A stretch of DNA of 55,284 nucleotides from Chitinophagaceae bacterium (GTDB lineage: Bacteria > Bacteroidota > Bacteroidia > Chitinophagales > Chitinophagaceae), in contig JAICXX010000019.1 in assembly GCA_025934485.1 (NCBI GenBank), forward strand, positions 1-55,284. Reading direction: 5' to 3'. Numbering within the stretch: position 1 is the stretch's first letter; each line of letters begins with the position of its first letter. Positions 1-55,284 of this stretch are shown here, one piece after another. The translations under genes and the position numbers were made by a program. The notes beneath the pieces are model-generated. The model ran no database searches. It had not been told where the DNA came from and worked only from the letters and a program-made list of their open reading frames with translations.

Positions 1-36
1 CGCGGCGACACCTTCGATCTCTATCTGACGAGATAA
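1..36 (+). CDS. C-terminal tail of an unidentified gene (partial)
   Basis: The first frame is open from the left edge to a TAA at 34-36 and would end ...DTFDLYLTR. Eleven codons are too few to identify a family. It would be convergent with the aldo/keto reductase that ends at 71, a normal arrangement, but the assignment rests only on an open frame and a stop codon. Confidence 0.3.
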   Translation, partial: RGDTFDLYLTR

Positions 37-70
37 CGGCCGCGGGCTCCCTGACGCGCGATCGCCCGAT

Positions 71-1027
71 CTATTTCCACGCGCTGGCCGCGTCCAGCCG
101 CCCGATAGCGTCCCTGCTCAGCTCCAGCTTTGTGGCAGCGATGAGCGAATCCAGCTGACCTATCGAAGTGGCGCTGGCGATCGGCGCTGTCACACCGGGT
201 CGCGCGATCAACCATGCGATCGCCACCGCGGCGGGTGTCGAATGATATTCCTCCGCAACGGCATCCAGCGCCGCCAGCACCTTCAGCCCCCGGTGGTCCA
301 GGTATTTTTTTGCACCCTCACCACGTGTGCTCTTGCCCAGATCGCTTTCGCTCCGGTACTTACCCGTGAGAAAACCCGCTGCCAGCGAATAATAATTGAT
401 CACCCCGAGCTGGTTCTCCAAACACAACGGCTCCAGCTCCTTTTCGAATCGCTCCCGCTCTACCAGGTTATAGTGCGGCTGAAGACTTTCATAGCGCGGA
501 TACCCATGTTTCGCGCTGGCCTCCAGTGCTGCCTTCAAACGTGCCGGAGCGAAATTGCTGGCACCGATGAACCGGACCTTCCCTGTCTTCACCAACTCTG
601 CATAGGCCTCCAGGGGCTCCTCCACGGGTGTCGTCTCGATGTCCCAATGCGTTTGATAGAGATCGATATGATCGGTCTGCAGCCGGCGCAAGCTATTCTC
701 CACTTCTTCCAATATCCATTTCCTGCTGATATCTTTTTCACCCCGGCCCGTCATATCTCCACCCACCTTCGTAGCCACGATCACCTTGCCCCGGCTGCCC
801 CGCGTCTTCATCCATTTCCCGATGATGGTCTCCGACTCGCCTCCCTGGTTCCCCGGCGCCCACCGGCTATAGACGTCCGCCGTATCAATGAAGTTGAAGC
901 CCGCGAAAACAAAGGCGTCCAATAGCTTGAAAGAGGTCGCCTCGTCGATGGTCCAGCCGAATACATTTCCCCCGAACATCAACGGCGCAACCTGCAACGT
1001 GCTCCGGCCCAGTTGTCTTTTTTGCAT
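71..1027 (-). CDS. Aldo/keto reductase
   Basis: A 318-residue cytoplasmic NADPH-dependent aldo/keto reductase, the usual length for the family. The AKR tetrad is visible: Asp and Tyr in FIDTADVYSRW, Lys in VIVATKVGG and His in YQTHWD. The GASNF segment and the C-terminal APIASATS segment (nucleotide binding) are also present. The sequence most resembles the YajO/Tas-like branch that reduces small aldehydes and sugars; the substrate cannot be read from sequence. It is monocistronic, with its 3' end facing the left edge and a T-rich stretch upstream. Start is the ATG giving MQKRQLGRS, typical for the family. Confidence 0.9.
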   Translation of the reverse strand: MQKRQLGRSTLQVAPLMFGGNVFGWTIDEATSFKLLDAFVFAGFNFIDTADVYSRWAPGNQGGESETIIGKWMKTRGSRGKVIVATKVGGDMTGRGEKDISRKWILEEVENSLRRLQTDHIDLYQTHWDIETTPVEEPLEAYAELVKTGKVRFIGASNFAPARLKAALEASAKHGYPRYESLQPHYNLVERERFEKELEPLCLENQLGVINYYSLAAGFLTGKYRSESDLGKSTRGEGAKKYLDHRGLKVLAALDAVAEEYHSTPAAVAIAWLIARPGVTAPIASATSIGQLDSLIAATKLELSRDAIGRLDAASAWK

Positions 1028-1097
1028 CTGAGATCTTTTTTTGCTCTAACAACGGTTCGGGCATTTGGTTTGTAGGGCATTTTTTTTATTGTCCCCC

Positions 1098-1127
1098 TTG
1101 TGTTTGTGAAATAATATGTCTACTTTG
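1098..1127 (+). promoter_or_regulatory. Candidate Bacteroidota promoter of the sensor kinase
   Basis: TTG at 1098-1100 lies 20 nt before TACTTTG at 1121-1127, close to the Bacteroidota consensus TTG-N19/20-TAnnTTTG (one base short in the -7 box). The predicted transcription start would be about 15 nt before the ATG at 1146. Confidence 0.4.
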
Positions 1128-1145
1128 TCGTCCCATCCAACCTGA

Positions 1146-2591
1146 ATGAAGATCCTACCTCAATGGCCAACGTTCTTCCATGGACGAGTGAAGCCCTTCG
1201 GTACCGTAGCCGACTGGCAAGGGAAATTTCAGGCCGCCGGCAACGCCTCTTCACAATCTTTCGAACGGATCAAAGGACTCGGACTCACCATCGGGATGGA
1301 CGACTATGAGAAAAGAAAGCTGCGCATCTTCAACCAGCTCAATTTCCTCCAGCTCGTCGCGGGCTTCATCGTGCCCATCGGCGGGGCCTTCAGCACCCGG
1401 CATTTTCCACCCACCGTTTGGATCGTCGCCTGCTTGCCCGCGATCATCAATGCCCTGGTCCTGACACTCAATGCCCGTCGTCAATACGATCTCGCCAAGA
1501 TCGCCTATTTCATACTCTATACCCTGACCACCGGCATCGTCTATATCTGGGGGATCAACATGGGTGTCGAGCTATCTTTTATCCTCACCGGCATCCTCTC
1601 CGTGTTTTTTATCCAGGACATCAGCCAGATGCTCTTCACCCTCGGCATGTCCATGGTGAGCTATTTCGTGCTGGCGGGTCTCTGCAAAAATTATACATAT
1701 GAGCTGGCCACCGCCAATATCGTCTTTTATGTATTCAACCAGCTCCTGACACTCGCCCTGATCTTCTATGGCCTCTTCCTGATCAAAAAGGAGAATGCCG
1801 GCTACCAGCAAAGCATCCTGCAGCAAAAAGAAGTTATCTATGAGAAGGGCATCCTGCTGCAAAAACAAACCGATGAGCTGACGCAGCTCAACGCGTTCAA
1901 GAACCGGCTGTTCTCCATCATCGCACATGATCTCAAATCCCCCATCTACGCCCTGCGCAATCTCTTTCGCAACATGCAGCAATACGATCTGCCCGCGAGC
2001 GAGATCAAAGAGATGGTGCCCGAGGTCGTCGGCGAGCTGGACCATACCACCAACCTCATGGAGAACGTGCTGCACTGGGCCCGCAGCCAGATGCAGGCCT
2101 ATACGGTGAAACCGCAGCCGATCGATGCGTCGGAATTGGCGACGGAGGTGATCCGGCTCCTTCGGCTACAGGCAGACGCCAAATCCGTCCGCGTGACCCT
2201 GAAGGCCGATGTCTCGGCGATAGCCTATGCCGATCGAGATATGATCCACCTCATCCTTCGCAACCTTTTGTCTAACGCCATCAAGTATACGCCGGAGAAC
2301 GGCGCCATCGAAGTAGGCACCCACCGCACCCAAAACGGTGTATCGCTATCCGTCCACGATACGGGCACCGGCATCTCTGCCGAAGCCCTCGAAAAGATCC
2401 GCGAGAGCAATTTTTATTCGACTAAAGGAACGGCAGGCGAAGCAGGCACCGGTCTCGGCCTGATGCTCTGCAAAGAGTTCATCAACGTCAACGGCGGCAC
2501 GCTGCAGATCGACAGTCTTCCCGGCAAAGGCAGCACCTTTACCTTTACCCTTCCCCCCGACGAAGAAGCTACGCCTCTACCGCAAGCCTAA
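1146..2591 (+). CDS. Orphan membrane sensor histidine kinase
   Basis: A 481-residue histidine kinase. Residues about 62-212 contain six hydrophobic segments, followed by a short coiled coil rich in Gln and Lys (about 215-250). The HisKA domain has the phosphoacceptor His261 in IIAHDLKSP. The HATPase domain shows the N box (LLSNAIKYTPENG), G1 (DTGTGI) and G2 (GTGLGL). There is no periplasmic sensor loop of note, so it may sense through its membrane domain. No response regulator is adjacent. ATG 1146 fits the candidate promoter; ATG 1296 (MDDYEKRK) would remove a 50-residue cytoplasmic leader and is the main alternative. Confidence 0.85.
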   Translation: MKILPQWPTFFHGRVKPFGTVADWQGKFQAAGNASSQSFERIKGLGLTIGMDDYEKRKLRIFNQLNFLQLVAGFIVPIGGAFSTRHFPPTVWIVACLPAIINALVLTLNARRQYDLAKIAYFILYTLTTGIVYIWGINMGVELSFILTGILSVFFIQDISQMLFTLGMSMVSYFVLAGLCKNYTYELATANIVFYVFNQLLTLALIFYGLFLIKKENAGYQQSILQQKEVIYEKGILLQKQTDELTQLNAFKNRLFSIIAHDLKSPIYALRNLFRNMQQYDLPASEIKEMVPEVVGELDHTTNLMENVLHWARSQMQAYTVKPQPIDASELATEVIRLLRLQADAKSVRVTLKADVSAIAYADRDMIHLILRNLLSNAIKYTPENGAIEVGTHRTQNGVSLSVHDTGTGISAEALEKIRESNFYSTKGTAGEAGTGLGLMLCKEFINVNGGTLQIDSLPGKGSTFTFTLPPDEEATPLPQA

Positions 2592-2598
2592 GAGCTCG

Positions 2599-2629
2599 TT
2601 CACCGCGTGAAACATTGTGGAACGGTGAA
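2599..2629 (+). terminator. Possible terminator hairpin after the kinase
   Basis: A 7-bp inverted repeat (TTCACCG at 2599-2605, CGGTGAA at 2623-2629) with a 17-nt loop is followed by the T-rich stretch TAGATTTATTTT. The loop is long, so this is a weak call. Confidence 0.35.
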
Positions 2630-2637
2630 TAGATTTA

Positions 2638-2668
2638 TTTTGACGGTATCCTGCCTTTTGTAATTTCA
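2638..2668 (+). promoter_or_regulatory. Candidate promoter of the aspartic protease gene
   Basis: TTTTG at 2638-2642 is separated by 18 nt from TAATTTCA at 2661-2668, a near match to the Bacteroidota promoter. The ATG follows at 2684. Confidence 0.35.
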
Positions 2669-2683
2669 TAAAAAATAAAAGGT

Positions 2684-3085
2684 ATGGGACAGATACATGC
2701 ATCGGTAACGCTGGTTAACCCTTTAGACGTAGAATTGGCCCGCCGGCTGATCATCGACCCAGAAGAGATCCGGTCGATCAACGTGAGCGCCCTCGTCGAT
2801 ACCGGATCCCTATTTATGGTCATCAACGAAAATATTCAGCAGTACCTGCAATTACCGGTCACCGGTCACCAGCGGGTAGAGCTAGCCAATGGTAAGGTCC
2901 TGGAGGGCCCGGTGGTCGGCCCACTGTTGGTTCGCTGTATGGGTGTAATGGCGCATTGCGGCGCTATTGTTATGCCTGACGATTCCGAACCCTTGCTGGG
3001 CGCTATCCCGTTGGAAGAAATGAACCTGGTGATCGATGTGAACCGCCTCGAGCTTATACACAGCACCAAGCTGCAACGGATATAA
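2684..3085 (+). CDS. Clan AA (retroviral-like) aspartic protease
   Basis: A 133-residue protein with the fold of single-domain retropepsin-like proteases. The catalytic motif is DTGS in SALVDTGSLFMVI (about residues 38-48), followed after 60 residues by the hydrophobic-Gly element LLGAIPLEEM, as in the clan AA proteins often annotated as TIGR03698. Such proteins act as homodimers with one Asp each. There is no signal peptide, so it is probably cytoplasmic; substrates of bacterial members are mostly unknown. It stands alone between a kinase and rlmH. Confidence 0.8.
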   Translation: MGQIHASVTLVNPLDVELARRLIIDPEEIRSINVSALVDTGSLFMVINENIQQYLQLPVTGHQRVELANGKVLEGPVVGPLLVRCMGVMAHCGAIVMPDDSEPLLGAIPLEEMNLVIDVNRLELIHSTKLQRI

Positions 3086-3098
3086 GTTGCCTATCGAT

Positions 3099-3106
3099 TA
3101 ACTTTG
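3099..3106 (+). promoter_or_regulatory. -7 box of rlmH (TAACTTTG)
   Basis: A perfect TAnnTTTG box ends 4 nt before the ATG of rlmH at 3111. With a box centred near -7, the transcript would start at or next to the ATG and be leaderless. I do not see a good -33 TTG. Confidence 0.5.
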
Positions 3107-3110
3107 ACCC

Positions 3111-3584
3111 ATGAAACTCCTCCTTTGGTCCATCGGCAAAGAACTCGAACCCTACGTCAAACCCGGCGTCGAAGATTTTACGCGACGACTTACCCGCTAC
3201 TACCCCACGGAATGGAGCCTGATCCCGCCCCCAAAAGGCGCCGCGACTGTCGGCCCCGCCGAGCTGAAGAAAAAGGAAGGAGAGATCATTCTAAAGCAAT
3301 TGAGCAAAGATGATTTTCTCGTGGCACTCGACGAACGCGGTCAGCAGGTCACTTCCGAAAAGCTGGCATCCTTTATCCAAACGCGCGCCAACGGCAGCCA
3401 AAAGAACGTTGTATTTCTCATCGGCGGCGCCTTTGGCCTCGACACCTCCGTCCTCGACCGGGCCGACTTCAAATGGTCGCTCTCACAGCTCACCCTGCCG
3501 CATCAACTGGTGCGGCTGATCCTCGCCGAACAGCTCTATCGCGCATGCACTATCCTGCGCAACGAAAAATACCATCATGCCTAA
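3111..3584 (+). CDS. rlmH: 23S rRNA pseudouridine-1915 N3-methyltransferase
   Basis: A 157-residue SPOUT methyltransferase, full length for RlmH. It methylates pseudouridine 1915 in helix 69 of 23S rRNA on the assembled 70S ribosome, using SAM. The SAM-binding trefoil knot is visible as FLIGGAFGLD (about 103-112), followed by SLSQLTLPHQLVRLILAEQLYRA and the C-terminal Tyr-His pair in EKYHHA. It is followed closely by the rhomboid gene. Confidence 0.96.
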   Translation: MKLLLWSIGKELEPYVKPGVEDFTRRLTRYYPTEWSLIPPPKGAATVGPAELKKKEGEIILKQLSKDDFLVALDERGQQVTSEKLASFIQTRANGSQKNVVFLIGGAFGLDTSVLDRADFKWSLSQLTLPHQLVRLILAEQLYRACTILRNEKYHHA

Positions 3585-3591
3585 AATCTTG

Positions 3592-3599
3592 TATCTTTA
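3592..3599 (+). promoter_or_regulatory. -7-like box of the rhomboid gene (TATCTTTA)
   Basis: TATCTTTA matches TAnnTTTG except for the last base and ends 9 nt before a GTG and 12 nt before an ATG, so the rhomboid gene may have its own start just after rlmH. Confidence 0.35.
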
Positions 3600-3611
3600 C
3601 AAAAAATCGTG

Positions 3612-4226
3612 ATGACAAGCTTCACAGTAAGCATCATAATCCTAACCTGCCTTATCTCCTTCGTTTCCTTTAACAATTACAAAGTCACAGACGCGCTGAT
3701 CTTCTGGCCGCCGGCCATCAGCATAAAACACCAATACTGGCGATTCCTCACCTGTGGATTGATCCACGCCGATTTCATGCACCTGGCCTTCAATATGTTC
3801 ACCTTTTACTTTTTTGGAAGAGCGCTCGAGAACTATTACATGGGCGTCCTCGGCTTACAGCATTACTATTTTCTCATCCTCTATATCTCGGCTATCATCG
3901 TAGCCAATATCCCGACCTACATTAAACGCCACGACGACTACAACTACCGCAGTCTGGGCGCCTCCGGCGCCGTCGTCGCTGTGCAGTTCGCCTTTATCCT
4001 CATCGACCCCTGGGAAACCCTTTGGCTCTGGGGGATAAAAATGCCGTCGATCCTTTTCGTGATCCTCTTCCTGGCCTATACGATCTACATGAATAAACGC
4101 GGCGGCGATAACGTCAACCACGATGCCCACCTCTGGGGCGCCATTTATGGTGTGATCTTTACCATCGCAGTCCGCCCCGAAGCGGCCTCCATTTTCCTCG
4201 AGCAGATCAAACATCCCCGGTTCTAA
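3612..4226 (+). CDS. Rhomboid-family intramembrane serine protease
   Basis: A 204-residue polytopic membrane protein with about six membrane segments. The catalytic dyad is present: Ser118 in the GASGAVV motif and His173 in DAHLWGAIYG. The N-terminal half has the rhomboid HxxxN pattern in HADFMHLAFNMFTF. It cleaves substrates within the membrane; substrates cannot be predicted. A GTG at 3609 directly before the ATG is an alternative start. The 3' end overlaps tilS convergently by 20 bp. Confidence 0.92.
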   Translation: MTSFTVSIIILTCLISFVSFNNYKVTDALIFWPPAISIKHQYWRFLTCGLIHADFMHLAFNMFTFYFFGRALENYYMGVLGLQHYYFLILYISAIIVANIPTYIKRHDDYNYRSLGASGAVVAVQFAFILIDPWETLWLWGIKMPSILFVILFLAYTIYMNKRGGDNVNHDAHLWGAIYGVIFTIAVRPEAASIFLEQIKHPRF

Positions 4227-5568
4227 CCCCGGGGTCTAGCTCCCATTCAATCCGCAACACCTCCTTTGTACCGGCCCGCAGCTTGCACCGGTCGTCGATC
4301 CGCATCCCGACGACCCAAACGATCTTTTTATCCATCTCCACCACCCAGATCTTTTCCTTCTGTGCCACACTCAACTTATTATCGATAAAAAAACGCGCTA
4401 ATTTTTTCTTTTTCGGCATTCCCAGCGGATAGAAATAATCCCCCTCCTTCCACGGCCGCAACAAAAGCGGGAACCGCACCACCGCCGCATCCACGAGCGC
4501 CACCCGCGGCCCCTGATCCAATCCCCCCACCCGTTCCCGTGCCATCCGCTGCAACTTCAAGGCACCGCCCGCAAAAAGCACGGTAGAAGCCCCCTCCTCG
4601 ACCAGGATATTTGTCGCCGTCTGCGTCTCGAGCGGCGTAATGATCAGCCACTCACGGTTCTTCAACACCCGATGCGAAACCGAAGCGATATACCGGCCGC
4701 TGGGACTATGCAACAGCTCGCGACAGGCCTCCGCCTGCTGCGGCGAAAAGCCATAGGGCCCGAGGATCTCGTACAGCATCGTCCCCAGCGCCTCGCTTTC
4801 CAGCAGCTTCCGTACGGGAATATGCACCTCGTTGCCATTAAACTCCAATAGCTTCTTCTTCCGCCCATCCACCGCCTGGCGGTACAACACCTCGATCTCC
4901 CGGAAACGGCTCAGATTGGCGTTCAGATTCTCCAGGACTCCCGGATATGCCTGACCGATCACGGGGATCACCTGGTGCCGGAAATAATTCCGGGTATAGT
5001 TGTCCGACGCATTGGAGCTATCCTCGACCCAAGGCAACTTTCGTTCGACAGCATAATCGCGGATCGCCTCCCGCGGCGCAAAAAGCAGGGGCCGCACGAC
5101 GTCCCGGTGTTTGGGCAACATCCCCCGTATTCCCGCGATCCCCGTACCTTTAAAGAAATTCATCAGCATGGTCTCGATATTGTCATCCCGGTGATGCCCC
5201 GTAACAATATATCGCAGCCCCTTCTCCGCCAATATCCGTGAAAACCACGCATACCGCAGCTCTCTGGCCGCCACTTGTATGGAGATGCGGCGGTCCTCCG
5301 CATAGGTGGCTGTATCGAAGTGTTCGACGACCACCTCCCGCCCATAGGATGCCGCCAGCTGCCGCACGAATCGTTCGTCGCGCCGGCTCTCGTCTCCCCG
5401 CAACCAAAAATTGCAATGCGCCACCGAGACGTCATATCCCGCCCGGCTGCACAGGTCCAGCAAGACAACGGAATCCATGCCCCCACTGACGGCGAGTAAT
5501 AGCCGGTCCGTGGCAGTAAATAGTTGCTCTTTCACTATATATTCCTGAAACGCGGAAAACAGGTCCAT
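4207..5568 (-). CDS. tilS: tRNA(Ile)-lysidine synthase
   Basis: A 453-residue cytoplasmic N-type ATP pyrophosphatase that attaches lysine to C34 of the tRNA-Ile with anticodon CAU, so that it reads AUA. The PP-loop SGGMDS (about 29-34) and the GHHRDDNIET motif (about 122-131) are clear, followed by GIRGM and the YTRNYFRHQVIP segment of the tRNA-binding region. The C-terminal domain has the typical WKEGDYFYPLGMPKKKKLARFF core (cited as positions about 375-397). It is transcribed after a small TPR gene 9 nt upstream. Confidence 0.96.
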   Translation of the reverse strand: MDLFSAFQEYIVKEQLFTATDRLLLAVSGGMDSVVLLDLCSRAGYDVSVAHCNFWLRGDESRRDERFVRQLAASYGREVVVEHFDTATYAEDRRISIQVAARELRYAWFSRILAEKGLRYIVTGHHRDDNIETMLMNFFKGTGIAGIRGMLPKHRDVVRPLLFAPREAIRDYAVERKLPWVEDSSNASDNYTRNYFRHQVIPVIGQAYPGVLENLNANLSRFREIEVLYRQAVDGRKKKLLEFNGNEVHIPVRKLLESEALGTMLYEILGPYGFSPQQAEACRELLHSPSGRYIASVSHRVLKNREWLIITPLETQTATNILVEEGASTVLFAGGALKLQRMARERVGGLDQGPRVALVDAAVVRFPLLLRPWKEGDYFYPLGMPKKKKLARFFIDNKLSVAQKEKIWVVEMDKKIVWVVGMRIDDRCKLRAGTKEVLRIEWELDPGVRTGDV

Positions 5569-5577
5569 CCGGCAAAT

Positions 5578-5886
5578 CTACAAAAGCTCCTCATATGCCG
5601 TCTGCAATTCATTGTACGCTCTTCGCTCCCCCGCAGCCTTCGCCGCCGCCATCCCCTTTTCGTACCACTCCATCGCGCGCTGCACCTCTCCCATAGCCTC
5701 CAGCAATTTTCCCAATTGATAATACGAACCCACGGCGCCGGGGTCTTTCGTCAACACCTCCTCCAATAACCGCCGGGCAGCGGATGTCTCCCCGATCTTG
5801 ATATACTCCAACGCCAATGCATGTTTCACAAATGGATCGTCTGGCTCCGCCAGCAGAAATTCTTTTAATTTTTCGATCCTGTCCAT
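5578..5886 (-). CDS. Small tetratricopeptide-repeat protein
   Basis: A 102-residue all-helical protein with about two and a half TPR units: FVKHALALEYIKIGE..., AVGSYYQLGKLLEAMGE... and AMEWYEKGMAAAKAAGE. It has no signal peptide or other domain. It starts at an ATG at 5886 and lies 9 nt upstream of tilS, so the two are probably co-transcribed. TPR proteins of this size are protein-protein adaptors; no partner is evident. Confidence 0.85.
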   Translation of the reverse strand: MDRIEKLKEFLLAEPDDPFVKHALALEYIKIGETSAARRLLEEVLTKDPGAVGSYYQLGKLLEAMGEVQRAMEWYEKGMAAAKAAGERRAYNELQTAYEELL

Positions 5887-5936
5887 CCCCCTGAAATTTT
5901 TTTATACAAATGCTACCGAATGTTAGTTTCTTCACT

Positions 5937-5944
5937 TATCTTTG
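5937..5944 (+). promoter_or_regulatory. -7 box of etfBA (TATCTTTG)
   Basis: A perfect TAnnTTTG box 57 nt upstream of the etfB ATG. This predicts an untranslated leader of roughly 50 nt, in contrast to the leaderless genes in this window. No clear -33 TTG is visible. Confidence 0.45.
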
Positions 5945-6001
5945 GGTTAGTTGCATAAACAACCAAAAACCAAGTCGCTTGAAAATCAAAACAATTACGC
6001 A

Positions 6002-6745
6002 ATGAAGATCCTGGTTTGTATCAGCAAGACGCCGGATACAACGGCGAAAATAGCCTTTACCAATAACAATACGAAATTCGCGGGCGACGGGGTCCAATGG
6101 ATCATCAACCCCTATGACGAATGGTACGCCCTGGTCCGGGCCATCGAGCTAAAAGAAAAGGATGCTTCGACCGCCGTGCATCTTGTGACGGTAGGAGCCG
6201 CAGACACCGAACCCATCATCCGAAAGGCGCTTGCCATCGGTGGCGACGAAGCCATCCGCGTCAACGCCGACAGCCATGATCCGTATTATATCGCAACCCA
6301 GATCGCCGAAGTCGCACGCACGGGTGGGTATGATCTCGTCTTCACCGGTAAAGAAACTATAGACTATAACGGTTCGGCAATTGGCGGCATGGTCGCAGAA
6401 CTGCTTGATCTACCCTATATCTCCCTGGCAACAAAATTCGACCTCAACGGTACCACGGCAACGGTCGTCCGCGAGATCGAAGGCGGCGAAGAGACGGACG
6501 AGGTCGCGCTTCCTGCCGTCGTTTCCTGTCAGAAAGGCGTCGCCGAACAACGCATCCCCAACATGAAGGGCATCATGAGCGCCCGTACCAAACCGCTTAA
6601 AGTTGTAGAACCTGTTGCCGCGGAACCGTTGACGAGCATCGTCTCGTTCGAACTGCCCCCCGCAAAAGCCGGTGTGAAGCTGGTCCCCGCCGACAACCCG
6701 GCCGAGCTCATCCGCCTGCTTCACGAAGAAGCACGGGTATTCTAA
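6002..6745 (+). CDS. etfB: Electron transfer flavoprotein, beta subunit
   Basis: The small ETF subunit (247 residues), which with EtfA carries electrons from acyl-CoA and related dehydrogenases to the respiratory chain. The start MKILVCISKTPDT matches the family; an in-frame ATG at 5951 would add 17 unrelated residues. The AMP-binding region and the ETF beta signature (VAELLDLPYISLATK..., GGEETDEVALPAVVSC) are present. EtfA follows 49 nt downstream. Confidence 0.95.
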   Translation: MKILVCISKTPDTTAKIAFTNNNTKFAGDGVQWIINPYDEWYALVRAIELKEKDASTAVHLVTVGAADTEPIIRKALAIGGDEAIRVNADSHDPYYIATQIAEVARTGGYDLVFTGKETIDYNGSAIGGMVAELLDLPYISLATKFDLNGTTATVVREIEGGEETDEVALPAVVSCQKGVAEQRIPNMKGIMSARTKPLKVVEPVAAEPLTSIVSFELPPAKAGVKLVPADNPAELIRLLHEEARVF

Positions 6746-6794
6746 ACGAATACAAACGAACCCTCACTAAAACATTTATCACAAAAGCATTGCT

Positions 6795-7760
6795 ATGTCA
6801 GTTTTCATCTTCATCGATCATACCGAAGGACATGTTAAAAAGAGCTCGCTGGAAGCCCTGAGCTATGGCGCCGCCCTCGCGGCCCAACTCGGTACCACAG
6901 CCGAAGGCATCCTGCTCGGCACCATCGCAAGCGACCCTGCAAAACTCGGAGGATTCGGTGTCAAAAAGATCCATCACGCCGCCCAGGAAAGCCTCAATAC
7001 CCTCGACGCCCAGGTCTATGCACGGCTGATTGCCGATATCGTAACCCCCGCCGGCGAGGGCGTCCTCGTCTTCCCGAATAACGTCACCGGTAAGGCAGTA
7101 GCTCCCCGCGTGGCTGTCCGCCTCAAAGCAGGTCTCGTTACTGGCGTCATCGCCCTGCCGGATACGGCTAACGGTTTCGTCGTAAAAAAGACTGTTTTCT
7201 CCGGCAAAGCCTTTGCCAATATCGCCCTCAACACACCCTTTAAGGTCATCGGTCTCAACCCCAATGCCTACACCGTAAAAGAAGGCGAAGGTTCCGCACA
7301 GATCGTGTCCGTGACCGCGGCCTCACCTACGCCAAAGGTCAAGGTCATGTCGACAAAAACGGCTTCCGGCGAGATCCCCCTCACCGAAGCGGAGCTGGTA
7401 GTAAGCGGCGGCCGTGGCCTCAAAGGCCCCGAAAACTGGGGTATGATCGAAGAGCTCGCCCACCTGCTGGGAGCCGCTACTGCATGTAGCCGGCCGGTCG
7501 CAGACGCGCACTGGCGTCCGCACAATGAGCACGTGGGACAAACGGGCATAGCTATTGCGCCTAATCTTTATATTGCCATCGGCATCTCCGGGGCTATCCA
7601 ACACCTGGCCGGAGTGAACCGGAGCAAGGTTATCGTTGTTATCAACAAAGATCCGGAAGCCCCGTTTTTCAAGGCCGCGGACTATGGTATCGTAGGCGAT
7701 GCCTTCGACGTGGTACCCAAAATGATCGAAGCAGTAAAGAAATTGAAGGGGTTAGCGTAA
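6795..7760 (+). CDS. etfA: Electron transfer flavoprotein, alpha subunit
   Basis: The large ETF subunit (321 residues). The C-terminal FAD domain carries the diagnostic run around residues 205-300: VVSGGRGLKGPENW, the RPVADA segment, GQTG, then ISGAIQHLAGV and IVVINKDPEAPFF. With EtfB it forms the soluble FAD/AMP heterodimer of the cytoplasm. A hairpin follows the stop codon. Confidence 0.96.
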   Translation: MSVFIFIDHTEGHVKKSSLEALSYGAALAAQLGTTAEGILLGTIASDPAKLGGFGVKKIHHAAQESLNTLDAQVYARLIADIVTPAGEGVLVFPNNVTGKAVAPRVAVRLKAGLVTGVIALPDTANGFVVKKTVFSGKAFANIALNTPFKVIGLNPNAYTVKEGEGSAQIVSVTAASPTPKVKVMSTKTASGEIPLTEAELVVSGGRGLKGPENWGMIEELAHLLGAATACSRPVADAHWRPHNEHVGQTGIAIAPNLYIAIGISGAIQHLAGVNRSKVIVVINKDPEAPFFKAADYGIVGDAFDVVPKMIEAVKKLKGLA

Positions 7761-7791
7761 TCGAGGGGCCTTTCGAGCCAGTCGATTTTTT

Positions 7792-7814
7792 TGCGAAAAA
7801 ACCCTATTTTCGCA
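7792..7814. terminator. Hairpin between etfA and the nuclease gene
   Basis: A perfect 8-bp inverted repeat, TGCGAAAA at 7792-7799 and TTTTCGCA at 7807-7814, with a 7-nt loop. It is preceded by seven T residues and followed by TAATATTTTATG. It could terminate etfBA or sit in the promoter of the next gene, whose ATG is 9 nt downstream; the tract after the stem is only partly T-rich. Confidence 0.35.
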
Positions 7815-7823
7815 TAATATTTT

Positions 7824-8426
7824 ATGAAGAAGATCGAACTGGAAATAGTAGCCTTGTCACATAGCATCACGCAAACCCACTCCTATGCGGTTGTGCTGGG
7901 CGAAGTAAACGGACTAAGACGCTTGCCAATAGTGATCGGAGGTTTTGAGGCCCAGGCTATTGCCGTAGCGCTGGAAAAAATGCACCCCAGCCGCCCTCTG
8001 ACCCATGATCTCATGAAGAACTTCATGAGCGCCTTCACCATCGATCTCCAGGAGATCATCATCTGCGACCTGCAGGAAGGTATCTTCTACTCCAAGCTCG
8101 TCTGCGTCAGCGAACACGATACCGTTGAGATCGACTCGCGCACCAGCGACGCCCTCGCCCTCGCCGTTCGTTTCGGCTGCCCCATTTTCACCTACGAACA
8201 TATTCTCGATAGCGCCGGTATACTCATGGAAGACAGTTCTTCCAAGAAAAAGAAGACCTCTGCCACGGCCACCGTTTCCACTACCGAAAGCGGCGCCCGC
8301 GAAGACCTCAAAGCTCTTTCCATGGACGATCTGACCTCCCTGCTCAACGAAGTGCTCGAACAGGAGGACTATATCCGCGCCATCGCGATCCGCGACGAGA
8401 TCAACAGCCGGCGCAAAACAAGGTGA
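7824..8426 (+). CDS. Bifunctional nuclease family protein (DUF151 + UVR)
   Basis: A 200-residue protein with an N-terminal DUF151/bifunctional nuclease domain (about 1-135; MKKIELEIVALSHS, LPIVIGGFEAQAIA, DSRTSDALALAVRFGCPIF) and a C-terminal UVR/UvrB-C-type motif (about 165-200; LLNEVLEQEDYIRAIAIRDEI). This two-domain layout is common in Bacteroidota. Plant homologues show RNase and DNase activity; the bacterial role is not settled. It lies 15 nt upstream of ispE and is probably co-transcribed with it. Confidence 0.92.
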   Translation: MKKIELEIVALSHSITQTHSYAVVLGEVNGLRRLPIVIGGFEAQAIAVALEKMHPSRPLTHDLMKNFMSAFTIDLQEIIICDLQEGIFYSKLVCVSEHDTVEIDSRTSDALALAVRFGCPIFTYEHILDSAGILMEDSSSKKKKTSATATVSTTESGAREDLKALSMDDLTSLLNEVLEQEDYIRAIAIRDEINSRRKTR

Positions 8427-8441
8427 GCCTACGCCTAACAC

Positions 8442-9257
8442 ATGCTATCTTTTCCCAATTGTAAGATCAATCTCGGACTGCGCATTCTCCGCCGTCGCCC
8501 GGATGGCTATCATGATCTGGAAACGATCTTTTACCCCTTGCCGCTGTGCGACGCCCTCGAATGCATCCGGGAAAACGGAGAACCCCGCTTCACCGCCTAC
8601 GGCCTCCCCATCCCCGGCGACCCGGACCACAACCTCTGTCTTCGGGCCTGGCAGCTCCTCAAAAAAGATTTCCCCGGGCTACCCGCGGTCCACATCCACC
8701 TGCTGAAGAACATCCCCATCGGCGCCGGCCTCGGCGGCGGTTCGGCTGACGGGGCCTGGACCCTCAAAGCACTCGACACGCAGTTCCATCTCGGTCTCAG
8801 CCAGGAACAATTGCTGCAGTATGCCGCACAGCTCGGCAGCGACTGCCCCTTCTTTATCCTCAATACCCCTTGTCTCGGCGGAGGCCGCGGCGAGCGGCTC
8901 ACGCCGGTAACCCTCGATCTTAGCGCATACTCCATAGCGCTCGTCGACCCCGGCATCCACATCAGCACCGCCAAAGCCTTCTCGCTTTGCACCCCCGCCG
9001 AAAACCCCACCCCGCTCACCAGCATCATCGCCCGACCTGTTCCCCAATGGCGCGACCAGGTCGTCAATGATTTCGAGCAACCTATTTTCCAGCTGCATCC
9101 CGAGCTCGCCGCTATAAAACCTACCCTCTACGCCCACGGCGCCCTCTACGCCTCGCTCACCGGCAGTGGGTCCAGCTTCTTCGCCATCTTCCCCAAAGAC
9201 CAGGCGCCGGCCCGTCCCGGCTTCCATTTTAGCCATAATTATCGTATCTTGCGATAA
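8442..9257 (+). CDS. ispE: 4-diphosphocytidyl-2-C-methyl-D-erythritol kinase
   Basis: A 271-residue GHMP kinase of the MEP isoprenoid pathway that phosphorylates the 2-hydroxyl of CDP-ME. Key elements are the N-terminal KINLGLRILRRRPDGYHDLET, the ATP-binding PIGAGLGGGSADGA (about 89-102) and the C-terminal LTGSGSSFFA (about 238-247). It is slightly short at the C-terminus, as in other Bacteroidota. It supplies precursors that the terpene synthase in this window would ultimately use. Confidence 0.95.
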   Translation: MLSFPNCKINLGLRILRRRPDGYHDLETIFYPLPLCDALECIRENGEPRFTAYGLPIPGDPDHNLCLRAWQLLKKDFPGLPAVHIHLLKNIPIGAGLGGGSADGAWTLKALDTQFHLGLSQEQLLQYAAQLGSDCPFFILNTPCLGGGRGERLTPVTLDLSAYSIALVDPGIHISTAKAFSLCTPAENPTPLTSIIARPVPQWRDQVVNDFEQPIFQLHPELAAIKPTLYAHGALYASLTGSGSSFFAIFPKDQAPARPGFHFSHNYRILR

Positions 9258-9360
9258 GTGAACACACCGCAACACATAGCATTCCTCGCAGCGAATCTCG
9301 ATCTCCTCGATCACCACTCGTAACGATATCGCCCCTGGCCTCGGCAAGATAGACGCAATG

Positions 9361-9389
9361 TTTTGATTTACAATATTTTATTACCTTTA
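9361..9389 (+). promoter_or_regulatory. Possible promoter of rocD
   Basis: TTTTG at 9361-9365 and TACCTTTA at 9382-9389 are separated by 16 nt, shorter than the usual 19-20. They lie in the AT-rich part of the 144-bp gap upstream of rocD, so a promoter here is plausible but weakly supported. Confidence 0.3.
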
Positions 9390-9401
9390 CCTCCATTTTA
9401 T

Positions 9402-10637
9402 ATGAATGTCATGACTTCCCATAGCGATCTGTCGCTCCAGTATCTCGAGCTCGAAGAGAAATATGGTGCCCACAATTACCACCCCATCCCGGTGGTCCTT
9501 ACCCGGGGAGCCGGCGTGTACGTCTGGGATGTCGACGGTCGCCGGTATTACGACTGTCTCAGCGGCTATTCCGCCGTCAACCAGGGCCATTGTCATCCCC
9601 GAATCGTAGGCGCGCTGATGGAGCAGGCCGGCAGACTAACACTGACGTCCCGTGCCTTTCATAGCGATCTTTTAGGGGAATATGCCCGGTACATCACGGC
9701 TTATTTCGGCTACGACAAGGTGCTACCCATGAACACCGGCGTAGAGGCCGTGGAGACTGCCATCAAGCTCTGCAGGCGCTGGGGTTACCAGGTCAAACGC
9801 ATTCCGGAAGGGAAAGCAAAGATCATCGTTTGCGCCGGCAATTTCCACGGCCGCACCACCACGGTGATCTCCTTTAGCACCGATCCCGATTCCAAAAGCC
9901 AATTTGGGCCTTACACACCCGGCTTCGTCATCATTCCTTATAACGATACGGCAGCCCTCGCCGGGGCCCTCTCCGATCCGCATGTCGCGGGCTTCCTCGT
10001 AGAACCCATCCAGGGCGAAGCAGGTGTCGTGGTTCCCGATGCGGGATATCTTCATGAGGCTAAGTCTCTGTGCGAAGAGGCCAATGTTCTTTTTCTCGGC
10101 GATGAGATCCAAACGGGTCTGGGCCGTACCGGCGAAATGCTCGCCTGCGACCACGAGTCTGTACGTCCCGACATTCTCATCCTGGGCAAGGCTCTCAGCG
10201 GCGGCATGCTCCCCGTCTCCGCGGTTCTTGCGGATGACCCTATTATGCTGACTATCCGCCCCGGCGAACATGGCTCGACATATGGTGGCAATCCCCTCGC
10301 CTGCAAAGTGGCCATCGCCGCGCTCGACGTCCTTAAAGCGGAAAGGCTTCCGGAAAATGCCGCCACCCTGGGTGAACTCTTCCGCCAGGAGATCCGTACT
10401 CTTCAAAACCCGCATATCGGCGAGGTCCGCGGCAAGGGCCTTCTCAACGCGATTCTCATCAACCATGCCCGCTCGGGTGCGGCCTGGGAGCTCTGCTTGT
10501 CACTCAAAGACCATGGCCTCCTCGCCAAACCTACGCATGGCGATAAGATCCGGCTGGCGCCGCCGCTCGTGATCAACCGCGATCAGTTGCTGGAGTGCGT
10601 CGATATCGTCCGCGAAAGTCTGAAAGTGTTGGATTAA
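9402..10637 (+). CDS. rocD: Ornithine--oxo-acid aminotransferase
   Basis: A class III PLP aminotransferase (411 residues from this start) that converts ornithine and 2-oxoglutarate to glutamate semialdehyde and glutamate in arginine/proline metabolism. Family marks are [20 protein letters not shown] at the N-terminus, the [15 protein letters not shown] helix, NFHGRTTT, the Asp of [14 protein letters not shown] and the Schiff-base Lys in LGKALSGG. The first ATG at 9363 adds a hydrophobic leader not seen in the family; 9402 or 9411 fits better. Confidence 0.93.
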
Positions 10638-10640
10638 TCC

Positions 10641-10648
10641 TATTTTTA
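10641..10648 (+). promoter_or_regulatory. -7-like box of the VIT1/CCC1 gene (TATTTTTA)
   Basis: TATTTTTA ends 4 nt before the ATG at 10653 and follows the rocD stop directly. It matches TAnnTTTG except at the last base, and would give a leaderless transcript. Confidence 0.35.
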
Positions 10649-10652
10649 CCGC

Positions 10653-11372
10653 ATGCACCAAATCGCCACTGCTCAGGACCCCCACGTCGAACAACACATG
10701 CGCAGCTCCGAGATCCTCACGGATATCGTCATCGGCATGTCGGACGGGCTCACCGTTCCCTTCGCCCTTGCCGCGGGTCTAAGCGGCGCCGTAGGCAACC
10801 AGCATCTCAATCTCATCTGGATCGCCGGGCTGGCCGAGATCGCGGCAGGCTCCATCGCGATGGGGCTCGGTGGCTACCTGGCGGGCAAAACGGAGATGGA
10901 TCACTACAATGCCGAACTACGCCGCGAATACGACGAAGTGGATCATGTACCGGACCGGGAGCGGGAGGAAGTACGGGAGTTCTTCGCGGGTCTCGGTCTA
11001 AGCCGCGATGTACAGCAGCAGGCCGTGGAGGAAATGACGAAAGACAAAGACAAATGGGTCGATTTTATGATGAAATACGAGCTGGGCCTCGACAAACCCG
11101 ATCCACAACGGGCACGTAAAAGCGCTTTCAACATCGGGTGCTCCTATATCGTAGGCGGTCTTATCCCCCTGAGCCCCTATTTCTTTGTGACGGATGGGCT
11201 CTCGGGGCTGAAGATCTCCGCCCTCATCACCCTCTGCTGTCTCTTTATCTTCGGGTATTTCAAAAGCCTGATGACGGGCGTCAACCCCATCGGCGGCGCG
11301 ATCCGCGTGATGATCACCGGCGCTCTGGCTGCAGGCTGCGCCTTTGGCGTCGCCCGGCTTATTCAGCTTTAG
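10653..11372 (+). CDS. VIT1/CCC1-family iron/manganese transporter
   Basis: A 239-residue membrane protein of the VIT/CCC1 family, which exports Fe(II) or Mn(II) from the cytosol. The N-terminal part has SEILTDIVIGMSDGLTVPFALAAGLSGA, then the GSIAMGLGGYLAGKTEMDHY helix; a Glu-rich metal-binding hairpin domain (about 85-140) precedes three C-terminal membrane segments. Five membrane helices fit the family. Its 3' end overlaps the next, convergent gene by 14 bp. Confidence 0.9.
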   Translation: MHQIATAQDPHVEQHMRSSEILTDIVIGMSDGLTVPFALAAGLSGAVGNQHLNLIWIAGLAEIAAGSIAMGLGGYLAGKTEMDHYNAELRREYDEVDHVPDREREEVREFFAGLGLSRDVQQQAVEEMTKDKDKWVDFMMKYELGLDKPDPQRARKSAFNIGCSYIVGGLIPLSPYFFVTDGLSGLKISALITLCCLFIFGYFKSLMTGVNPIGGAIRVMITGALAAGCAFGVARLIQL

Positions 11373-11796
11373 CGCCCGGCCGCTGCTCCCGGCTCTCACC
11401 GGCCGCATGATCCTGTTTCACCGGCAACCTGGGCGTAAGCGTCGCGATCATCACGATCACCGCCCCACCAAGGACTAAGAAGATACCTATACGCGGAGAT
11501 GGACAGATCCCCCGATAACACGCCCTATACAACAAATACGATTTGAAGCTCCAGGCCAACATAACCCCCGCCAGAAAAATATTCGTGCGTTTGGCCCAGA
11601 TCTTAGGGATAAGAAAACAAATGATCACAAGCACCCCAAAGAAGACCAACACCTTACCCGGCCGGCCATACCGGTTCTGCTCGGAAAAGAATCCCGTAAA
11701 ATCCTTGTTCAGGTCGGGAAAGTAAGCCCAGGGCAAAAAACAGCCGGTTATGATCATCAATACCGCCGCGATACCGATCCATTGAGAATACTTCAT
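11359..11796 (-). CDS. Hypothetical four-helix membrane protein
   Basis: A 145-residue protein with four hydrophobic segments (about 5-25, 48-65, 72-90, 103-120) and a short charged C-terminus (KQDHAAGESREQRPGAKAE). I recognise no family. The first segment ends ITGC, but the membrane topology makes a lipoprotein unlikely. It overlaps the VIT1/CCC1 gene by 14 bp tail to tail. The 154 bp upstream hold no recognisable promoter box; a hairpin-like CAAAAAC/GTTTTTTG pair sits at about 11928-11945. Confidence 0.6.
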   Translation of the reverse strand: MKYSQWIGIAAVLMIITGCFLPWAYFPDLNKDFTGFFSEQNRYGRPGKVLVFFGVLVIICFLIPKIWAKRTNIFLAGVMLAWSFKSYLLYRACYRGICPSPRIGIFLVLGGAVIVMIATLTPRLPVKQDHAAGESREQRPGAKAE

Positions 11797-11950
11797 CAGG
11801 AGATTTTTGTCTTTTCAATTGTCTAATGGAACCTCGCCAAGGCTCGGTTTCATGGCGCGAATATACGCCGTGCGCCCGGTTAGTTTTTTTTCATTTTTGT
11901 TTAACAGATGCGTGCTAGCCCGCGTAGACAAAAACCGCGTTTTTTGAGAG

Positions 11951-14188
11951 ATGAAGAGACTTCTACCCCGGCTCTTTTCCTTCTTCCTTCCCCTGACACC
12001 CGCCCTCAACGGCATGGCCCAGTGCTCCTTTCCCCTGACCATCAATACCAGCAAAGACTATTGTCTTGGCTCCTCTCTTTTTCTGAGCTCCGATCACGCC
12101 TTGCGAAAGATCGTCTGGTATCGGAACGGCCAGCCCATCGACTCCACATTCGGTGCGCAATCCCTCGACACGCCTGGCATCCTCGTAGCGACCAACATCT
12201 CCCCTTCTACTATTTGCCTCGATACGGCCGGCAACCTATATGCATTCGATCCCAATGCATTCGCGATCCGGAAGTTTACACCGGGCTCAACCACGGGCAC
12301 CATCGTCGCCGGAGGCGATGGCAAGGGTTCGGCTGCCAATCAGCTTAACAACGTCGTTACTATTTACATGGACGACCAGGGATTCCTGTATACATGGGAC
12401 ACGTTCAATGACCGTATTCAAAAATGGTCCCCGAAAGAAACGGACGGTACTACGTTGTTAACGACGAATGTCCTGCTCAACTTTTATGTTGGCGACCCCC
12501 ACGGTATGCTGCCCGACTGTGACGGCAACATGTATTACAACAATAACATCACCCGAAAGGTGATGAAATGGACACCCGGCGCCGATTCCCCGGTTACCTA
12601 TGCCACTCTCCCTCCCCTGCAATATGCAAACCAGGCCCCATTTTGGCTGAGCCTCCAGAAAGATGCAGCGGGCAATCTCTTCGTCCTGGACGTAGCGTCA
12701 AATACGGTTTGGCGCATCCCGCAAGGTAGCCCAAACGGCACGACGGTGGCAGGGAATGGTCAGATCGTTTACGGCAACAATACTCAGTCCTTAGCAGGCG
12801 ATTTCTGGGTCGATGGGGATGACACGCTCTTTATCGATTATGTAAACACCAATACGCTGGTCCGCTGGGCCCCCGGCGCCACTCAGGGCACCACCGTACT
12901 GAACACAAACCCTGCTTTCGGCAGCAATGCCGAAGCCATGAGCAGGGATATCCGGGGTAATTTTTACATCGGTCAGTCCCCTCACAGCATCGTCGAGTAC
13001 AAGCTGACCACGGCCATCGACTCGAGCCTTACCCCCGGCGAAACGGGTATTTATTATGCTGTAGCCACGGACGTGCTCGGTCATACACAAACCTCGGATA
13101 GCGTATACGTCAACAACACGCAGGCCGGTACTCCCTCCATCACCATCACCGCCACGGCCACCAGCACACCCGTGTGCACACCGATCACCTTCACCGCCCA
13201 AACCACCGACCCCGGTCCCGATCCCAGCTATCAGTGGGACGTCAGCGGCATCCACGCCGGCACGAGCAGTCCCACCTATACCTATAATCTCTTCGCGGAC
13301 GGGGATCAGGTCTATTGCATCCTCACCGCGCCGGCAGGCTGCACCGGTGGGCTTCTGCAGGACACATCCAACAAGATCACCCTGCTCATCGATCCCCATG
13401 GCACCGCCGCCGTGACCATCAGCGCCAGCGACACTACCGCCTGTGGTACTATTCCGGTCATCTTCGACGCGCACGTAACTAACGGTTCTGCGCAACCTAC
13501 TTTCCAATGGCTGCTCGACGGCAACCCCGTCCCCGGCGACGACAGCGCAGCCTACCATACCGACAGCCTCCGTAATGGCGATATCGTCACCTGTGTGATC
13601 ACCAGCGACGACGTCTGCGGTCTCGCCAAATCCAACAGCATCCCTGTTCACATCATCACGCCACCCACGATCGGCCCTAATCAAACCCTCAGCATCCGTT
13701 ATGGTCAGACCGTCACGCTGAACCCCGACGTCACCGGCACTATCGACTCCTGGTTATGGACACCCGGCGCCACCCTCTCCGACAGCACCATCGAAAACCC
13801 CATAGCCTCGCCGCGCACGACCACCGATTATAAGTTTACGATCACCGCTACCGGTTGTGGAACGGACAGCGGCTATATCCTCGTCGATGTCTACACTCCG
13901 CTAAGCATCCCCAACGCGTTTACGCCCAATGGCGACGGGCATAACGACATCTTTTATGTGCTCACGGGACCCACTGGTAGCCAGATCGAGCAACTTACCG
14001 TCTTCGGTCGCTGGGGCCAGATCGTCTTCCAAACCCATGACGCCACCCCGGGAGATCCGTCCCGCGGCTGGAATGGCTATCTCGATGGACAACCCGCGCC
14101 GCCGGGTACTTACATCTACCAGCTGGTTATGCGTTTTAGCGACGGGAGCAAGCAGGTCTACAAAGGCACCCTGCTCCTTATCCGGTAG
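11951..14188 (+). CDS. Secreted propeller/Ig protein with type IX (type B) sorting domain
   Basis: A 745-residue exported protein. A signal peptide (about 1-24, ending NGMAQ) is followed by a beta-propeller of NHL/SMP-30 type with repeated phrases such as AGNLYAFD, QGFLYTWD, DGNMYYNN and AGNLFVLD (about 70-350). Two PKD/Ig-like repeats follow (about 380-570; CTPITFTAQ...PSYQWDVSG and CGTIPVIFDA...PTFQWLLDG). The last 90 residues are the gliding-motility-associated C-terminal domain: IPNAFTPNGDGHNDIF, FGRWGQIVFQ, GWNGYLDGQPAPPGTYIY. This signal directs export by type IX secretion. Ligand unknown; adhesin or surface recognition role inferred. Confidence 0.9.
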   Translation: MKRLLPRLFSFFLPLTPALNGMAQCSFPLTINTSKDYCLGSSLFLSSDHALRKIVWYRNGQPIDSTFGAQSLDTPGILVATNISPSTICLDTAGNLYAFDPNAFAIRKFTPGSTTGTIVAGGDGKGSAANQLNNVVTIYMDDQGFLYTWDTFNDRIQKWSPKETDGTTLLTTNVLLNFYVGDPHGMLPDCDGNMYYNNNITRKVMKWTPGADSPVTYATLPPLQYANQAPFWLSLQKDAAGNLFVLDVASNTVWRIPQGSPNGTTVAGNGQIVYGNNTQSLAGDFWVDGDDTLFIDYVNTNTLVRWAPGATQGTTVLNTNPAFGSNAEAMSRDIRGNFYIGQSPHSIVEYKLTTAIDSSLTPGETGIYYAVATDVLGHTQTSDSVYVNNTQAGTPSITITATATSTPVCTPITFTAQTTDPGPDPSYQWDVSGIHAGTSSPTYTYNLFADGDQVYCILTAPAGCTGGLLQDTSNKITLLIDPHGTAAVTISASDTTACGTIPVIFDAHVTNGSAQPTFQWLLDGNPVPGDDSAAYHTDSLRNGDIVTCVITSDDVCGLAKSNSIPVHIITPPTIGPNQTLSIRYGQTVTLNPDVTGTIDSWLWTPGATLSDSTIENPIASPRTTTDYKFTITATGCGTDSGYILVDVYTPLSIPNAFTPNGDGHNDIFYVLTGPTGSQIEQLTVFGRWGQIVFQTHDATPGDPSRGWNGYLDGQPAPPGTYIYQLVMRFSDGSKQVYKGTLLLIR

Positions 14189-14189
14189 C

Positions 14190-14783
14190 TTATTCCTGCG
14201 GCGACGGCGGCAAAGTAGTCCGGCGTTTGTAAAGGAATAATTGCCATTTTTCTTCGGCCACACCGGCCTTATCCATTTCAGCGCGCGCCAGGGTGAAGAA
14301 AAGATCGGATAGCCTGTTAATGTAAGCGGGGATATAGTCTTCGACCGTATCCTCTTTCATCAATGTCACCAGCAGCCGCTCGCCCCTGCGCATCTGGGTG
14401 CGGACCATATGACACATGGCCGAGACCTCGTTGCCGCCGGGTAAGAGAAAATAATCGCTGGGGCTCGTCATGGCCGCTTCCAGCTCGTCGATCCATTGCT
14501 CGCAAAACGCGGCGCCTTCTACCGGCCGGGGGTTGCTGTTCTCTTTCTTGCAGTCCGAAGGCCGGGCCAGATGCGACATCATGTCCATCATATCCTTTTG
14601 TATCCGGTGCAGATTCGGTTGCCACTCGTGCTCCGCACCCAGCTTCACCCGCAGTAGCCCGATGGTGCTGTTGACCTCGTCCAGCGTGCCATAACAATCG
14701 ACCCTGACATCGTCTTTGTACACGCGCTTGCCGCCAAAAAGGCCCGTCATGCCCGCGTCGCCTTTCTTTGTATATATCTTCAT
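14190..14783 (-). CDS. Cob(I)alamin adenosyltransferase, PduO type
   Basis: A 197-residue ATP:cob(I)alamin adenosyltransferase of the PduO/MMAB family. The start MKIYTKKGDAGMTGLFGG carries the ATP-binding N-terminus; YGTLDEVNS, MRRGERLLV and INRLSDLFFTLAR are the other family blocks. It makes the Co-C bond of adenosylcobalamin or adenosylcobinamide. The frame extends upstream over bluB, but the residues before MKIYT are shadow sequence. It is the last gene of the cobalamin operon and lies 2 nt after bluB. Confidence 0.93.
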   Translation of the reverse strand: MKIYTKKGDAGMTGLFGGKRVYKDDVRVDCYGTLDEVNSTIGLLRVKLGAEHEWQPNLHRIQKDMMDMMSHLARPSDCKKENSNPRPVEGAAFCEQWIDELEAAMTSPSDYFLLPGGNEVSAMCHMVRTQMRRGERLLVTLMKEDTVEDYIPAYINRLSDLFFTLARAEMDKAGVAEEKWQLFLYKRRTTLPPSPQE

Positions 14784-14785
14784 AT

Positions 14786-15451
14786 TCAAATCTTTCTGAT
14801 TACCGAATCGCGGTCCTTCCGCCGTTCCCATTCCAGCAGCTCGAGTTCGGGTCTTGTATAGAACCCATCGGTATAGCCCACGCACAGATACGCCACGAGC
14901 TTCGAATCCGCTGCGGCGCCCACGATCCCCTTCACCTTCTCCGGATCGAGGATGCTCACCCATCCGAGTCCAATGTTAAGCGCCCGGGCCATCAGCCACA
15001 TGTTCTGTACTGCACACACCACGCTATACACGCCTACTTCCGGCATGCTGGTCTGCCCCAGAACGGGCCCGTTTTTATTGGGCTTATAAAAGACCGCAAT
15101 ATTCACCGCCGACTCGAGAATGCCCTCCAGCTTCAACCGGCAATACTCCTGGCCCCGCGCCGCAAAGACACCCGCCGCCGCTGCATTGGCCTCGTCAAAG
15201 CTATCCCGGACTGCCTGGCGTGTGTCTTTGTCCGTTATGATCACGAATTCCCAGGGTTGCGAGAACCCCACCGAAGGAGCATGCAACCCCGCCGTGATGA
15301 TCTGGTCGATGGCTATAGGTTCCAGCGGCCGGTCGACAAACCGGTTGCCGCGCACGTCCCTTCGGTGCAGGATGATCTCCTGCAGCACTGTCGCCTCTTC
15401 GGGCGTAAACAACTTTCCATTCAGAGCTTCCATACTGTTAGCAAAACGCAT
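14786..15451 (-). CDS. bluB: 5,6-dimethylbenzimidazole synthase
   Basis: A 221-residue BluB flavoenzyme of the nitroreductase fold that cuts FMNH2 with oxygen to give the cobalamin lower ligand DMB. Diagnostic stretches are HRRDVRGNRFVDRPL (about 29-43), the HAPSVGFSQPWEFVI motif (about 57-71) and the C-terminal GWVSILDPEKV...LVAYLCVGY. Its presence implies that the organism can make its own DMB. The 5' end overlaps the cbiB tail by 31 bp; MEALNGK at 15433 is an alternative start. Confidence 0.93.
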   Translation of the reverse strand: MRFANSMEALNGKLFTPEEATVLQEIILHRRDVRGNRFVDRPLEPIAIDQIITAGLHAPSVGFSQPWEFVIITDKDTRQAVRDSFDEANAAAAGVFAARGQEYCRLKLEGILESAVNIAVFYKPNKNGPVLGQTSMPEVGVYSVVCAVQNMWLMARALNIGLGWVSILDPEKVKGIVGAAADSKLVAYLCVGYTDGFYTRPELELLEWERRKDRDSVIRKI

Positions 15452-16350
15452 GAAATTACAAAGATCACCGTGACCAGCGTCACGGCATGATTAATATATT
15501 TGACATATCGAAAATCTCTATCGGTTAGAACCTTTTGGTTTTCCCCGATATAGGGTTTTTCGACGAGGATGCCTTTGTAATGATTTGGTCCACCAAAGCG
15601 ACAGTTTAGGATACCTGCCAGCGCCGCTTCGGGATAACCCGAATTGGGGCTCGCGTGTGCACGCCCATAGCGGAAGATATACCTTAAGGCGCGCCGGCTG
15701 CCCGTAACGAGCACCATCACGAAGGCCGTGAATCGCGCCGGGAAAAAATTAGCAACGTCATCGAGTCTCGCCGCCGCGCGCCCGAACAGCCGGTAGGATT
15801 CGCGTTTATAGCCGATCATAGAGTCCAGCGTGTTGATCATTTTGTACAGCAGCATCGCCGGCAATCCGCCTGCCAGATAGAACAGCAACGGCGCGACCAC
15901 CCCGTCGCTGAGATTTTCCGACATCGACTCCAGCACGGCCGTCCGTATCTGCTGCTCGCTCAGCTGCCTCGTATCGCGGCCTACGATCCTTGAAAGCCTG
16001 CGTCTGCCGGCGTCCAGCCCCTCGCTTTTTAGCGCGTCGAGCACCGCCTGGCCTTCTTGTAAAAGGCTGCGATTCGCCAGGCAATAGAATACGCCGATGC
16101 TGGCGACGATATAATAAGCCGGCAGCCACCAGGCTTGCAATACCTTTAACCCCCAATAACTGCTTGCAAAGACCGCGGTGCACAGCACGACGACGAGTAT
16201 CGTGCCTTTTATCAGCCGTCCGCTCCCCCGGTTGAGCATGCGATCGCCCCTTGCAATCGCAGCCCCGAACGCCCGCACCGGATGCGGCCAGCCCTGCGGG
16301 TCGCCCCACAGAAGGTCGGCCAGATAGCCCAACCCCAACGGCACGATCAT
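15421..16350 (-). CDS. cbiB: Adenosylcobinamide-phosphate synthase
   Basis: A 309-residue membrane protein that joins aminopropanol phosphate to adenosylcobyric acid. Recognisable parts: GYLADLLWGDPQGWPHPVRAFG at the N-terminus, the RLSRIVGRDTRQL block, ENLSDGVVAPLLFY, and the MINTLDSMIGYK block with the HASPNSGYPEAALAG segment. The start ATG at 16350 overlaps the preceding stop in an ATGA arrangement, showing translational coupling with the decarboxylase. Confidence 0.93.
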   Translation of the reverse strand: MIVPLGLGYLADLLWGDPQGWPHPVRAFGAAIARGDRMLNRGSGRLIKGTILVVVLCTAVFASSYWGLKVLQAWWLPAYYIVASIGVFYCLANRSLLQEGQAVLDALKSEGLDAGRRRLSRIVGRDTRQLSEQQIRTAVLESMSENLSDGVVAPLLFYLAGGLPAMLLYKMINTLDSMIGYKRESYRLFGRAAARLDDVANFFPARFTAFVMVLVTGSRRALRYIFRYGRAHASPNSGYPEAALAGILNCRFGGPNHYKGILVEKPYIGENQKVLTDRDFRYVKYINHAVTLVTVIFVISCVLLTVWKL

Positions 16351-17345
16351 CGTCCAGCCCTCGCGCATTCGCCCAAAGCTTCGGTGAGTAATCGATTGTG
16401 ATCCGGGGACCCGCAAGCCACGCGGATGATGTTTGGCCCGAGGTTTTGGAAATTCGAAGCGTCCCGTACCAGCAGCCCATATTCCTGCAACAGTTTCATC
16501 TTCATCGGCTCCGGCGTCCCGATCAAAAAATAATGGGTATCGGTATCCCACACTTTCCAACCTGTGGTCGCTCGCAACTCCTCCTGCCATGCTACCGTTT
16601 CAGCGCGCAGCCGCTCCACGGGAACTTTAAAGTCCTGTGGATGTTCAAAAATATACAACCCTGCTTCTATCGCGAGCCGATTCACCGACCACGGCATCTT
16701 CCTATCGCGTAAGGACGTGACCAGCGGCTCCGGTCCGATCACAAAACCTACCCGCAACCCCGGAATGCGGCAGCTCTTGGTGAGCGACCGGAGCACCAGG
16801 ACATTGCCCTGGTTTTGGTTAAGTGCGCTCGACGCCCCCGGTGCAAATTCGATATAAGACTCATCGACGACAAATAACGCATCCGGGTATTCGCCAAATG
16901 TCTTCAGCGCGACCGTCCACCCCGTAGGGTTGTTGGGATTGCATAAGAAGACCAGTCCGTTCTTTGGCAGCCTCCCGGTACGCAAATCGGCCCAGTCGCG
17001 GTAGCTGATCTTCATGCCCTGGACCGCACAGGCATCGGCATATTCGGCAAAAGCCGGCGTATAGATCACCGCCTCCCGCTCGCGAAAGGCCTGCGCGATC
17101 AGGTAGATGGCCTCCGTGACGCCATTGGTCGCCAGCAATCTACCCTCATCCACCCCATAGGCCTTCGCCGCCGCTTTCTGCAACCTCCGGGCGCCTGCTT
17201 CGGGATAATGCGTGACGTTGGGAAGCACCTCGCGCAGATGCGCCAGGAGCCTGTCATCCAATGGCCCATAGAGCACATTGCTGCTGAAATCCGCCTTTAT
17301 AGGGCTATTGTATTTCCAGGCGTCGTCGCCATGTCCTTCGATCAT
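16347..17345 (-). CDS. cobD: L-threonine-O-3-phosphate decarboxylase-like aminotransferase
   Basis: A 332-residue fold-type I PLP enzyme of the CobC/CobD-HisC group. The PLP Lys is in RSLTKSCRIPGLRVGF (about 186-201), with the NPNNPTG motif upstream and the RDASNF segment near the C-terminus. Between cobQ and cbiB, and with a threonine kinase in the same operon, the likely reaction is decarboxylation of threonine phosphate to (R)-1-amino-2-propanol phosphate. It begins 1 nt after the cobQ stop. Sequence alone would also allow histidinol-phosphate aminotransferase. Confidence 0.85.
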   Translation of the reverse strand: MIEGHGDDAWKYNSPIKADFSSNVLYGPLDDRLLAHLREVLPNVTHYPEAGARRLQKAAAKAYGVDEGRLLATNGVTEAIYLIAQAFREREAVIYTPAFAEYADACAVQGMKISYRDWADLRTGRLPKNGLVFLCNPNNPTGWTVALKTFGEYPDALFVVDESYIEFAPGASSALNQNQGNVLVLRSLTKSCRIPGLRVGFVIGPEPLVTSLRDRKMPWSVNRLAIEAGLYIFEHPQDFKVPVERLRAETVAWQEELRATTGWKVWDTDTHYFLIGTPEPMKMKLLQEYGLLVRDASNFQNLGPNIIRVACGSPDHNRLLTEALGECARAGR

Positions 17346-17346
17346 A

Positions 17347-18828
17347 TCATTTTGCCAGTTGCTTATAAATAAATGCCAGATCGAGATGCTGCCGCAGCTG
17401 TTCCGCCAGCTTGTCGTATTGTCGTTCTTTAAAGGCCCGGTAATCGGGCAGCGGTGTATGGGTGATGCCTGCCTGACGGAGAAGGTCTTCCATCACCTTT
17501 CGGTTGTCGAGGATACCATGCAGATAGGTGCCCCAGCATTTGGCGGAAAGACGGTAGCCATCCGTTTTGTCCGCGGGATGTTGCGGATGGTTGAGCGGAT
17601 GTTCTTCCTTGTTCCCCGTTTCGGTGTGCCCCATATGGATCTCATAGCCTTCGACGAGAGGGCCATTGGCGGACCCATACCGCATCCGCCGCCGCAAGGT
17701 CTTTTTTTCTTTCGACAATACGGTGTGCACCGGTAGCAATCCCAGTCCATCGGTCGTCCGCGGCTCGCCTTCCACTCCATAGGGATCGGCTATCGTGAGC
17801 CCCATCATTTGGTAGCCGCCGCAGATGCCTACGACGACCACCCCGGCGGCCTCCGCTGCCAGGATCACCCGGTCCAGCCCACGTTCGCGGATATACAACA
17901 GATCCCCGATGGTATTCTTGCTGCCCGGCAGGATGATGATCGCCGCCTGCCGCAGCTCGGCCGGATCATCGGTATAATACACATGCAGGCCGGATCGTTC
18001 CAGCGCGGCAAAATCGGTAAAGTTCGACAGATGCGGAAGATGGACCACGGCGATGTTGTCAGCCCCCGGCCTGTGTTCCCGGGGACGCTGGCGCAAGGCC
18101 ACAGAGTCCTCTTCTTCGATATGGATATCCCGGAAGAAGGGCAGCACACCGGTCACCGGCACGCCCGTGAGCGATTCCAGCTGCTCTTTTCCCTTTTCGA
18201 ACAACCGCGCATCGCCGCGGAATTTGTTGATGATCACCCCGCGGATCAGCGCCTTCTCTTCCGGCGGCAACAAGGCCAGCGTGCCATAGACACTGGCAAA
18301 GACCCCGCCGCGATCGATATCCGCGATGAGATAGACATCGGCTTGCGCATGAAGCGCCATCCGCATGTTAGTGATATCCCGTTTCTTGAGATTCAGCTCC
18401 GCGATGCTGCCCGCCCCTTCGAGCACCACGGGGTTATATTGTTTGGCAAGCCGGTCGTAGGCGCATTTGACCTCTTCCCACAAAGCCGCCTTGTCTTTGC
18501 CCATGAAATATTCATAGGCGCTTTGGTTGCCCGCGGGTTTGCCATTAAGCACCAACTGCGAATGCATATCGCCGGTAGGCTTCAGCAGCACGGGGTTCAT
18601 ATCGCTGTTACAGAGTATGCCCGCTGCTTCGGCCTGCACCGCCTGCGCTCTGCCTATCTCCAGTCCCTCCGGCGTCACATAGCTGTTGAGACTCATATTC
18701 TGCGCTTTGAAGGGGGCAGGATGATACCCATCTTGTCGCAGGATGCGGCAAAAGCCGGTGGTGATCATGCTCTTGCCGACATCGGAAGCCGTCCCGGCAA
18801 ACATCAGCGGGCGGGGAAAACGGTGCAT
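17347..18828 (-). CDS. cobQ: Cobyric acid synthase
   Basis: A 493-residue glutamine-dependent amidotransferase that amidates four side chains of adenosylcobyrinic a,c-diamide. The N-terminal ATPase has the P-loop-like GTASDVGKSMITTG (about 12-25), and the QNMSLNSYVTPEGLEIGRAQ region is characteristic. The class I glutaminase domain has the nucleophile Cys in VGICGGYQMMG and a catalytic His in the YLHGILDN segment. Its start codon lies inside the end of the threonine kinase gene (25-bp overlap). Confidence 0.95.
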   Translation of the reverse strand: MHRFPRPLMFAGTASDVGKSMITTGFCRILRQDGYHPAPFKAQNMSLNSYVTPEGLEIGRAQAVQAEAAGILCNSDMNPVLLKPTGDMHSQLVLNGKPAGNQSAYEYFMGKDKAALWEEVKCAYDRLAKQYNPVVLEGAGSIAELNLKKRDITNMRMALHAQADVYLIADIDRGGVFASVYGTLALLPPEEKALIRGVIINKFRGDARLFEKGKEQLESLTGVPVTGVLPFFRDIHIEEEDSVALRQRPREHRPGADNIAVVHLPHLSNFTDFAALERSGLHVYYTDDPAELRQAAIIILPGSKNTIGDLLYIRERGLDRVILAAEAAGVVVVGICGGYQMMGLTIADPYGVEGEPRTTDGLGLLPVHTVLSKEKKTLRRRMRYGSANGPLVEGYEIHMGHTETGNKEEHPLNHPQHPADKTDGYRLSAKCWGTYLHGILDNRKVMEDLLRQAGITHTPLPDYRAFKERQYDKLAEQLRQHLDLAFIYKQLAK

Positions 18829-19676
18829 AGGGTTTGATGATAGGGTGAATTATAATGTTCGAGGTATACCTCGCGGCTTTTGGCGAGCGCTTCCACGCGC
18901 GGCAGCAGTTCGGCCGCCCTGTCCGGCGTCGTCAACACACCGGCGACGGTGCCGCTATGGGCCACCATGAGTCCCGCATGGTTCTCCTCCGCCAGCCTGT
19001 ACAGCTCGGCAAAACCAGGCAGGGGAAGCAATTGCTGATTGTATTCGGCGCTGTAGGTGATGGCGTCGAACAGCTGCCCGTAATCCGCATCCGCCGCGGC
19101 TCGGATCAGCCGTCGCAACAGCCAGGAAAAGAATCGTCCTGCCCCGGGATCCCAGTTGTCCGGCATCGCCAGCGTATCTATACTCGTCCCGGGCGCGGCG
19201 TCGAAATAGAGCAGCGTCACCGGCGGCAGATCGATGGTGGCGCCGCGGCAGCCGGTATGTTGGTAAAAAACGGGGATATCGTCACACAGGCACGGGTCCG
19301 TGGGCTCTACTTGCGCCGCGATCCGGTACAAGTCGTCGGGGCTTAGCTCCGTTTTTAAAAAGGCGTTTGCCACGCATAGCACGCTGAGGATATCGGTAGA
19401 GCTGGAGGACAGTCCCTTGCCCCACGGAATATTCGACCGCAGTTCGATACGTACTTCCATGGGCAGGTGCAGACCCACCTGGCGCTCCAGCAGGTTCAGA
19501 GCGGCCCGTGCCTTAGGGGGGAGGTTTACCGGATCGCCCGCGGCGCCGCTTTGTAGGACGGCCTCCGAATACCAGCGGCGCGAAGGCAGCCCGCCAACTA
19601 AAAAAGCCGATGCGTCGGGCAGCACCCCCTGCATCAGCTCTCCTATTCTCGAATATATTTTAGCAGAATACTCCAT
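18804..19676 (-). CDS. pduX: GHMP kinase, probable L-threonine kinase (PduX type)
   Basis: A 290-residue GHMP kinase. The N-terminal MEYSAKIYSRIGELMQGVLP corresponds to the GELVQG start of PduX, and the ATP loop is IPWGKGLSSSSTD (about 109-121). PduX phosphorylates L-threonine to the substrate of the CobD decarboxylase, matching the next-but-one gene. An in-frame ATG at 19691 is possible, but it lies inside a hairpin, so 19676 is preferred. First gene of a six-gene operon. Confidence 0.85.
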   Translation of the reverse strand: MEYSAKIYSRIGELMQGVLPDASAFLVGGLPSRRWYSEAVLQSGAAGDPVNLPPKARAALNLLERQVGLHLPMEVRIELRSNIPWGKGLSSSSTDILSVLCVANAFLKTELSPDDLYRIAAQVEPTDPCLCDDIPVFYQHTGCRGATIDLPPVTLLYFDAAPGTSIDTLAMPDNWDPGAGRFFSWLLRRLIRAAADADYGQLFDAITYSAEYNQQLLPLPGFAELYRLAEENHAGLMVAHSGTVAGVLTTPDRAAELLPRVEALAKSREVYLEHYNSPYHQTLCTVFPAR

Positions 19677-19684
19677 GGATTGGC

Positions 19685-19709
19685 ACTGCAAACATAGGTG
19701 ATTTGCAGT
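19685..19709 (-). promoter_or_regulatory. Leader hairpin before the cobalamin operon
   Basis: A perfect 8-bp inverted repeat, ACTGCAAA at 19685-19692 and TTTGCAGT at 19702-19709 with a 9-nt loop. It ends 8 nt before the chosen start codon and lies in the predicted leader. No cobalamin riboswitch signature was recognised, so a translational effect is only a suggestion. Confidence 0.4.
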
Positions 19710-19748
19710 TATGCTCCTTCAGGCCGCCATAGCTCCGCACCGCAGCAC

Positions 19749-19756
19749 CAAAGTTA
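19749..19756 (-). promoter_or_regulatory. -7 box of the cobalamin operon (TAACTTTG)
   Basis: A perfect TAnnTTTG on the minus strand, 72 nt upstream of the pduX ATG at 19676. It predicts a leader of about 70 nt that contains the 8-bp hairpin. Confidence 0.45.
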
Positions 19757-19775
19757 AAACAAGCGATGGGTGAAA

Positions 19776-20483
19776 CTACTTATAATCAGCAATCTCGATA
19801 AGCCTTTTCACATCGACCACTACGATCTTCCGCCCCTTTGTCTGGATCGCACCTTCGTCCTTTAACTGCGAAAGGCTCCTCACCACATTCTCCCGGGCCG
19901 TACCGACCAGGCTCGCAAGGTCTTCCCGGGAAAGATCGATCACCACTGGTATGCCCGGCTGGAAATTCACTTTATATTTCTCGCGGAGAACGATCAGCTG
20001 CAAAGCCAGCCGCTCCCGTACAGTGCGCTGTGCAAACAAGGCCAGCCCATTTACAAAAACGGTGAATTCATGGCTAAGCGTTTTCAATAACCTGCCGCTC
20101 AGCATAGTCGACCGCTCCAAAACCCCCATGAAATCTTCCTTGGGAATAAACCCGATCTCGCTTTCCTCCAAAGTCGAAGCGGAATCCGGGAACCGTTCCC
20201 GCGACAAGACCGCATGATAACCCAGCAACTCGCCCGTATTAGCGATGTAGATGATCTGCTCGCCCTTTCCTTCGACGGCCTTGTATTTTTTTACCTTCCC
20301 ACTGATGATATAAAATATCCCCGAAGGCGGGCCGCCTTCCTTAAAAATGATCTCACCTTTGCGATAGGTCTGTACAATCTGATTGGCGGTCAGCCCATCG
20401 AGATCTTCCGCCGGCAGGTCCCTGAGAACACTCTGGCTCCTGAAATCCCATTTATCGATTGGAAAAAGTCCGCTAATACTCAT
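19776..20483 (-). CDS. Crp/Fnr-family transcriptional regulator
   Basis: A 235-residue regulator with an N-terminal cyclic-nucleotide-binding-like beta-roll (about 25-140; IFKEGGPPSGIFYIISGKVKKY, GELLGYHAVLS) and a C-terminal winged helix (about 155-230) with recognition helix LSREDLASLVGTARENVVRSLSQLK. There is no N-terminal Cys cluster, so it is not a classical Fe-S FNR; whether it binds a nucleotide is unclear. A palindrome in the upstream gap lies about 41 bp before its own predicted start, suggesting autoregulation. Confidence 0.9.
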   Translation of the reverse strand: MSISGLFPIDKWDFRSQSVLRDLPAEDLDGLTANQIVQTYRKGEIIFKEGGPPSGIFYIISGKVKKYKAVEGKGEQIIYIANTGELLGYHAVLSRERFPDSASTLEESEIGFIPKEDFMGVLERSTMLSGRLLKTLSHEFTVFVNGLALFAQRTVRERLALQLIVLREKYKVNFQPGIPVVIDLSREDLASLVGTARENVVRSLSQLKDEGAIQTKGRKIVVVDVKRLIEIADYK

Positions 20484-20491
20484 AGATATTT

Positions 20492-20499
20492 CGAAGTTA
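20492..20499 (-). promoter_or_regulatory. -7-like box of the Crp/Fnr gene (TAACTTCG)
   Basis: TAACTTCG differs from TAnnTTTG at one base and ends 8 nt before the ATG at 20483. The palindrome at 20519-20538 would be centred near -41. Confidence 0.35.
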
Positions 20500-20518
20500 G
20501 GCCATTAAAAATGATAAA

Positions 20519-20538
20519 TGTCACTTTTTTTAGTGACA
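20519..20538. promoter_or_regulatory. Probable Crp/Fnr-type operator
   Basis: A perfect 7-bp inverted repeat with a 6-bp spacer, TGTCACT-N6-AGTGACA, total 20 bp, in the gap between the divergent regulator and methyltransferase genes. The symmetry and spacing are those of Crp/Fnr half-sites (TGTGA-N6-TCACA in E. coli). Its centre lies about 41 bp from the predicted regulator start and about 53 bp from the methyltransferase start, so it could act on both. Confidence 0.6.
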
Positions 20539-20546
20539 AAAATGCA

Positions 20547-20577
20547 TTGCAGGCTCCTTACCGCCGGAATACATTTG
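20547..20577 (+). promoter_or_regulatory. Consensus Bacteroidota promoter of the methyltransferase gene
   Basis: TTG at 20547-20549, a 20-bp spacer and a perfect TACATTTG at 20570-20577 form the best promoter match in the window. The ATG at 20582 follows after 4 nt, so the mRNA is probably leaderless. Confidence 0.65.
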
Positions 20578-20581
20578 TGCG

Positions 20582-21163
20582 ATGAGAGACCATTGGTTCA
20601 GCACCGACACCCAATTGACCCTTCTGTATCCGAAGCCGATCCAATCGCTGGCGCGCCTGCATTGGACACCCTTGCACATAGCAAAACTGGCGAGCGGGTT
20701 CCTTGCTTCTCATTATGGTGCCAGGGTTTTGGATATCGGCAGCGGAGTGGGAAAATTCTGTGTGGCGGGAGCGCACTTTCAACGCGGGGTGCAATTCTTC
20801 GGCATCGAACAGCGAAAGCACCTGGTCCGCCATGCGGAGACGGCCAGTTCCCTGCTTGCCCTGCCCAATGTTCACTTTATACATGGCAATCTCACCGAGC
20901 TTGACTTCGCGCAGTTCGACAATTTCTATTTCTTCAATTCATTTTACGAAAATATCAATGATACTGTGAAGATCGATGACGACATACCGTGTACACCGCA
21001 GCTATACAAATTCTATAACCGTACCCTGTACAGGAAATTTGACGGGATGCCCGCCGGCACGAGGGTAGCCACCTATCATGTCCTGGAGAGAATGCCTCCG
21101 GGTTATTGTGTAGTAGAAGATTACATCGATATATTCCTGAAATTCTGGGTGAAGATCAAATAA
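20582..21163 (+). CDS. SAM-dependent methyltransferase
   Basis: A 193-residue class I methyltransferase. Motif I is ARVLDIGSGVGKF (about 44-56) with the acidic residue at the end of strand 2 in FFGIEQRKHL; a DNFYFFNSFYEN stretch occupies the motif IV position. The fold resembles Dot1-like/histone-methyltransferase-related small methyltransferases, but the substrate is unknown. It lies 11 nt upstream of a SulP transporter gene and is probably co-transcribed, under a promoter next to the Crp-type operator. Confidence 0.8.
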   Translation: MRDHWFSTDTQLTLLYPKPIQSLARLHWTPLHIAKLASGFLASHYGARVLDIGSGVGKFCVAGAHFQRGVQFFGIEQRKHLVRHAETASSLLALPNVHFIHGNLTELDFAQFDNFYFFNSFYENINDTVKIDDDIPCTPQLYKFYNRTLYRKFDGMPAGTRVATYHVLERMPPGYCVVEDYIDIFLKFWVKIK

Positions 21164-21174
21164 CTGCAACCAAT

Positions 21175-22866
21175 ATGCGCTTCAGGCCTAAACTAGTGGA
21201 TACGCTAAGCTCCTATAGCAGGGCCCAGTTCACCCGGGACCTGCTGGCGGGTTTGATCGTCGGTATCGTGGCCCTGCCCCTGGCCATCGCTTTCGGTATA
21301 GCCTCGGGGGTTTCACCGGAAAAGGGTTTGTTCACCGCCGTTATTGGCGGATTTATCATTTCCGCGCTCGGCGGCAGCCGGGTCCAGATCGGTGGCCCCA
21401 CCGGCGCTTTCATCGTTATCGTCTATGGTATTGTGCAACAATACGGCCTCACCGGGCTCATTGTCGCCACTTTTATTGCGGGGATCATGCTCATCCTCAT
21501 GGGTATTGCCGGTCTGGGCACGGTCATTCAATTCATTCCGCACCCGCTGATCGTCGGCTTTACCAGCGGCATCGCCCTCGTGATCTTTTCGGCGCAGGTA
21601 AAGGACTTTCTCGGTCTGAACATGGCGACGATGCCTGCCGATTTCCTCGACAAATGGTTATCCTTCGGCGGGCATTTCCACACCCTGAATCCCTATGCAC
21701 TGACGATCGCCCTGGTGACGGTGTTGATCACCCTTCTCTGGCCGAGAATCACGCATAAGGTCCCGGGATCGTTGGTGGCCATTCTCCTTTCGACCGCCGC
21801 GGTGCAGCTGTTCCATTTGCCGGTGGAGACCATCGGCAGCCGGTTTGGCCGGATCTCTTCCAGTTTTCCTTCACCTTCGATCCCACACCTCGACCTGGCG
21901 ACGATCCGGCACATGATCCAACCGGCGTTTACGATCGCGTTGCTTGGCGGGATCGAATCCCTGCTTTCAGCCGTGGTGGCCGATGGAATGATGGGGGGCA
22001 GTCACCGGTCAAACACCGAGCTCATCGCCCAGGGAGTGGCCAATATTTGCTCGTCGGTGTTCGGTTGCATCCCCGCCACCGGCGCCATCGCCAGGACCGC
22101 TACCAATATCCGCAACGGTGGGCGGACGCCGGTTGCCGGCATTACGCACGCCTTCGTTCTGCTGCTGATCATGCTCTTCGTAGGCCGTTGGGCCGCGTTA
22201 ATCCCCATGGCTAACCTGGCGGGTATCTTGGTGGTTGTCGCCTACAATATGAGCGAATGGGAAAATTTTGTTGCCATCCTCAAGGGTCCCTGGAATGACA
22301 GGGTCGTCCTGCTAGTCACCTTCCTGCTCACTGTGCTGGTCGATCTCACCGTTGCCATCGAGATCGGAATAGTCCTCGCCGCATTCCTGTTTATCCGTCA
22401 AATAGCCCGCGCCAGCGGCGTCAGCACCTGGAGCATAAGTTCCGAGGAAAGTACCCGCACGGAGGAGGAACGACGCCCGGGCGAAGAATATACAAGCACC
22501 CTCGCCGAAGCCCTGCCCCTCCCCAAACACGCGGAAGTCTTTGAGATCACCGGCCCCCTCTTCTTCGGTGCAGCCTACAAGTTCAAAGACGCCCTCAAGC
22601 AAGTCGAAAAAGCGCCCAAGGTGCTGATCATCCGCATGCGTCATGTTCCGGTGATCGATGCCACCGGCATCCGGGCGCTAAAAGAAGTTCACAAGGATTT
22701 CAGCCACCGGGGCACCAAACTCATTTTGTCAGAGGTCACCAATCCCGATGTCCTGGCCGCCCTGAAGGACGCCCGCCTCCTCTTTGCCATAGGCAAGGCC
22801 AACGTAACCACCACCTTCGACGCTGCCGTAAAAAGATGCGACGAGATACTCACACGACTATTTTAG
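21175..22866 (+). CDS. SulP-family anion transporter with STAS domain
   Basis: A 563-residue inner-membrane transporter with about 11-14 membrane segments. The N-terminal FTRDLLAGLIVGIVALPLAIAFGIASGV and the GATGAIARTATNIRNGGRTPVAGI-like block (PATGAIARTATNIRNGG) are SulP hallmarks. A cytoplasmic STAS domain lies at the C-terminus (about 455-560; PLFFGAAYKFKDAL, VIDATGIRALKEV). Substrates in the family include sulfate, bicarbonate and C4-dicarboxylates; none can be chosen here. The ATG at 21175 removes a run-on from the preceding gene. Confidence 0.93.
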   Translation: MRFRPKLVDTLSSYSRAQFTRDLLAGLIVGIVALPLAIAFGIASGVSPEKGLFTAVIGGFIISALGGSRVQIGGPTGAFIVIVYGIVQQYGLTGLIVATFIAGIMLILMGIAGLGTVIQFIPHPLIVGFTSGIALVIFSAQVKDFLGLNMATMPADFLDKWLSFGGHFHTLNPYALTIALVTVLITLLWPRITHKVPGSLVAILLSTAAVQLFHLPVETIGSRFGRISSSFPSPSIPHLDLATIRHMIQPAFTIALLGGIESLLSAVVADGMMGGSHRSNTELIAQGVANICSSVFGCIPATGAIARTATNIRNGGRTPVAGITHAFVLLLIMLFVGRWAALIPMANLAGILVVVAYNMSEWENFVAILKGPWNDRVVLLVTFLLTVLVDLTVAIEIGIVLAAFLFIRQIARASGVSTWSISSEESTRTEEERRPGEEYTSTLAEALPLPKHAEVFEITGPLFFGAAYKFKDALKQVEKAPKVLIIRMRHVPVIDATGIRALKEVHKDFSHRGTKLILSEVTNPDVLAALKDARLLFAIGKANVTTTFDAAVKRCDEILTRLF

Positions 22867-22937
22867 CGCAGCTATCAGGCCGTAGATCGCAGGTAGCCCC
22901 GTATATACCGGCAAGGATGGGCGTCAGCCGCAACCAG

Positions 22938-23540
22938 CTAGTCAACCGTCACCGCTGCGATGACCTTCTCCATCGCGGTCTCCTTGATGCCCGGCACACT
23001 GAACCCTTCCGCGCGAAAGAACGTAACATCCGTCAAGCCGATAAACCCAAGGATGAACCGCAGATAAGGCTCGATAAAATCATAAGCCTTCATGGGACCT
23101 TCCGAATAAACTCCACCGGACGAAATAGCCACATACACCTTCTTCCCCTCGATCAACCCTTCCGGCCGGCCTTCGGACACCCGGAACGTGACGCCGGAAC
23201 GCACGATATGATCGATCCACGCCTTCAAAACACTGTGGATATTGAAATTGTACATCGGCGCCCCGATCACCAGGATATCGGCCTCCCGGATGGCCCGGAT
23301 CATTTCTTCGGAATGCCGGATCGCCGCCCGATCCTGCTCCGAATGCTTTTCGGCAGGCGTATAAAAAGATGCCAGATGCGACTCCTCCAAATGGGGAAAA
23401 TGCCGCTTTACCAGGTCGATGGTTTCCACCACGGCATCGGGATGCGCCGTCTTCAACTTATCGATAATTACATTAGCCAATCGAATACTGCTGGACGCCG
23501 CCCCTCTGGGGCTCGACGTGATGTTTACTATTTTTTTCAT
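22938..23540 (-). CDS. azoR: FMN-dependent NADH-azoreductase / quinone reductase
   Basis: A 200-residue flavodoxin-fold enzyme. The N-terminal MKKIVNITSSPRGAASSSIRLA binds FMN phosphate, PMYNFNIHSVLKAWIDHIVRSG (about 95-116) is the family core and ISSGGVYSEGP follows. It reduces quinones and azo compounds with NADH and protects against quinone or electrophile stress. It is divergent from an HxlR regulator gene, the classical arrangement for azoreductases controlled by quinone-sensing HxlR proteins. Confidence 0.93.
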   Translation of the reverse strand: MKKIVNITSSPRGAASSSIRLANVIIDKLKTAHPDAVVETIDLVKRHFPHLEESHLASFYTPAEKHSEQDRAAIRHSEEMIRAIREADILVIGAPMYNFNIHSVLKAWIDHIVRSGVTFRVSEGRPEGLIEGKKVYVAISSGGVYSEGPMKAYDFIEPYLRFILGFIGLTDVTFFRAEGFSVPGIKETAMEKVIAAVTVD

Positions 23541-23544
23541 ACCG

Positions 23545-23552
23545 CAAAGCTA
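23545..23552 (-). promoter_or_regulatory. -7 box of azoR (TAGCTTTG)
   Basis: A perfect TAnnTTTG ends 4 nt before the azoR ATG at 23540, predicting a leaderless transcript. The operator repeats begin 8 bp upstream and cover the -33 region. Confidence 0.55.
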
Positions 23553-23560
23553 CCTACCTT

Positions 23561-23614
23561 CGATATCCAAAAGATACCAGTATCCCAAAGGATAGCGGTA
23601 TCCAAAAGGATAGC
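23561..23614. repeat. Three tandem 18-bp operator repeats between azoR and hxlR
   Basis: Three consecutive 18-bp units at 23561-23578, 23579-23596 and 23597-23614. The third reads GGTATCCAAAAGGATAGC, the second AGTATCCCAAAGGATAGC, and the first is the most diverged. Each unit holds its own short inverted repeat (TATCC-N3/4-GGATA). Their place over the azoR promoter and next to the HxlR gene marks them as the probable HxlR binding sites. Confidence 0.7.
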
Positions 23615-23641
23615 GCCCCGCGGACGCGCAAATGAAAAATT

Positions 23642-24052
23642 ATGTCCCCCGAAATAAAAAAACCATCGAATCCCTGCTGGCACCAGGACAGCGCCACCTG
23701 CAACAAGAACCTCGCAGCCGTACGCGACTCACTCTACGTCATCGGCGGCAAATGGAAGATGCCCATCATCATCGCGCTCATAGAGGGCCCGCGGCGTTTC
23801 CGCGAGCTGCAGCGCTCGCTCGAAGGCGTCACCCCCAAAGTGTTGTCGAAAGAATTAAAAGAGTTGGAATTAAATTCCTTTGTCGTCCGCACCGTCTATG
23901 ACACCACACCGGTAACCGTGGAATACCGGCTTACGGAATATAGCCTGACCCTCCGGCCGGTGCTCGACGCCTTGCGCAACTGGGGCGAGCAGCATCGCGA
24001 ACACATCCGCGCCCAGGCGAAGGCGAGCCGTAAGACTACACTCCCCAAATAA
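23642..24052 (+). CDS. HxlR-family transcriptional regulator
   Basis: A 136-residue winged-helix regulator. The core CNKNLAAVRDSLYVIGGKWKMPIIIAL (about 20-46) contains the conserved Cys and GGKWxxxIL segment; RFRELQRSLEGVTPKVLSKELKELE is the recognition region. The N-terminal Cys residues (CWHQDSATCNKN) could sense quinones or electrophiles, as in YodB-type members; this is inferred. The gene is divergent from azoR and overlaps the downstream oxidase by 17 bp tail to tail. Confidence 0.93.
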   Translation: MSPEIKKPSNPCWHQDSATCNKNLAAVRDSLYVIGGKWKMPIIIALIEGPRRFRELQRSLEGVTPKVLSKELKELELNSFVVRTVYDTTPVTVEYRLTEYSLTLRPVLDALRNWGEQHREHIRAQAKASRKTTLPK

Positions 24053-25382
24053 CGCGGTTCAAATACGCATTGCGAAATTTCCCCGTAGGATCATAATGCC
24101 GCAACAGCTCCTGGAACTCTCCCATCCGCGGATACAGCTCCCGCAGCCGTGCATGCGAAATCGTATTGAGCTTGCCCCAATGCGGCCGTGCGCGATACGG
24201 CGCCAACGCTTCCTCGATGAGCGGCAACAACGCATGCACGGCCGGCCATTCGGGCTTCCAGGTGAAATGAATGGTCGTCGAGGCCCGGTGCCCGCACGGA
24301 CTCATCCACAGATCATCAGCCGCAATACACCGAACCTCCGTGATCTGCAGATGCGGCGAAATGCGTTCGTGTAATTTTTCCACCGCCATAATCGCTTCGT
24401 AGGAATGCTCATAGGGGACAAAATATTCCGTCTGCAGCTCCTTGCCGGCGCTGGGCGTAAAACCCATTTTAAAATGCGGCAAGCGCTCATGCCAGGGGCC
24501 GGGCACCCCCATCTGCGGCGTACAGTTCACCGCATCCAGTGCCCTGATGGGATGCAGATCGTGCGTGGCGGCGCGCGCGCCAAAGAATTCCGGCACGGCG
24601 GTAAACCCGTCCGTTCCTCCTACCCTGCTCTTGACCCAGACCTCATTGATATTTTTATTGCGCCAGTCGGTAAACAAACTAACACTATATCCCGCGGACA
24701 TAATGGCGCCAAAATGCTGCTGCAACGCCGCCATGGGCAGGTTCTCAAAGACATATTGACGAACATTGTAAGTGGGCTGTATCGCCAGCTCCAGCCCGGT
24801 GACCACACCGAGCCCGCCCAGATGCACCACCGATCCCAGGAACTGACCGCCGTCCTTGTGCCGCGAAAGATGCACCGTCTCACCCGAAGCCGTCACCAGC
24901 TCCATCCCCATCACGGCGCTGGACAGATTTCCGTTGTGTACTCCCGACCCATGCGTAGCCGTCGCACAGCCCCCCGCGATCGAGATATGCGGCAGCGACG
25001 CCAGGTTATGCAACGCATAGCCATTATCGTTCAGAAATACCGCCAGCTCGCCATACCGCGTCCCCGCCTCCGCCGTCACCGTAGAAGCCGCCTTGTTGAG
25101 CGCAACCGCCTTGTTCAACGACGCCAGACTCAGGAATTCATCCCGCGAATCGGCGATATCATTGAAACAATGTCTCGTTCCCAGGACCTTGAATCGTGGC
25201 TGTTTTCGCACCCAGTCACGAATCTCGTCCCGGGATATCGCCTTGTGCAGGGCCGTGGTGCTATAGGTAATATTGCCTGCCCAATTAGTGATCTTCTCAC
25301 CTTGTGCAAGATCGACGAGCGGAGTGATTGCAGTACCAGCCATCATAACGGAAGATAGTTTTAGAAATGTTCTTTTTTTCAT
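24036..25382 (-). CDS. Exported FAD-linked alditol-oxidase-like oxidoreductase
   Basis: A 448-residue VAO-family flavoprotein. An N-terminal signal MKKRTFLKLSSVMMAGTA has a Tat-like pattern (KRTFLK) followed by a hydrophobic stretch. The FAD domain contains GTRHCFNDIADS, where the His corresponds to the covalent FAD-binding His of alditol/xylitol oxidases, and SIAGGCATATHGSG. The C-terminal region with HWGKLN is the D-arabinono-lactone-oxidase domain. It probably oxidises alditols with oxygen, in the periplasm. The ATG at 25403 is an alternative start that would bury the signal. Confidence 0.87.
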   Translation of the reverse strand: MKKRTFLKLSSVMMAGTAITPLVDLAQGEKITNWAGNITYSTTALHKAISRDEIRDWVRKQPRFKVLGTRHCFNDIADSRDEFLSLASLNKAVALNKAASTVTAEAGTRYGELAVFLNDNGYALHNLASLPHISIAGGCATATHGSGVHNGNLSSAVMGMELVTASGETVHLSRHKDGGQFLGSVVHLGGLGVVTGLELAIQPTYNVRQYVFENLPMAALQQHFGAIMSAGYSVSLFTDWRNKNINEVWVKSRVGGTDGFTAVPEFFGARAATHDLHPIRALDAVNCTPQMGVPGPWHERLPHFKMGFTPSAGKELQTEYFVPYEHSYEAIMAVEKLHERISPHLQITEVRCIAADDLWMSPCGHRASTTIHFTWKPEWPAVHALLPLIEEALAPYRARPHWGKLNTISHARLRELYPRMGEFQELLRHYDPTGKFRNAYLNRVIWGV

Positions 25383-25458
25383 ATGGCGTCGTTGGGCTTC
25401 CAAGTTAAGGATTTATTGTGTATCTTAACAGAGCTAGCCATGCCGCCGGCACAGAGGT

Positions 25459-27177
25459 ATGAAACTGTCAAAACTTTTATCCATTGGCACGGCAGGTCTC
25501 GGCGACGAAGAGGACATCAACAGGGTGGTTCTCGTCAATAAGATCTGTGTGGGAGTAGCAGGCGCGGTCCTCGTGGTAGGAACTGTCATGTCGTTCTATC
25601 TCCACGGACAGCTCGATGTCGTGATACCTCTCGTCATCGAATTCTTCCTCAACACCCTGGTGCTTCCGCTCAATCAAAAAGGCAAACATTCCGCCGCCGC
25701 CCTTTTGCTTTATTTCACGCAATGTACTGCGATTACCTATTTCGGCATCCTGCTGGTCCAGGTCTTTCATCTCGAATATGTGATCATCCTGCTGTTTGCC
25801 ATCATCTTCCTGATCTTTAAAAAACGCAGCTTGCGGATGATCGCCCTCGGAGCGGCCACCGCCGTCTTCCTCTCGCTGGAGTTCGCGTATTTCCGCAATG
25901 GGTACCGGCACATCGAAAACGTTCCCTTCGCCGCCGTCTTCCTGATCAATTTCCTCGTCATCTGCTCCATCATTACCATCACGACCATGATCAGCGTACC
26001 CTATGTAAAAAGCAACGACCTCAAATACGATCTGCAACGGGCGAACAAGCTGATCAAATTATTCGCCGCCCAGCTGACCCACGAGCTTCGCGGCGCGCTC
26101 GACAATATCCAATACCTCGCGCAGCTGCTGCGGACAGCAGTCCGCAAGGACAAGCATCTGAAACATGTAGAACCGCTCGTCGATGCGGCCTGGTCCGTAA
26201 GCTCGGGCGCGATCGCCATCGTCAACAACGTGCTCGATATGGCGGAGATCGAAGCCGGCAAGACCTCCACCATCGTCAACGAAGTCTTCAGGGTGGCCAC
26301 CTATTTCGATAAGATCATCGAGGTCCATAAGATCATGGCCCGGAGAGAACAGTTCACCCTCGAAATGGAGATCGATCCCCTGATGCCGCAGGTGATTATC
26401 AGCGATCCTTTGACGGTCAACCAGGTCCTCACGAATCTGCTGACCAATGCCTTTAAATACGGCGCCAGACAGTCTACGGTGAAGGTAATGGTCAAACGCT
26501 CCGGCTTTCAATGGCTCCTGAGCGTATCCAACGACGGCCCCGGCATCCCCCCCGAAAGGATCGCCTCCATCTTCGAATTGTTCTATACCGGCAAAACGGG
26601 CCATATCCAGGGATCGGGTCTCGGTCTTTATATCGTCCGTTCGAAAGTACAGGCCATGGGCGGCACGATCACCGTCGACAGCACGCCCAATGGCGAAACA
26701 CGTTTCACCGTTGCCCTGCCGCTCCGCGAAGGAAAACTGCGGGACCTGCCGGACGGCACAGGCTCCGATCCCGAAGCCGAAGATTTCCAAAAGGCCTTTA
26801 TCCTCGTTGCCGAAGACAACAAGCTCACCTCCTTCCTGCTCGCCCAGTTCCTGCGGGACATGCACTGTGCCTATACCATCGTCAGCGATGGGCTGCAGTT
26901 GCTGGAGACCATAAGAGAATGTCCGGACCAGAGCCCGGACATCATCCTACTGGACTGTCATATGCCGAACCTAAACGGCGAAGAAACGATCCGCCGGCTG
27001 AAACAAGACCCCGCAACGGCTCACATTCCCGTGATCATCACCACCGGCGACATCTTCTCCGCCAATATCGAACGGCTGCTGGAAGCAGGGGCCAGCACCT
27101 ATCTCAAAAAACCCATCGATCACCTGGCCCTGCGCAAAGCCATCAGCCTCTATCTGAAAAAACTGCCGCAGAACTAG
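25459..27177 (+). CDS. Hybrid sensor histidine kinase/response regulator
   Basis: A 572-residue hybrid kinase. Residues about 28-185 form six hydrophobic segments; HisKA follows with phosphoacceptor His208 in LTHELRGALDN; the ATPase domain has NLLTNAFKYG (N box), NDGPGIPPE (G1) and GSGLGLYIV (G2). The C-terminal receiver (about 450-570) carries Asp499 in LLDCHMPNLNGEE, an upstream acidic pair (AEDN) and a Lys in YLKKPID. It has no DNA-binding output, so it probably feeds a phosphorelay. The last 35 bp overlap the terpene synthase gene tail to tail. Confidence 0.9.
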   Translation: MKLSKLLSIGTAGLGDEEDINRVVLVNKICVGVAGAVLVVGTVMSFYLHGQLDVVIPLVIEFFLNTLVLPLNQKGKHSAAALLLYFTQCTAITYFGILLVQVFHLEYVIILLFAIIFLIFKKRSLRMIALGAATAVFLSLEFAYFRNGYRHIENVPFAAVFLINFLVICSIITITTMISVPYVKSNDLKYDLQRANKLIKLFAAQLTHELRGALDNIQYLAQLLRTAVRKDKHLKHVEPLVDAAWSVSSGAIAIVNNVLDMAEIEAGKTSTIVNEVFRVATYFDKIIEVHKIMARREQFTLEMEIDPLMPQVIISDPLTVNQVLTNLLTNAFKYGARQSTVKVMVKRSGFQWLLSVSNDGPGIPPERIASIFELFYTGKTGHIQGSGLGLYIVRSKVQAMGGTITVDSTPNGETRFTVALPLREGKLRDLPDGTGSDPEAEDFQKAFILVAEDNKLTSFLLAQFLRDMHCAYTIVSDGLQLLETIRECPDQSPDIILLDCHMPNLNGEETIRRLKQDPATAHIPVIITTGDIFSANIERLLEAGASTYLKKPIDHLALRKAISLYLKKLPQN

Positions 27178-28357
27178 CCGGCGAACCGCCCCCCGCCGGG
27201 GCACCGGGGCTCGTAAAACCGGCCGTCGCGGAAGCCGCTGGGCTCGCAGCCAACCTCGTCTCGATCCACAAACTTTCCGCCCGCTTGTATCGCCCCGAAT
27301 AGCAATGCCACAACCAAACGGCCTGCACGCAGCGAACGATCCCTTGGCGATGCGCCCGCAGCTGCATGCCCAGGGGCCGGTGCGTTTCCATCAATTTCCC
27401 GCTCTCTGCGGCAAAAAAATCCAGCAGCGACAACAGCTCCAGCAACAGCCCTTTCACGATGCCTGCCGCGCGGCCGATCGCGTCCTCTAGCGTGTACCCG
27501 TTCTCGTTCAACGCGACGATCATCACGAGGTTGGAATCCGATCCATTGTCGATCACCTCTTTCTCGAAGGAGAAGAGGTCATTGGACAAACCGGCAAACG
27601 CCGCCACCACCCAATGTAGCCGCTTCAACGGCTGCGCCAGTCCGTGCCGGCTCAATTGCTCCCAATCGAGAAAGGCCCCGTCGCTGAACTCGATCCACAT
27701 CAGGATATGATGGACGCCGCCCAGATGACACCGGTAGTCCATGTATTCCGTGATCCCGGGTATCCGGCCCTGCGCGATGACATTCCCATCGGTATGGGTG
27801 ATGCCGATATGATACCTGTAGACCTCCAGGAATTGCTCGAACCACCACTGTGGGGAATGATCCCTGAATTCCCGCAGGATCTCAGCATTGACCACTTCCA
27901 GCGGTTCGGCATCGGCCTCCACACGCAGCTCCGCATCCAGCTGCGACATCCGCAGGGTCATCGCCCGGGCAGAAGCCTGCCGGTCCGGCGGTAGATGACA
28001 AAAAGTATCCCGCCCCATGACGTCGTTGAGATAAAAGCCCAGCGTGAGGTTCTTCATCATGCAGAACATCCGGTAGGTATCTGCACCCGGATAAAGATAC
28101 AAGGCGCAGCTGATGTGGTGTTTTGCCCCCGGCAGCCAGCAGCCGGTGGCCTCGCCGAATTCCCGGATACGTTCTTTCAGCAGCTCGCTGTCGGGATGCA
28201 TACCGAACTCCTTGCAAAATTGGTCGAACCGGAACCCTTCCGGTGAAAAGAGCGCCTCCAGCGAAATAGCCTCGCCGGCGATCCTTTGCTCATAGGCTCT
28301 GCGAATTTTTGCCATCGTCGAAAAAGCCTTTTCGGAAATGCTTTGTACTTTTTTCAT
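27143..28357 (-). CDS. Class I terpene synthase
   Basis: A 404-residue all-helical terpene cyclase. The Mg-binding NSE triad is canonical, N259-D260 LFS FEKE267. The Asp-rich motif is a variant, N111-D112-VMG-R-D116. R209 in YMDYRCHLGG fits the pyrophosphate sensor and R356-Y357 the C-terminal RY pair. Product and substrate chain length cannot be told. About 35 extra residues at the C-terminus are rich in Ala, Ser, Gly and Pro and partly antisense to the kinase gene. No P450 or prenyl transferase gene lies beside it. Confidence 0.87.
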   Translation of the reverse strand: MKKVQSISEKAFSTMAKIRRAYEQRIAGEAISLEALFSPEGFRFDQFCKEFGMHPDSELLKERIREFGEATGCWLPGAKHHISCALYLYPGADTYRMFCMMKNLTLGFYLNDVMGRDTFCHLPPDRQASARAMTLRMSQLDAELRVEADAEPLEVVNAEILREFRDHSPQWWFEQFLEVYRYHIGITHTDGNVIAQGRIPGITEYMDYRCHLGGVHHILMWIEFSDGAFLDWEQLSRHGLAQPLKRLHWVVAAFAGLSNDLFSFEKEVIDNGSDSNLVMIVALNENGYTLEDAIGRAAGIVKGLLLELLSLLDFFAAESGKLMETHRPLGMQLRAHRQGIVRCVQAVWLWHCYSGRYKRAESLWIETRLAASPAASATAGFTSPGAPAGGGSPASSAAVFSDRG

Positions 28358-28358
28358 G

Positions 28359-28403
28359 GTAACTGTTTTTTTAGTAAAGGTTACTACTTATGAAAACAGT
28401 AAC
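28359..28403. promoter_or_regulatory. Inverted repeat in the terpene synthase promoter region
   Basis: GTAACTGTTTT at 28359-28369 and AAAACAGTAAC at 28393-28403 pair at 10 of 11 positions around a 23-bp centre that holds a further GGTTAC. On the minus strand TTG at about 28404-28406 lies 19 nt before TAACCTTTA, a plausible promoter with the repeat lying across it. It begins 1 bp before the start codon and could be an operator or a leader hairpin. Confidence 0.4.
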
Positions 28404-28595
28404 AATGAAATGGCGCTGCGGTGGCGTTTTCGCAGCGAAATACAGATAATTCAGTAGAGAAGTGAAGGAATACTTCAGTAAAGGATACGCCTATCGGTTC
28501 ACCCGGACTCTCCAGACCCGTGATATCCGTATAAGCGGTGGCATCCGTGGGCATTGCTGGCAGAAGAATTGCATATTATCTCAAAAGCCATTGTT

Positions 28596-28841
28596 ATGGA
28601 AAAGTCTAATCAATCCAATCAGCAAAGCCAGCAGCAGGATGCTAAAAAGCAATCCGCCTGGAAGGGCTCCTCGCCCGAAGACGTCACCGGGAAACAACCC
28701 AGTCCCAATCCTAATAAAGCCATGGGCAACGCCGCTAATCGTGCACACAAGCAGGACCAGAACAGCAAAACCGGCCCTACCAAAATAAACGAAGACGACG
28801 CGGATGAAATGGGTAGCGGCAAACGTCAGGACGACAACTGA
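28596..28841 (+). CDS. Small hydrophilic protein of unknown function
   Basis: An 81-residue, strongly polar protein starting MEKSNQSNQQSQQQDAKK, rich in Gln, Asn, Lys, Asp and Pro, with no hydrophobic core. It is probably intrinsically disordered. It is followed directly by a strong hairpin terminator, which supports a real gene. An in-frame earlier start at 28554 would add 14 residues. I recognise no family; composition is like stress-induced disordered proteins, but that is only a resemblance. The 238-bp gap upstream of it contains the terpene-synthase inverted repeat and nothing else I can identify. Confidence 0.55.
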   Translation: MEKSNQSNQQSQQQDAKKQSAWKGSSPEDVTGKQPSPNPNKAMGNAANRAHKQDQNSKTGPTKINEDDADEMGSGKRQDDN

Positions 28842-28850
28842 ATAGCATGT

Positions 28851-28878
28851 GGGGCTCTCGAGGAGAGCCCCTTGCTTT
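28851..28878 (+). terminator. Intrinsic terminator after the small protein
   Basis: A perfect 9-bp GC-rich stem, GGGGCTCTC at 28851-28859 and GAGAGCCCC at 28863-28871, with a 3-nt loop and the weak T tail TTGCTTT. Confidence 0.7.
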
Positions 28879-28886
28879 AAATCCCT

Positions 28887-28894
28887 TATCTTTG
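28887..28894 (+). promoter_or_regulatory. -7 box of the TPR kinase gene (TATCTTTG)
   Basis: A perfect TAnnTTTG ends 5 nt before the ATG at 28900 and lies just after the terminator, which indicates a separate leaderless transcript and supports 28900 as the start. Confidence 0.5.
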
Positions 28895-28899
28895 AAGGG

Positions 28900-30966
28900 A
28901 TGCCTCTGCAACCCAACCAGACCCTTGTTTACCACTATACCGCTGCCGCGGCCATCGCGATGCTGATGGTTCTATCATGCCGCCGGCCGTCCTCCTTTCC
29001 GGCAGATCACAATGTCTACTTCGACAAGGTCTACCATGCATTGGACAGCCTCAATCTCCCACCGCCGCAAGCCTTTCGGTTCCTGGATTCCAGCTACTAC
29101 GCGATCGGCACACCCGGTATAAACGACCGGCTTCGGCGATACGATTACAAAGGCTTTTATTACTTCTATCAAGCTCACGATCTCTCCCGCGACATGCTTT
29201 ATGTCGACAGTAGCCTCCAGGTCCTGTCCACGCCGGAAGTCCGGGCCCGTTACCCTCAACAATATGCCAAGGTGTTGCTGAATAAAGGCGAGATCTACCA
29301 ATATCAAAAGAAATACGAGAACGCACTTTTCTATTATTATAAGGGCCGGCAGGCCATACTCCCGCTCAGCGACAGCTGTACCATGGCGGAGTATACCCAG
29401 CGCATCGCCATGGCCAGCTATCAGCAGACCCGTTACGCCGATGCCCGCCATTTCTTTGAACAGGCCTTTCATGAATATGGGACCTGCGGTTCCGATTTCC
29501 GGGCCTTCGCCTATCAGCAGTCCAATCTCGACAACATCGGTGAAAGCTATGCCGCGATGAACCGCTTCGACAGCGCCGGCTACTATTACGACAGTACGTT
29601 GATCTTTATCAACAATACCGGTCGCCGCTATCTCGATGATTCCAACCATATCGTCTATATCGAGACCGCCCGGGGCGTCGTCTATGGCAACCAGGGCGAT
29701 TGCTTCCTGGCCCGGGGCGACTCCGCCAAAGCCGCGGAGATGTATCAAAAAAGCATAGATATCGATCTCCGTGCCCGCCATGACTCCGATAATGCCCTTA
29801 TCGTCCTGGTAAAGCTCGCCGGCCTGCATTTCGGCCAACACCGGCTGGAACAGGCCCACCAGGATCTCGACAAGGCCCGCGCAGCGCTCGATCACCGCAA
29901 TGACCCCGATATAGAGCTCTCCTGGCAACGGCTTCATGCACTATGGCTCGAAAGAACCGGCGATCTCGCACAGGCTTACCGGGCCCTCGATCGCTGGATC
30001 CATACCCGCGATTCGCTCAACAGCACCGGCGACCCAAACGCGTCCATCAACTTCCCCAGCGAGCTCCAGCATCTGCAGGATCACAATACCATCCAATCGC
30101 TGGAAGAAAAGAACAAGGTCAAAACGGACTATCTCCTGCTGGCCGTCTTTATCCTCGTGCTGCTCGTCGTCATCCTGTTCCTCATCCGCCGGAACGCTCA
30201 AAAGACCCGGTCCTATATCGGGCAGCTCAACCAGCTCAACAACTCCCTGAAAGTCGAGAATACCCAAACCCAGCTCGCCATCAACGCCCTCCACGAGAGC
30301 CAGGCCAGCTACCTGCAGACCCTTAAGGTAGTCGCCCATGACCTGCGCAATCCTGTAGGGGCGATCTCCTCCGCCGTGGGCATCCTCGAACAGCAGACCG
30401 ATCTGAGCGACGACGCCCGAAACTGGCTCCTGCTCATCAAAAAGGGCTCCGAACAATCCCTGAAGATCGTCGAAGACATCATGCAGCTGGACCTGCCGCT
30501 GGGAACGCTGAAGAAAGAACCGGTGGCGCTCGCGCCGTTGCTGGAATCCTGTGTAAGCACCCTTCAGTTCCGGGCGTCGGAGAAAAGGCAGTCGATCCAG
30601 CTCCACGCCGAGACCATGACGGTGCCTATCGATCAGGAAAAGATCTGGCGGGTCTTCATCAACCTGCTCGACAATGCCATCAAGTTTAGCCCCGAAGGCG
30701 TCGACATCGAAGTGACGTCGTTTCGGCAGATGAATAAGGCGATCATCACCGTGGCGGACAAAGGCATCGGCATCCCTCCGACACTCATCACCAGGCTTTT
30801 CACGGTCGACAACCAGGCCAAACGCAAAGGGACGGCGGGTGAGACCTCTTTTGGACTCGGACTTGTTATCGTCCGGCAGATCGTTCAGGCGCATGGAGGC
30901 ACCATCAGTGTCGAGAGCAAGGAAAAAGAAGGCACCACGTTCCGCATCGAATTGCCCATGCAATAA
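28900..30966 (+). CDS. TPR-domain sensor histidine kinase, putative lipoprotein
   Basis: A 688-residue kinase. The N-terminus has a signal ending in a lipobox-like MVLSC, so the sensor part may be lipid-anchored. About residues 60-390 are tetratricopeptide repeats (for example YQYQKKYENALFYYYKGRQ), probably periplasmic. A membrane segment at about 411-431, a coiled coil, then HisKA with His480 in VVAHDLRNPVG and an ATPase domain (NLLDNAIKFSP, DKGIGIP, FGLGLVIV). No response regulator follows; a secreted propeller gene starts 3 nt later and is probably co-transcribed. An earlier in-frame ATG at 28849 lies in the terminator and is rejected. Confidence 0.88.
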   Translation: MPLQPNQTLVYHYTAAAAIAMLMVLSCRRPSSFPADHNVYFDKVYHALDSLNLPPPQAFRFLDSSYYAIGTPGINDRLRRYDYKGFYYFYQAHDLSRDMLYVDSSLQVLSTPEVRARYPQQYAKVLLNKGEIYQYQKKYENALFYYYKGRQAILPLSDSCTMAEYTQRIAMASYQQTRYADARHFFEQAFHEYGTCGSDFRAFAYQQSNLDNIGESYAAMNRFDSAGYYYDSTLIFINNTGRRYLDDSNHIVYIETARGVVYGNQGDCFLARGDSAKAAEMYQKSIDIDLRARHDSDNALIVLVKLAGLHFGQHRLEQAHQDLDKARAALDHRNDPDIELSWQRLHALWLERTGDLAQAYRALDRWIHTRDSLNSTGDPNASINFPSELQHLQDHNTIQSLEEKNKVKTDYLLLAVFILVLLVVILFLIRRNAQKTRSYIGQLNQLNNSLKVENTQTQLAINALHESQASYLQTLKVVAHDLRNPVGAISSAVGILEQQTDLSDDARNWLLLIKKGSEQSLKIVEDIMQLDLPLGTLKKEPVALAPLLESCVSTLQFRASEKRQSIQLHAETMTVPIDQEKIWRVFINLLDNAIKFSPEGVDIEVTSFRQMNKAIITVADKGIGIPPTLITRLFTVDNQAKRKGTAGETSFGLGLVIVRQIVQAHGGTISVESKEKEGTTFRIELPMQ

Positions 30967-30969
30967 AAG

Positions 30970-32112
30970 ATGAAAAGTTATCTGCTGATATCGACTCTTT
31001 TGGGTATGAATCTTGCCGGAGCCGGCCAACCCACGGCGGCCACCATGCCCGCCCGCAAAGACACGCTCGTCACCAATTTCTTCCGCCGCACCACCGGCTG
31101 GGTCTCCAGCGACGGCGCCATCACCATTCCGTTAGCGGACGGGCGCACGCTCTGGCTCATGGGCGACAGCCATATCGATGACTATGACCCCGCCACCGCC
31201 ACTGTTAATTGTCTCTTCCAGGTCCGCAATGCCGCATTGATCCAACCGCGAAACGATTGGGAATGGCAACATACCCGCACCCTCATCGGCAATGGCCCCG
31301 GCATCAAAAGCTTTTTAAAGAACAACCCCAACGACCAGTACTTCATCTGGCCCGGCGCAGGCATCCAGCTCAAAGACACCGTATATGTTTATTGCGCCAA
31401 TATGAAAAATGCGCAATCCGCCGTCGAAGGGTTTGGCTTCGCCCACGCGGGCAACGACTATATGGCCAAGCTTACCGTTCCCGATCTAAAGATCGTAGGA
31501 TACGACACGCTGCCAACGTTCGATGAGATCGGCTTCGGCATCGGCTTTATCCGGAAGGGCCATTGGGTCTATGTCTATGGCCAAAAACTGGCCGGTCTCA
31601 CGAACAAGCTTTATGTCGCCCGTTTCACCGAGACGCATCCCGGTGGTCCCTGGCAGTTTTATACCGGCACTGGCTGGTCGGACAATAGCAAGGAAATACA
31701 ACCTATCGCCGCCCAAAACGGCATGTCCGGCACCTTCCAGGTCAGCCAGGTCAAAAGCACCATCCTCCTCGTGAGCTCCGATCTCAGCATCGGCTGCGAT
31801 GGCGGAAAGTCGATCTATACGGCGACGAGCGCCAGCCTCACCGGCCCCTTCACCTCCCCCTTGCGCATCTACACCATCGACGACACCCTGCAAGGACACT
31901 ATCCCTTCTTTTATTCCGTGGTCGCGCACCCTGAATTCCTTGCCGGCCTGCGGCAAGACAACCACGCCCCCGACAGCCATGCCCTGCTCTTCACGTACTG
32001 CATCAATGGCTATGGCAGCTGCGTTCCCATTTGCCACGACAACCGCATGAATCCCGATTATTACCGGCCTAAAGCGTTCCGGGTGCCCCTGGCCGCCATG
32101 GGGATTCGGTAA
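30970..32112 (+). CDS. Secreted five-bladed-propeller-like protein (DUF4185/DUF5005-like)
   Basis: A 380-residue protein with a signal peptide (about 1-19). The early phrase TTGWVSSDGAITIPLADGRTLWLMGDSHI and later repeated units such as DTVYVYCANM, HWVYVYGQKL and YVARFTETHPGGPWQFYTG resemble the DUF4185/DUF5005 and GH43-like five-bladed propellers of Bacteroidota carbohydrate loci. I cannot identify a catalytic triad with certainty. It sits 3 nt after the TPR kinase gene and just upstream of the DeoR sugar operon. Confidence 0.65.
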   Translation: MKSYLLISTLLGMNLAGAGQPTAATMPARKDTLVTNFFRRTTGWVSSDGAITIPLADGRTLWLMGDSHIDDYDPATATVNCLFQVRNAALIQPRNDWEWQHTRTLIGNGPGIKSFLKNNPNDQYFIWPGAGIQLKDTVYVYCANMKNAQSAVEGFGFAHAGNDYMAKLTVPDLKIVGYDTLPTFDEIGFGIGFIRKGHWVYVYGQKLAGLTNKLYVARFTETHPGGPWQFYTGTGWSDNSKEIQPIAAQNGMSGTFQVSQVKSTILLVSSDLSIGCDGGKSIYTATSASLTGPFTSPLRIYTIDDTLQGHYPFFYSVVAHPEFLAGLRQDNHAPDSHALLFTYCINGYGSCVPICHDNRMNPDYYRPKAFRVPLAAMGIR

Positions 32113-32144
32113 CCTTCCTCGCGGCCCACCTTGCCCCAAAAACT

Positions 32145-32221
32145 TTCGTTTATTTTCGTTTTATTTACTATTTTCGATCTTTCGAAAGCAAACAAAGCTT
32201 CGTTTACCATCGTTTATTTAC
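32145..32221. promoter_or_regulatory. Probable DeoR operator: two composite direct repeats
   Basis: Two long related elements, at 32145-32168 and 32199-32221, 54 bp apart. Each reads TTCGTTTA, a short spacer, TCGTTT and (T)ATTTAC. Between them is the 10-bp palindrome CTTTCGAAAG at 32179-32188. They occupy the AT-rich gap just upstream of the DeoR gene. Repeated TTCGTTT-type sites are what DeoR/GlpR regulators bind, so autoregulation of the whole operon is likely. Confidence 0.6.
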
Positions 32222-32226
32222 GCTCA

Positions 32227-32991
32227 ATGTTACCTAACCATCGGAGAGACAAGATCTTAGAACTTTTGAAGGAGGACGGCTCGGCGAAAGTGGCCGATCT
32301 CGCGAAACTCTTCAAAGTCACCGAAGTCACCATCCGCCAGGACCTCGAAAAGATGGAAAGGGACGGCATGCTCACCCGCGAACATGGCGGCGCCTATCTG
32401 AAGAATATCGAAGCCCAGGTCAAAAGTTTCGAGCTCAGCCACCGGGACAACCTCGACAAAAAAGAACGCATCGCCACCAAATGTCTCGAATACATCGAAA
32501 GCGGCGACAGCATCATCCTCGACAGTGGCTCGACGACCACGGAGATCGCGAAAAAGCTCAAAGGCTTTAAAGACCTCACTGTGATCACCAACGCGCTGAA
32601 CATCGCCATGATGCTGGGCACCGAACCCGGCATCAACCTCATCGTCACCGGCGGCGAGTTCAAGCCGCCTACCCTGTCCCTCACCGGTCAGAAAGCCGCG
32701 GATTTCTTCACCGGCATCAACGTACAAAAACTGTTTCTCGCCACCGCCGGATTGAGCCTCAAGGCAGGTCTCACCTACCCGAGCATCAGCGATATCGTCG
32801 TCAAGAAGGCAATGATCGAAGCCGCCGAGACCACCTATCTCGTGGCCGATTCCACCAAGATCGGGAAAAGCTCCTTCGCCAGCCTGGGGGCGCTGTCGCT
32901 GATCAATTATGTGATCACCGACCCCGGTATCAGCGAACGCGATAAACGCATTTTTGAAGACAACGAGATCGAACTGATCCTCGCCATTTAA
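32227..32991 (+). CDS. DeoR/GlpR-family sugar-operon repressor
   Basis: A 254-residue regulator. The N-terminal winged helix (about 1-60; RRDKILELLKEDGSAKVADLAKLF, TIRQDLEKMERDGML) is followed by a DeoR C-terminal sugar-phosphate-sensing domain (LDSGSTTTEIAKKL, VITNALNIAMML, DSTKIGKSSF). The start at 32227 gives the standard MLPNHRRDKI; the frame extends to 32131 into the operator region. It heads the operon and probably responds to a phosphorylated intermediate of the pathway encoded behind it. Confidence 0.93.
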   Translation: MLPNHRRDKILELLKEDGSAKVADLAKLFKVTEVTIRQDLEKMERDGMLTREHGGAYLKNIEAQVKSFELSHRDNLDKKERIATKCLEYIESGDSIILDSGSTTTEIAKKLKGFKDLTVITNALNIAMMLGTEPGINLIVTGGEFKPPTLSLTGQKAADFFTGINVQKLFLATAGLSLKAGLTYPSISDIVVKKAMIEAAETTYLVADSTKIGKSSFASLGALSLINYVITDPGISERDKRIFEDNEIELILAI

Positions 32992-33004
32992 AAAATAGAC
33001 CAAC

Positions 33005-34414
33005 ATGAAGCAAAAGGCAAGTTTAGGAGTCATCATCGGCAATCGCGATTTCTTTCCGGACAAGCTGGTTTCGGAAGCACGTGCGGACATCCTTACACAA
33101 TTTGAAAAGCTCGGACTAAATGCCATCCTCCTCGAAGAAACCGATACAAAGCTAGGCGGCGTGGAAACATTCGCTGACGTCCGCAAATGTGCCGCGCTGT
33201 TCAGCAAACACGCCGCGGAAATCGTCGGCATCCTCGTCATTCTCCCCAACTTCGGTGATGAAAAAGGTGTCGCCGAGACCATCAAGCTCTCCGGCCTCAA
33301 CGTCCCGGTGCTTATCCAGGCCTATCCCGACGAGCTCAATAAGCTCGACGTGGCCCGGCGCCGCGACTCCTGGTGCGGCAAGATCTCCGTTTGCAATAAC
33401 CTGTATCAATTCGGTATCAAGTATACGCTCACCGGCAAACACGTGATCCATCCGAAAGACCCGGCATTCGAAACCGAGCTCAAAGACTTCGTCGCCGTAT
33501 GCCGTGTCGTGCGCGGGCTGCGTAAAGTCCGTATCGGCGCCGTGGGAGCCCGCCCCGGTGCTTTCAACACCGTCAGGTACAGCGAAAAGATCCTTCAGCG
33601 CAACGGCATCTCCGTGACCACTGTCGATCTCTCCGAGATTCTCGGCCGCGCAAATAAGCTGACCAAAGACGACTCGCCTGTAAAAGCGCATCTCGACAAG
33701 ATCCTGTCGTATGCCCCCAAAGGCAAGACACCTAACGAGGCCATGCTCCAGATCGCCAAGCTCGACGTCGTGCTCAACCAGTTCATGGAAGAGAACTATC
33801 TCGACGCCACCGCCATCCAGTGCTGGACCTCGCTCCAACAGAATTATGGTTGCAATGTCTGCACCAGCATGAGCATGATGAGCGAGAACATGCTGCCCAG
33901 CGCCTGCGAGGTCGATGTGACCGGAACCCTCAGCATGTATGCCATGCAGCTGGCCTCGGGCTCGCCCAGCGCCCTTGTCGACTGGAACAACAACTATGCC
34001 GACGACGACACGAAATGCGTCCTTTTTCATTGCGGCAACTGGGCCAAATCGTTTTTACCCGATATCCAGATCAGCAACGCGCCCATCCTCGGCACCACCG
34101 TGGGCGTAGAAAATACCTATGGCGCGCTCGACGGCCGTACCCCCGCCAACCCGCTTACGTATGGCCGTATCAGCACCGACGATCCGCGCGGCGTCATCAA
34201 GGCTTATGTCGGTGAAGGCGTCCTGACGGATGATCCGCTAAACACCTTTGGCAACCGCGCCGTCGCACAGATCCCGGGTCTGCAGGGCCTCATGCAGTAC
34301 GTTTGCCGCAACGGCTTCGAACACCATGTCGTGATGAATGCCTCGAAGACCGCACGCATCCTCGAGGAAGCCCTCGGCAACTACATGGGCTGGGAAGTGT
34401 ACAATCATAAATAG
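33005..34414 (+). CDS. L-fucose/L-arabinose isomerase-family sugar isomerase
   Basis: A 469-residue protein of the FucI/AraA superfamily (COG2407 type). Visible parts are the N-terminal Rossmann-like domain, IGAVGARPGAFNTVRYSEKIL, the TAIQCWTSLQQNYGCNVCTSMSMMSE segment with the first metal Glu and VDVTGTLSMYAMQLASG with the second metal Asp, then a C-terminal H in CLFHCGNW-type context (VLFHCGNWA). It would interconvert an aldose and a ketose. With the transketolase and FGGY kinase in the operon, an unusual branched or deoxy pentose (for example D-apiose) is a candidate; L-fucose is not excluded. Confidence 0.8.
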   Translation: MKQKASLGVIIGNRDFFPDKLVSEARADILTQFEKLGLNAILLEETDTKLGGVETFADVRKCAALFSKHAAEIVGILVILPNFGDEKGVAETIKLSGLNVPVLIQAYPDELNKLDVARRRDSWCGKISVCNNLYQFGIKYTLTGKHVIHPKDPAFETELKDFVAVCRVVRGLRKVRIGAVGARPGAFNTVRYSEKILQRNGISVTTVDLSEILGRANKLTKDDSPVKAHLDKILSYAPKGKTPNEAMLQIAKLDVVLNQFMEENYLDATAIQCWTSLQQNYGCNVCTSMSMMSENMLPSACEVDVTGTLSMYAMQLASGSPSALVDWNNNYADDDTKCVLFHCGNWAKSFLPDIQISNAPILGTTVGVENTYGALDGRTPANPLTYGRISTDDPRGVIKAYVGEGVLTDDPLNTFGNRAVAQIPGLQGLMQYVCRNGFEHHVVMNASKTARILEEALGNYMGWEVYNHK

Positions 34415-34420
34415 CAAGAA

Positions 34421-35239
34421 ATGACGGACAAAGAACTCGCCCAAAGATCGAATCACTACCGGCAAAACATCCTGAAATACATCGTCAAGGCGGGCGCGGG
34501 CCACACCGGCGGAAGCCTGAGCTGTATCGATATCCTCAACGTCCTCTATAACCATACCCTTAATGTGAGCCCGGAGAATTTCCGCTCGCCCGACCGCGAC
34601 CGTTATATCCAAAGCAAGGGTCATTGTGTGGAAGCACTTTTCGTAGTGCTGGCGGATAAAGGGTTCTTCCCCGAGTCGGATCTGAATACGCTCTGCCGCT
34701 ACCGGTCGCATTACATCGGTCATCCCACGCGCAAGGTCAATGGCGTGGAACAAAACACCGGGGCCCTGGGTCACGGCCTGCCGATCGCCGCCGGCACGGC
34801 GCTCGCCGCCAAAATGGACAAAAAGGCGTATCGTGTTTTTACGTTGATGGGCGACGGCGAATTGCCCGAAGGGTCGAATTGGGAGGCCGCTCTTACCGCC
34901 GCGCACTACAAGCTCGATAACCTCTGCGCGATCATCGACAAGAACACCCTGCAGATCTCCGGTCCCACCGCCGACGTCTGTAACACGGACCCTATCGATG
35001 AAAAATTTAAGAGTTTTGGCTGGGCCGTCACGCATGTCGACGGGCACGATCTACAGGCGCTGCAGACCACCTTCGACCGCCTGCCCTTCGAGAAAGGCAA
35101 GCCCAGCCTCGTGATCGCCCATACCGTGAAGGGCAAGGGCATTAGCTATATGGAGAATGTGCTGAGCTGGCATCATGGGGTACCAAACCAGGAACAATAT
35201 GCGCTCGCCCTCCAAGAATTGGGTGAGACTGTCCTTTAA
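34421..35239 (+). CDS. Transketolase, N-terminal (TPP-binding) subunit
   Basis: A 272-residue split-transketolase subunit. The ThDP motif begins at LMGDGELPEGSNWEAAL and ends with the Asn of IIDKN, about 30 residues later. The N-terminal AGHTGGSLSCIDIL and ALGHGLPIAAGTALAAK segments are typical. It pairs with the next gene to make one active enzyme. The closest described function with this layout in sugar operons is apulose-4-phosphate transketolase (AptA); this is inference from context. Confidence 0.9.
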   Translation: MTDKELAQRSNHYRQNILKYIVKAGAGHTGGSLSCIDILNVLYNHTLNVSPENFRSPDRDRYIQSKGHCVEALFVVLADKGFFPESDLNTLCRYRSHYIGHPTRKVNGVEQNTGALGHGLPIAAGTALAAKMDKKAYRVFTLMGDGELPEGSNWEAALTAAHYKLDNLCAIIDKNTLQISGPTADVCNTDPIDEKFKSFGWAVTHVDGHDLQALQTTFDRLPFEKGKPSLVIAHTVKGKGISYMENVLSWHHGVPNQEQYALALQELGETVL

Positions 35240-35251
35240 AAAATACTATAC

Positions 35252-36220
35252 ATGGCAAGTGTCGTTGTAGAAAGCAAACCAGGGGCAAAGCCCAATCTTG
35301 AAGTCTTCTCCGCCACGCTGCAGGAGCTGGCGACAACCGATCGGGACATCGTCGTCGTGACCAGTGACTCCCGCGGCTCGGGAAAACTGGTCCCTTTCGG
35401 CAAGAAATTTCCGGAGCAGATCGTCGAGATCGGTATTGCCGAACAGAACCTCGTAGGTGTAGCCGCCGGTCTGGCCTCCGCAGGGAAGAAGACCTTCGCC
35501 GTATCGCCCGCCTGTTTCCTCACGGCCCGGGCGCTCGAACAAATAAAGAACGACGTCGCCTACAGCGATAACCCGGTTAAGCTCATCGGCATCAGCGCGG
35601 GCGTCAGCTATGGCGCACTGGGTTCCACCCACCATAGCCTGCACGACTTTGCCGCCTTGAGAGCCATCAACAACCTGATCGTCGCCGCCCCGGCCGACAA
35701 TTTCGAAACCGAAGAAGCGATCAGACAGGCCGCGGCTATGACGCACCCGATCTATCTCCGTTTTGGAAAAAAGAACATGCCGCTGCTCACCACCGACCCT
35801 AATAATGGCTTTCGGTTTGGGAAAGGACGCGTCATCAGCCGGGGGCCTGATCTCGCCTTCATCGCGACCGGTGAGACGGTACAGCCTGCGCTCGAAGCCG
35901 CAGCCACTTTACGCGCGGAACACGGCATCGAGGCTACCGTGATCAGCATGCATACGATAAAACCGCTCGACACTACCCTGCTGCGCGAGGTAGCAGCCGA
36001 AACAGCCGCGATCATCACCGTGGAAGAACACAGCGTTTACGGGGGACTCGGTGAAGCCTGCGCCTCGTATCTGTTGCAGTATGGGTATGGTAAGCCGTTC
36101 CGCATCGTAGGTATTCCCGATGAATACACCGTCACGGGTTCGCAGAACGAGATCTTCAACCACTATGGCATCTCCGGCGAAGGCCTCACCACCACCGCGC
36201 TCGACTTGTTAGGTAAATAG
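35252..36220 (+). CDS. Transketolase, C-terminal subunit
   Basis: A 322-residue subunit with the pyrimidine-binding domain (about 15-175; [27 protein letters not shown], carrying the catalytic Glu in IAEQN) and the transketolase C-terminal domain (about 190-310; [25 protein letters not shown]). It starts 12 nt after its partner. Together they transfer a two-carbon unit between sugar phosphates. Counterpart of AptB if the operon acts on D-apiose. Confidence 0.9.
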
Positions 36221-36227
36221 CATAGCC

Positions 36228-37166
36228 ATGAAAAAATTAACGATTGCCCTGGTATCCATGATTTTGCTCGCGGGCTGTGGAACACGCGACGGCAACGGGC
36301 AGCCCAAAAAGATCGCCATCGTCGTCTCGACGCTCAACAACCCCTGGTTTGTCTTCCTCGCCCAAACGGCGGCAGCCAAGGCAAAGGCCCTGGGCTACGA
36401 ATCGAAGATCTTCGACTCGCAAAACAATACCGCGCTGGAAAGCGATCATTTTGAGAATGCCATCGCCTCCGGCTATAATGCCATCCTCTTCAACCCCACC
36501 GACGCCAAAGGTTCCGTGATCAACGTGAAAAAAGCTAAAGACGCCGGCATCCCCGTTTTCTGCATGGATCGCGAGATCGACTCGCGTGACGCCGCGACCT
36601 CGCAGATCCTCTCCGACAGCTACTCCGGCTGTATCGACCTCGGTAAGCTCTTCGTCAAGGCACTCAACAAAAAGGGGAATTACGTCGAGCTCCTCGGCAT
36701 CGTCTCCGACGACAATACCTGGAACCGCTCGAAAGGTTTTCACAGTGTCGTCGACAATTACCCGCACCTAAAAATGGTCGCACAACAAAGCGCCGATTTC
36801 GACCGGAACAAGGCCATGGAGGTCATGGAATCGATCCTTCAGGCCCATCCGGATATCGACGGGGTGTTTGCGGGCAATGATGCCATGGCCATGGGCGCCT
36901 GGCAGGCGCTGACTGCCGCGGGACTCGCAGGTAAGATCAAGGTCATCGGCTTCGACGGTGCGGAAGACGCCATCAACTCGATCAAAGAAGGGAAGCTAAC
37001 GGCCACCGCCATGCAATTTCCCAAAACCATCGCCGAGCTGGCGGCCACCGACGCGGACGAATACTTCAAAGGAAAACGCGACTTCCCCCATAAGCTGCCC
37101 ATCCCCGTGGATGTGGTCAGCGCTACCAACATCGATAAATATACCGCTTACGGAAAAAAGAATTAA
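36228..37166 (+). CDS. Ribose-type ABC transporter substrate-binding lipoprotein
   Basis: A 312-residue periplasmic binding protein of the RbsB type (Peripla_BP_4). An N-terminal lipobox LLAGC (Cys at about 18) marks a lipoprotein. [50 protein letters not shown] and [15 protein letters not shown] are the family blocks. It captures a sugar for the ABC importer encoded downstream. Confidence 0.93.
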
Positions 37167-37169
37167 CCT

Positions 37170-37790
37170 ATGAGCAAACCGATAAGATATGTTTTGGTCG
37201 CCGCCGCGATCGCGCTCGTGGGCTATAATTCGATCTACTTCCGGAAACTGAGCGATGTCCGCAATGCCGAAAAAGCGCTGGACTTCGATGCCAAAGCGTA
37301 TGCGCTACGATTTCTCGACACCACCCTGCCGGCACATCCGGACAAGGCCATCGCCCTGCCGCTGCTGGCTCAAACGCTGACCGCCGATCCTGCCAAAGCC
37401 TTCTCCTGGTCGCATGCCCAAAACAATGGCAACAACCGTTTCTTTCTGGTCAAAGGCTCCGGCAAGCTCACTGCTATCGACTCCGAATACGCTTATCTTG
37501 CCGTCGAAGGCGTTCCGCAAAAGGTAGCGTTGGCGACAAGATACATCATCGGTACCGCTGCCCGGGATGGATCAGGTCTGATCTCCGTGAATGAATTCAC
37601 GACGACCATGGACATGAACACCGTCTCTGAAGAGCTCAACAGACTCATCCGGAGCCGGGTCCTGCCGCCGTTCAAAGCGGCCGCGAAACCCGGAGAAACG
37701 GTGCAGTTCACCGGTGGTCTCGAGCTGCAGCAAAATGCCGCGGCGCCTGATACGCTGGAAGTAACCCCGATGATCCTAAAAATTCAATAA
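37170..37790 (+). CDS. DUF2291-family protein
   Basis: A 206-residue protein with one N-terminal membrane anchor (about 5-22) and a soluble outer domain, including YSEYAYLAVEGVPQKVALATRYI-like text (positions about 105-130) and GLISVNEFTTTMDMNTVSEELNR. DUF2291 proteins are commonly encoded inside ribose-type ABC operons of Bacteroidota and Proteobacteria and are thought to assist the transporter; the mechanism is unknown. It sits between the binding protein and the ATPase genes. Confidence 0.85.
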   Translation: MSKPIRYVLVAAAIALVGYNSIYFRKLSDVRNAEKALDFDAKAYALRFLDTTLPAHPDKAIALPLLAQTLTADPAKAFSWSHAQNNGNNRFFLVKGSGKLTAIDSEYAYLAVEGVPQKVALATRYIIGTAARDGSGLISVNEFTTTMDMNTVSEELNRLIRSRVLPPFKAAAKPGETVQFTGGLELQQNAAAPDTLEVTPMILKIQ

Positions 37791-37807
37791 CCATAAAAAA
37801 CGCGCCT

Positions 37808-39307
37808 TTGCTAGTTGCAGAAAAGATCGGAAAACGCTTTACCGGAGTCATCGCCCTCCAGGACGTGTCGATGCAATTGCGACCGGGGCGGGTCACGGCT
37901 ATCATTGGCGAGAATGGTGCGGGCAAATCCACCCTGATGAAGATCCTTTCGGGTGTATACGCCGAATACGAAGGTCGTATCCTGCTCAACGGCGCCGAGG
38001 TCCGGTTTGCCAATCCCAAAGAAGCGCAGGAAAAAGGCATCTCCATCATCCACCAGGAACTCAACCTGATCCCCGATCTCTCGATCACCGAAAACATCTT
38101 CCTCGGCCGGGAGCTCACGGACCGCTGGGGCCTCCTGAATAAAAAAGCCATGCGCGAACGCACAGCTCTTCTATTGCAGCGGCTCAAGCTGAATGTCTCC
38201 GCGGACATTTTGGTACGCGACCTCAAAGTAGGCCAGCAGCAGGTGATAGAGATCGCCAAGGCCCTTCTCCTGGAATCACAGGTCATCATCATGGACGAAC
38301 CCACCTCGGCCATCAGCGAAGCCGAAGTGGAGATCCTATTCGGCATCATCGAACAGCTTCGCGCCGAAGGGAAGATCATCGCCTATATCTCCCACAAGCT
38401 GGATGAGCTGTTCCGCATTGCCGACGACTTCGTGGTATTGCGCGATGGCCAGGTCACCGAAACGGGTACCATGAAAGGCATAGACCATGACGCCATCGTC
38501 CGCAAAATGGTGGGCCGCGACATCGCCAGGCTGGAACATAACCGGGCACCGGCCGACGCTGCGGAAGATTTGCTCTCGGTGGCTGCGTTGAGCTGGCACG
38601 CTGGCAATAAACAGCTCCTGAAGAACATCAGCTTCTCGCTCCGGCGGGGTGAGGTACTCGGCATCTTTGGGCTCATGGGCGCAGGCCGTACCGAACTCCT
38701 CGAATGCATCCTCGGCCTCCACGCGGGCGAACACACCGGCGACATGCGCTTGAACGGTGTTTCGCTCGATGTTCGATCGCCCCGGGATGCCATCCGCGCC
38801 GGTCTCGTACTCGTTCCCGAAGACCGAAAGAAAGATGGTCTTATCCCCGGCCTCGACGTCAAAACCAACATCAGCCTCAGCATCCTTCGTTCCCTCGGCC
38901 GCAATGGTCTGTTGAATAACCAGGCCGAGCGTTCGTTGGCGGAGCATTACAAAGACTCGCTCCGCATCAAGACGCCCAACCTCGAACAGCAGGTGCGGCA
39001 TCTCAGCGGCGGCAACCAGCAAAAGGTTATCCTCGCGCGCTGCCTGGCCACCAACCCCAAGGTCCTGATGCTCGACGAGCCCACCCGCGGGATCGACGTC
39101 AACGCCAAGAACGAGATCTACAAGCTGATCCTCGAGCTCGCCGAAAGCGGACTGGGGATCATCGTCGTCTCCTCCGAACTGCCCGAGATCCTCACCGTGA
39201 GCGATCGCATCCTCGTCCTCTGTGAAGGCAAGATCAGCGGTACCTTCCCGCGAGCCACTGCGGGCGAAGACGATATCCTGAAAGCCGCCATCCCAAAAAC
39301 GATATAA
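37808..39307 (+). CDS. Sugar ABC transporter ATP-binding protein (RbsA-like)
   Basis: A 499-residue ATPase with two ABC domains. The first has Walker A GENGAGKST, a degenerate signature LKVGQQQVIEIAKAL and Walker B VIIMDEPT; the second has an altered Walker A (GLMGAGRTE) and the signature LSGGNQQKVILARC with LMLDEPTRGID. This asymmetry is normal for RbsA/XylG. The first codon is TTG at 37808; the frame has no ATG near the N-terminal LVAEKIGKRFTGV, so a TTG start is assigned. Confidence 0.92.
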   Translation: MLVAEKIGKRFTGVIALQDVSMQLRPGRVTAIIGENGAGKSTLMKILSGVYAEYEGRILLNGAEVRFANPKEAQEKGISIIHQELNLIPDLSITENIFLGRELTDRWGLLNKKAMRERTALLLQRLKLNVSADILVRDLKVGQQQVIEIAKALLLESQVIIMDEPTSAISEAEVEILFGIIEQLRAEGKIIAYISHKLDELFRIADDFVVLRDGQVTETGTMKGIDHDAIVRKMVGRDIARLEHNRAPADAAEDLLSVAALSWHAGNKQLLKNISFSLRRGEVLGIFGLMGAGRTELLECILGLHAGEHTGDMRLNGVSLDVRSPRDAIRAGLVLVPEDRKKDGLIPGLDVKTNISLSILRSLGRNGLLNNQAERSLAEHYKDSLRIKTPNLEQQVRHLSGGNQQKVILARCLATNPKVLMLDEPTRGIDVNAKNEIYKLILELAESGLGIIVVSSELPEILTVSDRILVLCEGKISGTFPRATAGEDDILKAAIPKTI

Positions 39308-39319
39308 ACGATATAAACA

Positions 39320-40300
39320 ATGCCCATGGGTCTGTCCAACTATCGCGCCTCACTTACCCGGTTCCAGAGCTTCATCGCGCTGCTGATCCTCTGTATAGCG
39401 CTGAGTCTGCTATCGAATAAATTTCTGACGATCGAAAATGGATGGAATGTGCTGCGGCAGATCTCGGTGAATGTCTGCATCTCGGTGGGCATGACCCTGG
39501 TGGTGCTGACTGCCGGCATCGATCTTTCGGTGGGTTCCATACTCGCCTTTAGCGGTGCCGTCGCGGCGGGTTTGCTGAAGAACGGCATTCCGTGGCCGGC
39601 GCATGACCTTTTCATCGGGTTCACCTTATTAGGCACCATCGTTGCCGCTTTGATCGTCGGCGCCGCTTTGGGTTTTTTCAACGGCTGGATGATCACCCGG
39701 TTCAAAGTGCCCCCCTTCGTGGCCACGCTTGCCATGCTCACCATCGCCCGCGGCCTCACCATGCTATCGACCAAAGGCTATCCCATCTCCAGCCTCGGCA
39801 GCAAATTCGATTTTATCGGCAGCGGCTGGCTGCTCGGCATCCCGGTCCTCGTTTGGATCTCGGCCGTCACGGTGATCCTTGCTGTGGTGCTCGTTCGCAA
39901 AACACCGCTCGGCCGGTATATCTATGCGATCGGCGGGAACGAACAGGCAGCGCGTCTCTCCGGCATTCACATCAATCGGGTGAAAATTATCGTGTATACC
40001 ATCGGCGGAATACTCGCGGCGGTAGGCGGGATCATGGTCACCAGCCGGCTGGATTCTGCGCAACCCAATGCTGGCACCAACTATGAGCTCGACTCCATCG
40101 CGGCCGTAGTCATCGGCGGCACCTCGCTTTCCGGCGGACGCGGCACCATCATGGGCACCGTCCTCGGCGCTATCATCATCGGGGTGCTGAACAACGGACT
40201 GGTTTTATTGGATGTTTCGCCCTTTTGGCAACAGGTGATCAAAGGCCTCGTAATTTTATTGTCGGTGATCGTAGACAAAATGAATTCCCAAGAAGCATGA
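39320..40300 (+). CDS. Sugar ABC transporter permease (RbsC-like)
   Basis: A 326-residue BPD_transp_2 permease with about 8-10 membrane segments. MTLVVLTAGIDLSVGSILAFSGAVAAGLL and the EAA-like region GNEQAARLSGIHINRVKIIVYTIGGILAAVGGI are diagnostic. Its TGA overlaps the ATG of the kinase gene (ATGA), indicating coupled translation. MGLSNYR at 39326 is an alternative start. Confidence 0.93.
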   Translation: MPMGLSNYRASLTRFQSFIALLILCIALSLLSNKFLTIENGWNVLRQISVNVCISVGMTLVVLTAGIDLSVGSILAFSGAVAAGLLKNGIPWPAHDLFIGFTLLGTIVAALIVGAALGFFNGWMITRFKVPPFVATLAMLTIARGLTMLSTKGYPISSLGSKFDFIGSGWLLGIPVLVWISAVTVILAVVLVRKTPLGRYIYAIGGNEQAARLSGIHINRVKIIVYTIGGILAAVGGIMVTSRLDSAQPNAGTNYELDSIAAVVIGGTSLSGGRGTIMGTVLGAIIIGVLNNGLVLLDVSPFWQQVIKGLVILLSVIVDKMNSQEA

Positions 40301-41778
40301 ACTATATCTTAGGCATCGACCAGGGCACCAGCGGAACCAAGGCATTGCTGTTCGACACGCAGGGAAAACCCGTAGCCAAAGGCTCCGAGACGTTGAAGAC
40401 ATTCTATCTCGAGAACGGTCATGTCGAACAGGAACCCGACTCTATTGTGGAGAACGTACTGGCCGCCGTCGGCAAATGTCTCGATGCGTTCGTTCGGTCT
40501 GGCGGCCGGCTCGAGGAGATCCGCGCCTGCGGCATCTCTAACCAACGCGAGACCTTTGTGATTTGGGACGCTTCGGGTAAGCCCTTGTACAACGCTGTCG
40601 TCTGGCAGTGCAAACGCTCGGTGAATATTTGCGGGCGCTGGCGTGCTGCCGGATACCTGGACTTGATCCGCGCGCGAACCGGCTTGCTGATCGATCCTTA
40701 TTTTTCTGGCTCGAAGCTCGTTTGGCTTTATGAGAACAATGCTGCCGTGCGTCGTGCGATCGATGCGGGTGAGGCTTTCTTCGGCACGGTCGACACCTGG
40801 CTGCTATACCGGCTCACCGGTGGTACGAGCTACCATACCGATTATACTAACGCATCCCGGACGCTGTTCTTTAATCTCAAAGAATTGCAGTGGGATCGCG
40901 AACTGTTGGAGGTCTTTGGTCTCTCTCGTCTCCGGCTGGCTGAGCCCAAACCCTCTTCGGGGTCTTTCGGTCACACCGATTTTAACGGTTTGTTGCCTGC
41001 GGCTATTCCCATTACCGGCATGATCGGCGATTCTCATGCGGCAGCCTTTGGCGAAGGCTGTTTCTCCCCCGGCGAAGCCAAGGCGACGCTCGGCACGGGC
41101 TGCTCGATCCTCATGAACACGGGTCCTGTATGTATGGATTCGCGTAATGGGATGGTCTCGACCATCTGTTGGAGCACGGCGGATACGGTCCACTATGCGC
41201 TGGAAGGCGTCATCGTCACCTGTGGCGCGACGCTGGAATGGATAAAGAATGAATTGGGCTTATTTACGGATAGCAGGATCACCGAAGAAATGGCGGGGGC
41301 GGTAAAGGACAACGGCGGCGTATACCTGATCCCAGCTTTCAGCGGCCTCGGCGCGCCGCATTGGCAAATGGACCGAAAGGCTTCGATCAGCGGTCTGACC
41401 TTTGGCTCTTCGAGGAATCATATCGTTCGTGCGGCGCTCGAATCGATCCCCTTCTCGATCAAGGACGTCATTGTGGCGATGGAAGCGGATACGGCGTTGC
41501 CCCTGACAAAACTCATGGTCGACGGTGGTATCTCCGCCAATACCTTCGTCACCCAATTTCTCGCCGACCTGCTCGGGAAAGACGTCGTCACCATCGGTCA
41601 GCCCGACATCTCCGCCCTCGGCGCCGCTTATATGTCGGGTCTCAGCGTCGGCGTCTATCCGTCGATCGCCCATCTGCGTTTACTAAACACCGAGAAAAAG
41701 ACCCGCATCCCCACACCCGGCAACAAGACCGCGGCGTACTACCAGGGTTGGCAGCGGGCACTGCGATTGGGCTTGTGA
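40297..41778 (+). CDS. FGGY-family carbohydrate kinase
   Basis: A 493-residue sugar kinase with the two FGGY domains. The first phosphate loop is LGIDQGTSGTKALLFD; SNQRETFVIWD and the C-terminal LMVDGGISANTFVTQFLADLLGKDV block follow. It is nearest to the glycerol kinase/xylulokinase branch. In this operon it would phosphorylate the ketose made by the isomerase before transketolase cleavage, which is the role of apulose kinase in the D-apiose pathway. Its end lies 4 bp from the end of the opposing operon. Confidence 0.9.
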   Translation: MNYILGIDQGTSGTKALLFDTQGKPVAKGSETLKTFYLENGHVEQEPDSIVENVLAAVGKCLDAFVRSGGRLEEIRACGISNQRETFVIWDASGKPLYNAVVWQCKRSVNICGRWRAAGYLDLIRARTGLLIDPYFSGSKLVWLYENNAAVRRAIDAGEAFFGTVDTWLLYRLTGGTSYHTDYTNASRTLFFNLKELQWDRELLEVFGLSRLRLAEPKPSSGSFGHTDFNGLLPAAIPITGMIGDSHAAAFGEGCFSPGEAKATLGTGCSILMNTGPVCMDSRNGMVSTICWSTADTVHYALEGVIVTCGATLEWIKNELGLFTDSRITEEMAGAVKDNGGVYLIPAFSGLGAPHWQMDRKASISGLTFGSSRNHIVRAALESIPFSIKDVIVAMEADTALPLTKLMVDGGISANTFVTQFLADLLGKDVVTIGQPDISALGAAYMSGLSVGVYPSIAHLRLLNTEKKTRIPTPGNKTAAYYQGWQRALRLGL

Positions 41779-41782
41779 CCGC

Positions 41783-43054
41783 TCAGATGTTGGATGCTTC
41801 CGCGGGCAGCGGCTCCTCGACAACGTCCTCTTCGGCGGGGCGGTTGCGCCAATAATTCGCGAGGATCGACCCCGAGATATTCATCCATGGGCTAAAGACT
41901 GCCGCCGCCAGACCGACCGTCCCCAGTTTACCCATGCTGCCGGCCAAACCCGAGGCCATGCCGCCATTTTGCAACCCGACCTCGAACGCCACCGTCCGCG
42001 CGGCATTCTTATCCAGCTTGAATAATCGACTCAGCCAATAGCCAAAGAAATAGCCTGCCGCATTGTGGATCACCGAAGCAAGGAACAACAAGAGACCCAC
42101 ATGCAATAAGTTGTCCCGTCCGGCCGCCGTCGTCACCGTCGTGAAATAAACGATCCCCGCCATCGAGATATACGGCATGATCCGCTCTACCTTGGGAGCA
42201 CGCCGAACCAGGTAATGATAACCGATTCCCACGAGGATAGCCCCGGCGAAAAATCCGCTGACATCGTTTCCGATCCCACTCGCAACAACCACCAGCCAGA
42301 CCGCCGCTGCAACACCCGCCGCCATCACCCATCGCCGGCCCCGTGGGGATGCACCATTGAGATAGTCATGCAGCAGGGCCGCACCGATGGGCACCAGCAC
42401 GATCTTCACGATCTCCAGCATCATAGCGCCAAATCGCACATGGATATACGTTCCCGCCAGCAGCTTCATCAGCAGCGGCGTAAAAAATGGCGCGGCCAGC
42501 GTAGCCATCGCAGTAACGGCGACGCTTAGGGTCAGGTTTGCCCGCGCGATATACACCATGACATTCGAAGCCAGACCGCTCGAACAGGAGCCGATGAGGA
42601 TGATGCCCGCCGCGATCTCCGGGTCAAAATGAAAGACGCGCGTCAGCAGATACCCGGTGAGCGGCATCACGGAGAAGTGGCATGCCAGCCCGATGAGCAC
42701 GCCTTTGCCGGTGCTCCCCAGGCCCGTAAAATCCCGCAGCCGCATCTGCGTTCCCATACCGAACATCACGAGCTGGACGACGATCAGTACCAGCCATTTG
42801 TTACGCAGATCGATGGAGCCCCAATGCGAAAAGGAGGCGGGATACAACATCCCCGCTACCACCGCCGCGATGATCCACGCCGTATATTGGTAGCCGGCGA
42901 GACGTGGAACCGCACCCATGCCAATGGCCAGGCATACGCTAAGCGCCAGCGCCGCGGGCTGCCAGAGCCCGCTGTTCCGCAGGCCCAGCTCAGCCAGCAA
43001 TACCAGCAGGGCGATGCCGCTGCATCCCAAACAGATCTTTCGGAAGCTTGGCAT
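41783..43054 (-). CDS. BASS-family organic anion/sodium symporter
   Basis: A 423-residue membrane protein of the bile acid:sodium symporter family, with about ten membrane helices. FGMGTQMRLRDFTG, the GIILIGSCSSGLASNVMVYIA crossover motif and the C-terminal RTVAFEVGLQNGGMASGL motif are typical. Members carry bile acids, pantothenate, pyruvate or other carboxylates. As the last gene of the RuBisCO-like operon it may import the sugar-acid substrate; that is inference. It begins 3 nt after the racemase-fold gene. Confidence 0.9.
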   Translation of the reverse strand: MPSFRKICLGCSGIALLVLLAELGLRNSGLWQPAALALSVCLAIGMGAVPRLAGYQYTAWIIAAVVAGMLYPASFSHWGSIDLRNKWLVLIVVQLVMFGMGTQMRLRDFTGLGSTGKGVLIGLACHFSVMPLTGYLLTRVFHFDPEIAAGIILIGSCSSGLASNVMVYIARANLTLSVAVTAMATLAAPFFTPLLMKLLAGTYIHVRFGAMMLEIVKIVLVPIGAALLHDYLNGASPRGRRWVMAAGVAAAVWLVVVASGIGNDVSGFFAGAILVGIGYHYLVRRAPKVERIMPYISMAGIVYFTTVTTAAGRDNLLHVGLLLFLASVIHNAAGYFFGYWLSRLFKLDKNAARTVAFEVGLQNGGMASGLAGSMGKLGTVGLAAAVFSPWMNISGSILANYWRNRPAEEDVVEEPLPAEASNI

Positions 43055-43057
43055 AAG

Positions 43058-43714
43058 CTATAAAACTTGTTGCAGATATGCTATCGCCGTGGGCGGGCTC
43101 GCCAGGATGGGCACGCGTCTGTCGGCCTCGGGCAGCGCCTCTACCACCCGCGCCATAGATGCCTGTGCAAGGACGATCACATCCACCTGTGCGGACAATT
43201 CTTTTAAGGCCGCTGCCACCATTTGGTCATGCTTCGCGGGATCGCCGCCCATGAGCGCCTCGAAAGCGCCTTCGCATAATCTTGCCGTTAGCTCGATGTG
43301 CTTGCCGGCTACCGCCGCCCTGCGTCTGACGAGGTCACTGGTAGGCGCGAGCGTCGTGGGCAGCGTAGCGATCACGCCTATCTTTTTGCCTTTGGCGACG
43401 GCGAGATCGGCCATGGGCTGGTCTACACGAAGCACCGGGACGCGCGTTAGCTGGGCCGAAGCCTCGACCGCCGCCCCGATGGACGAGCAGGTCACCAGGA
43501 TATAATCCGCCCCGGCATTTTCCGCGGAGCCTACATAATCGACGACCCGCCGCGCGGTCTGCGCCGTCAGTTCTCCCTTGCGGATCACGTCGGCGATCAG
43601 GCTGTCGTCGACGATGTTGAATACTTTCACTCCCGGCAGCGCCTTGCTGGTCAGCTGCTGGAACACCGGCACCAGTGTCGCGGAGGTGTGTATGAGGCCC
43701 AATGTCTTTTGCAT
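43058..43714 (-). CDS. Asp/Glu-racemase-fold protein with one catalytic Cys
   Basis: A 218-residue member of the aspartate/glutamate/hydantoin racemase superfamily. The first catalytic position is Cys76 in YILVTCSSIGAAVEAS; the second motif, normally LGC, reads VLAQASMARV with Gln184 where the second Cys should be. Loss of one Cys is expected in family members that do not racemise, such as decarboxylases or isomerases. The start MQKTLGLIHTSATL is typical; the longer frame is shadow. It sits between the DUF1537 kinase and BASS genes. Confidence 0.85.
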   Translation of the reverse strand: MQKTLGLIHTSATLVPVFQQLTSKALPGVKVFNIVDDSLIADVIRKGELTAQTARRVVDYVGSAENAGADYILVTCSSIGAAVEASAQLTRVPVLRVDQPMADLAVAKGKKIGVIATLPTTLAPTSDLVRRRAAVAGKHIELTARLCEGAFEALMGGDPAKHDQMVAAALKELSAQVDVIVLAQASMARVVEALPEADRRVPILASPPTAIAYLQQVL

Positions 43715-43722
43715 ATCGGATG

Positions 43723-45171
43723 TTATTTTTTTCCTGCTAATAATTTTCCAAAATAGTCTTCGGCGCCCACCTGGCCACCCTTGAGGTTGATCTCCAGTCC
43801 ATCTACGGGTGAGCCCGGCGCATGTGCGCGGCAAAGCGGCGCACCCGGTATGAGCGGACAGATCATTTCCACCGCTTCGATGCCCAATGCCCGCGCGGCA
43901 TAGCTCGACGTGTCCCCGCCAGCGATCACCAGCCGGCGTAAACCGCGGCTCGCTCCCGAGGGCTGCGTCGTGGGGCCGGTCCCATCCGCGCTCCGTGCTT
44001 CGGCAACAATGCTTTTCACCAGTCTTCCCAACCCCGTCCCGAGCAACGCGGCCGGCGTCGACCCCGCAAGCGTATGCCCCGTGTGCAGGATCACACTGCG
44101 CCCTTCGGCAAGATAGCTAACGCCCGCTTGCACGATCGCCCGAAAGTCGTCCCTGTCGCCCCCGCCGGGAACCCCCGCGCTCCCCCACTCGCCCATCGCG
44201 GCAGCATCCAGCGCGATCTCCGCAAACCCATTTTCACGCGCCCAGATGATCTGCCCCGCCGTCACCGGCGAACAAGACCCCGAGGCCACCAGCAACGGTT
44301 CGGCACGGCCGGCCTCCGGCCATTCCTCAACAGGTGTGAGTCGGCCCACACCTCGCCAGTGATCCCCCAGCGCCATCTCCACCGCCGAAGAGCCCACCGT
44401 GAACAGCGGCTGCTCCGGCGAGCCGTATCCAGCCAGCAGCTCACCGATGCCGGCGAGCTGCGAAGTATACAAGACATCGATCAGAGTCACCGCCGAAGCC
44501 TCTAACACGGCACGTCGCTCGATCAGGCTTTGTTCCAGCCCAAGGATATCCAGCAGCCCGATCGCCCGCGCGGTCTGGCGGCCAAGATGTACCCGCAGAT
44601 CCGCTTCGTCGGCGGGCGTCACCGGGTGCTTGCTCATCGACGGATGGCGGTCCAGCCGGTAGATGTTTCCCCCGCTGCCGATACCCATGCGGGCGTAGAG
44701 ATTGCCAAAGACGCAATAACGACCCAGCGCCGGCGCGCCGCCCAACACGGGGACGAACCGCGAGCGAAAGACTTCTGCGCCGATATCGATGGCCCGCCCG
44801 ATCGAACCCGTCCTTGGCGAGGAATCGAATGTAGAGCAAACTTTGTAATGGATATGCGGCACCCGCAGGCTGGCCAGCATGGCAAAGGCCGGGCGCAACA
44901 CCGCTTCCATCTCTTCGGTTGTCATGGCGCGCGTCATACCCGCAATGCCTATCGCATCCAGATCGGGATACCGCTGAAGCTGCGCCGCCTCCGGCGGCTC
45001 CAGGAACAGCACCGTCCGCGCGCCGGCCCGGCTGAGGAATTCGAGGGCGTCAGTCGAGCCCGTGAAGTCGTCGCCATAGAATGCCAGCAGCAACCGCTCG
45101 CGGTCCCGGCTCGAATTCGTACCGCCTCCCGCGCCTTGCTGGCGGCCCTCAAGCGCGTCCTGGTTGCTCAT
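43723..45171 (-). CDS. Four-carbon acid sugar kinase family protein (DUF1537)
   Basis: A 482-residue kinase of the OtnK/DtnK/OiaK group. The N-terminal substrate domain begins LLLAFYGDDFTGSTDALEFL (about 26-45), and the C-terminal nucleotide domain has VIAGGDTSSYAARALGIEA and the final GGQVGAEDYFGKLL. These enzymes phosphorylate 3-oxo acid sugars. Paired with a RuBisCO-like protein, the closest known role is 3-oxo-isoapionate kinase. The ATG at 45171 overlaps the preceding stop (ATGA), so the two are translationally coupled. Confidence 0.88.
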   Translation of the reverse strand: MSNQDALEGRQQGAGGGTNSSRDRERLLLAFYGDDFTGSTDALEFLSRAGARTVLFLEPPEAAQLQRYPDLDAIGIAGMTRAMTTEEMEAVLRPAFAMLASLRVPHIHYKVCSTFDSSPRTGSIGRAIDIGAEVFRSRFVPVLGGAPALGRYCVFGNLYARMGIGSGGNIYRLDRHPSMSKHPVTPADEADLRVHLGRQTARAIGLLDILGLEQSLIERRAVLEASAVTLIDVLYTSQLAGIGELLAGYGSPEQPLFTVGSSAVEMALGDHWRGVGRLTPVEEWPEAGRAEPLLVASGSCSPVTAGQIIWARENGFAEIALDAAAMGEWGSAGVPGGGDRDDFRAIVQAGVSYLAEGRSVILHTGHTLAGSTPAALLGTGLGRLVKSIVAEARSADGTGPTTQPSGASRGLRRLVIAGGDTSSYAARALGIEAVEMICPLIPGAPLCRAHAPGSPVDGLEINLKGGQVGAEDYFGKLLAGKK

Positions 45172-46415
45172 TTGCTTCCAAATTTTTGTACTGATTTTCC
45201 AAAGGCAGGAAATTTTTTTGCGCCTTCTTCGACCGAAAGCCCTTCGACGGCGGCCTGCCATGCTTCACGCAAGGCGGTGACACCACCCGCAGGTCCATCC
45301 GGATGGGCCATGATGCCACCACCCGCCATATACAGCAGATCTACCGTCCTGGTGCGCCGGTAGGTTTCAGGCGCCTGTCCGCCCCATTGCCCCGAAGATA
45401 CCACGGGCAGAATGGAATAGCCGCCGAGGAAGGGTGTGAGGCACGCTTCAATGGACCGAACTACCGAGTCATCGGACTCCCAGAATTTGTTTTGGATGCC
45501 GTTGACATGGATCTGGTCGACACCCGCGAGCCGCCATATTTTTTGATATGCGGGGAACTCGATCCCCAGCAATGGATGGCGGTTGAGCATTCCCCAGCCA
45601 TTACGATGGCCATGGATCGGCAAGGTCCGCAGATCGCCCAGCTTTTTGACGCCGGAAAGTCCCACGCTATTGAGGCTCACCATCGCGCAGGTGGCCCCGG
45701 CCTTGACAAGGGTTTCATACCGCCGCAGCATCGTGTCCATCTCGGCGCTGAGGTTGAAGGCATACATTATTTTTTTGCCGGTCTTATCGGCGTGGTCGTT
45801 GATCACCTTCATGACTGCCGTGACCCGGTCTTCAAAAGAAGAGTTGGCGGCCGCCGAAAGCAATTCGTCGTCTTTGATGAAATCGATGCCCGCACCCGCC
45901 AGCGTTTGTACGAGCTCCGCCGTTTGCCGCGGTGTCATGCCGATGCTGGGCTTGATAATGGTTCCGATGAGCGGACGCCCCTGCACCCCGGTGAGCCGCC
46001 GGCACCCTTCGATACCAAAAGCCGGCCCCGCGAAATGCTGTGCAAAGGAAGCCGGGATCTCGAGGTCCATCAGCTTCAGGCCGGTAAAGGCGCTAAGTTC
46101 ATACAGATTGCCCTGTACCGTGGAGATCAGCACTGGAAGGTTATAACCACAATTTTCGATGGACCAGGAGATTTCGATGGCCGCCCGGTGAAACGGCCCC
46201 TTTTGAAAACCCGCTCCACCCGGGATAGCGGGTATGTCGACGGTCTCCAGGTGTTTTACCGATTCCACACGCGCCGCAAAACGAGCCTTCAGCTCTTCGG
46301 TCTCACCCGGCACGGCGACAAAGGTCCCCGAACTCTGCTCTCCTGCCAGGATCGCTGCCGCCGCTTCGGGCTGCAACGGCGTTTCTATGTAATACCGGGC
46401 GACAATTCGTTCCAT
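45168..46415 (-). CDS. RuBisCO-like protein (form IV)
   Basis: A 415-residue RuBisCO large-subunit homologue. Lys155 in GTIIKPSIGM and the metal site Lys181-Asp-Asp183-Glu184 in DFIKDDE are retained. The loop-6 Lys that orients CO2 in true RuBisCO is absent (VVSSGQWGGQ), so it is not a carbon-fixing enzyme. With the DUF1537 kinase it matches the pair that acts on 3-oxo-isoapionate-4-phosphate (transcarboxylase/hydrolase or decarboxylase). It is the first gene of a four-gene operon. Confidence 0.88.
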   Translation of the reverse strand: MERIVARYYIETPLQPEAAAAILAGEQSSGTFVAVPGETEELKARFAARVESVKHLETVDIPAIPGGAGFQKGPFHRAAIEISWSIENCGYNLPVLISTVQGNLYELSAFTGLKLMDLEIPASFAQHFAGPAFGIEGCRRLTGVQGRPLIGTIIKPSIGMTPRQTAELVQTLAGAGIDFIKDDELLSAAANSSFEDRVTAVMKVINDHADKTGKKIMYAFNLSAEMDTMLRRYETLVKAGATCAMVSLNSVGLSGVKKLGDLRTLPIHGHRNGWGMLNRHPLLGIEFPAYQKIWRLAGVDQIHVNGIQNKFWESDDSVVRSIEACLTPFLGGYSILPVVSSGQWGGQAPETYRRTRTVDLLYMAGGGIMAHPDGPAGGVTALREAWQAAVEGLSVEEGAKKFPAFGKSVQKFGSK

Positions 46416-46554
46416 TGCAGCAAGATAGAAATAAATGTCAGCTAAACATTAATTTCCCCGGCGCTTTTTTCCGCAATCGTTGCCGGTGCGCCCCGTCCCG
46501 TCAACCTCGGCATGCGCGCACAAAAAAACCAACCCCAGCACCACCCATTAGTGC
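46416..46554. other. Intergenic gap with left direct repeat
   Basis: This gap upstream of the RuBisCO-like gene holds the left 22-bp repeat (46510-46531) and marks the change from GC-rich flank to AT-rich cassette at about 46550. A TATCTTG stretch just before the RuBisCO-like ATG is a weak -7 candidate. Confidence 0.5.
46510..46531. repeat. 22-bp direct repeat, left copy
   Basis: Identical over 22 bp to 47403-47424. It contains the palindrome TGCGCGCA followed by C and seven A residues. It lies outside the AT-rich segment, on its left border. Confidence 0.85.
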
Positions 46555-47073
46555 TTATCTTATCTTTACTTCTAGCTGCCTGCCTAATCCCGTAACAACG
46601 ATCTTTTGCAGTGTCGAAAGCTCGATTCCAGATCTGTCATTCTCGATCCGTGAGATATAATTCGGCGTGGTTCCACTCCGCTGCGCCAAAACCTTCTGCG
46701 TCAGGCCTGATTGTTCACGAATTTCCCGTAGCCTCTGACCAATTGCCAATGTTGAAACAAGTAAATCCTTTTTACTATATTTAAAAAGAACATCGGCGCC
46801 AATTTCGAAAGGCACACGTATCTTTTTCCCTTTAAAAACAACGGAGTCCCCAGCATTGTGCCAGGATAAAGTATTGTTATTCAGCTGGACCTTCTTGAAC
46901 TCTTTAGGAATTGATAATTTTCGTATGCCAGCGCGTCTGGATAACCCCATATCCTTAAAGACCTCTCTGAAATCGATCATTCGGGAATCACCGTTATTAA
47001 AGACAACAGAAATGCTCAAACCATCGATTCGGTTGATCTTTAAAATTCTTGGTATTTTGATAGTTTTTCTCAC
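46555..47073 (-). CDS. DUF2442-HTH fusion protein (Xre type)
   Basis: A 172-residue protein. Residues about 8-100 resemble DUF2442 (PRILKINRIDGLSISVVFNNG...DFREVF, then VQLNNNTLSWHNAGDSV). Residues about 110-170 are a Cro/C1-type helix-turn-helix: AIGQRLREIREQSGLTQKVLAQRSGTTPNYISRIE. The start is GTG, overlapping the TGA of the DUF4160 gene. The gene is AT-rich compared with its surroundings. Role as DNA-binding partner and autorepressor of a toxin-antitoxin-like module is inferred. Confidence 0.82.
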   Translation of the reverse strand: MRKTIKIPRILKINRIDGLSISVVFNNGDSRMIDFREVFKDMGLSRRAGIRKLSIPKEFKKVQLNNNTLSWHNAGDSVVFKGKKIRVPFEIGADVLFKYSKKDLLVSTLAIGQRLREIREQSGLTQKVLAQRSGTTPNYISRIENDRSGIELSTLQKIVVTGLGRQLEVKIR

Positions 47074-47309
47074 TTTTTTAAGCGTGGGTTTAATTTATAA
47101 AATATAGCCAAAGCTTCGCTCTCGTTTTCCTTTAGCCAGGCAACCACCTTTTTAAGTTGTTTGCCCGGCAAATATCCTGCATAGACCTTTTTCCGGATAA
47201 TCTCCACTAACGCTTCGTCTTCATTGTATGCCGCATGTATATGTGCAGGCACATGATCATTATAGTAAATGTTTATACAAATCCCGTCAATAAGGTCAAT
47301 GGTAGGCAA
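47070..47309 (-). CDS. DUF4160-family protein
   Basis: A 79-residue protein matching DUF4160: MPTIDLIDGICINIYYNDHVPAHIHAAYNEDEALVEI is the family's N-terminal block (cited as two parts, MPTIDLIDGI and YNDHVPAHIHA). The start codon is TTG, supported by the conserved MPTI beginning and by the promoter 17 nt upstream. Its stop overlaps the next gene's GTG. DUF4160 genes are frequently paired with DUF2442 genes; a toxin-like role has been suspected but not shown here. Confidence 0.85.
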   Translation of the reverse strand: MPTIDLIDGICINIYYNDHVPAHIHAAYNEDEALVEIIRKKVYAGYLPGKQLKKVVAWLKENESEALAIFYKLNPRLKK

Positions 47310-47325
47310 GCGATCCTCTTTCCAA

Positions 47326-47357
47326 CGAAGTTACCTAATTAGGTACATTTTACCAAA
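47326..47357 (-). promoter_or_regulatory. Promoter of the cassette with palindromic operator
   Basis: On the minus strand TTTG (47357-47354), a 20-bp spacer and TAACTTCG (47333-47326) form a near-consensus Bacteroidota promoter. Inside the spacer and touching the -7 box lies the perfect 14-bp palindrome TACCTAATTAGGTA at 47332-47345. A repressor bound there would block the promoter; the HTH protein of the cassette is the obvious candidate. Confidence 0.65.
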
Positions 47358-47402
47358 CTCTTTTACTCCTACTGCGCACACCAGCGCCATCCCCCCACCC
47401 TT

Positions 47403-47424
47403 GCATGCGCGCACAAAAAAACCA
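47403..47424. repeat. 22-bp direct repeat, right copy
   Basis: Identical to 46510-46531. It lies 4 bp from the stop codon of the aldolase remnant, so the cassette borders that broken gene. Confidence 0.85.
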
Positions 47425-47428
47425 CTCT

Positions 47429-47815
47429 CTACAACGCGGCCTTCGCCTCGAGCGCAGGCTGATAAACACCCCTTCGCGCCAGCATCAGCAACTCAAGCCG
47501 TTGCAGGATCAACTCCTGCGCCGCGGCGACATTCTCTTTTTTGCCGGCCGATCGCTCCATCGCGCGATTCTGGATCGCGTTCAGATGTTCCGTCGCCTCT
47601 TCGGGCGTCTGCCCACCCGACAAAAAGGCGATACCGCCCACGGCCGCCGGTACACCCTGCTCCGTCGACTGACCCACCGTTTCATCGACGAGGATCGCCC
47701 CGCTGAGATACTCGCCGATCCCGAACGTGGTGACGATGAGCTCCCGGTAAGCCCTTCGGTTTTCGAGCGTCGTCGGGATGCCGATCGCCTCAAAACGCCC
47801 GGTGATGGTGGGGGA
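47429..47815 (-). pseudogene. Remnant of class I fructose-bisphosphate aldolase
   Basis: The frame begins with the aldolase N-terminal block SPTITGRFEAIGIPTTLENR and RAYRELIVTTFGIGEYLSGA, then jumps from GVP directly to the C-terminal block AAVGGIAFLSGGQTPEEATEHLNA, and after a second gap ends with AAQELILQRLELLMLARRGVY. About 200 central residues, including the Schiff-base Lys, are missing, so it cannot be an active aldolase. The frame is still free of stops. Its 5' end runs into the fucosidase start region, and its first 20 or so residues are gone. A short selected protein is possible but unlikely. Confidence 0.75.
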
Positions 47816-47830
47816 TTTACAAAAAATCGG

Positions 47831-47838
47831 TAGCTTTA
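47831..47838 (+). promoter_or_regulatory. -7-like box of the fucosidase gene (TAGCTTTA)
   Basis: TAGCTTTA ends 3 nt before the ATG at 47842, predicting a leaderless transcript. It differs from TAnnTTTG only at the last base. Confidence 0.35.
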
Positions 47839-47841
47839 GAC

Positions 47842-49209
47842 ATGAAGAAACATCTCGCACTCGCTGCATTGCTCTATGTGTCCGCCCAAACCTCCTTCGC
47901 TCAAACCTACACCCCTTCTCCGCAGAACGAAAAGGCCCGCGAATGGTTTACCAACGCCAAGTTCGGGTTGTTTATTCACTGGGGCCCCTTCAGTATCCCC
48001 GGCGACGGCGAATGGGTGATGAACAACCGCAACATCACGGTCAAGAACTATACGCGGCTGGAGAAATTCTTCAACCCCATCGATTTCGACGCGCATACCT
48101 GGGTGGCCCTGGCCAAGTCCGCGGGCATGAAATACATCACCCTCATCACCCGCCATCACGACGGCTTCAGCATGTGGGACACCAAATACTCCGACTTCAA
48201 CATTATGCATACGCCCTATAAAAAGGACATCGTCCGGATGATGGCCGATGAGTGTCACAAGCAGGGTATCAAGCTCTTCTTGTATTATTCGCTGCTCGAC
48301 TGGCGGCGCGACGACTATTCCTGGTGGACGGGCCGCACGGGCCAGGGTACCGGCCGTACCGTTCATGGCGACTGGAACCACTATATCCAATTCATGAAAA
48401 ACCAGCTTACCGAGCTGCTCACCAACTACGGCTCCATCGCCGGTATCTGGTTTGACGGTTATTGGGACCAAATGGCGGAAGAAAGTAAAGACCGCAAAGA
48501 CAACGACGTCCGCGTGGACTGGCATATCCGTGAGATCTACGACCTGATCCATAAACTTCAGCCGCAATGTCTCATCGGCAATAACCATCATATGACCCCG
48601 CTCCCCGGTGAGGATTTCCAGATGTTCGAGCAGGATGTCCCCGGCGAGAACACCAGCGGGTTGAGCTTCCAGAAGATCTCGGCCCTGCCGCTGGAAACCT
48701 GCGCCACCATCAACAACTCCTGGGGCTTTAACATCACCGACACGACCTACAAAACGCCGGCACAGCTTGTCGGCCTGCTCGTCAAATCGGCCGGCAATGG
48801 CGGCAACCTCCTGCTCAACATCGGGCCCATGCCTAACGGCGAGATCCAGCCGGAATTCATCGAGCGTCTCCACTGGATGGGTCACTGGCTCGAGACCTAC
48901 GGCCCCGCCATCTACCATACCAAAGGCGGTTATCTCCGGCCACAGAAATGGGGTTGTCTCACGCTCGGCGAAGGCGACGATGGCGACAAGCAAGGCGCAG
49001 GAGGTGAAAAACTATACGTCCACGTCTTAAAGCAAAATGCCGGCACCATCCGTCTCGAGCAGTTCCCCTACGCAACCATCAAAAAAGCTTACATGCTGAA
49101 AGACAGATCCCCCGTCACCGTCACCTTGCACGACGACGTCGCAGAGATCCCCGCCCAGTCGCCTACCGCCGACGATCCGGACCGGGTCGTGGTGTTGGAG
49201 GTCAAATAA
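47842..49209 (+). CDS. Alpha-L-fucosidase, GH29
   Basis: A 455-residue secreted hydrolase with a signal peptide (about 1-21, ending SFAQ). The GH29 blocks are FGLFIHWGPFSIPGDGEW, LITRHHDGFSMWDTKYSDFN and AGIWFDGYW, in which the Asp is the nucleophile. NSWGFN and GNLLLNIGPM...G follow. It releases terminal fucose (or related sugars) from glycans in the periplasm or outside. It is convergent with an AraC regulator and is near, but not part of, the isomerase/transketolase locus. Confidence 0.93.
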   Translation: MKKHLALAALLYVSAQTSFAQTYTPSPQNEKAREWFTNAKFGLFIHWGPFSIPGDGEWVMNNRNITVKNYTRLEKFFNPIDFDAHTWVALAKSAGMKYITLITRHHDGFSMWDTKYSDFNIMHTPYKKDIVRMMADECHKQGIKLFLYYSLLDWRRDDYSWWTGRTGQGTGRTVHGDWNHYIQFMKNQLTELLTNYGSIAGIWFDGYWDQMAEESKDRKDNDVRVDWHIREIYDLIHKLQPQCLIGNNHHMTPLPGEDFQMFEQDVPGENTSGLSFQKISALPLETCATINNSWGFNITDTTYKTPAQLVGLLVKSAGNGGNLLLNIGPMPNGEIQPEFIERLHWMGHWLETYGPAIYHTKGGYLRPQKWGCLTLGEGDDGDKQGAGGEKLYVHVLKQNAGTIRLEQFPYATIKKAYMLKDRSPVTVTLHDDVAEIPAQSPTADDPDRVVVLEVK

Positions 49210-49222
49210 GGCATCCTTAAGC

Positions 49223-50119
49223 TTAAGCTACAAACCGGTGATACGCCGCCTTCTCCCGGAATACCTGCGGAGAAACGCCGGCATTCTTTTTAAAAAACCG
49301 GCTGAAATAGAATTCATCGTTATAACCCAGCTCGAACGCTATTTCCTTCACAGGTTTCGTCGTCAGATAAAGCTGCCGCTTCGCCTCGATGATCAGCCGT
49401 TCCGCGATCAGCTCCGTGAGCGTCTTGCGAAAATATTGCTTGCTGGCCTTGTTGAGAACGGCCGTGGAGACATGCAGCAGCTTCTCGTAGTTTCCGGCCT
49501 GATGGAGCGTCTTGTAATGCGTTTCGATGGCACTGGTCAGATCGCCCAGGATCGGTGCCGCCTTCTGCGAGGTCTCGGCCTGCTGCTCCATTTTGATCCG
49601 CGACGCATTGATCAGAAACACTTTTAAAAAGGATAGGAGGACATCCCTGTCCGGCTGCCCCTGCCGCCCGAGCTCATCCGTGATCTGCGAAGCGATCGTC
49701 AAAAGCGTCTGATATTCATCGGGAGAAAGGTTTACCACCGGCGTGTCGTAGAGATTATTGAACAGAACTCCATTACAGGACACCTCGTGCCGGTGCTCGA
49801 ACAGACAGAAAAAGCCGGGATGAAAGTTCAGGAGCACCGTCTCGAAGACACCATCCACCACAAGCGAATAGGGCTGATAGATAGAAAAACACAAGGCACA
49901 GGGAGCGCTAAACAAAAATTCCGCCCCGTCCCGCGTGGCCCTCCCCTGCCCCCGGCCAACCAAAAGGATAGAAAAATAAGGCTGCTGGCGCGGCTCCGCA
50001 AATGCCTCGGCGCTGTCGAAACCGGCAATCTCCAGCGAAAGACCGCCAGTGTGTGGGTCCCGAAGCACCAGAGGATCGAAACGAATGGAATTATCCATGG
50101 GAAAGGTTTTTCTGTCCAT
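49223..50119 (-). CDS. AraC-family transcriptional regulator
   Basis: A 298-residue regulator with an N-terminal cupin-like sensor domain (about 30-130) and a C-terminal AraC helix-turn-helix pair (about 205-292; YFRKTLTELIAERLIIEAKRQLYLT, KEIAFELGYNDEFYFSRFFKKNAGVSPQVFRE). The start at 50119 is chosen because a TACCTTTG box ends 6 nt before it; 50098 is possible, and 50167 would overlap the box. It may control the adjacent fucosidase or the divergent DUF1348 gene. Confidence 0.9.
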   Translation of the reverse strand: MDRKTFPMDNSIRFDPLVLRDPHTGGLSLEIAGFDSAEAFAEPRQQPYFSILLVGRGQGRATRDGAEFLFSAPCALCFSIYQPYSLVVDGVFETVLLNFHPGFFCLFEHRHEVSCNGVLFNNLYDTPVVNLSPDEYQTLLTIASQITDELGRQGQPDRDVLLSFLKVFLINASRIKMEQQAETSQKAAPILGDLTSAIETHYKTLHQAGNYEKLLHVSTAVLNKASKQYFRKTLTELIAERLIIEAKRQLYLTTKPVKEIAFELGYNDEFYFSRFFKKNAGVSPQVFREKAAYHRFVA

Positions 50120-50125
50120 GTTCCG

Positions 50126-50133
50126 CAAAGGTA
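50126..50133 (-). promoter_or_regulatory. -7 box of the AraC gene (TACCTTTG)
   Basis: A perfect TAnnTTTG on the minus strand, ending 6 nt before the ATG at 50119. Confidence 0.5.
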
Positions 50134-50167
50134 TCGATTCGGAATTTTGCCTTTTAAAAAAAAGCAA

Positions 50168-50584
50168 ATGTCAACAACAACAAAGTTCCTCACGCCCCCC
50201 TGGGACATGGACACCGCCGCAGAACGACTCATCGCCGAAGCCGCCGCCTGGAATTCTCACGATCCCGAACGGCTCGCGGAAGGCTATGCCGATACTTTTG
50301 AAATGCGCGACGGGCTCACCGTCCTTACAAGCAAAGAGGCGCTAAAACAATTCGTCCGGGAAAAATTCGACAAACAGCTCGATCATACCGTCAAGCTCGA
50401 TCTCTGGGGCGCCCTAAAAACCCGCATGGCCGTTCGGTTCGAAACGGAATGGCACGACGCAGGAGGTCAATGGTTCCGGAGCTATGGCGTCGTCGTCTAC
50501 CAGTTCAATGACACCGGCCTGGTCGAAAGACGCTTTGCCAGCGAAGAAACGACCGCCATCGCCGCGGGAGACCGCGGGCTCTGA
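50168..50584 (+). CDS. DUF1348 (nuclear transport factor 2-like) protein
   Basis: A 138-residue cystatin-like/NTF2-fold protein. AEAAAWNSHDPERLAEGYAD, VREKFDKQLDHTVKLDLWGAL and RMAVRFETEWHDAGGQWFRSYG match DUF1348. Related SnoaL-like proteins bind small hydrophobic ligands or act as isomerases; the substrate is unknown. Start at 50168 (MSTTTKFLTPPW) is typical; the long upstream frame is antisense to the AraC gene. A strong terminator follows. Confidence 0.88.
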   Translation: MSTTTKFLTPPWDMDTAAERLIAEAAAWNSHDPERLAEGYADTFEMRDGLTVLTSKEALKQFVREKFDKQLDHTVKLDLWGALKTRMAVRFETEWHDAGGQWFRSYGVVVYQFNDTGLVERRFASEETTAIAAGDRGL

Positions 50585-50637
50585 GCCTGATCCTCGTTCG
50601 CCGCCGGGCCGCCCCCTCGCAAAGCCACCGCCGCCCC

Positions 50638-50670
50638 AAAGGCCGCCTCCCACCGGAAGCGGCCTTTTTT
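50638..50670 (+). terminator. Intrinsic terminator after the DUF1348 gene
   Basis: A perfect 9-bp stem, AAAGGCCGC at 50638-50646 and GCGGCCTTT at 50659-50667, with a 12-nt loop and a T run to 50670. Confidence 0.8.
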
Positions 50671-50672
50671 AT

Positions 50673-50680
50673 TATCTTAG
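50673..50680 (+). promoter_or_regulatory. -7-like box TATCTTAG
   Basis: TATCTTAG ends 4 nt before the ATG at 50685 and lies directly after the terminator. One base differs from TAnnTTTG, so support is moderate. Confidence 0.3.
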
Positions 50681-50684
50681 CCAG

Positions 50685-51209
50685 ATGAAAAAGATCATAT
50701 TTACCGCCCTCCTTATCCCCATCACCCTTTGCGCCATCGCCCAGGATCGCGCCGACACTGTAAGACAAAGCCGTACCCTGCGTTTCGCCGACTCGGCGCA
50801 TGGCCTGATCCATACGGAGCTGATCTACCATGGGCACATAGTAGGCAATACGGTTCAGATCCTTCGCGCCACCGATATGATCACCGGCAAAACACAGACG
50901 GGGCTGCGTTTTTCAGACGTTGCAGGGCATGTGGCCGTGGTGGATGCCGATGAGCTACCCGCACTCCTGGCGGCCATGAACCAGATCTTGGCTAAAGTGG
51001 TCAGCACCAAACCCGGCACCGGTGACGAAGTCTATTGTTTTAGAAGCCGCAGCGGATTCGAAGCCGGCTGTTATATAGATAATAAACGCCAGTGGCAGCT
51101 ATATATCCAGCTCAAATGGCGGGACAACACCACGGTGACGCCGCTAAAACAGCTGGATCTGGAGGTATTTCTCGAGGACCTCAAAGACGTCATCAATCAG
51201 GTTCAGTAA
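50685..51209 (+). CDS. Hypothetical exported protein
   Basis: A 174-residue protein with a signal peptide (about 1-19, ending CAIAQ). The mature part is a mixed alpha/beta domain (LRFADSAHGLIHTEL, TGLRFSDVAGHVAVVDADEL, GFEAGCYIDNKRQWQLYIQL) with one pair of Cys. I recognise no family by name. It has its own start after a terminator and is convergent with the chloride channel gene, with only 2 bp between the ends. Confidence 0.75.
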   Translation: MKKIIFTALLIPITLCAIAQDRADTVRQSRTLRFADSAHGLIHTELIYHGHIVGNTVQILRATDMITGKTQTGLRFSDVAGHVAVVDADELPALLAAMNQILAKVVSTKPGTGDEVYCFRSRSGFEAGCYIDNKRQWQLYIQLKWRDNTTVTPLKQLDLEVFLEDLKDVINQVQ

Positions 51210-51211
51210 GC

Positions 51212-53023
51212 TTATTGATCTTCATAAATATCCCTAAGCTGCGCGACTTGTCCGCGGTATTTCTCAAAAAGCCGCGCCCTGGACACAAAACCCACAAACC
51301 TCCGCTCCTCATCTATCACCGGCAGGAAGGCAACCTTCGTCCGGTCGAATTCCTCCATCACCTTCGTCACGGGCGTGTCGTCGGGTAACATGGCTGCGGG
51401 TTGATGAAAGATGTCCTGTAAGGTTGTTTCATCATAACGCTCCGGCTGGAATAACATCCCGCGGATGTCGTTCATGTTGATCACGCCGAGCAGCCGCCTG
51501 TCCGCATCCACTACGGCGAAGACCTGCTTGTCGCCCTTAGCTACATGCTGGATCAGGTCCCTGAATGCATCTTCCGGATGGAATACATCCTGATCGTGTT
51601 CGGTGATGGACGCAAGGCTCAGAGCCGAAAGGATGTTCCGTTCCCGCCGGTGGGTGAATATCTCGCCCGCCAGCGCCAGTTGCTTCGTTTCCATATAAAA
51701 GGGCTCGAAGGTCCGCGCGATAAAATAAGCGATGCTGGACACGATCATCAGCGGGACGATCAACCCATATCCATTCGTGATCTCCGCGATCAGAAAGATC
51801 GCCGTCAGGGGACAATACATCACCCCACTCAGCAACCCCGCCATGCCCACAAGCGTAAAATTTCCCTCCGGCAGGTGAAGCCAGCCGGTGGCATTCCCCA
51901 AACGGGAAAAAAAGAACCCCCAATAAGCGCCGACGAAAACGCTGGGCGCAAAATTCCCGCCATTGCCCCCCGAGCCTATGGTGATGGCCGCCGTCAACGG
52001 TTTTAAAAACAAGATGCAGCCGGTAAAGACCAGCAGAAGAACGTTCTGGGGAATATAGTGGAACCAGGACGCACTGGGAAGGATGCGGGCAGGCGTGTCG
52101 TCGGCAAGCATCTTCACGCTCTCATACCCCTCCCCATACAAAGGGGCGAAAATAAGAAAAAAGGCGGCCAGCATCAATCCACCGCTCAACGCCTTCATAT
52201 AAGGATTGACCTTCCAGTGATGCAACTTTTTGTCTGTTCCCCGAAAAGCCTTGGCATAATACAAGGAAAGAAATCCCGCCCCTACGCCCATGAGGACATA
52301 GAATGGGACAAATTTATAATTGAAATCCTGCTTGAGTACAAAGTTAAGCACGCTCGACTCTCCCAAATAGATCTTGGAACAGAGCACACCCATTACGGCC
52401 GCAATGATCAACGGGACGAAATAGCTCACCACCGTTTCGGCCAGCAGGACCTCTACCGCGAACATCACACCGGCGATAGGCGCATCGTAGACCGCCGAGA
52501 TGCCGGCCGCCGCCCCGCAGGCGATCATCAGCGTGCGCTCCGAATAGCTCAACAGCCCCAGCCTGCCCATCGTGGAACCCAGCGACGAACCCGTGGCGAC
52601 GATAGGTGATTCCAGCCCCGCCGATCCGCCGAACCCTACCGTCAGCGCGCTGGTGATAAAATGGATATAATTGTTCCGCGAGGGAATAAAGGACGATTTA
52701 CCCGCAATGGACTTCAACACCATGGCGATGCCCTTCTCGATATGCCCGCGGAAAAAACGCTGAATGATCCAGGTCGTCAGCAGCAACCCCGCTGCCGGGC
52801 AGAGTAAAAAGAGCCATTCCTTGCCGCTGAAATGCTGGACAAACTTCTCGACCTGCTGAACGCTGCGTTTCAACAGTACCGCCATCATGCCCGAGACAAA
52901 ACCGGTGAGAGTGGCCGTGATCAAAATATATTGAACCCTGGAAACGCGGGTCTGGAGAAAATGCACCCCGTTGTGATAGCCCCTGAAGATCTTTTTGTTC
53001 CACCGATTAATCCAATCGCGCAT
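51212..53023 (-). CDS. ClC-family chloride channel with CBS domains
   Basis: A 603-residue membrane protein: the ClC core (about 20-450, some 12-18 helices) and two C-terminal CBS domains (about 465-590; LIQHVAKGDKQVFAVVDADRRLLGVINMNDI and VTKVMEEFDRTKVAFLPVIDEERRFVGFVSRARL). Selectivity-filter regions are altered from E. coli type: GSAGLESPIVATGSSLGS and GNGGNFAPSVFVG. The gating-Glu position contains Glu in the first motif (GLESP). CBS domains suggest nucleotide control. Start at 53023 follows a TATATTTG box by 3 nt. Confidence 0.92.
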   Translation of the reverse strand: MRDWINRWNKKIFRGYHNGVHFLQTRVSRVQYILITATLTGFVSGMMAVLLKRSVQQVEKFVQHFSGKEWLFLLCPAAGLLLTTWIIQRFFRGHIEKGIAMVLKSIAGKSSFIPSRNNYIHFITSALTVGFGGSAGLESPIVATGSSLGSTMGRLGLLSYSERTLMIACGAAAGISAVYDAPIAGVMFAVEVLLAETVVSYFVPLIIAAVMGVLCSKIYLGESSVLNFVLKQDFNYKFVPFYVLMGVGAGFLSLYYAKAFRGTDKKLHHWKVNPYMKALSGGLMLAAFFLIFAPLYGEGYESVKMLADDTPARILPSASWFHYIPQNVLLLVFTGCILFLKPLTAAITIGSGGNGGNFAPSVFVGAYWGFFFSRLGNATGWLHLPEGNFTLVGMAGLLSGVMYCPLTAIFLIAEITNGYGLIVPLMIVSSIAYFIARTFEPFYMETKQLALAGEIFTHRRERNILSALSLASITEHDQDVFHPEDAFRDLIQHVAKGDKQVFAVVDADRRLLGVINMNDIRGMLFQPERYDETTLQDIFHQPAAMLPDDTPVTKVMEEFDRTKVAFLPVIDEERRFVGFVSRARLFEKYRGQVAQLRDIYEDQ

Positions 53024-53026
53024 CCG

Positions 53027-53034
53027 CAAATATA
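53027..53034 (-). promoter_or_regulatory. -7 box of the ClC gene (TATATTTG)
   Basis: A perfect TAnnTTTG ends 3 nt before the ATG at 53023 and overlaps the alternative TTG start at 53029, which is therefore rejected. Confidence 0.5.
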
Positions 53035-53099
53035 CGTCGTCATGCCGATGGTGCTGGCATCATTTTCGCATTTTACCACAAAAACCAACGCAAGTCTCC

Positions 53100-53738
53100 A
53101 TGGAAATCTCCCAGTACGCCGACATCAACAAACGCCAGGTTGTCTCCGAGGTCGATACCTTCACCAGCAAACGCTACAGTCAGTTCTACAGACATTTCGA
53201 CAATCGCGATGTACAGGTCCTCGACATCGGTTGCAACACCGGGCGTGGCGGTCAGGTCCTGAAAACAGCCAACCCAAAGCTGCGGATCACGGGCCTCGAC
53301 GTAGTGGGGGACCGGCTCGACATGATCCCCAAGGACGTCTATGATCGCTTGATCCTCAGCTCCGCCGACGACATCGACGCCCCGGACAATACCTACGAAA
53401 ACATCGTCGCCGGGGAGGTGATCGAGCACATCGACCCCGCCGATGTCCCGGGCGTCCTGAAAGAATTAAAACGCGTCCTCAAACCCGGAGGCCGGCTCCT
53501 CCTCACCACGCCCAATCCCCGCGCTATCCTTGTCCGTCTGGGCCGCGATAAAGTACTGAAAGACCCGTCGCATATCAATATCCTTCGCCCCATCGAGCTC
53601 AGACAGCGCCTGCAAAACGCCGGGTTCGAAAAGATCCGGATCAAAGGCAGTGGGAAAATGTCGAATTATTTGCCCGAAAATTTCCCCATTCTGTCCGTCT
53701 TCGGCAGCTATCTCGCCATTGCCCGCAAGCCTCAGTAA
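53100..53738 (+). CDS. Class I SAM-dependent methyltransferase
   Basis: A 212-residue methyltransferase. Motif I is VQVLDIGCNTGRGG (about 40-53), the acidic residue after strand 2 is in ITGLDVVGDRL, motif IV is YENIVAGEVIEHI, and LKPGGRLLLTTPNPRAI follows. The layout fits UbiE/UbiG- or glycan-related methyltransferases; the substrate is not evident. The ATG at 53100 starts MEISQYADINKRQ; the upstream frame is shadow over the channel gene. It overlaps the DHFR-like gene by 7 bp tail to tail. Confidence 0.9.
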   Translation: MEISQYADINKRQVVSEVDTFTSKRYSQFYRHFDNRDVQVLDIGCNTGRGGQVLKTANPKLRITGLDVVGDRLDMIPKDVYDRLILSSADDIDAPDNTYENIVAGEVIEHIDPADVPGVLKELKRVLKPGGRLLLTTPNPRAILVRLGRDKVLKDPSHINILRPIELRQRLQNAGFEKIRIKGSGKMSNYLPENFPILSVFGSYLAIARKPQ

Positions 53739-54289
53739 ACGGGCCGGTAGGTCAGCAGCACCCTGCCCGATTTGAAGATCCGGTGATCGGTGAGCTCCAG
53801 CTCGAGATTCGCGGGAATGCCCGTGAAGATCGGCGTGCCGCCGCTCAGGGCAATAGGATTCACCATGATCATAAAGGTGTCGACCAACCGCGCCGCGGCC
53901 AACTGCGCCACGATGCTCCCGCTGCCCAGGATCGTAAGGTATTTGCCGGCTTCCTTCAGTCGCGCAACCTCCACGGCAATGTCTCCGTGCACAACACGCG
54001 TATTATGCCAGTCGGCCCGCTCCAACGACCGTGAAAAAACGATCTTCTCCGCCGCCGACATGCCGGTGGCCGTCTCTGCCTGGGTGGCATGTCCCGCCGG
54101 CGTCGGCCAAAAACGATACATCATCTCATAGGTCTTCCGGCCAAAGAGTAAGGTCGATCCGCTTTGCGCGTTCTTACCCGAAAACGCCTTTTCCTCTTCC
54201 CCATCATGCCGGCCCCACGCGATGCCATCCGCGGCATCCTTATAAAAGCCATTCAGGCTGATGAAATTGTACACATTCAGTGCTCCCAT
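53732..54289 (-). CDS. Dihydrofolate-reductase-fold protein (RibD C-terminal type)
   Basis: A 185-residue protein of the DHFR/RibD-C superfamily. ALNVYNFISLNGFYKD, LLFGRKTYEMMYRFW and LTILGSGSIVAQLAAARLVDTFMIMVNPIALSGGTPIF are typical. Such stand-alone proteins (YyaP/YwjB type) bind NADPH; the substrate is unknown and the catalytic set of true DHFR is not intact. A TTTG-N20-TAAAAAC arrangement lies upstream. Confidence 0.87.
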   Translation of the reverse strand: MGALNVYNFISLNGFYKDAADGIAWGRHDGEEEKAFSGKNAQSGSTLLFGRKTYEMMYRFWPTPAGHATQAETATGMSAAEKIVFSRSLERADWHNTRVVHGDIAVEVARLKEAGKYLTILGSGSIVAQLAAARLVDTFMIMVNPIALSGGTPIFTGIPANLELELTDHRIFKSGRVLLTYRPVY

Positions 54290-54483
54290 TGTTAAAAGTT
54301 TTTAGTGATGTAATACCCCTATAACAAATGGGCGCTTCCGAATTGGACACCCTACCTATTGGTCCATGCCGGCCTGTATGAAAGCCAACGGCTGATTTTT
54401 TCACCTATCCTGTCCACGCAGTAATACACCATCGAATTTTTCTGAAAAGCCCTACCCCAGATCGACCGGCAGCGGTTTTTATT
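54290..54483. other. Intergenic region without recognised gene
   Basis: This 194-bp gap holds the promoter region of the DHFR-like gene at its left end. The rest has no ORF, hairpin or repeat I can support. Confidence 0.6.
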
Positions 54484-55284
54484 TTAGGATAAGCGTCCCT
54501 CCCGCACAGCCCGGCCCGCGGCGGCCAGGTTGTCGAGTCGCATCTCCGAATATTTGCGGGAGAGGATCACGCCATCGGCGCCGCCTTTAAAGGCGCTTAG
54601 CGTCGCCGCATAGGTATCCTCCGGCGAGGCCTTCCTGCTCTTCTCTCCGGTGGGGATATTGACGTCGATGCCCGGCAAAATGCGGCACTTCCCTCCCACC
54701 CCCGCCACGGCGCGCTGCGTCTCCCGCAACACATAGTCCGGGGAAAGACCCGCGGCCGCGAGCGTTTCGATCGGCGCCTCATGCGCATAGTTCAGCAAGT
54801 GATTATTCATTTGCATCAGTTCGCCCGACGGGACGTCCCGAAAGACGGTCTGACAGATGTTATGGATAAAATTCACATACCGCTCACCACCGCAATTGTT
54901 ATACTCGACCACTTTGAGAAAATCGGCAAGCTCCGCGAGCCCGGCATAGTCCCGGCTGGCTCTGTACAGAGGATTGAATGAATTGGTATGCTCGATGTGA
55001 AACCCTACCTGCAGCTCGCCGCGAATGCCCTTGACGGCGGTATAGACGTCTTTTAAGATCTGATGCTTACCTACGTCGAAAAGCTGGTTGTACGCCATGA
55101 TCCCGGGATACCGCAGCATCAGGCGTTCGAAAGCGACATAATACCCATCCGAAGGCCGCTGGTCGCGCAAAGCTTGTTGTACGAATTTGTTGAGCTCGAC
55201 ATATCCTTCTTTCGCGCGCTGAAAATCGATCCCCCTGGCTTCCGCCGCGCGCCGGTGATGCTCACAGAAACAGGTGACACCCGC
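54484..55284 (-). CDS. C-terminal part of a TIM-barrel/glycoside-hydrolase-like protein (partial)
   Basis: At least 266 residues; the reading frame is open to the right edge, where it starts AGVTCFCEHHRRAAEARGID. The CFC motif followed by a G-I-D helix resembles the family of putative glycosyl hydrolases in which a CxCxxC/H cluster sits in the middle. VGFHIEHTNSFNPLYRA, FLKVVEYNNCGGERYVNF and DGVILSRKYSEM follow, fitting beta strands of a barrel ending in a strand 8 block. The true start is outside the window; the internal TTG at 55170 is not a start. No catalytic residues can be named. Confidence 0.6.
   Translation of the reverse strand, partial: AGVTCFCEHHRRAAEARGIDFQRAKEGYVELNKFVQQALRDQRPSDGYYVAFERLMLRYPGIMAYNQLFDVGKHQILKDVYTAVKGIRGELQVGFHIEHTNSFNPLYRASRDYAGLAELADFLKVVEYNNCGGERYVNFIHNICQTVFRDVPSGELMQMNNHLLNYAHEAPIETLAAAGLSPDYVLRETQRAVAGVGGKCRILPGIDVNIPTGEKSRKASPEDTYAATLSAFKGGADGVILSRKYSEMRLDNLAAAGRAVREGRLS

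Follow-up and report, generated by a model that had tools for sequence, protein, structure and literature searches.

We propose, with a probability of about 0.55, that two convergent operons in the 55,284-nucleotide stretch of a Chitinophagaceae genome analysed here (the window) are paired and serve the breakdown of two branched sugars found in rhamnogalacturonan II (RG-II), the plus-strand operon acting on apiose and the minus-strand operon on aceric acid. Few plant polysaccharides are as complex as RG-II, and enzymes releasing its sugars have been described. In an ORF reading of the window, all genes named in an earlier note on this DNA were present and open between positions 32227 and 46415, nine in the plus operon and four in the minus operon, with 4 bases between the facing stop codons. 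These genes are as follows:

32227..32991, plus: DeoR-family regulator of the plus operon (Pfam DeoRC, 166 bits; ATG at 32227)
33005..34414, plus: aldose-ketose isomerase with an arabinose/fucose isomerase fold, proposed to act on D-apiose (PF02952, 93.5 bits)
34421..35239, plus: N-terminal half of a split transketolase (PF00456, 147 bits)
35252..36220, plus: C-terminal half of the transketolase (PF02779 and PF02780)
36228..37166, plus: sugar-binding lipoprotein of an ABC importer (PF13407, 204 bits)
37170..37790, plus: DUF2291 protein of the importer operon (PF10054, 135 bits)
37808..39307, plus: double ATPase of the ABC importer (PF00005, two stretches)
39320..40300, plus: permease of the ABC importer (PF02653, 165 bits)
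40297..41778, plus: glycerol-kinase-like FGGY kinase, proposed apulose kinase (ATG at 40297 overlaps the permease stop)
41783..43054, minus: BASS-family carrier, proposed importer of an anionic sugar (PF01758, 116 bits)
43058..43714, minus: Asp/Glu-racemase-family protein, proposed isomerase of the minus module (PF01177, 88 bits)
43723..45171, minus: OiaK-like DUF1537 acid-sugar kinase (PF07005/PF17042; ATG overlaps the stop of the next gene listed)
45168..46415, minus: RuBisCO-like protein, RLP (PF00016, 210 bits)

Both arrangements recur in relatives. Among 18 loci of relatives, nine hold all nine plus genes within 10 kb (in some of the others the contig or the retrieved sequence stops short), and the four minus genes occur together in 69 of 80 RLP loci. 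Given this recurrence, neither operon is a chance grouping. In one relative (G411), the RLP module is found 65 bp beyond the last gene of the plus operon and on the same strand.

The RuBisCO-like protein module and its proposed link to aceric acid

In relatives, the RLP is neighboured by enzymes of RG-II type, namely GH127, GH141, GH106, a 3cih-like rhamnosidase and a BT_1020-like protein. The neighbouring GH127 is closest to PDB 5mqo (846 bits versus 415 for the next GH127), an entry that we take to be BT_1003. Two reports (PMC10850190, PMC5698469) name BT1003 as the aceric acid hydrolase. Of 79 RLP loci, 36 have an aceric-type GH127 no more than 10 kb away and only three have a GH140 at such a distance (one further locus, L011, had no RLP frame called and is left out of these counts); this GH127 adjoins the module in 24 loci. 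In relatives, enzymes of the types known from the B. thetaiotaomicron RG-II system (BT1001, BT1002, BT1003, BT1012, BT1020) are found around or together with both modules; that system is described as releasing RG-II sugars, whereas the window locus would carry out the internal breakdown of two of these.

The association also holds between genomes. All 17 RLP genomes in a family sample of 195 are among the 36 that carry an aceric-type GH127; without the genome of the window, GH127 is present in 16/16 RLP genomes and in 19/178 others (p=4e-14, ancestry uncorrected). The phylum sample gave the same picture, with all six RLP genomes among the 14 of 247 with GH127 (p=1.8e-7 without the genome of the window and 3.4e-6 when G080, the genome whose RLP locus supplied the GH127 query, is also removed; ancestry uncorrected). 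This count of 14 excludes four genomes with a best match of 566-671 bits; at E 1e-150 there are 18 GH127 genomes, which still include all six with RLP. The window's own genome carries the aceric-type GH127 on a different contig, as well as a PF13204 gene of GH140 type. Of the genomes with GH127, 19 of the 36 in the family sample and 8 of the 14 in the phylum sample lack the RLP, so that the RLP route is not the sole fate of aceric acid. Since a PF13204 gene was detected in all nine GH127-positive, RLP-negative genomes tested and in all 17 RLP genomes tested, genome presence cannot separate aceric acid from RG-II overall, and adjacency alone does so.

Two further candidates were set aside. A 'GH127' beside the Croceibacterium RLP was dropped as independent support because its identity to the aceric-type enzyme does not exceed about 29% and, in most comparisons, it is no nearer to that type than to other GH127. 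Gfo/Idh/MocA and SSF genes near the RLP were rejected as its partners because G306 and G321, in which no RLP turned up in the family search, carry them as well.

Aceric acid is 3-C-carboxy-5-deoxy-L-xylose. It would be freed in the periplasm by the BT1003-type GH127, whose gene lies outside this locus, and imported as an anion by the BASS carrier, which scores 213 bits against the PanS model, under the cut-off of 400. An aldose-ketose conversion, possibly catalysed by the racemase-family protein, would then give HOCH2-CO-C(OH)(COO-)-CHOH-CH3, the CH2OH of which would be phosphorylated by the DUF1537 kinase. The RLP would act on the resulting beta-keto acid as OiaX or OiaT does on 3-oxo-isoapionate-4-phosphate, which is the same compound with CH2OH replacing CHOH-CH3, one group being different. 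In its fullest form, which we hold tentatively and at rather less than even odds, the pathway is self-contained: the RLP would move the sugar's own carboxyl and hydrolyse the product, possibly to 3-phosphoglycerate and L-lactate, and the racemase-family protein would be the aldose-ketose isomerase. The analysis establishes gene content, conservation, co-occurrence and residue sets, and here and for the plus operon we infer every activity and substrate, the order of the steps and the identity of the isomerising enzyme.

No known aldose-ketose isomerase occurs in the minus module, and to our knowledge there is no precedent for a racemase fold performing such a step. The racemase-family protein has a catalytic-type cysteine in its TCSSIG motif, conserved in 97% or more of 73 sequences; judged by motif, the second cysteine site of Asp/Glu racemases is occupied by glutamine (LAQASM). 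Its structural model has a mean pLDDT of 95.7 and superposes on Asp/Glu racemases with TM values reaching 0.78. This PF01177 gene did not figure in the reasoning of the earlier note.

It seems unlikely, if less so than the other alternatives considered below, that the minus operon degrades aceric acid with an RLP that solely decarboxylates, an aldolase of rhamnulose-1-phosphate type then splitting 5-deoxy-pentulose-1-phosphate into DHAP and acetaldehyde. This would agree with OiaX-like chemistry and with the class II aldolase domains detected, in frames of about 710 residues, in 6/6 RLP genomes tested (about 19 kb from the RLP in G080). However, these frames presumably resemble the aldolase/dehydrogenase fusion of L-rhamnose use and also occur in G158 and G119, which lack a window-type RLP, and no aldolase is found within the minus module. 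The RLP moreover keeps 11 of the 11 RuBisCO residue positions checked, a set that an OiaT-type enzyme would be expected to need. The equivalents of E60, N123 and H327 are E/N/H in 81/81 RLPs of the window clade but D/G/Q in 7/7 annotated OiaX, the latter coming from few, related Alphaproteobacteria. Because the RLP keeps RuBisCO residues lost in annotated OiaX, transcarboxylation/hydrolysis is preferred over simple decarboxylation.

Relation to 3-oxo-isoapionate use

On the line of the earlier note, both operons could serve D-apiose, with the minus operon a variant form of 3-oxo-isoapionate use (OiaK acting before OiaX or OiaT) whose lactonase and oxidoisomerase come from other families. This now appears improbable for the minus operon. 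OiaX and OiaK are indeed the closest NCBIfam models to the RLP and DUF1537 pair, yet the RLP reaches 504.8 bits on OiaX NF042437 and the kinase 405.2 bits on OiaK NF042436, both with a cut-off of 700, whereas annotated OiaX proteins score 785 (L137) and 777 (L149); form III RuBisCO is missed as well (TIGR03326, 229.7 bits, cut-off 497). In a phylogeny of the RLP, OiaX is the sister clade (84/98), but the RLP falls outside OiaX in a clade of its own (100/97); the bootstrap is not settled. Judged by sequence, then, the minus operon half is not OiaX/OiaK. Triose-phosphate-isomerase/RpiB neighbours were not used as an OiaX marker because they are in view at one of seven annotated OiaX loci (L140; gene tables incomplete).

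Gene content points the same way. ApnO, which we take to be the oxidoisomerase from its annotation in OiaX loci, was sought genome-wide and was not found in 20/20 RLP genomes, yet it was found in G119, where a single small contig carries both it and a GH140; the oxidoisomerase that the earlier note missed in the window was thus not found at genome level either. The partners of the pair in the module are the BASS carrier, which suits a sugar imported as an anion, and the racemase-family protein. The RLP is adjoined by GH127 and not GH140, and the plus operon isomerase is missing from 6 of the family sample's 17 RLP genomes. On the other side, the apiose genes are next door, and in line in G411. 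OiaT is presumably the name of the 3-oxo-isoapionate-4-phosphate transcarboxylase/hydrolase. All 11 residues kept by the window RLP are also present in L139 and L199, two ApnO-linked RLPs presumed to be OiaT candidates, so that an OiaT-type apionate enzyme is possible. The window RLP would share with OiaT a fuller RuBisCO chemistry but differs in its neighbours and proposed substrate; the OiaT-type activity is mentioned in PMC6302742.

Taken together, the missed cut-offs, the residues, the absence of ApnO and the adjacency of GH127 make it probable that the operons form two pathways, one for each of two branched sugars from the same polymer, and not a single expanded apiose pathway. Of the idea of a single locus for apiose and its acid, the apiose half is retained, while the acid would rather be aceric acid.

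The plus operon and its proposed link to D-apiose

By gene context, a D-apiose/apulose-4-phosphate-type route is supported for the plus operon. The D-apiose transketolase route reportedly described by Carter et al. in 2018 comprises an apiose isomerase, an apulose kinase and AptA/AptB. Like it, the plus operon combines an isomerase, an FGGY kinase and a split transketolase with a ribose-type ABC importer; its isomerase is of arabinose/fucose fold and its kinase glycerol-kinase-like, the comparison being one of gene content. The ABC transporter would import D-apiose, the isomerase would convert it to apulose, the GlpK-like kinase would phosphorylate apulose, one end of which is glycerol-like, to apulose-4-phosphate, and the split transketolase would cleave the latter into DHAP and a pentose phosphate.

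In three of 18 loci (G321, G271 and G359), the 10 kb around the plus operon include a GH140 that matches 5msy and 8t9w ('Apiosidase'), and this supports the isomerase-kinase-transketolase logic of the earlier note; the window itself contains no apiosidase gene. Three more of the 18 loci have a DUF5060/PF13204 protein of the type found in Dyadobacter (L046), which was counted apart from GH140 because its only PDB match is 4n0r and not 5msy. GH140/PF13204-type neighbours thus occur at 6/18 plus operon loci versus 4/79 RLP loci (p=0.0024), and with strict GH140 only p=0.076, shared ancestry being uncorrected in both. A PF13204 search of plus operon genomes gave no match in two (G158 and G340).

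The isomerase has no PDB match by sequence at E 0.001, but its AlphaFold model (mean pLDDT 85.9) resembles L-arabinose isomerase 4r1q (TM 0.81) and also L-fucose isomerases; a DeoR gene, 75-84% identical, adjoins it in relatives. The N-terminal transketolase half has a GDG...N pattern, presumably the ThDP-type motif, and the C-terminal half is below the cut-off of the NCBIfam transketolase models, as is the importer ATPase for the xylose, arabinose and ribose ATPase models. DUF2291 also adjoins a ribose-type binding protein in five annotated OiaX loci. The kinase passes the broader subfamily model NF000756 (524.7 bits, cut-off 498) but misses glycerol kinase TIGR01311 (521.3 bits, cut-off 590), as do the operon paralogues in 10/10 operon genomes tested, nine of which have a separate GlpK above cut-off. 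Kinship with glycerol kinase, named in the earlier note as counting against its reading, is therefore half borne out by sequence and not by context.

We consider it improbable that the plus operon serves a different pentose, such as an isomer of arabinose or ribose, with the dedicated transketolase as an accessory: a 49%-identical isomerase does adjoin ribulokinase and AraD genes in G155 (L130), and the sugar-binding protein is nearest to a ribose-binding protein (2fn8 with 366 bits, ahead of 5ibq with 220 bits), but the operon has no epimerase or ribulokinase-type kinase, its split transketolase is conserved, and its GH140/PF13204-type neighbours are enriched as above. Isomerases of about 50% identity, such as L130 (7 of 12 in the phylum sample), are excluded from the isomerase counts, and binding-protein similarity was dropped as a ligand test since it does not discriminate.

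Implications for RG-II use

The literature searched, which covered few subscription papers, yielded no account of the fate of freed aceric acid, and its breakdown may be previously undescribed. If the proposed reading is true, four genes would be named for the use of aceric acid after its release, RuBisCO-like proteins would gain a new substrate with near-complete RuBisCO chemistry serving sugar breakdown, and the two operons would provide a genome marker for bacteria that use both branched sugars of RG-II.

Layout of the two convergent operons

The earlier note described two convergent operons, and this layout was confirmed, with 13 open genes and 4 bases between the facing stops. Start and stop codons overlap between the genes for the RuBisCO-like protein (RLP) and the DUF1537 kinase and between those for the permease and the FGGY kinase. 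Gene order and other features of the window are as follows:

32227-41778, + strand: DeoR regulator, isomerase, two transketolase halves, binding protein, DUF2291 protein, ABC ATPase, permease, FGGY kinase
41783-46415, - strand: RLP, DUF1537 kinase, PF01177 (Asp/Glu-racemase family) protein, BASS carrier
32130-32225, upstream of DeoR: recurring TTTCGTTT-like words together with an imperfect palindrome, possibly an operator
47842-50167, just past the - operon: GH29 alpha-L-fucosidase and AraC-type regulator
15421-18828: cobalamin-type genes (CobD/CbiB, aminotransferase, CobB/CobQ)
24036-25403: FAD-linked oxidoreductase, sugar 1,4-lactone oxidase group
27143-28357: terpene synthase family 2 gene

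The RLP module and its glycosidase neighbours

The - operon is a conserved module. At least 574 relatives of the RLP occur in the species-level genome collection; among the best 80 loci, which were analysed, RLP, DUF1537 kinase, PF01177 protein and BASS carrier are found together in 69, and the four-gene module spans Bacteroidota, Balneolota (L047) and Verrucomicrobiota. Neighbours of these 80 loci were clustered and their representatives named via Pfam and PDB, the commonest being a GH127 protein that occurs in 36 loci and directly adjoins the module in 24. Its representative matches PDB 5mqo, which we take to be BT_1003, with 846 bits vs 415 for the next GH127 structure; a literature text search for the code 5MQO gave no match. 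Further neighbours are GH141, GH106, a BT_1020-like protein and a rhamnosidase nearest to 3cih (presumably BT_1001). The GH127, 3cih-like and GH141 genes form a single run in genome G150, just as BT1001-BT1003 are consecutive by number in B. thetaiotaomicron. BT1003 is described as the aceric acid hydrolase of rhamnogalacturonan II (RG-II), the exception among beta-L-arabinofuranosidases (PMC5698469, PMC10850190), and BT1001, BT1002 and BT1012 as a rhamnosidase, a fucosidase and an apiosidase, respectively (PMC7939467; for general background see PMC12168206, PMC12282258).

Co-occurrence was assessed in two fixed samples, one of the phylum (247 genomes) and one of the family (195 genomes), with G000, G033 and G150 common to both. 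In the phylum sample (RLP at E 1e-80; aceric-type GH127 with a best match of at least 879 bits, four genomes at 566-671 bits being excluded), the RLP was found in 6 genomes, the GH127 in 14 and both in 6; in the family sample (GH127 at E 1e-200, matches of 726-1065 bits) these figures are 17, 36 and 17. With the window's own genome excluded and kinship ignored, the association is supported by Fisher p values of 1.8e-7 (phylum) and 4e-14 (family), and of 3.4e-6 for the phylum when G080, which supplied the GH127 query (100% match), is also removed. In the own genome, the aceric-type GH127 is located on contig C332 and a PF13204 (apiosidase-type) gene, at 378 bits, on C219. The relation is not exclusive, as 19 of the 36 GH127 genomes of the family and 8 of the 14 of the phylum lack a window-type RLP. 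Nor is it specific: among 30 genomes searched, the PF13204 gene occurs in 17/17 RLP genomes and 9/9 GH127-only genomes, so that presence in a genome marks RG-II use as a whole.

Relation to the + operon and to the apionate route

The + operon is also conserved as a unit: in 9 of the 18 loci whose isomerase is at least 70% identical, the complete set of nine genes lies within 10 kb. It is adjoined in G321, G271 and G359 by a GH140 matching both 5msy (presumably BT1012) and the solved "Apiosidase" 8t9w, and in G306, G324 and G396 by a protein 51-56% identical to the DUF5060/PF13204 protein of L046. The predicted isomerase structure resembles L-arabinose isomerases (TM 0.81), and a 49%-identical relative adjoins ribulokinase and AraD genes (L130). 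The FGGY kinase is a GlpK paralogue: its type was found in 10/10 operon genomes tested (521-573 bits, under the 590 cut-off), nine of which have a separate GlpK over 590 (G021 does not), and two tested RLP genomes without the + operon have only a GlpK above 590 and no lower-scoring paralogue.

That both operons form one expanded pathway, as previously suggested, was not borne out: the modules also occur apart, which argues for two pathways. A GH127 partner is found in 36/79 RLP loci vs 1/18 isomerase loci (p=0.0011), PF13204-type genes of either kind in 4/79 vs 6/18 (p=0.0024) and strict GH140 in 3/79 vs 3/18 (p=0.076), the two sets being not fully independent because they were drawn from overlapping genome collections. 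The modules nevertheless associate loosely. In the family sample, the RLP is present in 11 of the 16 genomes that have the isomerase (p=1.3e-9 without the own genome; p=0.006 when restricted to GH127 genomes). They are side by side in the window and in Runella (L020, L034). The adjacency is partial in Dyadobacter (L044, L046, L057), where only the kinase of the + operon adjoins the RLP module, and in an Opitutales bin (L081), where its isomerase and kinase do; in G411 both lie on one strand, with the RLP 65 bp past the FGGY kinase.

The proposal that the RLP and DUF1537 kinase are OiaX and OiaK of the 3-oxo-isoapionate route failed the tests made, namely score cut-offs, residues, clade and the oxidoisomerase ApnO. 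The two proteins score 504.8 and 405 bits against cut-offs of 700; two annotated OiaX reach 785 and 777 with the OiaX model, six other plasmid RLPs 407-473 and a Rufibacter member of the window clade 509. In a phylogeny of 37 rows, with long outgroups and bootstrap not settled, the window clade is sister to OiaX (84/98) but forms its own branch (100/97). RuBisCO residues E60/N123/H327 are kept in 81/81 window-clade sequences (window, 79 loci, Rufibacter) and replaced by D/G/Q in 7/7 annotated OiaX and in unannotated L200; the other eight positions checked do not separate the two groups. Plasmid RLPs linked to SDR or ApnO genes agree with the window at these three positions.

A gene labelled "phosphogluconate dehydrogenase C-terminal", which we take to be ApnO, is in view at annotated OiaX loci L137, L140, L149 and L195 and absent from view at L196, L197 and L198. 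With the G119 copy as query, ApnO was found in 0/20 genomes with a window-type RLP; a rhizobial query detected it in 1/8 genomes, G119 itself, for which the phylum-sample search gave no window-type RLP. There, ApnO and a PF13204 gene (407 bits) share one 4.2-kb contig (L173, on C171) with one frame between them. This Bacteroidota-sample genome also has a window-type isomerase, and perhaps combines both apiose routes.

Plasmid loci L138, L142, L144, L147, L148 and L150 carry paired RLP and DUF1537 genes with an SDR dehydrogenase, a LysR regulator and a TRAP, MFS or KdgT-type carrier; their RLPs keep the RuBisCO residues, and these sets may represent a further RLP pathway. On a Croceibacterium plasmid (L145, 3175-10089), RLP and kinase genes lie by a distant GH127-like protein, a GDSL esterase and a sialidase-family protein.

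Proposed chemistry of aceric acid use

Among the matches listed, literature mentioning aceric acid included no title on its catabolism, and that joining aceric acid and rubisco consisted of two plant papers; subscription papers were mostly outside the search, and a prior description is possible. The PF01177 protein, whose high-confidence model has an Asp/Glu racemase fold, retains one Cys, the second site being occupied by Gln. As the sole module enzyme left without a role, it is put forward as a candidate for the aldose-ketose step, and this is the weakest link of the scheme.

The substrate of OiaX and OiaT is P-O-CH2-CO-C(OH)(COO-)-CH2OH, and the ketose-1-phosphate of aceric acid is P-O-CH2-CO-C(OH)(COO-)-CHOH-CH3. 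Both decarboxylation and transcarboxylation/hydrolysis of 3-oxo-isoapionate-4-phosphate by RLPs are described in PMC6302742. By analogy, OiaX chemistry on the aceric acid compound would yield 5-deoxy-pentulose-1-phosphate for an aldolase. Class II aldolase domains do occur, in frames of ~710 residues, in 6/6 RLP genomes tested, at a distance of about 19 kb from the RLP in G080, but the RLP module itself has no aldolase and such frames, presumably the rhamnose-type fusion, are also found in G158 and G119. OiaT chemistry on the same ketose-1-phosphate would instead produce 3-phosphoglycerate plus L-lactate, the latter deriving from the L-configured carbon.
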